A stretch of DNA of 24,675 nt from a virus. The stretch is taken from the IMG/VR virus record IMGVR_UViG_3300010151_000153, positions 1 to 24,675 of that record. The stretch is one strand, 5' to 3'. The position numbers were made by a program, and so were the translations under genes. The notes beneath the pieces were generated by a model. That model worked only from the letters and a program-made list of their open reading frames with translations. It had not been told where the DNA came from and ran no database searches. Numbering within the stretch: position 1 is the stretch's first letter; every line of letters starts with the position of its first letter. Below are positions 1 through 24,675 of this stretch, piece after piece.

Positions 1-3000
1 CAGTAAAACAACATGTTCCTAATGGTAAACAATTATTATTATAATAATCACAATCGATTCCACTTTCATCTAATATAGTATTACAATTAACAGAACATAA
101 ATCAGATGTTGCATATAGTAAATCATCACCCTTCCATCTATTTCTGTTATGAATTAAACAATCGTTTCCATTACAATAAGGAATTTTACAACTTGATAAT
201 ATATTTGAACAGTAATATTGACTACTTTCATAATTACAAGTATCACATTCACAACAAGGACCCGAAGGTAATTCTTCTGAGCAAACATCGGCGGTTGGGA
301 GGTCAGTTGAACCCATATCACTTGTAGGATATCCAAATACCCTAGTACAACCAGGAGTAAAATATCCAATATATACCATACCTCTTCCACTATCACCCCA
401 TTCTGTTACATCACCAGGGTCTTCATCATTTGGTCCAACATCTTCTCCGTTAGTTGAAGACTCAACATATCTTAAAGCAAGTCTTATATTTTGATTCGAT
501 TCGACAATCTTAGATGTTAATGTTCCTGTACTTGATTCCCAAGCAAATGCATTATTTGCATCGTAATACCCACCAAGAGGTCTCGATGAAGTCCAATAAA
601 CACCATTAAGATTACTTCCACCATAATCAGCATACGAAGATGCAATTTCTGGATGTTGACACATTTGTTTCCATAAGAAACCAAATTCATCTTTAGACAT
701 AACATAAAGATTTATTCTATCATCTCTTACAGAATTTAACGGATGATTAAAACCACCATCTAAATCTATTGTGGTAAATATACCACCCTCTAACCCACCA
801 TATGCTGGGTCAAGTCCAGAACTGCAATTAGAGTCTCTGAGGCTTGCGACATTATACGGACCGTTTAAATCTTCACCACATTCACCCTCATTACATTCTT
901 GTAGAGGCCAACCATGTGTATTGAAATATCCATCCGAAGGACGAGTTATACCAATTCTGGATGGTGTGAAATCTGTGTTGTCATTTAATGCCCATCTATT
1001 TTCATCACAATCATTCAAATCAATATAAATATGCCAACCTATTTGTTCATTTAGTTTTGATGGACAACTGTCACCACACGGGTCTGTGTTTGGGCAGTCT
1101 GCCTCACAACAACTTTCTTTTGGATAATGTATACATGTCCCACAAGACGGTTGTAATTCGGCACAATCAGTATCGGTTAAATTTTCTACACATGCACAAT
1201 TATCACAACAGCATGCTCCTGTTTCGGGGTTTACTATTTCGCAAGGGTCAGTACTACATTCCGAACCAGCACCTTGGAAGTTTCCTCCCAACGCTACACA
1301 TGCTGCCGAATTGCTAACATCTACACAGGTGTTATCTGACATACAACAAGCACCCTGAAGAAAATCACAACAATCTATATCTGCATCATTGCACGTTGTT
1401 CCATTTCCTCTGTAGTCACCACCTGCTGATATACAACTATCTTCAGATTCTTCAAAGCATATTCCAAATCTACAACAAACACCAAGAGAAACACACTCAA
1501 CACAAGTATCAGAAGGAGGAGAACCCTCGCATTCTGTATTTGGGTCACAATCTCCTCCTCCTCCTGTCCATGTTCCACTTACTGCACTACAATCATCTTG
1601 TGTATAATATGGATGTGCTTGTCCCTCCGCACAACAACAACCCAGAAGTGGAGTTTCTACGCAAGCACTTCCACATTCAGCAATGCAAGAGGTATTTTCA
1701 CATATATTTTGCATGCAAGCACCGTTATGAAAACTATCCCCATCCCAATTATAACAAGAAAGTTCACAAAGTTCATTTGGCGGCTGACCGGATTCGCATG
1801 TCCATTTTTGAGTTTCTCTGCAATCACCAACACCGGCAGCAGTTAACTGATTACCAACATCGGTAATATTTTCCCCCCAAACACAAACTCTTGCGCCGCC
1901 TACACAACCACAACCATTCCAAAGTACTGGTAGTGCATCACAACAGTGAACAGGTTCTTCATCAATAGGAGAATGCCATACACCATCATGTTTTGTGCAA
2001 CCCTCATCAGATATTTCTTGACATTGTAATGGTTCACCGTAACAGCAAGCACTACTAGGACATATTGGTTCGCATCCACTATTAGCACATGTTACATTAA
2101 AACCTTTGAAGTCTCCATCTATATCAATACAATCTTGTTGAAATAATTCTTGACAATCATAACACACTTGACCATCTGATAGTGAGTCTGTACAACAAGC
2201 ACCCAAAAGTTGTATAGGGTCATCACACGGATAATCATTACATTGAACTGCGGAACAATCTACTCCAAAAAAGAAATATCCACCATATAAATCACAGTCT
2301 GTTGCGTTGCTTTGTATACAAGTATGCATAGTGCAACATGCGCCTTCTGTATCATCTGAACAAAAAGTATTTTCGCATTTTGTTTTCAGGTGAAATTCTC
2401 CACCAAGTTCAAGACAATCTCCTCTTGTTGTATAATCAGCACATCCATTATCTGCCTTGTCATAACAACATGCACCCATTTCATCCGAAAGACCTTCAAA
2501 AGTAATTCCATAATTTATACCAGGATTTAATGCTAACCATTTATGTGTTCCGTTTGATGTTGTATCTGTAATCGCCTGCTCTGTATAAACAAAATTAAAT
2601 ATATCAATACCATCACTAAACTCTACAGAATCTGGGTCTGGGAATATAGCAGTTATATAATCTTCACTATAACTATCAGCAGTGTCGAAGATATCAACAG
2701 GTCTTAAACCTTCATCCAATAAACCGTGTGATGCCGCATTATACAAAATTAATGTAAAGTTTTGTGATGTTGAAAATGTTTGTCCGTTATAACTAGTATA
2801 ATTATCATATGGAAGTTTAATGTAGCCGGTGTTTGCACCACAATAAATCTTCTGCATATTACCACCAGTCATATGAAGTTGAACATCTACCCTATCTGTT
2901 TGAGACCAACCAACAGGATAATCATAAGTTCCTGATTGGTTTCCGTGTCTCTTAACAAATTCTCTATGGTCTATAAGTTTTGTTGATAAAGATTCATGAT

Positions 3001-3739
3001 ACGCCGATGCACCATCAGAACCTTTCGGCCAACTACTCACACTCCAATATGTTCCACTCGCACCAGCAGCATGAGAAGATGTTCCAGATGTCATATAAAT
3101 TAATTCACCTGTTCTTCCCATATCAATCGCATCTTCAGCGTTTGCTTTGATTCCTCCAAGCATAATTGTACCGTTTGGTAAAACTTGAAGTTGAACATCA
3201 TTATATGATTCTATAACTTTGAAATATGCAGTTGCACCATCGAGAGAATATATTAAAGGAACACCATCACCAACCGAACGAATCATAATAGGTCCTGTTG
3301 TTCCTGTATTTCCTGTAGCACCCAATATTCTTGCTAGTACTCCGTTATCAACTCCTGGATGACTTCCAGGAATTTCAAAGGTTCTTCCTCTTTGTGTTCC
3401 ATCAGAAGATGTTGATTCTTCTCCCAAAAATAAAACCAAAGACTCTTGTGGGCTTCCACAGATACCTGCATAACGATAATATCTAAAATCTCCTGTAGCG
3501 ACACCAAATACAGGCGCACCTTTATCATCAAAATGTTGAAAAATTATTGGTGCGGTAGGTCCACAATAACCAAAACCCACACCAGTTGAACCTAGAGGTC
3601 CAATAATTCCTGTGATTCCTTTTGGTCCTGTTGCTCCTGTCGGTCCTGTTGGACCTGTTCCACCAATATCACCAACCCTTGGGTCAGAAGGATTTCCGGT
3701 AGGACCGAATACTAAAATGTGTGAACTATTGTTTATCAT
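1..3739 (-). CDS. Giant cysteine-rich mosaic tail/fibre protein with collagen-like N-terminus (partial, runs off left edge)
   Basis: I read this frame by hand from the ATG at 3739 (AAGG ribosome site upstream) without a stop to base 1, at least 1246 codons. Residues 26-53 are ten Gly-X-Y triplets (GPTG type). Residues about 60-420 are a non-cysteine structural region related to the protein encoded just upstream at 3757-4914. From about 421 to 885 comes a dense cysteine region with repeated GACC units ending in GG-x-F/Y-x-G-x-x-C. Residues about 900-1090 look like an Lcl_C/DUF1566-type domain (KDEFGFLWKQ, then YWTSS, AFAW and RLALRYV). Cysteine-rich sequence resumes from about 1132 to the edge. 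I count about 94 cysteines. By position, last in the fibre group, I infer a host-contacting adhesin or fibre component. The function is not established; the C-terminus is unseen. Confidence 0.85.
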   Translation of the reverse strand, partial: MINNSSHILVFGPTGNPSDPRVGDIGGTGPTGPTGATGPKGITGIIGPLGSTGVGFGYCGPTAPIIFQHFDDKGAPVFGVATGDFRYYRYAGICGSPQESLVLFLGEESTSSDGTQRGRTFEIPGSHPGVDNGVLARILGATGNTGTTGPIMIRSVGDGVPLIYSLDGATAYFKVIESYNDVQLQVLPNGTIMLGGIKANAEDAIDMGRTGELIYMTSGTSSHAAGASGTYWSVSSWPKGSDGASAYHESLSTKLIDHREFVKRHGNQSGTYDYPVGWSQTDRVDVQLHMTGGNMQKIYCGANTGYIKLPYDNYTSYNGQTFSTSQNFTLILYNAASHGLLDEGLRPVDIFDTADSYSEDYITAIFPDPDSVEFSDGIDIFNFVYTEQAITDTTSNGTHKWLALNPGINYGITFEGLSDEMGACCYDKADNGCADYTTRGDCLELGGEFHLKTKCENTFCSDDTEGACCTMHTCIQSNATDCDLYGGYFFFGVDCSAVQCNDYPCDDPIQLLGACCTDSLSDGQVCYDCQELFQQDCIDIDGDFKGFNVTCANSGCEPICPSSACCYGEPLQCQEISDEGCTKHDGVWHSPIDEEPVHCCDALPVLWNGCGCVGGARVCVWGENITDVGNQLTAAGVGDCRETQKWTCESGQPPNELCELSCYNWDGDSFHNGACMQNICENTSCIAECGSACVETPLLGCCCAEGQAHPYYTQDDCSAVSGTWTGGGGDCDPNTECEGSPPSDTCVECVSLGVCCRFGICFEESEDSCISAGGDYRGNGTTCNDADIDCCDFLQGACCMSDNTCVDVSNSAACVALGGNFQGAGSECSTDPCEIVNPETGACCCDNCACVENLTDTDCAELQPSCGTCIHYPKESCCEADCPNTDPCGDSCPSKLNEQIGWHIYIDLNDCDENRWALNDNTDFTPSRIGITRPSDGYFNTHGWPLQECNEGECGEDLNGPYNVASLRDSNCSSGLDPAYGGLEGGIFTTIDLDGGFNHPLNSVRDDRINLYVMSKDEFGFLWKQMCQHPEIASSYADYGGSNLNGVYWTSSRPLGGYYDANNAFAWESSTGTLTSKIVESNQNIRLALRYVESSTNGEDVGPNDEDPGDVTEWGDSGRGMVYIGYFTPGCTRVFGYPTSDMGSTDLPTADVCSEELPSGPCCECDTCNYESSQYYCSNILSSCKIPYCNGNDCLIHNRNRWKGDDLLYATSDLCSVNCNTILDESGIDCDYYNNNCLPLGTCCFT

Positions 3740-3756
3740 TAACCAACCTTATATTG

Positions 3757-4914
3757 CTACCAAGAAAAAGGATTATTATCTTTTTCTGTTCTTACATACA
3801 TCCCATACCACTCTATTTTTTCTGTTATAGTATCGGTATTTCCTAAAGTAATAAATTGTACAATATCTATATCGTTACTTAGAGTAGGACTCAAAGAATA
3901 TCCAAATTTCCAATTTTTAGGAAATACCTCATAATAAGGATAAGACACCGTTTCTTCGTCTCTATTTATTCTTTCTCCTGTTGTTTTTCCATCAATAACA
4001 ATCAAAGTAAAACCCGAAGAACTAAACGGTGTAAACTTCTCTAAATATTCATCTGGATTATTAGAAGATTCAGACGAATCTAAAAATCTAACAAATGGTT
4101 TTTGTTCATCTGTTGGTGGCCCGCCCCACCACAATTCATAATCTTTATTTGGGTCTACTACAAAAACCGTACCAGATAATCTGCCATAATCTTCTGCTCT
4201 TGCCGCTTCCAACGATAATGCATCTATTGGATTTATTTTATAAATAAAAGTATTATATTCTTCATCAAATTGCCAAGGTGAAATCCTAGACGAAACTTCA
4301 TTATATTTTCGGATTGTTGCTTTCAGTGCATGTGTTGGTCCACCATAATAATGTGTAAGGGTGGCACCAGACAATCCCGTAGTACCCGCACTATTTGCTT
4401 TTGCATATACCAAACCACCTGTTGGACCGTGTGCTGTTACTGCATCAAATGTCGTATATCTAACTCGTATTTTATCTTCGTTATCTTCGATACGAAGACC
4501 GTTTCCGCCTGTAATACTTTTTAAATATAAAACTCCATTAACACTATCTTTCCATAAAACACCTGCTGTTGCATAACCTGTATTTTCGCCTCTGAGATAA
4601 TATATTGAATCACCTGTCGGTCCTCGATAATGCCCAGCATCTGCTGTTACTGCTTGACCACCCACATCGTTGTATTGTAATATAAGATGGTGTGCATTTG
4701 GACCTGTACTACTATAAGTAACACCGATAACAACAGGACCCGTTTCACCTGTCGGTCCTGTATTTCCTAGAGACCCTGCGGGTCCTGTTGGTCCACTAGA
4801 ACCAGTAGCAGCATAACCAGATGTTCCGCCAGAATTCCATTCAAAAGGATGAACCCAAGGGTCTCCTGTGGGTCCCTGTGTTCCAATGTTGAATGGATGA
4901 GAACTAGAAGACAT
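3757..4914 (-). CDS. Collagen-like virion structural protein, probable fibre component
   Basis: 385 residues, ATG at 4914 preceded by TAGGAT. Residues 38-59 form eight Gly-X-Y triplets (GPTGPAG, GPTGETG), and an isolated GPTG lies near residue 14. Such short collagen-like stretches in phage fibre genes are known to form trimeric stalks. The rest is rich in beta-type sequence and ends EWYGMYV...NPFSW. Its C-terminal third (FSSSGFTLIV, then SNDIDIVQFITL) aligns by eye with the pre-cysteine region of the downstream giant protein (FSTSQNFTLIL, then SDGIDIFNFVYT), so the two look like paralogues. It sits 11 bases after the collar-domain gene, in the fibre group. A tail-fibre or adhesin role is inferred from context; I do not recognise a catalytic or named receptor-binding domain. 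Confidence 0.8.
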   Translation of the reverse strand: MSSSSHPFNIGTQGPTGDPWVHPFEWNSGGTSGYAATGSSGPTGPAGSLGNTGPTGETGPVVIGVTYSSTGPNAHHLILQYNDVGGQAVTADAGHYRGPTGDSIYYLRGENTGYATAGVLWKDSVNGVLYLKSITGGNGLRIEDNEDKIRVRYTTFDAVTAHGPTGGLVYAKANSAGTTGLSGATLTHYYGGPTHALKATIRKYNEVSSRISPWQFDEEYNTFIYKINPIDALSLEAARAEDYGRLSGTVFVVDPNKDYELWWGGPPTDEQKPFVRFLDSSESSNNPDEYLEKFTPFSSSGFTLIVIDGKTTGERINRDEETVSYPYYEVFPKNWKFGYSLSPTLSNDIDIVQFITLGNTDTITEKIEWYGMYVRTEKDNNPFSW

Positions 4915-4925
4915 TTATAAAAATC

Positions 4926-6416
4926 CTATTCTTCTGCTTTAATTTTTATTGTATTATCTTCTGTTTCTCTGTAAACCGTCCATTGTGGTTCACTACTTAC
5001 ATCTGTTGGAAGATTGGTAAGTCGCAAGTTTCTAATTTCTAATGTGTCTATAAGAGCAGCATACGAATTAGGACTATTTCTTACAATCCAATTTACCGTT
5101 AAGTGGGGTGGAAGAACATATTGTCTAACCATTTTTGCAGTTGCTTCATCGTCTGCAACAAAGATTCCGTTTCCACCAAGTCCTTGCTCAAAATTCAAAG
5201 GAAAACTTTCAATTCCTCCAACACGATTTAATTCATTTGAATCTTCATCATTTGCATTTTCGTTTGATGCATCTGCACCCATTAAAAATCTACCGTACAT
5301 ATTAGGAACCAAGCAAGAAAATAATCCCGCAACTCCACTGCCTTCTTTGTATATATTAAATGTATTTGAAGCCCCCTCTATATCGTATGGGTCTTCGTAA
5401 TATGTTGCAGAAGCCGAAGCAGGGCTTGCATCAGTGGAATGAATAAAATTTTCTAAAACATTTTTTGTATAATCATATGTTGCACCCTCTAGCGGTTCAG
5501 ACCCTCTCATATTTCCGCCTATTGGGTCTATCTCTTTATTGATTACAAAGTTTCCGTTGTTTGGTATTTTGTTGTTATATTCTTGTTTAACATATATCCA
5601 TTGATAACCATTATCTCCATCAGCAGAAACGCCTGTTACAATACCCGATATGACTCTTGTTCCTGTATTTTGTTCTATTCTTGAACCAATAACCCAACTT
5701 GTTTGGTCTGTCTTTAATGCTTCACACCAACCATATCTCATTCCAACTTCATTTTTATAATCAGGATAACTTGTAATGGGTAAACCTTTCCAATCTTTAC
5801 CACCACCCGAACCATCACCATCACATAAAGACCAACCATCTGGAGGATTAGTTCCCAAATATGATTGAACAGTACCAACAGGAATAAGATTATTCAAAGA
5901 TACTGCAATGTTTCCTCCTAGCAGACTTCCAACATAATTGGTCACAGAACCAAAAATGTTTCCTTGACTGTCTTCTGCTAATCTTGTAATGACAGGTTTT
6001 GCTACCCATCCGTTTGTACTGGGTCTAACATTATCCATCCATCCTGCTGTATATCCACTAAGAAAATATACATCATCGTTTTTTATACCCGCAGGAATAA
6101 CTCCGGTTGTATTATGAAACCAATTGGTCATATTTACTGTTCCTGCAAGAGTTAATTGAAAGGCATTTGCTCCAATAACCTCAGAAACCACGCCTGAAAC
6201 TTCCGCATTATATGCATTGTTTGCTTGTGATGAAACATATTCTGCTGTCTCTCCATTAACACCACTATTCCACCGAACAACACTTCCTGCTGTGAAACCG
6301 TGTCCTGTTTGCGAAATTATAACTGCTAATTTTGAACCAACAGCATCCGCACCACTAATACACACCGAAGGATTTAGTGATGAGGAACTATTATCTGGAT
6401 TTGATACTACTGCCAT
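4926..6416 (-). CDS. Tail-collar-domain fibre protein (short-tail-fibre-like)
   Basis: 496 residues, ATG at 6416 with AGGAG upstream. Residues about 175-200 carry the phage tail collar signature: PVGTVQSYLGTNPPDGWSLC followed by DG. In T4 this domain occurs in the short tail fibre gp12, whose gene also lies downstream of the wedge genes, so position and domain agree. Residues about 30-170 form a domain (GHGFTAGSVVRW, then EVSGVVSEV, then DVYFLSGY, then KPVITRL) that recurs in the neighbouring 1098-residue fibre. The C-terminal half has glycine/asparagine-rich loops and the run RQYVLPPHLTVNWIVR, which resembles the end of collar-type fibre tips. It probably forms a trimeric receptor-binding fibre; the receptor is unknown. 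Confidence 0.85.
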   Translation of the reverse strand: MAVVSNPDNSSSSLNPSVCISGADAVGSKLAVIISQTGHGFTAGSVVRWNSGVNGETAEYVSSQANNAYNAEVSGVVSEVIGANAFQLTLAGTVNMTNWFHNTTGVIPAGIKNDDVYFLSGYTAGWMDNVRPSTNGWVAKPVITRLAEDSQGNIFGSVTNYVGSLLGGNIAVSLNNLIPVGTVQSYLGTNPPDGWSLCDGDGSGGGKDWKGLPITSYPDYKNEVGMRYGWCEALKTDQTSWVIGSRIEQNTGTRVISGIVTGVSADGDNGYQWIYVKQEYNNKIPNNGNFVINKEIDPIGGNMRGSEPLEGATYDYTKNVLENFIHSTDASPASASATYYEDPYDIEGASNTFNIYKEGSGVAGLFSCLVPNMYGRFLMGADASNENANDEDSNELNRVGGIESFPLNFEQGLGGNGIFVADDEATAKMVRQYVLPPHLTVNWIVRNSPNSYAALIDTLEIRNLRLTNLPTDVSSEPQWTVYRETEDNTIKIKAEE

Positions 6417-6430
6417 TTTTTATAAAACTC

Positions 6431-9400
6431 CTAATTTTCTATTACCGGTGATGGAAACGCATTGTTAAAATCTGCATCTGCTTCGTAATGAACCGTAACA
6501 GTATCTAACGGAACTGCACCACCTAAAATCTTTATTTCTATTGCATTCGGTGTATCCGAACTATATTTAACATTTATAGAATTTGCTCTTGTTGACCTTC
6601 CTCTTCCATCATACCCCTTTGTTCCTGCAACATTTCTTAGGTCGTTTGATGCATCGCGGTTGAATGCTTCATCCGCAATACCTGTTGGAGACCACAACGA
6701 ACATGTTGGATTTTTTCTCATTCTTTCTGGGAATTCATATACATTTAAATATGAGTTGGGAACAACAAAATTTATACCACTTGTATCTGGATGTGTTCTA
6801 GTAGACATCGTGTTAGAACCAGGATGTATTCCATAAACATAACTATGTTGATAATATCTTTGACATTTTCTCAATTCTTCGTTTGGATTAACTAAATTGA
6901 ATGCTGTTGGAACATTTCCTCGTTCTAATTTTATTTGCGATAAATGTAAATCTTTCATAAAATTAATATGATTATTTGTATCTTGTGTATAAAATGCAAG
7001 AGAAGCAAAATGGTCACCAGAAACACCAAGAGATATATTATGATTTGATGCCGATGCACCGGCTGCACTAGATAATTCAGGAACAAAGAACGAGAAGTTA
7101 TATGGCTCCCAATTAGTAGTCAAACTAAAATCAGAAATTGGTGTTATAATTTCACTCGCCGTAACACCCAACCCCGATGATGATGCATATAAACCACCCG
7201 AAGTTGCACCAGGCACTGCACCTGTTGTTCCTGTGAGGTTTTGTATAAATGCAACATGACAATCTCCTGTTGCATGATAATTGTTTGGATTAGCACCTTT
7301 AGCATAAAAAGAAACAGTCATAACTTCACCTGCAAAAGAAGTACAATCTTCAATTCTTTGTTCTACTCTACACCATTCATTATTCATAGTACCACCGCTA
7401 AAAGTAATACCACCACGAATTATTGAATAATAATCTGGATGATTTGGAATTAAAGTTTCTTTCTTATTAAAACTTCCTCTTGCAATTTTATAATCAAATG
7501 AACGAGATGTACCACCAACACTACCTGTAGTTGGATTTATGCTGCCCGTTCCTGTTTGAGATACTCGTAACCATCTATCTGCAAAATAAGCGTTTGCGGT
7601 TCCTCCCCACGCATGGGTAGTTCCTGTTCCTCTTTGCCAGATTCCAAAATCAGGATTTATCAATTCGTTTTTATTTACTTGAAGTGCGTTATCATATGTA
7701 CTTCCTGTTCCCCCAGTTGGTCCTAGAATATTAAGACTTGAACCTATTCTGTGTGAACGAGATTTAAATTGACCACCACCACCTCTACGAGACTCCGCAC
7801 CCGAAATCACAGGTGCATCTATATTCAACACAACTCTTGTTGGTGAAATCGCATCTAATACTTTGACGGATAAAGCGTTTCCGGGAGAAGTTCTTAAATT
7901 TCCGTTTTCGTGTAAATAGTGTGTGCCGGGTTCCGATAAAACACCAGAACTTAATGTTACCGTTCCTGATGTAGCAACTCTAAAATAATTATTAGTTGCA
8001 TCTACATAAGTTATCATTCCTAAAACATGAGATTTCTCTAAAACTGTGGAATCTGCTAAATTTAAACCGGATGTCTGTTGTGGGTCTACACAAACAATAT
8101 TTCCTTCTACAAAAGTTTGTGAGGATGAATCATAAGAACGAACAAACGAAGTTAATTCTCCACCACTTGCACCACCTGCACCACCTGCACCACCACCGGT
8201 GCAACCTGTACTAGAATTATACTGACCTCGATAGGGAAGAATAATACCAGAAGTTTTTCCTGTTGAAACTAAAACAGGTCTATTAATATAACCTGCAACC
8301 CTTGGTTCTTGGAATTGTATTTTTCCTCTATCAGCACTATTGTATATCGAAAGAAAGTATACATTGCCGGGTACTAGTCCCTCTGTATGATTTTCTACAA
8401 GAGCCGTATTCCATTCGGAAACTGTTCCTGTAATTTCTCCCATATATGTTATATCAAATGTGTCGTTGTTTACAACTCTTGATATAACACCAATTACTTC
8501 CGCAGCACGGATACCATCTCCATGTAATTCGTTCTCTCCTGCGGCAGAGGCATATGTATATCCCTGAGTCGTTCCGCTATATCGAATAACATTACCAAAA
8601 GCAAATCCGTGATTATTTTTTACAATTCTTTGTTTGTTTGCACCTTTCACGATGTTTACATAACCGTCTGATTGGAACTCTACGAGTGCCCCTGCTGTAT
8701 TTCCTATAACAAGAGCGTTGGGTGCTGTTTGGTCATTAAAACCGCCTGTACCTGTCCACGGGTCTCCTGTAGCACCAACCCTGTCCCCTCTACCATCAAC
8801 TTCAAGATAGTTGAACCCATCAAGAGTAGGTCCAAAGTACATCCGTACAACACCACCTTTTACCCCTCCTTGTTCAGAATTCCAATCATGTTTATTTTTT
8901 ATATCTGCACTGCAACCTGTATATCCGTATGGTCCGTGTGGATAATCATCACCGGTTGAACCTTCTGAAGTTCTTCCCGTAAATACTTCTTGGTGATTTA
9001 ATCTACCCTCTAACCACAATGCTTCTTTTGTTCGCCATTTTCCTTCTTTGTGTATAAGATATGGTCTATCAAAAACAAAAGAATTATAAAAATCTCCACC
9101 ATCGTCAATTGGTTTATCAATTGATGCTGGATTTGGTCCTGTTGCACTACCACCAATAATCAGCCCAGAATAATCACATCCAACCGCAGGAGATTCGTTT
9201 GTGTTTAGAATAATAAGATTTTCATCAAAATTATGTCCAACAGTTACCCCACCACTTATAGCATCTACACCAATAAGATTACCGGCAACTCTGAGTTGTC
9301 CACCAATACTAAGATTATTACAGAAAGTAGAATGTGTTCTTAAAACATTACCAGAAAATGCAACTGCAAGTGTACCACCAGTACCCAATGCCATCATCAT

Positions 9401-9727
9401 TCCATCACCGGGTGTTGCACCATATACATGAAGTTGATTTAACTTTTCGATAATTTCGGTGTTTGTTTTCACTCTCCATGATTCAAAAGTATCATTTAGT
9501 TCTACATCACCAATAACATAATCTTTACCATAAACACTTAAAGTATATCCACGAGCCCCACTATACTGGTCATAAGAATGGACACCATATTCACTGGGAT
9601 AAATACTTCCAGTACCACCAGGCAATGCCCATGAAGCATGCGTAGTACCACCTATACCTGCTAGTCGATGACCACCATAAGCATATGTGTATCCTGTACA
9701 ACCTCCGAAATATCCTCTTCCTGCCAT
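6431..9727 (-). CDS. Large tail fibre/baseplate appendage protein
   Basis: 1098 residues, the longest complete gene here, ATG at 9727 with AGGAT upstream. Residues 78-102 (NDTFESWRVKTNTEIIEKLN) match the attachment-type segment seen near the start of many T4-like marine fibre proteins. Residues about 360-500 and 526-637 are two copies of a beta domain (GFAFGNVIR, EVIGVIS, NVYFLS, NRPVLVS). Residues about 510-525 are a Gly/Ala/Ser linker. From about 690, NPDFGIWQRG...ADRWLRVS resembles the carbohydrate-binding-like jelly-roll module of phage fibres, and LRKCQRYYQHSY near 950 is a common fibre motif. It probably corresponds in role to the proteins encoded at the gp10-gp12 position of T4. The exact place in the virion is inferred. 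Confidence 0.85.
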   Translation of the reverse strand: MAGRGYFGGCTGYTYAYGGHRLAGIGGTTHASWALPGGTGSIYPSEYGVHSYDQYSGARGYTLSVYGKDYVIGDVELNDTFESWRVKTNTEIIEKLNQLHVYGATPGDGMMMALGTGGTLAVAFSGNVLRTHSTFCNNLSIGGQLRVAGNLIGVDAISGGVTVGHNFDENLIILNTNESPAVGCDYSGLIIGGSATGPNPASIDKPIDDGGDFYNSFVFDRPYLIHKEGKWRTKEALWLEGRLNHQEVFTGRTSEGSTGDDYPHGPYGYTGCSADIKNKHDWNSEQGGVKGGVVRMYFGPTLDGFNYLEVDGRGDRVGATGDPWTGTGGFNDQTAPNALVIGNTAGALVEFQSDGYVNIVKGANKQRIVKNNHGFAFGNVIRYSGTTQGYTYASAAGENELHGDGIRAAEVIGVISRVVNNDTFDITYMGEITGTVSEWNTALVENHTEGLVPGNVYFLSIYNSADRGKIQFQEPRVAGYINRPVLVSTGKTSGIILPYRGQYNSSTGCTGGGAGGAGGASGGELTSFVRSYDSSSQTFVEGNIVCVDPQQTSGLNLADSTVLEKSHVLGMITYVDATNNYFRVATSGTVTLSSGVLSEPGTHYLHENGNLRTSPGNALSVKVLDAISPTRVVLNIDAPVISGAESRRGGGGQFKSRSHRIGSSLNILGPTGGTGSTYDNALQVNKNELINPDFGIWQRGTGTTHAWGGTANAYFADRWLRVSQTGTGSINPTTGSVGGTSRSFDYKIARGSFNKKETLIPNHPDYYSIIRGGITFSGGTMNNEWCRVEQRIEDCTSFAGEVMTVSFYAKGANPNNYHATGDCHVAFIQNLTGTTGAVPGATSGGLYASSSGLGVTASEIITPISDFSLTTNWEPYNFSFFVPELSSAAGASASNHNISLGVSGDHFASLAFYTQDTNNHINFMKDLHLSQIKLERGNVPTAFNLVNPNEELRKCQRYYQHSYVYGIHPGSNTMSTRTHPDTSGINFVVPNSYLNVYEFPERMRKNPTCSLWSPTGIADEAFNRDASNDLRNVAGTKGYDGRGRSTRANSINVKYSSDTPNAIEIKILGGAVPLDTVTVHYEADADFNNAFPSPVIEN
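8161..8196. repeat. Short in-frame tandem repeat, about four 9-base units
   Basis: Plus-strand unit CACCACCTG: a first copy with one change (CACCACTTG), two exact copies, then a partial fourth. Read on the minus strand it encodes the Gly-Gly-Ala linker (residues about 510-525) between two beta domains of the 1098-residue fibre. The period is a multiple of three, so copy-number change would lengthen or shorten the linker without breaking the frame. Confidence 0.8.
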
Positions 9728-9738
9728 AAGTATTTATC

Positions 9739-10365
9739 CTATACTGGTGTTCCTGTGTCGTAATAATAAGGCGTACCGTTTTGAAAGTACGCTATGTTTG
9801 CTGCGTTTGCTGGTAAAGAACCTTCACCGACAATATATGAACCTGCTGATATAATATTTATCTGATATCTTGAAGCACCTGGTGCTGAATAATTAGAATA
9901 TCCTTGTGCATTATCTTTTAATTCTCCGTCAACTTCAACCTTTGCAAATCCGCCTGTTGGTGGAAAAGGATTTCCATCTGGATTTACTTGTACTTCTTCC
10001 CATTGAATATATATGTTGGTATCAAAGTCTGGAGAAAGATTTATATTTGGAATAATTATTTCTGATTTGTTGTAAATAAAATAACCCAACTCTTTATTTG
10101 TTGGTTCTATATAAACATACCCCAAACCAAGGCTACCTGTCCAAATAACACCTGCTGGAGAAAACCCAAGTGTAGCATCTATAATACTTCCACTTTTCAA
10201 AAATCTTTTTGCGAGGGCGGTGATTTGAGATTGTAGGATGGTTTGTACTTGGGTTAATTCTCTTGCTTGTATTGCAAATCCTGGACGAAATCCCATTTGA
10301 ACATAATTATTTGCTATGTCCCAATCGTCTAATCCCGAATCTTGTACTCTGTAAAAAACTGTCAT
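9739..10365 (-). CDS. DUF4815-like tail/baseplate protein, short form
   Basis: 208 residues, ATG at 10365 with AGGAG 6 bases upstream. Residues about 26-60 read FRPGFAIQARELTQVQTILQ followed by SQITALAKRFLKSGSII, the N-terminal signature I associate with the DUF4815-type tail proteins of T4-like cyanophages. Family members as I recall them are considerably longer; this one stops soon after a single further beta-rich segment (YVYIEPTNKELGYF, then YQINIISAGSYIVGEG). The fibre gene begins 12 bases later in a new frame with its own ribosome site, so this looks like a shortened or split adaptor that connects wedges to fibres. In T4 the equivalent place is held by gp9/gp10. Family assignment is fairly sure, role inferred. 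Confidence 0.75.
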   Translation of the reverse strand: MTVFYRVQDSGLDDWDIANNYVQMGFRPGFAIQARELTQVQTILQSQITALAKRFLKSGSIIDATLGFSPAGVIWTGSLGLGYVYIEPTNKELGYFIYNKSEIIIPNINLSPDFDTNIYIQWEEVQVNPDGNPFPPTGGFAKVEVDGELKDNAQGYSNYSAPGASRYQINIISAGSYIVGEGSLPANAANIAYFQNGTPYYYDTGTPV

Positions 10366-10373
10366 TTTATCTC

Positions 10374-11963
10374 CTATCCTATCATAAATGCTAAGGTTAA
10401 AGTATGTCCTATTTGTGCAGCAGCATCTGCGTTAAAACTAATATCATCAAATACAAAAGTATGTAGGACTTCTGTATAGTTTCCTAGAGAATCTTTTCCC
10501 ATAGAAAGAGGTGTTTTTTCAACATCTAATATTTGTGTGTTGCTTGGAGTGTTTCCTGTTGAATAAGATGTTGTATATTTACCAGATACAAATGTATCGG
10601 GAGAAACTTCTCCAAATAATTTATCAGTTGTTGATACTGTTTTAGACCCTTGACCTGTTATATTTATATTTCTTCCACCATCAGCGTTTGTATTATTAGA
10701 AGTAATCGTTCCGACACTTCTATTAGACGAAGACACACTATTAAAATAATCTCCTGACTTCATTGCAGCAGATACAGAATTGTCTTGTACCTTTATTTTT
10801 GTTGCAGCAGAAAAATAAGTTGCTTGTATTGATTGTTTTCCAGGAGAAATAGTGTCTGATATCGGTTTATCTTTATATAATGGATTTTTCACAATAGATG
10901 CAGTATTCCACTCTGTACCATCTGTATATTTTTCAAACATTTTTGGGTCTAACACCATAAGAAACATAGCCCTATTAGCATTCAGCAAACCAATTGCATC
11001 ACCAAAACCATCTTCTGGAGAAGCAATAGCATAAACAAAAGGACCTCGAATATCAGAATCTATTGTACTTGCTGCACCACCAACTATATGTGTTGAGTCA
11101 TATCCTGTATTATTCTGAGAAGCGGTAGACGGTTCTGTACCCATAGAAAATACGTTATTCATAGGATAACCTTTTCCCCTTTCTACAACATCTACTCTTT
11201 CTAATTTATATCCTCTTTTGTTAGAGTCTACTTCTTCTGATGGGCCAATATAATCAAAAACAGCATCTAGTTGTGCGGGATTGTCTGTGTCTGACCACAA
11301 AACAAACAAAGAACTTGTTGCAGTATCCCACCTTATATCTTTCATATCATCTTTCTTTATTTCGACACGAATTAGTTCACCACCATTCGATAACCCACGC
11401 TTTTCGACTTCATATTTAAGATTATATGGGTTGGTGGTAGAAAGTTCATCTATTTCTATTTGAGTTTTTCTATCTTGAACAGGCATCCAATCAACACCAC
11501 CAAGATTTCTTTTATAATTATTCATAATTCCCGATATAGAATAAAGATATTGCCAAAGATAGTCATCATCAGTTCTAAACGGTTCTGGTCTGGTTCCTGT
11601 TGGTGCAACACCAGATATAGAACCATTGTTGTTGTCTAAACACAAATAAACTTTATTATTATGTTCACAATAATATGCTTGACTTTCTTGGTCTTTATTT
11701 GGGTCCCACGAAATGAACATAACCCTTTTCCATTTTATATGTTTACACACACGCATAGGTGCAGAATACTCTGGAAGAACCAAACCAACATCACCATAAA
11801 AACCATTAATAGATGCCGCATAAGAACCAGAACTAGGTGTTATACCGTGTTCATTCTGTTGTTTTCTCCCTAAAATTATTGCATAGGTAGTATCCGAAAA
11901 CATATCTGTAAATGCTTTTGCAAATGCCCAGTTTGCTTCTCCTGCCAATCTACTTGTTGCCAT
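10374..11963 (-). CDS. gp8: Baseplate wedge protein, gp8-like
   Basis: 529 residues from the ATG at 11963, chosen because AAAGGA lies 8 bases upstream and the next gene upstream ends at 11978; a longer start at 11990 would overlap that gene and has no such site. T4 gp8 (about 334 residues) forms a dimer in the wedge. Shared features by eye: an early LGR (residues 31-33), a region VLPEYSAPMRVCKHIKW near 62-78, and residues about 104-145 with VYLCLDNNN, then PTGTRPEPFRTDDDYLWQYL, matching the gp8 run of VYRCLD and GDGYVWEYLFEI. The C-terminal 200 residues have Ser/Thr/Asn-rich repeats not in T4 gp8. It lies between the gp7-position and fibre genes, as in T4. High confidence for wedge, good for gp8. 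Confidence 0.8.
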   Translation of the reverse strand: MATSRLAGEANWAFAKAFTDMFSDTTYAIILGRKQQNEHGITPSSGSYAASINGFYGDVGLVLPEYSAPMRVCKHIKWKRVMFISWDPNKDQESQAYYCEHNNKVYLCLDNNNGSISGVAPTGTRPEPFRTDDDYLWQYLYSISGIMNNYKRNLGGVDWMPVQDRKTQIEIDELSTTNPYNLKYEVEKRGLSNGGELIRVEIKKDDMKDIRWDTATSSLFVLWSDTDNPAQLDAVFDYIGPSEEVDSNKRGYKLERVDVVERGKGYPMNNVFSMGTEPSTASQNNTGYDSTHIVGGAASTIDSDIRGPFVYAIASPEDGFGDAIGLLNANRAMFLMVLDPKMFEKYTDGTEWNTASIVKNPLYKDKPISDTISPGKQSIQATYFSAATKIKVQDNSVSAAMKSGDYFNSVSSSNRSVGTITSNNTNADGGRNINITGQGSKTVSTTDKLFGEVSPDTFVSGKYTTSYSTGNTPSNTQILDVEKTPLSMGKDSLGNYTEVLHTFVFDDISFNADAAAQIGHTLTLAFMIG

Positions 11964-11977
11964 TTTTATTTTCCTTT

Positions 11978-13375
11978 TTAGAATCCACAACCATCTGTAC
12001 CTTCTTCTAGGTCATTTGGTGAACCTGTTACTATATCTATGGGAGATATGTATATGAATTGTCCTAATTGTATATCTTTAAATTTCATTCCGGTCGGAAC
12101 CTCATTAGTCCATGAATTTGGATGATGAAATACTTGAAATAAGTTTAATCCAAATTCGGTAGCAGCAGTTCCTCCTGTATGACCAGTTCGCCCAAGGGGT
12201 GTTAGATTCGGGTCATGTGCGGCAGTTATAAGTGCTGCTTCGTTTTTATACCATAATCCCCCGCTATCTTGTGTATGTTGAATTGTATATGTTGAACCTG
12301 CTGCACGAACATATGGATTCCAACCACAAGGATATACATCATCAGTACCACTACCAGAAATTCTAAGATTCATCTCTGTTTCAAATCTATATGGTGCATA
12401 AAATCCTGTTATTGGAGTTTCTACTTCAAATATATCTCCTGTAGTACCAGGTTGGTCAAATTCATCCCATATTGTGTGGTTTCCCGCAGCATATAATCCC
12501 GATGGGTGTATTAGATTTTTCACATACGGCCAATATGTTTCCCACGAAAGATTAGAATCTATTAAATATGAATAATCTTGCCAAACTTTACTATCTTGTA
12601 TTTTACTCAATCCACTTATAGTTCCAAACTCATCATCATAATAAACACCACAAGGACTTCCCGGTGAACAGTTTTGTGGGCAAGGTGGTAGACCATATGT
12701 ATTACCTTCCGTAGCCCAACAATTATTGCATGGGCTATCGGCAGCAGTAGAACCGTAATAATAACATGGTGTGCCTGTTGTTCCTGCGGATGCTCCTCTG
12801 AACGGTGCATCGGAACATCTTATAAGTCTAACTTTTGGATATGAAATATTTACCCAAGAATCATAAAACACCCTGAAGAAATAATCATATACTTCTTCGA
12901 TGCTTTTCATCTGATACATTTCCTTCACAAATCTAAGAAAATTTCTAACATCAACCTTACAAGAAGAAGGATTAACAAAGTCTACCAAAACCTCTACCTC
13001 TGCTTTTTTTTGTGATGGGGCAAAGTCGAATGGACCAATACCATATCTCTTTACTGTTAAATCCGGAAACCCTTCTGCAAAAACATCTTTGAAAAGTTTG
13101 ATAAAAACATCAGGTGTAACATCAACATCTTTGATGGATTCGATAATAGCCATATCATTTTCGCAACCCAACCACTGATAAAACAACTCTATAAATTTTA
13201 CAAATCTGGGATGATTATTTATAACCCAAGAAGGCATTCTATCTTTAACAAAGAAGTTAAAATTAGAAATACAACCGTCATCATAATCCACAGAATTAAT
13301 ATAATTCCAAACCTCTTCATATATTGAACCAGTTTCTCCTCCGGCTTTTCCTTCTAATATTCCTGATATAGTCAT
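11978..13375 (-). CDS. Baseplate wedge/tail protein at the gp7 position, with cysteine-rich insert
   Basis: 465 residues, ATG at 13375 with AGGAAAA upstream. The N-terminal part has a conserved marine T4-like pattern: PSWVINNHPRFVKFIELFYQ (48-67), then FIKLFKDVFAEGFPDL (91-106) and FLRFVKEMYQMKSIEEVYDY (146-165). After the insert, KIQDSKVWQDYSYLID and VKNLIHPSGLYAAG also follow the family. Residues 187-242 are an insert-like segment with seven cysteines and PPCPQNCSPGSPCG, unlike the rest. Gene order (after gp6, before gp8) is that of T4 gp7, but T4 gp7 is about twice as long, so I do not assign the symbol. The C-terminus again has GTTG/GTGG-rich loops. Confidence 0.75.
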   Translation of the reverse strand: MTISGILEGKAGGETGSIYEEVWNYINSVDYDDGCISNFNFFVKDRMPSWVINNHPRFVKFIELFYQWLGCENDMAIIESIKDVDVTPDVFIKLFKDVFAEGFPDLTVKRYGIGPFDFAPSQKKAEVEVLVDFVNPSSCKVDVRNFLRFVKEMYQMKSIEEVYDYFFRVFYDSWVNISYPKVRLIRCSDAPFRGASAGTTGTPCYYYGSTAADSPCNNCWATEGNTYGLPPCPQNCSPGSPCGVYYDDEFGTISGLSKIQDSKVWQDYSYLIDSNLSWETYWPYVKNLIHPSGLYAAGNHTIWDEFDQPGTTGDIFEVETPITGFYAPYRFETEMNLRISGSGTDDVYPCGWNPYVRAAGSTYTIQHTQDSGGLWYKNEAALITAAHDPNLTPLGRTGHTGGTAATEFGLNLFQVFHHPNSWTNEVPTGMKFKDIQLGQFIYISPIDIVTGSPNDLEEGTDGCGF

Positions 13376-13392
13376 TATTGTTTTCCTGTTAC

Positions 13393-15114
13393 CTAATCAA
13401 CAAGTTGAATTATGTCATTGACAAGAGTAAGTATAATTCCCATTTTAGGATTTACGTTGTTTGATTTTGGTCGTACCCGAACATAAAAATTACTAATAAA
13501 TTCAATACCATCAATCTGAACATTTCCTGTATTTGCATTTACCGAACCAACATTCAAAGATATCAAAGTACCGTCAGAAGAATAGTGTCGAATATTACCA
13601 GCACCATCATCTCTTAGATATCCTAAGATTTGATTGCCGTTTATATTTGCAGTGAAATTGTTACTACGGAGAACAGACCCTACCAAACCACCAGACTCGA
13701 CCAACGGATTACTAAAACTAATAGAAACTGCATTTATAGGATTACTTTCTGATGCACCAAACTGTTTTCTTAAATATACAACAAGAGTTTCACCAATCAA
13801 GCCTGTGTCTAATTTTAATAGTTGGTTTGCAAAATCAGTAAAATCAAAATTAGACTCGAATGTGTCTAACCTATAATTATTAACAAAAGAAATTACTTTA
13901 TCCGACAATTCTGATAACGAACTAGAAGTTTCATCTAAATTATAAAATACAGAACCATTTAAAATTACTTCAACCACCGATGGGTCTACAAATTCAGGAA
14001 GAATAGAAACCACCGATTTGTCTCTGAATATTTGAACAATATCATCTTTTTGTTCTTGTGTTAATAATGTTCCATCCTCTGCAACCGCAGAAACAAAAAC
14101 TCTTCCGTATTGTGGTGGGTCGTTATCTTCTCCGCCCCAAGTTTTTGATACAATTCCTCTTCTTTCTTGACGAAGTAATGCTTTATAGTCTTTGGCAGTA
14201 ACTGCTCTTCCTTGTGTTTGAAAAAACAACGGTGCATGTGTTCTTATGGAATCTACTGATTCTTTGTTTATACCGTTTCGGGAAGGAGATATTGTTGAAA
14301 CCACACTAACACCATCAACGGAAGTAGTAAAGGATGTTACACCATTTCCATCGGTTCCGGCAGTTATCAAATAATCAAACGATACTTGCGAATCATGAAC
14401 AGGAGATTTTCCTATAACACCATCTCCAAAATAAATTTCATAACCACCATCAAAAGATGTAGTCAAAAAGAATACTTTCTCTCCTGCTGTTACACCTGTT
14501 ACATTTCCATCTACTTCATCAACTATTCTCCATCTGTTGAAACCACTACCCTCATTCACGTTAACCTTTAATGTTGTAGTATCAATATCTCCATGTGGTA
14601 TTCTAAATCTTTGATGTGATATACCACTATCAACAGTGTCTTGCTCTGGTGGAGTTTCTATTCTATTTCCTTGAATCAGTTCTATTGTTGTATTTTGTGA
14701 GTCGGGTAAGTTATAAGATTTAATAGGAGTCCAATTCAATCCACCACCAAAAAAGGCATCGCCGTAAACGACGACATTAGAACCTGAAGATGAAACTTCT
14801 ATTTCTGTCCTTGCACCTCTTTTTGAAACCGGAACATAAGAAAGAGGTTTTACCAAAGAACCTATGGAATCTCTTTTTGTTGCTGTATCTAAAAAAGATT
14901 CATTTGCTACCATGTTTGCATAATAAGAATAAAATGTACTATTATATGATAACACATCTATTAGTGTAGATAATGCTGAACCTTCAAAATCAAAATCTGT
15001 AAATACATCAGAACCCTCAAAGAAATCTCTAATAGAATCTCTAATGTCAACAAATCCTAATTTTCCTAAATTTATAACTGGGTTGTCTGTGGTTGAACCT
15101 TTAATGTATACCAT
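13393..15114 (-). CDS. gp6: Baseplate wedge protein gp6 (baseplate J family)
   Basis: 573 residues. The ATG at 15114 directly abuts the gp25 stop; GGAGAG in the end of gp25 can serve as ribosome site, so the two are probably translationally coupled. T4 gp6 (660 residues) dimers form the inner ring that ties wedges together and triggers sheath contraction. Diagnostic runs: FTDFDFEGSALSTLIDVLSY (38-57), TKRDSIGSLVKPLSYVP (79-95), and 290-340 with RTHAPLFFQTQGRAVTAKDY, then TWGGEDNDPPQYGRVFVS. The EIYFGDGVIGKSP motif (226-238) is also typical of baseplate J proteins. Length and motifs are normal for the family. Confidence 0.93.
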   Translation of the reverse strand: MVYIKGSTTDNPVINLGKLGFVDIRDSIRDFFEGSDVFTDFDFEGSALSTLIDVLSYNSTFYSYYANMVANESFLDTATKRDSIGSLVKPLSYVPVSKRGARTEIEVSSSGSNVVVYGDAFFGGGLNWTPIKSYNLPDSQNTTIELIQGNRIETPPEQDTVDSGISHQRFRIPHGDIDTTTLKVNVNEGSGFNRWRIVDEVDGNVTGVTAGEKVFFLTTSFDGGYEIYFGDGVIGKSPVHDSQVSFDYLITAGTDGNGVTSFTTSVDGVSVVSTISPSRNGINKESVDSIRTHAPLFFQTQGRAVTAKDYKALLRQERRGIVSKTWGGEDNDPPQYGRVFVSAVAEDGTLLTQEQKDDIVQIFRDKSVVSILPEFVDPSVVEVILNGSVFYNLDETSSSLSELSDKVISFVNNYRLDTFESNFDFTDFANQLLKLDTGLIGETLVVYLRKQFGASESNPINAVSISFSNPLVESGGLVGSVLRSNNFTANINGNQILGYLRDDGAGNIRHYSSDGTLISLNVGSVNANTGNVQIDGIEFISNFYVRVRPKSNNVNPKMGIILTLVNDIIQLVD

Positions 15115-15603
15115 TTATCTTAATCTCTCCATTTGTATTTTTACAGAAACATCTTCCGAAGATACATTCCCACCAACAGGATTTATGGTGAATATTACTT
15201 CTATATTTAATTCTAAATAATCTTGGTCTTCAGAAACCAAAACTTCCTTTACTGTTACTCTTGGTTCCCATTTTTCAAGTTGCTTCTTAATAGATTCTTT
15301 TGTACTCCATCTAGCCCAAGGGTCTTCAAAACTTTCAAAAAGCAACTTTCGTATGTTACATCCCATTAATGGTTTCCAAGGTCTTTCATAATGATTGGTC
15401 ATAACAATATTTTTAACAGACTGTTTGATAGCATCTACATCAAACTTTCGTACAACATCTCCATTAAGTCCTTGCAATTGATATAAAGGACTTGAATCGA
15501 AAATAAAATCCAAGTCTGAATATATGTAATTTCTATCCCCTAATCCTCTATAGTTAGAAGTAGGGCTAGAATCTCCTGAATATCCCGAACCGTATCGTCC
15601 CAT
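15115..15603 (-). CDS. gp25: Baseplate wedge protein gp25 (GPW/gp25 family)
   Basis: 162 residues, ATG at 15603 with AAAGGGAA upstream. T4 gp25 is 132 residues and seeds sheath assembly at the wedge together with gp6 and gp53. Family landmarks: DVDAIKQSVKNIVMTNHYER (55-74), PWKPLMGCNIRKLLFE (75-90), and the invariant EPR (113-115) in KWEPRVTVKEVLV. The first 30 residues are a Gly/Ser/Tyr-rich extension. It is immediately followed by gp6, its structural partner, which supports the call. Confidence 0.93.
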   Translation of the reverse strand: MGRYGSGYSGDSSPTSNYRGLGDRNYIYSDLDFIFDSSPLYQLQGLNGDVVRKFDVDAIKQSVKNIVMTNHYERPWKPLMGCNIRKLLFESFEDPWARWSTKESIKKQLEKWEPRVTVKEVLVSEDQDYLELNIEVIFTINPVGGNVSSEDVSVKIQMERLR

Positions 15604-15639
15604 GTTCTGTTCCCTTTAATAACATTATATGTATAAGTG

Positions 15640-16887
15640 TTACTGTTCCTTTACTTGACTATCTCTCATAAGTGTTATAATAGATATAGCCACCATTGAT
15701 GAACCAAAACTGTGTTTCATGGCAGAAACCAACCACTTCCCATTCAATTGATGAATGTCTTCTGTCTCTATATCATCGGTGGAAACAGAGGGTGGAAATT
15801 TCAACTCAACCACATCTCCAATTCTCAAATCAGAATTAGATGCAACTGTTATTTGTATCTGTTGTGATTTTAATAATTCTAACTGTGCATTTCGTAGAAG
15901 TGGTGTTTTCAACGGAGTATTCCAATACCGAGCATCAATACTTCTTATATATTCCAAATATTCTGGATATCTTTTTCCGTGATGAGGAAAATTACACTTT
16001 TCGATATAGTGTGGTTTGATTATTTTATTTTCTATTCCGTCTATACATCCACATGGGTCTGCTGTATGTCCACCGAAAGAACCAAACCAAGGTGATTGTG
16101 GATTTTCTATTTTTATAACACCCTCATCGTCTATCTCTATATCGGGACATCTATATGCTCCAATAACAGATTGATATGGTGGTGTCGCAGCAGAATATTG
16201 TGTGTATGGTGTTGGGACATCGCCCGTTGTTCCGCCAAAAGGAACTCTATCATTAATATTACTAAAATCTTTATCCAACCATTCTGTTGGTAACCACCCG
16301 TACCACCAATAATTATTTAAATCACATCCAGACCATTCTGCTCCCAATACCTCTTCTATCAACTCACATTCTAACGGAATTGCATTTATTTTTTCTTTGA
16401 CATGTGAACATGTTACTTCTTCTCCTGTTGGTCCAACAACTCCCTCTACCTCTTCCTCAACTAATTTTTTATAAATCTGCCATTGTTTATATTTGTCTTC
16501 GGCTTCTTTTGCTTCTTTAATCTTTTCTATAATTGGACCACGGATGTCTTCTATAATTTTTTTCATAATTTCAACATCAAGTTCTGTGTGGCTGTACCAA
16601 TTATTCAGTGCATTTCCTACACCAATATTACTAGAATAACCAAAACCATATCCATTAAATTTTTTAGTCAAATCCGTGACCGCAGGAACAGCATTTCCTG
16701 GTCCAATCATAGGATAATATGGATATGCTTCTACATGCTTCCACTTATCATAATCCTCAAAATAATCATAAACAATTTCCTCTTGAATGAAAAATTGTTC
16801 AGGACTAACAAATCCACGATAATAATCAAAAGATTTCATATCATAATGACATTCGGGTCGTATACAATTATATTTTGATTCGGTCAT
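15640..16887 (-). CDS. Baseplate protein with hub (gp27-type) C-terminal domain
   Basis: 415 residues, ATG at 16887, with no clear ribosome site; the upstream gene ends 11 bases before it, suggesting coupling. Residues about 326-410 (LRNAQLELLKSQQIQITVAS, SDLRIGDVVELKFP, LNGKWLVSAMKHSFG, ITLMRDS) align by eye with the C-terminal barrel of T4 gp27 and related hub proteins ([40 protein letters not shown]). The N-terminal part is unrecognised: a Tyr/Phe-rich start with CIRPEC, a charged helical stretch (105-150) that may be coiled coil, one GPTGEE, and a Trp-rich part near 185-205. Cysteines are moderately frequent. With the gp27-like gene two positions upstream, this may be the other half of a divided hub. 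No lysozyme motif is visible. Confidence 0.6.
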   Translation of the reverse strand: MTESKYNCIRPECHYDMKSFDYYRGFVSPEQFFIQEEIVYDYFEDYDKWKHVEAYPYYPMIGPGNAVPAVTDLTKKFNGYGFGYSSNIGVGNALNNWYSHTELDVEIMKKIIEDIRGPIIEKIKEAKEAEDKYKQWQIYKKLVEEEVEGVVGPTGEEVTCSHVKEKINAIPLECELIEEVLGAEWSGCDLNNYWWYGWLPTEWLDKDFSNINDRVPFGGTTGDVPTPYTQYSAATPPYQSVIGAYRCPDIEIDDEGVIKIENPQSPWFGSFGGHTADPCGCIDGIENKIIKPHYIEKCNFPHHGKRYPEYLEYIRSIDARYWNTPLKTPLLRNAQLELLKSQQIQITVASNSDLRIGDVVELKFPPSVSTDDIETEDIHQLNGKWLVSAMKHSFGSSMVAISIITLMRDSQVKEQ

Positions 16888-16897
16888 ATATTATGTA

Positions 16898-18223
16898 TCA
16901 TACACACTCGAAATTATCACAAGTTGTATCATCTCCACCATAATATCCACCATCTACCAAACACTGTGAATAATCATAATCATTATAACACGAACCACTT
17001 ATACAACATACACCTGTACTACAATTACATTGAACCTCCTCAAAACATGTAATATCTTCACACTTACTATCAAATCCATACCACTCGCCATCACAAATAT
17101 CAGGAAACTGTGTCTCTGCACAATGACCATCTGTAAAACAACACGCACCTGTTGGTGGACACTCTTCGCACTGGGCACAACAAGTCCCAGAACCACTGCA
17201 TCCAAAAGACCCATTTGTACAAACACAACATTGACCATCTGGACAAGGCTCATAGTCTTCCGGATTGTTACAGTTCATGGGATGACAACAAGTGTCGCCC
17301 CCCCAAGGACAATTTACACACTGACCCTCTATACAACAAAGAGGTTCACAATCAGAATTTTCCTCACATTCATCACCACCACCACCGCCGCTATCATCAC
17401 ATTCTTCACATACTCCATCATTACAACACATATCATCTTCACAATCAGTATGTAAACAACAGTCGCCGCAACATTCCCAACAAGGACAACTACAATCCCA
17501 AATTCCGCCTAAAAAATCACAATGACAGTTATTTATATTCCAACAAGAATACCAACCAAAATGACACGCACACTCTTGGTCGGGTGTTTCACACTCAATT
17601 TCATCAGGCCAAACACCAGGATAAAAGTCTCCACCCACCTCACCACAACTTTCATCATTTGTTCTAGAAGCACGTTTATAACAAAGTTGACTAAGACAGC
17701 ATGTTGGATAATAACAACAAGTCCCCATTACGGGAGGTTCTGGGTAATCGCACAATCCGTCTACACATTGTTGACCACCACCTTGAAATGAACCCTCTGC
17801 ACCACAGCATTCATGACAAGGCAATATAACACAACCACCATCATTAGGTAAACAACACGCACCATATCCAGTACATACACAATCAAGTCCTTCTGGTGGG
17901 TCTCCCAATCCTCTAAAACCCCCCACTATTGTTTCACATGCAGTATCATCTCCCTGATATATTCCGTTTTCGTTAGCACATTCTTCTTGTAAATAAGTGT
18001 TTATACATGTTACATCATCCTCGTTTTCACAAAAACAACACGCACCCCTAACATGAAAACAATTAACAAAAGGGTCTGCACATAAACTATCTGTGCCTTG
18101 ATATGTACCACCAATACCACCATCTTCAACGCTTCTTTCACATAACTTTTGAGTTACATTATCTCTACATGTTTCATTGGGTAAACAACACGCTCCCCTA
18201 TCACAACAACACGGTCTCTTCAT
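16898..18223 (-). CDS. Cysteine-rich GACC-repeat protein of unknown function
   Basis: 441 residues with about 81 cysteines (18%), ATG at 18223 with AGGGGAT upstream. It starts MKRPCCCDRGACCLPNETC with no hydrophobic signal peptide. Repeat units follow GACC-(L/F)-x-C-x-C-x-GG-x-(Y/F)-x-G-x-(T/S)-x-C, for example GACCLPN, GTYQGTDSLC; GACCFTDGHC, GFDSKC; GVCCISGSCYN, GYYGGDDTTC. The middle (about 230-350) is denser, with CxCxC and CC pairs and a poly-Gly stretch (about 288-294). The protein is acidic. The gene is in line with, and evenly spaced from, the hub genes on both sides, so it is probably co-transcribed with them and a virion part. Disulfide-stapled or metal-binding folding is possible. 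I do not recognise a named domain. Confidence 0.9.
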   Translation of the reverse strand: MKRPCCCDRGACCLPNETCRDNVTQKLCERSVEDGGIGGTYQGTDSLCADPFVNCFHVRGACCFCENEDDVTCINTYLQEECANENGIYQGDDTACETIVGGFRGLGDPPEGLDCVCTGYGACCLPNDGGCVILPCHECCGAEGSFQGGGQQCVDGLCDYPEPPVMGTCCYYPTCCLSQLCYKRASRTNDESCGEVGGDFYPGVWPDEIECETPDQECACHFGWYSCWNINNCHCDFLGGIWDCSCPCWECCGDCCLHTDCEDDMCCNDGVCEECDDSGGGGGDECEENSDCEPLCCIEGQCVNCPWGGDTCCHPMNCNNPEDYEPCPDGQCCVCTNGSFGCSGSGTCCAQCEECPPTGACCFTDGHCAETQFPDICDGEWYGFDSKCEDITCFEEVQCNCSTGVCCISGSCYNDYDYSQCLVDGGYYGGDDTTCDNFECV

Positions 18224-18238
18224 AATATATCCCCTAAA

Positions 18239-19756
18239 TTATGATTGTAATTTACAATCATCACCAGAATCTTCTTCATCACATTCACCATCTTGCATAT
18301 TAGAAGCACTAAAGAAATAATGCGGTCTGTTGTTCACATCCTTGTATATTTTCATTTCAACAATTGGAAACTTTTTTCCAACTTCCATATTATCAAAAAC
18401 TTCTTCGATGTCTTCTTCTGTATTATTATAATTTACATTTGAAGGTTTTGAACCTCGTATAGGTTGAAGTTTATAACAACCATCTTCCCACAATACAGTA
18501 TCAATTCTAAATCCTGGTGCTTCCCATCCAATCCTCGAAGAATAATCCCAAACATTATCATTACCTGTTTCTATTGTGTTATGTGCTGGTTCAAAAAATA
18601 ACTGTCCTGTATTTACAATACCATTTTCTGTAAACTGAACACTAGAACGAATAGGATTTTCACTCAACGGTTTAATTTTAAATATTGGAGTATGGTTTAC
18701 ATAATCATATTCCAAATATACCTCTGAAAATGCATAATGCCATCTATGAGAATCTTGTCCACTACCTGCTCTTCTAAAACCATGAATAGCAGCAGGAAAC
18801 TTATCAAGAAATCTACAATTTACCTTGTAATAAAATGTATCGATACTGCCTATCATCCAATTAGGGTATTTTTCACTATCAATTCTTGGTTTATAGTATT
18901 TCACAACAGAAGCAAATGCACCTCTTTGTTGTAATTGTAATTGGTTACCTTGTTCTAATATAGTCAAGTGTTGTACTTGTGAATCTAATTCTTTACACTT
19001 TCCACCAGAAGTATTGTCTGCCGATACAATTTCGCAGTAGGTTTTTTTGGGTTCATTTTCCATAAAACTTTCAATCGACTTAAATTTCCACCCATAAATA
19101 TCTTGATAAAATACAAAATTGGCAGCATTTATATTTTCTTTTGATATAGAATTTTCTGCAAGTTGATTTATAAGAGTAAACACATCCTGTGGTCCATCTT
19201 TTCTAAGTTTAGGATAACTAGAATATTTTGGACGATACATAACATCATTTGCTGTTTCTTCTATCTCTGTATCATAATCTCCACCTTGTCCTGTAAGCCA
19301 TGTGAAAGGTTCATTTCCATCAATTATATTTTTTACAAATTTATGGATTTTTCCTGTGAATTCTTCTTTTAAATGATTGTCGTCTACCTTTCCTGCTACA
19401 TGTGATATTGTACTAAAAGATAATTCCCACCATTTCTTTCCCAAACCATCTGGTCCTACTCCGTGTATTTCTTTTGAATGAAAAACATATAAAGGCGGTA
19501 CTAACAATATTCCCGATGCCTCAATTTCTAAATCTAAAAGAATTACCTCTTCTCCTACCAAAGGCAATTTAGCACCAATATCATATTTGTCAGACAATAA
19601 TAATTTACCTGCCAAAGACGGTTCAAACATATCCTCGTATATTTCTACCTTTTCCAAAGCACCTTCTTCTATAACATCAATGATTCCGCCACCACGCAAC
19701 CCTTCAATGGTAAGGTTTTTTATTTTTATTTGTCCTTGAAAATTGGGGTCTGCCAT
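18239..19756 (-). CDS. gp27: Baseplate central hub protein, gp27-like
   Basis: 505 residues, ATG at 19756 with TAGGAT upstream. T4 gp27 (391 residues) is a trimeric torus that joins the six-fold baseplate to the spike and tube. Residues about 31-110 have the hub beginning: KVEIYEDMFEPSLAGKLLLS, AKLPLVGEEVILLDLEI, VFHSKEIHGV, followed by WWELSFSTISHVAG. Residues about 185-235 (DVFTLINQLAENSISKEN, FVFYQDIYGWKFKSIES) match the helical insertion and barrel of gp27. The C-terminal 180 residues do not show the usual final hub barrel and end in an acidic tail DGECDEEDSGDDCKLQS; the missing barrel may be the one found in the 415-residue protein two genes downstream. Hub role is likely; the exact domain split is inferred. 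Confidence 0.8.
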   Translation of the reverse strand: MADPNFQGQIKIKNLTIEGLRGGGIIDVIEEGALEKVEIYEDMFEPSLAGKLLLSDKYDIGAKLPLVGEEVILLDLEIEASGILLVPPLYVFHSKEIHGVGPDGLGKKWWELSFSTISHVAGKVDDNHLKEEFTGKIHKFVKNIIDGNEPFTWLTGQGGDYDTEIEETANDVMYRPKYSSYPKLRKDGPQDVFTLINQLAENSISKENINAANFVFYQDIYGWKFKSIESFMENEPKKTYCEIVSADNTSGGKCKELDSQVQHLTILEQGNQLQLQQRGAFASVVKYYKPRIDSEKYPNWMIGSIDTFYYKVNCRFLDKFPAAIHGFRRAGSGQDSHRWHYAFSEVYLEYDYVNHTPIFKIKPLSENPIRSSVQFTENGIVNTGQLFFEPAHNTIETGNDNVWDYSSRIGWEAPGFRIDTVLWEDGCYKLQPIRGSKPSNVNYNNTEEDIEEVFDNMEVGKKFPIVEMKIYKDVNNRPHYFFSASNMQDGECDEEDSGDDCKLQS

Positions 19757-19769
19757 TATAAAATCCTAT

Positions 19770-20834
19770 TCAATAAATTATATCTGTGATAATTGGTGTA
19801 TTACCAGAGGGAAGACCAAAAAAAGAACTCTTGTTTGTTTTCCTAGTAACAGAATTAAATGTTGCATAAGTTAGTTTTCTGTTTCCTAATAATTCTACCA
19901 ACAAGTCATATGCATCTTCTTTGAAAGACGGGTCTAATAACTTGATTCTGCTTTTAGAATAATCATCAAATGTTTCTTTGTTTACAACTGCTGTAAATGC
20001 TTTTGCATAAGTAGAACCACTACTTCCGCTTCCCCCCAAAACCGCATTGATAAGAGTACCCGAAATAGAGTTTGTGATATCTCCCTTGTTATATAAAGGT
20101 CCACTGGGTTTTATAATTCTTTCTTCTATACTATAACTTGGGTGGACTATTCTGCCACTTCTATTATCAACAAAATGACTTATAGAATCTCCACTGTCGG
20201 TTAAAGATAATAAAATTTTACCCCAGTATGCAAGTCGAGCAGGTTCATTTTTATTTTTGACAAGAACACCAATGTCATCTCCCACATAAAACCCACCACC
20301 TTGAATTTCAGATAATGTTGCTTCCCTAAAAGAACTTCTCCATTTGTTTATTTTTGCTGTTGCAAAATTTGAATCAGAGGGTTGAAGGGGTTGGGGTTGA
20401 ACCCATGTTCTGTAACCTGTGCTTATTTCTCTTGTTCCTGCACTTTCGTCCCTTATTTTTACAATAATATCGCCCTGTTTAAAATCTAAATTTATGTCTC
20501 CACCTTCTCTTTGAATATAAACCATAGGAACGGGTTCGGCATCTTCACCGGGAATTGATTTATAATCTAAACCTAATCTTGGTAATTCATTGAATGGATT
20601 TATAATATTATTATATAATAATACCAACCACCACCAATCAGAAGAACCATAGTGCTTATAAGCAATAATATCGGGAGTATCTCCGTGCTTCATTGTGTAT
20701 GTTTCGTATGCTCTGTTTGTGAAGATATCGTCAAATAAAAACTTAACACGAATAAAAATATCTAAAACATCTTGGTCTTCTACACCAATGCTTCGGAAAT
20801 TATAATCTACTGTTGGAAATTTGTCAAAATACAT
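19770..20834 (-). CDS. gp53: Baseplate wedge protein gp53, with long C-terminal extension
   Basis: 354 residues, ATG at 20834 with AAGGA upstream. T4 gp53 is 196 residues and contains a LysM-like fold that clamps neighbouring wedges. The hallmark segment is at residues 45-85: YTMKHGDTPDIIAYKHYG, SSDWWWLVLLYNNIINPFNE. The section to about 130 (IPGEDAEPVPMVYIQ) fits the family. The remaining 200 or so residues, including a Gly/Ser linker (SGSSGSTYAKAF) and a compact end (LLDPSFKEDAYDLLVELLGN), are additional compared with T4. It is next to the tube cap and not far from gp4, the same neighbourhood as T4 (4-53). Confidence 0.88.
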   Translation of the reverse strand: MYFDKFPTVDYNFRSIGVEDQDVLDIFIRVKFLFDDIFTNRAYETYTMKHGDTPDIIAYKHYGSSDWWWLVLLYNNIINPFNELPRLGLDYKSIPGEDAEPVPMVYIQREGGDINLDFKQGDIIVKIRDESAGTREISTGYRTWVQPQPLQPSDSNFATAKINKWRSSFREATLSEIQGGGFYVGDDIGVLVKNKNEPARLAYWGKILLSLTDSGDSISHFVDNRSGRIVHPSYSIEERIIKPSGPLYNKGDITNSISGTLINAVLGGSGSSGSTYAKAFTAVVNKETFDDYSKSRIKLLDPSFKEDAYDLLVELLGNRKLTYATFNSVTRKTNKSSFFGLPSGNTPIITDIIY

Positions 20835-20845
20835 ATTATGTCCTT

Positions 20846-21583
20846 TTAGGGGTTTTTGATTGCATCGCTACCTTGGTGTTGCAATGTTACTTCCGTAAAA
20901 GTAATATCTAAATTGAAGAAAGGTGGGGCACCAGAATTACTAGAAAATGTTGCTGCTATACCTGCTCCTGTATAGTTCATGTTGATATTGGTTATTACAG
21001 ATTTACCATATTTTCCGAAACTTTTTAGTTCACCACCAGAAGAACCAACATTTTGTATTTCAAATTCATGTGGCATTTTATAAAGTAAACCACCGTGTCC
21101 TAGTTTCGGATATGACCATTTTCTCAAACTATCATATATCTCCTTTAATCCATCTGCATCACCCTGACTATATGGAGTAAGTTCCCAGTGAAAAGAAAAA
21201 CTCCTAAATGCAGGTGCAGTGTACATTTGCTCTGACCTCGGATTTACAACCATTCCGCTCAACCTTCCGGCTTCTGCTCCTGCTCCTTTAGAAACCAAAT
21301 CCAAAACAATTTGCGATGCGCCTTTGGCAGAATTTAATATATCACTCCACTCGAACCCTGTTGTACCTATACCCCTAGACAACGCATGAGATGCTTTAAA
21401 ATCATGTGCAGCATAATTATGAGAATTATTCTCTACAATAGCATTTGGTGCAACTATTTGGACTTCCCCCACTGGTTTGCCCCAATTGGTGGTGACATCT
21501 TGGGCTAAATTATTAGCAGACTCATGTGCCTTGATAGACATCCAGTTGGGTATTTCATCCTGTACTGTTGTAGGGAATCTCAT
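20846..21583 (-). CDS. gp48: Baseplate tail-tube cap/initiator, gp48/gp54-like
   Basis: 245 residues, ATG at 21583 with AAGGAT 8 bases upstream; first gene of the leftward block. In T4, gp48 and gp54 sit on the hub and start tail tube growth; both have a tube-like fold. Residues about 113-160 (NPRSEQMYTAPAFRSFSFHW, ELTPYSQGDADGLKEIYDSL) and 195-232 (SVITNINMNYTGAGIA, FFNLDITFTEVTLQHQ) are the conserved core of these proteins in T4-like marine phages. It is shorter than T4 gp48 (364) and gp54 (320), and only one such gene occurs here, so I cannot tell which of the two it represents. Confidence 0.8.
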   Translation of the reverse strand: MRFPTTVQDEIPNWMSIKAHESANNLAQDVTTNWGKPVGEVQIVAPNAIVENNSHNYAAHDFKASHALSRGIGTTGFEWSDILNSAKGASQIVLDLVSKGAGAEAGRLSGMVVNPRSEQMYTAPAFRSFSFHWELTPYSQGDADGLKEIYDSLRKWSYPKLGHGGLLYKMPHEFEIQNVGSSGGELKSFGKYGKSVITNINMNYTGAGIAATFSSNSGAPPFFNLDITFTEVTLQHQGSDAIKNP

Positions 21584-21611
21584 TTGTGTTATCCTTAATT
21601 TTAATGAATTC

Positions 21612-21619
21612 TATAAATA
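21612..21619 (+). promoter_or_regulatory. Candidate T4-type late promoter ahead of gp4
   Basis: TATAAATA, the exact -10 consensus of T4 late promoters, lies in the only divergent spacer of the window (21584-21639), 20 bases before the gp4 ATG. A start about 6 bases downstream would begin the transcript near the GGAG at 21625. The same octamer also occurs by chance inside genes in this AT-rich DNA (for example 4239 and 24064), so position rather than sequence carries the claim. The minus strand shows only weaker versions (two mismatches) here, so the promoter of the leftward block is unclear. Confidence 0.45.
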
Positions 21620-21639
21620 TATATGGAGAAAATAATTTT

Positions 21640-22074
21640 ATGGCGTACAAATCAAAGTATAATCCCAACAACGCATCAAAATACATAGGAAATGTAAATA
21701 ATATTGTATGTCGCTCATTGTGGGAAAGACGGGTATGTAAATATTTAGACGAAAACAAGAACATATTGCGGTGGGGAAGCGAAGAAATATCCATTCCGTA
21801 TTATTCAAACGTAGACAAAAAGTGGCATAAGTATTATCCAGATTTCCTTATTGAAAAAATAAACAAAAATAATACAATAGAAACCCTAATAATAGAAGTA
21901 AAACCAAAAAAACAGACAAAACCACCAAAGAAACCAAAAAGAAAAACAAAGAACTATATCAAAGAATGTATGACATACGAAATAAATTCAGCAAAATGGA
22001 AGGCTGCAACAAAATATTGTAAGGAAAACAAATGGAAATTTATTATTATAACAGAAGACGATATTCTGTTATAA
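21640..22074 (+). CDS. gp4: Head completion protein gp4 (nuclease-like fold)
   Basis: 144 residues from the ATG at 21640, chosen because GGAG lies 11 bases upstream and the homologous start is MAYKSKYNPNNASKYIG; an in-frame start further left would add 18 residues unlike the family. T4 gp4 (also called gp50/4) is needed to finish DNA-filled heads before tails attach. Matching signature: NIVCRSLWERRVCKYLD (21-37), WGSEEISIPYYSNVDKK (45-61), YYPDFLIE (65-72), IIEVKPKK (84-91), then WKAATKYCKENKWKF (120-134). E29, D68 and E86-V-K88 form a PD-(D/E)XK/TnsA-like arrangement. The lysine/proline-rich run at 87-104 is strongly basic. It opens the rightward block and is the only head-related gene in the window. 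Confidence 0.92.
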   Translation: MAYKSKYNPNNASKYIGNVNNIVCRSLWERRVCKYLDENKNILRWGSEEISIPYYSNVDKKWHKYYPDFLIEKINKNNTIETLIIEVKPKKQTKPPKKPKRKTKNYIKECMTYEINSAKWKAATKYCKENKWKFIIITEDDILL

Positions 22075-22088
22075 AGCATACATAGTAT

Positions 22089-22598
22089 ATGAGCCTAGGA
22101 ATTGACCAATTTGGAACATGGCTAGATACAGGTTTTCATAAACCCAGTCTATACAGTGTGTCTATTACATCCACCCCCTTAACAGAAAAAAACCTCATGG
22201 CGGAAACTGTTACCCTTCCGGGAAGAAGTCTTGCTACATTACCAAGAAGAACTTTTGGTCCTCAAAGAGAAGTTGCATACGAAAGACTATTTTCTAGTGA
22301 TTTGGATATAGGATTTGTGTTTAAAGAGGATGAACCGATAAGAAGAAAACTTGAAGAATGGATGGATTTAATCATTGACCCCAACAACAATCAACTAAAT
22401 CCAGAATACTTTGATTATGTTGGAACAATGACTATAAAATTAGAAAGTTCGTTCTCACCTCTTTTGCCATCCTTTGAAATGGAAGTATTGGAATTGTATC
22501 CAAAAACCATAAATCCAATACAACTAGGATATAACATGAATAATGATTATGTGAGACAAACTGTATCATTCGCTTTCCGGGACTACATTATCAAATAA
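22089..22598 (+). CDS. gp19: Tail tube protein, gp19-like
   Basis: 169 residues (T4 gp19 is 163), ATG at 22089. No convincing ribosome site: the 14 bases between the gp4 stop and this ATG are AT-rich without AGGA, so coupling to gp4 is possible. T4-type tube landmarks: AETVTLPGRSLATLPRRTFG (38-57) with the following VAYERLFSSDLDIGFVF, RKLEEWMDLI (86-95), and the end ELYPKTINPIQLGYNMNNDY then VSFAFRDYI, which matches the gp19 ending (LWPTNVGELQLDW, FEVTLALDYW). gp54/gp48-type proteins share this fold, and marine T4-like phages can have several tube paralogues, so it could be a specialised initiator ring rather than the main tube protein. Confidence 0.78.
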   Translation: MSLGIDQFGTWLDTGFHKPSLYSVSITSTPLTEKNLMAETVTLPGRSLATLPRRTFGPQREVAYERLFSSDLDIGFVFKEDEPIRRKLEEWMDLIIDPNNNQLNPEYFDYVGTMTIKLESSFSPLLPSFEMEVLELYPKTINPIQLGYNMNNDYVRQTVSFAFRDYIIK

Positions 22599-22611
22599 AA
22601 AGGAATATATA

Positions 22612-23334
22612 ATGTCAAAAATAAACGAATTATTAAAATCAGAAATACCCACATACACAACCACTCTTCCAACAGATGGAAAAGAAATCAAATTTAGACC
22701 ATTCAGAGTAAAAGAAGAAAAAATCTTATTGATGGCAGTGGAAGAAGGTACTGAACTTGGTATGATTCAAGCAATGATTAATATAGTAGAAAGTTGTTGT
22801 GATAATATAAAGAATGCAGGAAATCTTGTTTCTGTAGACCTTGAATGGTTGTTTCTTCAACTGAGAATCAAGTCTATCGGTGAAACGGTAGAACCCCTTA
22901 TTACTTGTCCGTTTACTGATGAAAAATTTCAAGCAGAAATAAATTTATTAGATGTAGAAGTTGTAAAAAAAGAAGATTTATCAAACAAAATTAAAATTAC
23001 AGACAACATCGGAATAACTCTAAAACACCCAACAATGAACACCATATTCAAAAACGATTTTCCTGATTTTTCTGATATGGGCATTGAATCTGCACTAAAA
23101 ATAATAGCAATATCAATAGAAGAAATATGGACTGATTCAGAAATATTCAAGAATGATGAATTAACACTAGAAGATAAATTAGAGTTTATAGAAGGAATGT
23201 TACCAGAAAAATTTGAATCGTTGGTTGAATTTTTTGAAAACTCACCAACCCTTCAATATGAACTTAAATATAAAACAAAGGATGGAGAAGAAAGGGAATT
23301 GGTGATGAAAGGAATAGCGGATTTTTTCGGCTAA
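22612..23334 (+). CDS. gp26: Baseplate hub assembly protein gp26-like (T4_baseplate family), zero-frame product
   Basis: 240 residues, ATG at 22612 with AAAGGA upstream (T4 gp26 is 208). Family motifs: ITF-type opening as YTTTLPTDGKEIKFRPFRVK (15-34), EEKILLMAVEEG (35-46), DLEWLFLQLRIKSIGE (76-91), ITCPF (98-102), then KIKITDNIGITLKHPTM. The acidic, helical second half ends LVMKGIADFFG just before TAA. In T4, gp26 helps assemble the central hub and is not a major part of the finished virion. The last codons overlap a slippery heptamer at 23322-23328 leading to a longer product (separate entry). The neighbouring probable tape-measure gene fits a chaperone-like role. Confidence 0.87.
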   Translation: MSKINELLKSEIPTYTTTLPTDGKEIKFRPFRVKEEKILLMAVEEGTELGMIQAMINIVESCCDNIKNAGNLVSVDLEWLFLQLRIKSIGETVEPLITCPFTDEKFQAEINLLDVEVVKKEDLSNKIKITDNIGITLKHPTMNTIFKNDFPDFSDMGIESALKIIAISIEEIWTDSEIFKNDELTLEDKLEFIEGMLPEKFESLVEFFENSPTLQYELKYKTKDGEERELVMKGIADFFG

Positions 23335-23510
23335 TCCTTTCCCACACATCGTTATATTCTCATTATGTTTATAACTTCAATCTGAAACAACATCATGGTT
23401 GGGGAATAGAAGAATTAGAGAATATGATACCTTGGGAAAGGGAGATATATATGTTACAGATACAAAAATGGATTACAGAGGAAAACCAAAAAACACAAAG
23501 TAGGTTATAA
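22612..23510 (+). CDS. Predicted -1 frameshift fusion of the gp26-like protein with a 60-residue gp51-like extension
   Basis: A second frame continues past the gp26 stop. Reading gp26 to TTC at 23326-23328 and slipping back one base gives RLILSHTSLYSHYVYNFNLK, QHHGWGIEELENMIPWEREI, YMLQIQKWITEENQKTQSRL and a TAA at 23508-23510: 239 + 60 = 299 residues. The extension has the conserved pattern (NFxLxQHH, ELENMxPWEREIY) I know from small proteins or C-termini beside gp26/gp51 in T4-like marine phages. The -1 frame is open only from 23274, and no ATG, GTG or TTG occurs in it before the ATG inside ELENM, so independent translation of the conserved part is unlikely. Alternative: a one-base error in the T6 run, in which case the true gene is a simple 300-residue fusion. 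Confidence 0.7.
23322..23328 (+). other. Slippery heptamer T TTT TTC for -1 frameshifting
   Basis: In the gp26 frame the codons are GAT TTT TTC GGC TAA. T TTT TTC fits the X XXY YYZ rule exactly: after slipping, both tRNAs re-pair on TTT TTT. The zero-frame stop follows only 3 bases after the heptamer, and conserved coding sequence in the -1 frame begins immediately after it. This matches the known logic of tail-assembly chaperone frameshifts (lambda G/GT type). Confidence 0.7.
23335..23442 (+). other. Possible long-range stem downstream of the slippery site
   Basis: TCCTTTCCCA (23335-23344) can pair with TGGGAAAGGG (23433-23442): nine Watson-Crick pairs plus one G-U, closing an 88-base loop. 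The Watson-Crick arm starts 7 bases after the heptamer, within the usual 5-9 base spacing for frameshift stimulators. The 3' arm also encodes the conserved WERE residues, so coding constraint alone could produce it. Confidence 0.4.
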
Positions 23511-23512
23511 TT

Positions 23513-24675
23513 ATGGCAAAGAAACAAACAAACAACGATGATATACTATCAAAAGTATCTAAAGATATTTCTATTGATACTGCCAATGAAGTTGCAAAAA
23601 TAATCAATCAAGAAGATAAAAAAAATACAACCGAAAATAATAAAGAAAAAACAGAAAAGAAAAATACAGAAAAAGAAAAAGAACAAAGAGAAAACAAAGA
23701 AAATAAAACACAAAAGAAACGAGATGAAAAAAGAGATAAACTTCTCAAAGAAATAAAGAATCAAACTTCTGGTGGTGCATCATCCAACAAAAGTGTTTTT
23801 GGAACAAGCAGATTAGGGGCATTTGCAGATACTCTTTCTGATGAAATAAAAGACTCAACAATAAAACAAACAAAATCTATACTTCAAACATTTAATCCTT
23901 TAGAGCATGTTAAGAGTATGTGGGGTATGCTTCCGGGTTCTGGTGCCATAGGTAAAGCATTTGGAGCAGCAACCAGCGATTTTAAAAAAGAAGAAAAAGA
24001 GGATACCAAAATAAATGAAGATGGTTTAGAGGTATCAGAAGAAAACTCTGAAAAACTTACCAATATAAATACCACATTTTCAGACGGAATTGAAAAAATT
24101 TACGGTGTTTTAGAAACAATAAAAGAATCTTTTATTAGAACTAAAGAAACAACATCCGATAAAAAATTATTAGCAAAAGAAAATGCAAACGAAAATAAAA
24201 AATTGCTAAGAGGAATAGGGAGAGGTGGTGTTGTTGCAGGTGGTGTTGCAGGTGGTGCAGGTGGTGATAAAAAATCATTTGGCGAACAGGCTATGGACCT
24301 TGGTAAAGATGCAGCAAAACTAACACTTATACAGAAAATGGGTGGTTGGGCTTTAAAGTTAGGTAAAGGATTGTTAGGAGGTGTAGTTGGTATGCTTGGT
24401 TTTAAAGGACTTGCATCCACACTTAAAGGAGGAGGGGCAGCAGCAAAAGCAACAGCGAGTGCAGCAACAAAGGGACCAGGAATAATTTCAAGAACCCTTG
24501 GTGGTGTAAAAAATTTAATTTTTGGTAAAAGTTTTAAGGGAGGACAATTTCTTCCCGGTGGTGGTCGTGCCGTGGCAGGAGGTCAACGTGTTGGTGGTTT
24601 AGTAAATTGGATAAAGAACGCGGCGGGTGTTAGCAGAAGAACTGCGGATACTGCAAAAATATTAGATAAAACTTC
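23513..24675 (+). CDS. Probable tape measure/gp29-like tail protein (partial, runs off right edge)
   Basis: I read this frame from the ATG at 23513 (AGG at 23502-23504 as weak ribosome site, 2 bases after the extension's stop) to the window end, 387 codons without a stop. Residues 1-85 are extremely charged and Lys/Glu/Asn-rich, likely coiled coil or disordered. Then come helical amphipathic stretches (DGIEKIYGVLETIKESF) and, from about 233, Gly/Ala-rich and hydrophobic segments (VVAGGVAGGAGG, LGKGLLGGVVGMLGFKGL). I recognise no catalytic domain in the visible part. Long helical composition and its position directly after the frameshifted assembly gene are the usual setting of a tape measure; in T4 the corresponding protein is gp29. 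A peptidase or lysozyme domain in the unseen C-terminus cannot be excluded. Confidence 0.6.
   Translation, partial: MAKKQTNNDDILSKVSKDISIDTANEVAKIINQEDKKNTTENNKEKTEKKNTEKEKEQRENKENKTQKKRDEKRDKLLKEIKNQTSGGASSNKSVFGTSRLGAFADTLSDEIKDSTIKQTKSILQTFNPLEHVKSMWGMLPGSGAIGKAFGAATSDFKKEEKEDTKINEDGLEVSEENSEKLTNINTTFSDGIEKIYGVLETIKESFIRTKETTSDKKLLAKENANENKKLLRGIGRGGVVAGGVAGGAGGDKKSFGEQAMDLGKDAAKLTLIQKMGGWALKLGKGLLGGVVGMLGFKGLASTLKGGGAAAKATASAATKGPGIISRTLGGVKNLIFGKSFKGGQFLPGGGRAVAGGQRVGGLVNWIKNAAGVSRRTADTAKILDKT

Follow-up and report, generated by a model that had tools for sequence, protein, structure and literature searches.

A giant collagen-stalk protein with GACC cysteine modules and a remote Lcl_C-like domain, probably a tail fibre of uncultured marine T4-like phages

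For the abundant marine phages that remain uncultured, few receptor-binding proteins are known, and in Mtd-type phage fibres it is a C-type-lectin fold that forms the binding head. Among the nearest described systems to the protein reported here is Legionella Lcl, a proven adhesin that trimerises by its collagen-like stalk and binds glycans with a C-type-lectin-like DUF1566 head (PMC11162425). From N to C terminus, Lcl has a helix, a single stalk and a single head, and cysteine modules are absent from it (PMC11162425). Additionally, receptor-binding candidates carrying collagen, concanavalin and major-tropism-determinant domains have been described in the structural operon of pelagimyophages and cyanomyophages, which like the phage studied here are T4-like marine phages; that report makes no mention of cysteine modules, and the word 'cysteine' is absent from it (PMC7029224).

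The protein analysed here, P1, shares with Lcl (PF07603; 8q4e) the collagen-like stalk and, by prediction, may share a C-type-lectin-like domain of the DUF1566 type, for which the Lcl head ranked first, though weakly, in fold searches. Unlike in Lcl, the stalk and the Lcl-like domain of P1 are separated by other domains of about 840 residues in all, and the protein continues past the Lcl-like domain. Lcl itself is a homotrimer binding sulphated glycans. P1 is likely a collagen-stalk, lectin-type adhesion fibre of a known kind whose shaft would consist of cysteine modules, and no described family was found to match these modules.

The P1 gene, its neighbours and its relatives

The window, i.e. 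the whole stretch of DNA that was analysed, is an entire IMG/VR record of 24,675 b, with no bases to the left of position 1; the record is fragmentary and P1 lies at its left end. The genes considered are the following.

2..3739, minus strand: P1, giant collagen-GACC-Lcl-like protein (open frame; orthologue 57% identical; complete homologue of 3771 aa)
3757..4914, minus strand: P2, cysteine-free collagen protein of 385 aa with the same N-terminal peptide as P1
6431..9727, minus strand: tail-fibre-like protein of 1098 aa (phrog_4492, E 8.6e-31)
13393..15114, minus strand: T4-type baseplate wedge gp6-like gene (phrog_219, E 1.2e-119)
15115..15603, minus strand: baseplate wedge gp25-like gene (phrog_261, phrog_43)
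16898..18223, minus strand: P3, second GACC protein, 441 aa with 81 Cys, within the baseplate cluster

As originally predicted, P1 is one open frame; it has 1246 codons, an ATG start and no stop, its 5′ end being complete and its 3′ end cut by the end of the record. A frameshift artefact or a chance frame is very unlikely, because P1 is conserved along its full length in another record, with 57% identity over residues 4-1245 and no internal stop; P1 is a real, well conserved gene. Since complete homologues reach 3771 aa in one case and 1,881-1,950 aa in a more distant clade, the window perhaps holds the N-terminal third to half of the full protein.

Upstream of P1, the minus-strand genes include the gp6- and gp25-like genes, another baseplate wedge gene and the tail-fibre-like gene, and this tail-gene order is also found in relatives, where P2 adjoins P1 in the close ones too. 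The capsid protein of a group member is closest to those of two kinds of T4-like phage, Methylophilales phage Melnitz and Synechococcus cyanophages (about 61%), with Pelagibacter phage HTVC008M at 58%. The position of P1 within a structural gene cluster, together with the lack of a signal peptide apparent by eye, argues against P1 being an adhesin that is secreted or surface-displayed during infection and is no part of the virion. In favour of such a role, Legionella Lcl, which is built along broadly similar lines, is secreted and located at the surface (PMC11162425); we regard a secreted P1 as highly improbable. Against the annotated families, no Pfam or NCBIfam model matched P1 above cut-off, the PHROG tail matches fell on its collagen runs, and no Pfam or PHROG match was obtained to the long or short tail fibres of T4-type phages (gp12, gp34-37).

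Six related viral loci were recovered with the gp6-like protein as query, and P1 orthologues stand at the same position wherever the contigs reach, with 57% identity over residues 4-1245 in G003 and 43% in G005. Further orthologues occur in G006, where the frame is interrupted by a run of N, and in L034, L035, L038 and L039, while L105 holds the one complete frame of 3771 aa. A profile of the 1098 aa tail-fibre-like protein recovered 71 loci, the independent number being somewhat lower because a few near-identical contigs are included. Among the 48 of these loci that had enough downstream sequence or already showed a collagen-GACC protein, 44 carry proteins with a collagen run and GxCC motifs by the tail-fibre-like gene, often two or three in tandem, and the other four are distant partial matches. 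The combination, which had originally gone unrecognised as that of any one tail protein, in fact belongs to a widespread family that is not peculiar to one phage, and a collagen stalk with a DUF1566 head is known from Lcl. None of the tblastn queries returned a match in 50,697 deposited phage records; they were P1 and P3, fragments of the orthologue closest to P1, the Lcl-like domain, one distant orthologue, a 28-module GACC protein and a protein with a C-terminal Lcl-like domain. P1 alone as query also retrieved nothing from the viral contigs. A match to the von Willebrand A domain close to the C-terminal end of one homologue fell below cut-off (E 0.084).

Stalk, structural regions and GACC modules of P1

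P1 is built, from the N terminus onwards, of 11 Gly-X-Y triplets, a structural region, the GACC block, the Lcl_C/DUF1566-like domain and, last in the window, another cysteine region; its parts are listed here.

3695..3730, minus strand: N-terminal peptide NSSHILVFGPTG, residues 4-15 (about 100 N termini inspected)
3575..3673, minus strand: collagen-like stalk of 11 Gly-X-Y triplets, residues 23-55
3323..3574, minus strand: structural region 1, residues 56-139 (conserved in orthologues)
3287..3322, minus strand: short second Gly-X-Y run, residues 140-151
2477..3274, minus strand: structural region 2, residues 156-421 (collagen-free profile search)
1064..2476, minus strand: GACC cysteine-module block, residues 422-892, with about 8 GACC-type modules, some degenerate
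1643..1939, minus strand: most variable insert within the cysteine block, residues 601-699, with 16-33% identity to orthologues
263..1063, minus strand: Lcl_C/DUF1566-like domain, residues 893-1159 (motif, alignment, 4eps profile match, model and fold search)
455..715, minus strand: Lcl_C-like core with the YWTSS...AFAW...RLALRYV pattern, residues 1009-1095 (block pLDDT 54-87)
2..262, minus strand: second cysteine region, residues 1160-1246, running off the record

The original prediction described these parts closely. It gave ten Gly-X-Y triplets where 11 were counted, apart from the short second run, about 94 cysteines where there are 97, and about 465 residues of cysteine modules where the block measures 471; a second cysteine region leaving the window was foreseen as found, and the YWTSS...AFAW...RLALRYV pattern of Lcl_C/DUF1566-type domains was located in the core listed above. 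In 2000 shuffles of the P1 residues, the GxCC motif, present nine times in P1, occurred 0.9 times on average and five times at most, the full six-cysteine module, observed four times, had a mean of 0.03 and a maximum of two, and the longest Gly-X-Y run did not exceed seven triplets, against 11 observed.

Of about 100 collagen proteins from the group, most carry the pattern [G/N/S]S[S/A]x[I/F/V] ahead of the collagen run, as does P2, and the N-terminal peptide is a putative docking peptide. The Gly-X-Y repeats of P1 are uninterrupted, with a Pfam PF01391 score of 9.9, below the cut-off of 27.2. A search with a collagen-free profile detected the first ~80 residues of region 156-421 in many collagen-GACC proteins (E ~1e-17 to 1e-4), and the structure model of the N-terminal region, with a pLDDT of 46.9, was too poor for a useful fold search. 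A domain shared by P1 and P2 as paralogues, which had been proposed earlier, is borne out in part: the two proteins match by BLASTP at E 1.8e-6, but that alignment includes the collagen run, and collagen-free profiles gave only weak, short matches of region 156-421 to P2.

The GACC modules follow the spacing GACC..x4-5..C..x7-8..C..x12-13..C..x4..C, and their consensus, GACCVGDGCIDEVTESECSELGGTFFGEGSTCEDVDC, has six cysteines and was derived from 273 canonical modules in 99 frames, some of which overlap as copies of a single contig. The modules gave no match to any Pfam or NCBIfam model, and the best profile match in the PDB, to iRhom2 at E 0.0045, is not convincing. A genome search with a natural GACC segment gave a single bacterial match, a PAS-domain kinase frame with 'GEDGACCC' in a Spirochaetaceae MAG, which was rejected as a false positive, and the 28-module GACC protein found nothing among plasmids. 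Homologues continue for up to ~2,500 residues after the second cysteine region, and one complete homologue of 3771 aa has about 200 cysteines per chain. We tentatively suggest, at slightly less than even confidence, that in the GACC module marine T4-like phages have a small cysteine knot of a new class, used as an extensible fibre-building unit, which would give giant, covalently locked tail fibres with internal lectin-like domains, assembled despite the reducing cytoplasm.

If P1 is a fibre, its GACC cysteines could instead bind zinc or iron and form no disulfides, so that the fibre would fold in the reducing cytoplasm. Phage tails assemble in the cytoplasm, and disulfides would need to be formed in it or after leaving it; moreover, no phage-encoded Erv oxidase was found among the group records, all of them fragments, and the CC pairs with neighbouring cysteines are compatible with metal sites. 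The regular spacing of six cysteines per module, however, fits three disulfides, and the profile search of the PDB returned no relative that would show metal binding, and we consider the metal-site explanation unlikely. Glutaredoxin gave sub-threshold matches in two group records.

The Lcl_C-like domain

Several lines of evidence, each modest, converge on a remote Lcl_C-like, i.e. C-type-lectin, fold for residues 893-1159. First, a motif scan and an alignment of 15 Lcl-like domains recovered a motif of the [WY].[IVL]PSx[DE]E[LMF]...W[ST]S...R type of Lcl_C; the 15 domains have [Y/F]x[P/M]Sx[D/E/N]E...W[T/S]S...R in common, with seven invariant columns (D47, Y123, S126, E129, W160, S162 and R201). 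Second, a profile match at E 1.3e-5 across the YVPSxxEL...YWSST segment was obtained to 4eps, the tip of a Bacteroides ovatus pilin, whose domain is of the DUF1566 type; this bacterial protein is without collagen or GACC modules. Third, the AlphaFold model of the domain has core pLDDT values mostly of 70-87 (mean pLDDT 57.8, pTM 0.66), and Foldseek against 350,542 chains placed the Legionella Lcl head 8q4e at the top, weakly (E 0.22, probability 0.77), with C-type lectins making up most of the rows below it. VIA likewise ranked 8q4e first, again weakly (Z 4.0), followed by intimin and C-type lectins, and in a viral library fold search DUF1566 phage proteins came near the top. Structure prediction thus did not refute the folded lectin-like domain originally expected at residues 900-1090.

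Pfam Lcl_C (PF07603) did not match P1 even at E 10, and in two relatives it matched the corresponding region below threshold (E 0.009 and 0.089). Because the fold scores are low and the Pfam cut-off was missed, the domain is labelled 'Lcl_C-like' here and is not counted as a PF07603 member.

The DUF1566/C-type-lectin domain is the commonest target domain of diversity-generating retroelements and is found in Bacteroides phages with such elements (PMC6642488, PMC8143477), and the Lcl-like domain of P1 might accordingly be a variable target of one. In contrast to Mtd and other retroelement-diversified C-type-lectin receptor-binding proteins of phages, no reverse transcriptase was found in 30 group records (16 to 123 kb, all fragments) and no template-like repeat of the Lcl-like domain in the window, and the domain is internal, not C-terminal. 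Diversification by a retroelement is therefore unsupported in these fragmentary records, and we consider it highly improbable.

Proposed function and divergence among orthologues

Based on these findings, we propose that P1 is probably the N-terminal part of a giant receptor-binding tail fibre, likely trimeric, of an uncultured marine T4-like phage. The proposal starts from the observed gene, its domain order and conservation, its tail-gene neighbourhood and the remote Lcl_C-like fold found by prediction; a place on the virion, trimerisation, disulfides and a ligand are what we infer from these, with the most likely mechanism drawn by analogy from the trimeric Legionella Lcl. First, the N-terminal peptide would dock P1 to the baseplate or to a neighbouring fibre protein, and the Gly-X-Y run would act as a triple-helical joint. 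Then the small six-cysteine GACC knots, set in series, may form a thin, protease-resistant shaft, with disulfides that in the simplest case close after the virion has left the cell. Finally, the Lcl_C-like domain, and possibly further C-terminal domains beyond the record, would bind a glycan or protein of the host surface. Against the proposal count the weak scores of the Lcl-like match and the place of this domain, which lies in mid-protein, with more than 2,000 residues after it in the complete homologue, and not at the tip as in Lcl.

A conserved, probable fibre family beside T4-type baseplate genes provides a marker for this phage group as well as a candidate for host attachment, and with its cysteine content comes the question how some 100 disulfides, or metal sites, per fibre chain would be formed or protected by a phage.

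P1 could also be a fibre of the virion surface that takes no part in host choice, tethering the virion to mucus or to marine gel or polysaccharide, a role proposed for the Ig-like Hoc decorations, or serving as a whisker that controls fibre deployment. Such a role would agree with the presence of several collagen-GACC proteins per phage, with the cysteine-rich P3 inside the baseplate cluster, and with the binding of charged glycans, not of one specific receptor, by Lcl (PMC11162425). However, the genes adjoin baseplate and tail-fibre genes and not head genes, and divergence is among the highest in the variable insert and, for the majority of distant orthologues, in the Lcl-like region, as would be expected of host-specific parts, so that a surface fibre of this kind seems rather improbable. 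The receptor-binding fibre remains our preferred explanation, and of the modular receptor-binding device originally predicted, the giant mosaic with its predicted Lcl_C-like fold in a T4-like tail-gene cluster was found and receptor binding is the likeliest, inferred function, but the swapping of modules was not borne out.

All orthologues that extend far enough (G003, G005, G006, L035 and L039) have the same order of N-terminal peptide, collagen, structural regions, GACC modules with one variable insert, more GACC modules, Lcl-like domain and cysteine region, and what varies among them is insertions, some gained by the Lcl-like domain, and divergence. The more distant clade has the same plan within ~1,900 aa, and in a third group the Lcl-like domain stands at the C terminus of a collagen-GACC protein of ~1,050 aa. 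Between the window and distant orthologues, the N-terminal parts are 35-64% identical, the variable insert 16-29% and the Lcl-like core 21-43%; the N end is thus conserved, and divergence is greater in the insert and, for the majority of distant orthologues, in the Lcl-like region. Between the near-identical L038 and L039, a small sample, the first 1,200 codons of P1 show four silent and zero replacing changes, and every amino-acid change falls after P1 residue 1,208.

Tandem GACC proteins in relatives

In the related viral record G006, the P1 orthologue is followed by four further proteins with six-cysteine GACC modules, arranged head to tail and of at least 481, 1506, 434 and 579 aa, and the 1506-aa protein carries a collagen run and the structural region again. 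Near its C terminus, the G006 P1 homologue has a sub-threshold match to the von Willebrand factor A domain (Pfam E 0.084). Record G028 encodes a collagen-GACC protein of 1922 aa in which the GxCC motif occurs 28 times and cysteine makes up 13% of the residues; next comes a 1140-aa paralogue, and the N termini of the two are nearly identical.

L031 (G006) 9056-13816 (-), P1 homologue
L031 (G006) 3-9041 (-), four additional GACC proteins
L106 (G028) 3454-9219 (-), 1922-aa collagen-GACC protein

Collagen proteins preceding the giant protein

In two clades, the giant protein is directly preceded by a cysteine-free collagen protein like P2, which, as compared by sequence, looks little conserved between them.

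P2-like proteins: L034 14899-16068; L043 14025-15170; L091 14047-15207; and others

P3 and an opposite-strand frame

A second GACC protein, P3, lies within the baseplate gene cluster of the window; its orthologues in loci L003, L004 and L006 have 396-551 aa, and the equivalent position in L007/L008 holds a 1068-aa protein lower in cysteine.

16898-18223 (-), P3, 441 aa, 81 Cys
21586-22074 (+), 162-aa frame (MAYKSKYNPNNASKYIG...LWERRVCKYLDEN), opposite to the window's minus-strand genes

The 162-aa frame, which we take to resemble T4 gp4-type head completion proteins, has a similar frame in L004.

Follow-up and report, generated by a model that had tools for sequence, protein, structure and literature searches.

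How does a protein in which almost every fifth residue is a cysteine come to lie in the baseplate operon of a T4-like virus? The question is posed by P0001, which is encoded on the minus strand at positions 16898..18223 of the window (by which we mean the whole 24,675-nucleotide stretch of DNA analyzed here). The source virus is T4-like and is known only from metagenomes. An earlier note on this DNA had given P0001 441 residues and about 81 cysteines, or about 18%, and our recount of the open reading frame bears this out: 441 residues and 81 cysteines (18.4%), with 81 acidic residues (D+E) against 12 basic ones (K+R) and a calculated pI of 4.05. Because the number of cysteines is odd, at least one of them must be free or engaged in an intermolecular bond. 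The note had also claimed that there is no signal peptide, and a crude hydrophobicity test agrees, finding no hydrophobic N-terminus in P0001 or its orthologues. The start codon (ATG) is preceded by AGGGG, the gaps to the flanking genes are 15 nt and 10 nt, and TGT accounts for 75 of the 81 cysteine codons, as expected for an AT-rich genome. A recent acquisition of the gene was considered and rejected, since its GC3 (0.204) resembles that of its neighbors (0.18-0.22). P0001 has no match in Pfam, PHROG or NCBIfam, hub profiles included.

The operon runs, on the minus strand, from the tail tube cap (20846..21583; PHROG 230 and Pfam T4_tail_cap) through the baseplate wedge protein gp53 (19770..20834), P0003 (18239..19756), P0001, P0002 (15640..16887), and the wedge proteins gp25 (15115..15603) and gp6 (13393..15114) to further wedge proteins and then the tail fibers; the three named wedge proteins were assigned by profile searches. 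The immediate neighbors of P0001 both match PHROG 350, the T4 gp27/gpD-type hub family. P0003 (505 aa) covers positions 11-332 of the 436 in this profile (E 3.3e-21). P0002 (415 aa) consists of an N-terminal YNCxRPxC motif, a conserved linker and a C-terminal barrel (aa 332-413, 15649..15894), and the barrel covers positions 349-430 (E 2.6e-13). Since these stretches are consecutive, and are found whole in a single protein (gp116) of the Methylophilales phage Melnitz that spans positions 7-430, P0003 and P0002 are two parts of one hub. Thus the P0001 gene does lie among hub genes, as the earlier note had proposed, but what flanks it is a single hub protein in two portions, N-terminal and C-terminal, rather than two separate hub-like genes. 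The N-terminal part ends in a DGEC...C tail (Cys492 and Cys501, 18242..18292) that is conserved in split forms.

Structure prediction is compatible with this assignment. The model of P0002 residues 332-415 resembles the hub barrels of pyocin R2 (Z 5.7), P1, Pam3, T4 gp27 (Z 5.2) and VgrG over 60-66 residues, as well as viral gpD-type models; these Z values are middling, the pLDDT of the domain is ∼70, and the AF2 model of P0002 is otherwise poor. Foldseek alone gave no significant PDB match for P0001 or P0002. A separate feature of P0002 is a set of cysteines (174, 188, 279, 281 and 298) conserved in nearly all hub C-terminal parts and found as CNCPC in L015, L019, L023, L025 and L112. By analogy with the hub of the gene transfer agent RcGTA, they may bind a metal or an Fe-S cluster within the hub itself.

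To place this arrangement in context, we compared the window with its viral relatives (L-numbered), independent contigs retrieved from IMG/VR by scans with P0001, P0002 and their alignments. Nine split-hub lineages were found (the window, L003, L004, L009/L010, L112, L025, L014, L005 and L011), and in all nine a cysteine-rich or cysteine-containing ORF lies directly before the hub C-terminal part. The gene is present at the locus in every close relative found; the earlier note had proposed that its absence there, together with absence from virions, would point to a passenger gene. The hub is not a single polypeptide in the window, L003, L009, L010, L014, L025 or L112, and an assembly artifact was rejected as the source of the split, which recurs in many independent contigs. 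The cysteine-rich protein itself varies widely: it has 396-553 residues and 66-83 cysteines in the window group (L003, L004 and L009/L010), 1420 residues and 170 cysteines in L112, and 2015 residues and 233 cysteines in L025, where it has no match in Pfam or NCBIfam. The ORFs in the hub slot of L014, L005 and L011 have 66, 81 and 37 cysteines, respectively.

In other relatives the pieces are joined. A single 975-aa ORF in L019-L021 combines the hub N-terminal part, a P0002-type linker and 39 cysteines, and in L014 the hub C-terminal polypeptide itself carries cysteine-rich inserts (38 cysteines). The description of the protein as free-standing applies to the gene only; cysteine-rich segments are fused into the hub polypeptides of L019 and L014. 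The whole hub is encoded by one ORF, of about 1570-1730 residues, in L015-L018 and L023, with an insert of ∼1000 residues and few cysteines between its N- and C-terminal parts. A gp6 tree, which represents one gene and has no fixed root, groups the split forms L025 and L112 with the partly fused L019 and places the window group separately; it follows that splitting or fusing occurred repeatedly, or that a split form was re-fused. The larger slot proteins (L005:1-2964, L011:1-2844 and L014:4309-6840) share a FGPxxxxxGxINPxPxxIxF motif; in one of them the string DNSGSMSW resembles, by eye, part of a von Willebrand A domain, and those of L005 and L011 have no Pfam match.

Is the high cysteine content of P0001 itself under constraint? 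The orthologues in L003, L004 and L009/L010, which occupy the same place, retain 58-72% of the cysteine columns, compared with 29-34% for other residues. Because these positional orthologues keep cysteine preferentially, the high content is not due to chance. The protein as a whole diverges faster than its surroundings, with 36-41% identity among orthologues against 53-66% for the flanking genes; no argument was based on dN/dS, given the saturation of synonymous sites. Faster divergence with preferential retention of cysteine fits a constant scaffold with varying surface loops, as far as can be judged from sequence. The comparison also reveals an N-terminal CCC motif (aa 5-7, 18203..18211), which every orthologue having a start retains, distant ones included, in the form CCC or CCCC.

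The full GACC unit has six cysteines and reads approximately G-A-C-C-x(4-6)-C-x(5-9)-C-x(3)-G-G-x-Y/F-Q-G-x(4)-C-x(3-5)-C; the consensus offered earlier, GACC-x-C-x-C-GG-x-Y/F-x-G-x-C, was roughly correct but too short. A profile built exclusively from 209 bacterial units (consensus GACCLPDGSCEVLTEADCAAAGGVYQGDGTTCAPNPC) detects five units in P0001, upholding the claim that GACC units are repeated: unit 1 (aa 10-50, 18074..18196; i-E 2.1e-6 at Z=1000), unit 2 (aa 60-98, 17930..18046; i-E 2.8e-7), unit 3 (aa 121-158, 17750..17863; i-E 1.6e-4), unit 4 (aa 359-393, 17045..17149; i-E 7.5e-5) and unit 5 (aa 404-440, 16904..17014). A central stretch of ∼190 residues (aa 165-355) is also rich in cysteine but does not consist of GACC units. 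Against this profile P0001 scores 199 bits, while shuffled sequences with the cysteines held fixed average 39 bits and reach at most 65 (none of 1000 attains the score). Because such shuffles stay so far below 199 bits, the match reflects more than mere cysteine content.

The same unit is found far outside the viruses. Three viral units served as the query for a scan of 84,980 genomes of bacteria and archaea, the diversity of the A3 alignment being too great for a seed, and we obtained 254 related stretches. The best 80 of these 254 belong mainly to Phycisphaerales and other Planctomycetota and to Eisenbacteria, with a few from Bacteroidota or other groups, and most of these carriers have a hydrophobic, signal-like N-terminus by a crude test (not SignalP). 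Many bacterial carriers end in a dockerin-like D-x-NGDG tail. One protein from Phycisphaerales (L048:3816-9938), 2041 aa long and bearing 39 GxCC motifs, has no Pfam match. No covering model was observed among the Pfam, PHROG and NCBIfam libraries searched, and the family seems to be without a Pfam entry. We found no account of the repeat in phages in the literature.

The repeat also occurs elsewhere in the tail. The window contains a collagen-like tail fiber ORF (3739..2, minus strand; at least 1246 aa, 97 cysteines) that runs off the window edge and carries a block of GACC units (aa 422-833, 1241..2476, minus strand; best i-E 4.1e-10). The profile finds units in fiber-like proteins of L117, L120 and L121 as well, and in the slot ORF of L005, but not in those of L014 or L011. 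Because fibers carry it too, the GACC unit serves these viruses as a building block of surface-type tail proteins and is not specific to the hub. Two further observations concern other contigs: a tail-fiber-like cluster in L123 (L005 contig 1-15000) holds five further cysteine-rich ORFs (6-11% Cys), and L119:6420-15800 encodes a 3127-aa protein that starts MSTQRNCCCD and has GACC units in two places (aa 528-602 and aa 3067-3100), with no hub genes recognized beside it. The profile search proposed in the earlier note thus yields matches in bacterial secreted proteins and viral tail proteins. By tblastn against 50,697 isolate phage records, none was obtained with P0001, the GACC-bearing fiber of the window, a two-unit GACC consensus or the large ORF of L005, in a search whose BLAST filtering may mask weak cysteine-rich matches.

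What kind of structure does the unit adopt? The AF2 model of P0001 as a whole is poor (pLDDT 45), and the units are predicted to fold as beta-beta-alpha-beta, reaching a pLDDT of ∼70 only in the last two. The best PDB matches of the unit profile are iRhom2 and iRhom1, with the six cysteines in register (E 0.22-0.78, not significant alone), and the AF2 model of the last unit (residues 403-441) superposes on iRhom2 568-607 (PDB 8snl) with Z 4.0 and 1.4 Å over 38 residues at 32% identity. Scored against unit profiles, the iRhom segments reach 24-34 bits, values attained by 0-4 of 2000 cysteine-fixed shuffles, so that the likeness of iRhom2 568-607 to the unit goes beyond cysteine spacing. The sequence and structure searches are scored differently and converge on one segment, but they share sequences, and the E-values do not prove homology; the evidence is suggestive of a relation between the GACC unit and this segment of the iRhom homology domain. 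That domain is stapled by eight disulfides (PMC11248996, PMC12184519), and its fold has been described as unprecedented, with no structural relatives reported (PMC11248996). It contains a single such unit inside a larger membrane-protein domain, whereas P0001 contains an array. In the P0001 sequence no long hydrophobic segments are seen, and the position of the iRhom domain between TM1 and TM2 of a rhomboid-like protein is not matched.

The spacing of the cysteines bears on their chemistry. P0001 contains 9 CxC and 9 CxxC pairs compared with ∼14.6 expected from shuffles; CxxxC is also below expectation, and a spacing of 6 is enriched. The L003 orthologue has 4 CxxC compared with 11 expected, and P0001 has only 7 histidines. 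Metal sites of the ferredoxin or zinc-ribbon type were rejected for P0001, as its cysteine spacing is unlike that of common Zn or Fe-S sites. Of the two kinds of stabilization suggested previously, disulfide or metal, the disulfide type is therefore supported, and the metal type is not, given that CxxC and CxC are not enriched and histidines are few. Judged from sequence, the GACC modules probably contain three disulfides each, and we favor a disulfide-bonded hub decoration over a metal-binding protein.

These results lead us to propose, as somewhat better than an even bet, that P0001 is a tail-tip virion protein and supplies the third piece of a hub encoded as N-terminal part, cysteine-rich piece and C-terminal part. 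Of the roles suggested earlier (spike, needle or hub decoration), decoration of the hub or tip is the natural reading, because the neighbors form one hub and because cysteine-rich segments are fused to the hub chains of L019 and L014. P0001 would be made reduced in the cytoplasm and would then assemble with the hub halves, and its units would close their disulfides after the particle leaves the cell. Once oxidized, the protein would give the end of the hub that touches the host a compact, rigid and acidic surface resistant to proteases, whose most likely purpose is surface contact or adhesion and hardening of the tip. The argument for host contact draws only on the type of module and the faster divergence. 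The sulfhydryl oxidase (Evr1/Alr) profile PF04777 gave no match in 15 records, which are fragmentary and in which a control also found no match.

Several other roles can be weighed against the same evidence. P0001 could be a central spike or needle, a disulfide-hardened replacement for T4 gp5 that pierces the envelope: in cyanophages gp5 comes directly behind the gp27-type hub gene, and P0001 has the operon slot that gp5 takes up in Synechococcus phage ACG-2014f, and profiles for Gp5_OB and PAAR found no match in 10 and 15 fragmentary records of the group. This absence is weak because the records are fragments. Moreover, the cysteine-rich protein can be as short as 396 aa or as long as 2015 aa, the predictions show neither a trimeric beta-helix nor a coiled stalk, and relatives hold cysteine-rich segments within hub chains; we retain the spike as a lesser rival and consider it unlikely. 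Decidedly unlikely, in our estimate, is a linker or assembly factor, which would restore the covalent continuity of the split hub through inter-chain disulfides to the cysteine tails of its halves. In its favor, every split form in which the end of the N-terminal part is covered has DG[EL]C and a second cysteine close to that end, the fused hubs L015, L019 and L023 lack DG[EL]C there, the cysteine-rich protein starts with CCC, and the hub C-terminal part often begins with YNCxRPxC. However, the DG[EL]C/CCC correlation comes from few, related genomes, and some hub C-terminal parts begin with one cysteine instead of two.

The earlier note's metal-loaded penetration element, carrying Zn or Fe-S, can draw on the existence of Fe-S cluster hubs (the RcGTA hub, with four cysteines; PMC7296036) and on the conserved CNCPC or CxC cysteines of the hub C-terminal part, but within P0001 CxxC and CxC fall below shuffle expectation and histidine is scarce, and the GACC unit is shared with proteins that bacteria secrete and is similar to a domain held together by disulfides. 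Such an element is thus improbable. Least credible, and to our minds barely tenable, is the idea of a passenger (moron) gene with no part in the virion, encoding for instance a host-modifying or thiol-sink protein: P0001 does diverge faster than its neighbors, but its slot is fixed in nine lineages, the operon spacing is tight, GC3 is neighbor-like, cysteine-rich segments are fused to hub chains, and the unit recurs in a tail fiber.

The preferred interpretation, decoration of the hub tip, can be carried further. In a speculative form, which we think has a rather low probability of being correct, the locus would encode a new kind of hub: two gp27-type chains re-joined through a highly cross-linked GACC chain whose disulfides form only after lysis and thereby complete the hub, the module being a horizontally shared extracellular fold (of planctomycete secreted proteins, phage hubs and fibers) with a eukaryotic copy in the iRhom homology domain. 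Quite apart from this extension, the analysis defines a repeat family common to these viruses and planctomycete secreted proteins, and describes a lineage of T4-like viruses with tail hubs and fibers that contain a disulfide-type repeat, even though virion proteins arise in a reducing cytoplasm. For the iRhom homology domain, the unit offers a structural lead that can be tested, and if the proposed role is confirmed, when and how phage tails oxidize becomes directly testable.

It is instructive to compare this locus with known systems. The PHROG 350 hubs of Melnitz and of cyanophages are one chain of ∼450-480 aa, whereas the hub in the window is encoded by two genes that are separated by a cysteine-rich gene, and its C-terminal part contains a long extra linker. 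The secreted GACC proteins of Planctomycetota and Eisenbacteria have the six-cysteine unit in common with P0001 by profile, but P0001 has neither the signal-like N-terminus of most bacterial carriers nor the dockerin-like tail of many. Extensive virion disulfides are known from the contractile tail and baseplate of Agrobacterium phage Milano (PMC10811340); there, scattered cysteines (2.1% of the structural proteins) connect ordinary subunits, in contrast to the repeat protein with 18% cysteine described here. Extra domains on hub barrels, or a hub spread over two proteins, occur as they do here in the hub of Anabaena phage A-1(L), with its inserted domains (PMC10966104), and in the RcGTA hub and megatron (PMC7296036), but the inserts in those systems are enzymes or Fe-S or oligosaccharide-binding domains rather than cysteine repeats. 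The P0001 locus is best described as a hub plus added domains, which are drawn from a repeat family without a model in the libraries searched.

Follow-up and report, generated by a model that had tools for sequence, protein, structure and literature searches.

The gp26-like gene at positions 22612–23334 of the window, by which we mean the whole 24,675-nucleotide stretch of DNA analyzed here, from an uncultivated marine bacteriophage related to T4 (IMG/VR record IMGVR_UViG_3300010151_000153), is very likely a tail assembly chaperone (TAC) gene in which programmed −1 ribosomal frameshifting would yield a short product (TAC-N) and a long product (TAC-NC). The initial annotation had read the locus as frameshifted and had linked gp26 and gp51 to the tail chaperones of lambda-type phages, and the comparative evidence supports both proposals. 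It had also held this family to be undescribed, a belief that proved wrong, since citing passages in two later papers name Vladimirov, Gautam and Davidson 2022 (Virology 566:9-15) as the source on TAC genes in T4-like phages. The PRFect paper (PMC10274946) cites that work for T4-like phages in which the short and the fused long form each have a gene of their own, and the Adele paper (PMC12846349) cites it for poly-T −1 slippery sequences in T4-like TAC-N genes. Literature searches gave no other source describing the gp26–gp51 pairing itself. As such, the mechanism has already been reported for T4-like phages, and the window, judged from its sequence, very probably represents a well-supported new example from a divergent, uncultivated lineage.

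Overlapping reading frames at the gp26 3′ end

The short ORF on the plus strand (22612–23334) encodes 240 amino acids and ends with GGA ATA GCG GAT TTT TTC GGC TAA. The heptamer T_TTT_TTC within this sequence (23322–23328) lies in X_XXY_YYZ phase and is followed by GGC and then by the stop codon TAA (23332–23334). The zero frame matches PF12322 over profile positions 2–218 of 219 (E=4.5e-50; 170.8 bits against a cut-off of 24.5), and a profile search likewise assigns it to phrog_150 (E=8.9e-53). Directly after the heptamer, the −1 frame on the same strand runs from 23328 (CGG) through 60 codons to a stop at 23508–23510. The extension encoded there (TAC-C), RLILSHTSLYSHYVYNFNLKQHHGWGIEELENMIPWEREIYMLQIQKWITEENQKTQSRL, matches phrog_634, ‘baseplate hub assembly catalyst’ (gp51), over profile positions 58–114 of 121 (E=2.6e-21).

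The −1 frame is open from 23274, and its first ATG, at 23424, corresponds to residue 33 of the 60; no ATG, GTG or TTG lies in this frame upstream of that ATG, which leaves the first half of the extension free of start codons. Frameshifted TAC genes are recognized by a slippery heptamer at the 3′ end together with an overlapping −1 frame that lacks its own start, and this is the arrangement found in the window. The initial annotation had described a T4-type gp26-like gene with a slippery heptamer three bases before its stop, followed in the −1 frame by 60 gp51-like residues with no usable start, and each of these points was confirmed by the coordinates and family assignments given above.

Separate gp26 and gp51 genes in T4 and RB69

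In Atkins et al. 2016 (PMC5009743), T4 stands as the exception among long-tailed phages, whose G-T chaperones otherwise arise by frameshifting. In both T4 and RB69, gp26 and gp51 match PF12322 and are therefore paralogues. Whereas gp26 of these phages consists of the PF12322 domain alone, gp51 carries the PF12322 domain and the phrog_634 extension in one frame, and the extension of T4 gp51 aligns with the window sequence ...DFFRLILSHTSLYSHYVYNFNLKQHHGWGIEELENMIPWERE. The Phe-Phe pair of gene 26 is written TTC TTT in T4 and RB69; with the fusion encoded as a separate gene, no slippery site is left. These two phages thus serve as a natural control, in which the extension is in frame in gp51 and the heptamer is absent.

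By homology with the domains of the window, T4 gp26 corresponds to TAC-N and T4 gp51 to a TAC-N-like domain plus the extension. These two obscure proteins of hub assembly resemble a short and a long chaperone, each encoded by a gene of its own. T4 and RB69 differ from the window in having two separate paralogous genes without a slippery heptamer. Frameshifting is reportedly conserved in several T4-like groups, and the genes concerned in T4 are said to be 26 and 51.

Conservation of the slip site among relatives

By tblastn, gp26 was found in 611 phage records and the extension in 513, many of them near-duplicates. The reading of junctions covered annotated isolates together with 80 contigs from uncultivated viruses; 79 of these contigs were usable (the locus in L095 leaves its contig before the gp26 stop). 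Because the contigs were picked by a peptide pattern at the N-terminus, the set of loci is independent of the heptamer. The counted set comprised 96 separate-frame loci including the window, with the Ackermannviridae phage 1.244.A set aside, and 68 loci remained after removal of those with at least 70% identity. The gp26 of the window shares at most about 43% identity with the relatives found, except for one contig, IMGVR_UViG_3300025133_001071 (L002), in which gp26 is 100% identical and the same T6 run is present. A single-sequence search of viral contigs returned only this contig, and an alignment query reached the rest.

An in-frame T_TTT_TTN lies near the 3′ end of gp26 in all separate-frame loci (96/96, 1.244.A set aside), with TTC as the last codon of the heptamer in 75, TTT in 16, TTA in 4 and TTG in 1, and ACP17 and YB07 retain it although their GC content is higher. 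The homopolymer ranges from T6 to T8. The distance from the end of the heptamer to the last base of the stop codon is usually 3–9 nt and extends to about 27–30 nt in Mosig, L071 and RHph_I1_18. Among the de-replicated relatives, T_TTT_TT occurs at the slip site in 68/68, as compared with 4/59 of the Phe-Phe pairs that these genes contain elsewhere. The codon that precedes Phe-Phe at the slip site is always NNT, whether it encodes S, D, N, A or H, while the chances expected from each gene's own codon usage are 0.62 for NNT and 0.68 for TTT. With the loci taken as independent, the joint synonymous-codon probability is about 1e-30 (log10 −30), a figure that overstates the case because the loci are related; the within-gene Phe-Phe control is independent of it. 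In RHph_I1_18 (L021:3193-3202), the sequence T_TTT_TTA_AAC comprises two slippery heptamers that overlap, both in phase, about 30 nt ahead of the stop codon's last base.

Conservation of the extension starts directly at the slip point. No ATG is found in its first 15 codons in 49/68 relatives, and no ATG, GTG or TTG in 29/68. The extension could alternatively be expressed as a separate gene 51, by reinitiation or by initiation at an internal ATG, in which case the two frames would not be fused. Public annotations do place gp51 at an internal ATG (Syn19_013, Mosig_00136), and in several phages the gp26 stop overlaps a start codon, as TAATG or TGATG, or is closely followed by one, as seen among KVP40, nt-1, YB07, RHph_Y68 and S-SRM01. 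We nevertheless regard this explanation as very unlikely, since the first ATG in the window lies beyond the conserved NFxLxQHH block, conservation sets in at the slip point itself, and gp51 of T4 is itself a fused protein. Moreover, synonymous sites of the heptamer and of the NNT codon before it stay fixed even where an overlapping ATG is available, as KVP40, nt-1, D490, YB07 and RHph_Y68 combine the overlap with a T6 heptamer. In phages with an overlapping start, a free extension may be made as well.

Relatives in which the extension has its own start and lacks a slippery sequence, named in the initial annotation as the contrary case, were sought. Among the phages read, only the Ackermannviridae Vibrio phage 1.244.A (L019:2447-3339) has the overlap without a canonical heptamer; its gp26/extension pair is joined by TAATG, with ACTTTTTC in the heptamer's place, and reinitiation or another shift site may operate there. 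The other overlap lineages keep the heptamer. The frameshift signal is present in nearly all of the T4-like phages covered here that fall outside the T4 group.

On the practical side, several public phage records annotate gp51 from an internal ATG (L003:4259-4396, L004:3558-3692 and L017:3268-3390), or omit it, as do the records of ACG-2014b and ACG-2014j (L005, L020). The joined frameshift product is annotated in none of the public records read here.

Sequence elements flanking the slip site

A GAGGG-like (Shine–Dalgarno-like) sequence is positioned 8–9 nt upstream of the heptamer in the relatives. Glu at the SD-like codon is written GAG in 27/34 cases, compared with 25% elsewhere (27:7 vs 340:1043, P=6e-11), and pairing with the anti-SD reaches −4.94 kcal/mol in the relatives as opposed to −3.73 kcal/mol in synonymous resampling (P=3e-6). 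At the corresponding position, the window has a weak SD-like element, AAAGGA (23308–23313, plus strand), which ends 8 nt before the heptamer and has an anti-SD energy of only −2.6, against a mean of −4.9 for the relatives.

On the 3′ side, folding of the 60 nt after the slip site is more stable than that of sequences resampled to be synonymous in the −1 frame (mean z −1.76, P=8e-14), an excess that is absent from the next 60 nt (z −0.15). Many relatives have a clear hairpin beginning a few bases past the heptamer. For downstream RNA structure, the family mean z is −1.5 to −1.8 and the window has a z of about −1.7 to −1.9; the region at 23334–23413 of the window has modest predicted structure, without a strong hairpin beginning close to the slip site. 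Given the weak AAAGGA element and the lack of a strong nearby hairpin, the frameshift in the window may be less efficient or may rely on longer-range structure.

These elements also bear on whether the shift takes place during translation. Slippage of RNA polymerase on the T6 run, with one T inserted, would give the same fused product, and the run is indeed homopolymeric in all loci (T6 to T8), such that transcripts with an inserted base would fuse the same two frames. Six Ts are, however, short for transcriptional slippage, and the SD-like element and downstream hairpins of the family are stimulators of ribosomal frameshifting, which makes the polymerase an exceedingly unlikely source of the shift. 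Although homopolymer runs are error-prone, there is next to no chance that a sequencing or assembly indel has split one continuous gene or that the gene has decayed, as the same run and frame relation recur in the separately listed contig L002 and in the other loci of the 96, including the isolates Syn19, KVP40 and nt-1. For the family as a whole, this explanation is already refuted, and an error specific to the assembly of the window contig is probably not at issue because this contig of identical gp26 and all the divergent relatives share the T6 run.

Proposed mechanism and comparison with known chaperones

In the programmed −1 ribosomal frameshift that we favor, the majority of ribosomes would end after FFG to produce the 240-aa gp26-like TAC-N, while a minority would slip back one base on U_UUU_UUC and read ...ADFF-RLILSHTSLY..., giving a TAC-NC of about 299 aa with a gp51-like C-terminal domain. 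By analogy with gpG/gpGT of lambda, the probable tape measure protein encoded directly downstream would be coated by many copies of TAC-N and few of TAC-NC, and subunits of the tail tube or baseplate would be recruited by the extension, thereby coupling the tape measure to their assembly. The sequence and homology of the two frames, the conservation of the signal and the fusion of both domains in one frame in T4 gp51 are established here; slippage itself, its rate, the ratio of the two products and their chaperone action we infer.

As is proposed for the window, phage lambda derives its short and long forms (gpG/gpGT) from a single gene that undergoes −1 slippage at its 3′ end and is directly followed by the tape measure gene. 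The slippery sequence of gpG/gpGT differs from T_TTT_TTC, the SD-like element and hairpin were measured in the gp26 family only, and the likeness drawn here is one of arrangement. In comparison with the T4-like TAC-N/TAC-NC genes of Vladimirov 2022, as represented in the papers that cite them, the window has the same gene family (gp26/gp51) and poly-T signals, and its lineage is uncultivated and divergent. The TAC locus of Vandenendeviridae/Andersonviridae (phage Adele, PMC12846349) also has a conserved −1 poly-T slip next to the tape measure gene, but its motif is given as GTTTTT and the virus families are other ones.

Rather doubtful, at this stage, is a broader scheme in which the T4 superfamily outside the T4 group would use a three-part signal (SD-like GAGGG, U6N and a hairpin), and in which the TAATG/TGATG lineages would make TAC-N, TAC-NC and a free TAC-C as an intermediate to the two-gene state of T4, reached by duplication and in-frame fusion.

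Structural model and genomic context

The AlphaFold2 model of the window gp26 is of high confidence (pLDDT 92.9). Among 350,542 PDB chains, Foldseek ranked 2ob9, the HK97 tail assembly chaperone, first against the gp26 N-terminal domain, with a weak score (E=0.36, prob 0.80). VIA-align also placed 2ob9 at rank 1, with 87/107 residues aligned at an rmsd of 4.2 and a Z of 7.8, where the tool notes that a Z below 8 can reflect a common arrangement. The predicted model is thus suggestive of a likeness to the HK97 TAC fold. Searching PDB sequences with the gp26 profile and with T4 gp51 returned no solved relative, and an NCBIfam search gave no match.

The genes follow the order tube, chaperone and large downstream gene, all on the plus strand. 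Upstream of the chaperone gene, a tail-tube-like protein of the gp19/gp54 type (22089–22598) matches phrog_45, ‘tail tube’ (E=2.2e-23). Downstream, the next gene begins with an ATG at 23513, leaving a 2-nt gap after the extension, and runs off the window (23513–24675). For its large, K/E- and Gly-rich product, complete as 728 aa in the contig with identical gp26, PHROG, Pfam and NCBIfam offer no convincing match. Similar lengths are seen in the KVP40 protein in the same place, with 656 aa, and in the RHph_I1_18 equivalent, which has 632 aa and matches tape measure profiles. From its position, length and composition, the downstream ORF is a probable tape measure protein gene. In cyanophages, the gene after the extension (L005:3688-6033, L003:4453-7705, L010:2680-4560) matches PHROGs labelled endolysin/peptidase (phrog_790, phrog_23178), and that of P-HM1 has a tape-measure match; these genes possibly encode tape measure proteins with a peptidase domain.

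Elsewhere in the window, a head-completion gp4-type gene (21586–22074, plus strand) matches phrog_218, and its core matches a Tn7 TnsA-like endonuclease domain. Two predicted proteins rich in Cys and in GACC...C repeats, neither with a Pfam match, are encoded amid the baseplate and tail genes (16898–18223 and 2–3739, both minus strand), and the latter additionally has collagen-like GPTGPTG repeats. On the same strand, a predicted structural protein (3757–4914) has collagen-like GPTGP repeats near its N-terminus, and a very long putative fibre protein (6431–9727) is encoded near the baseplate wedge genes.
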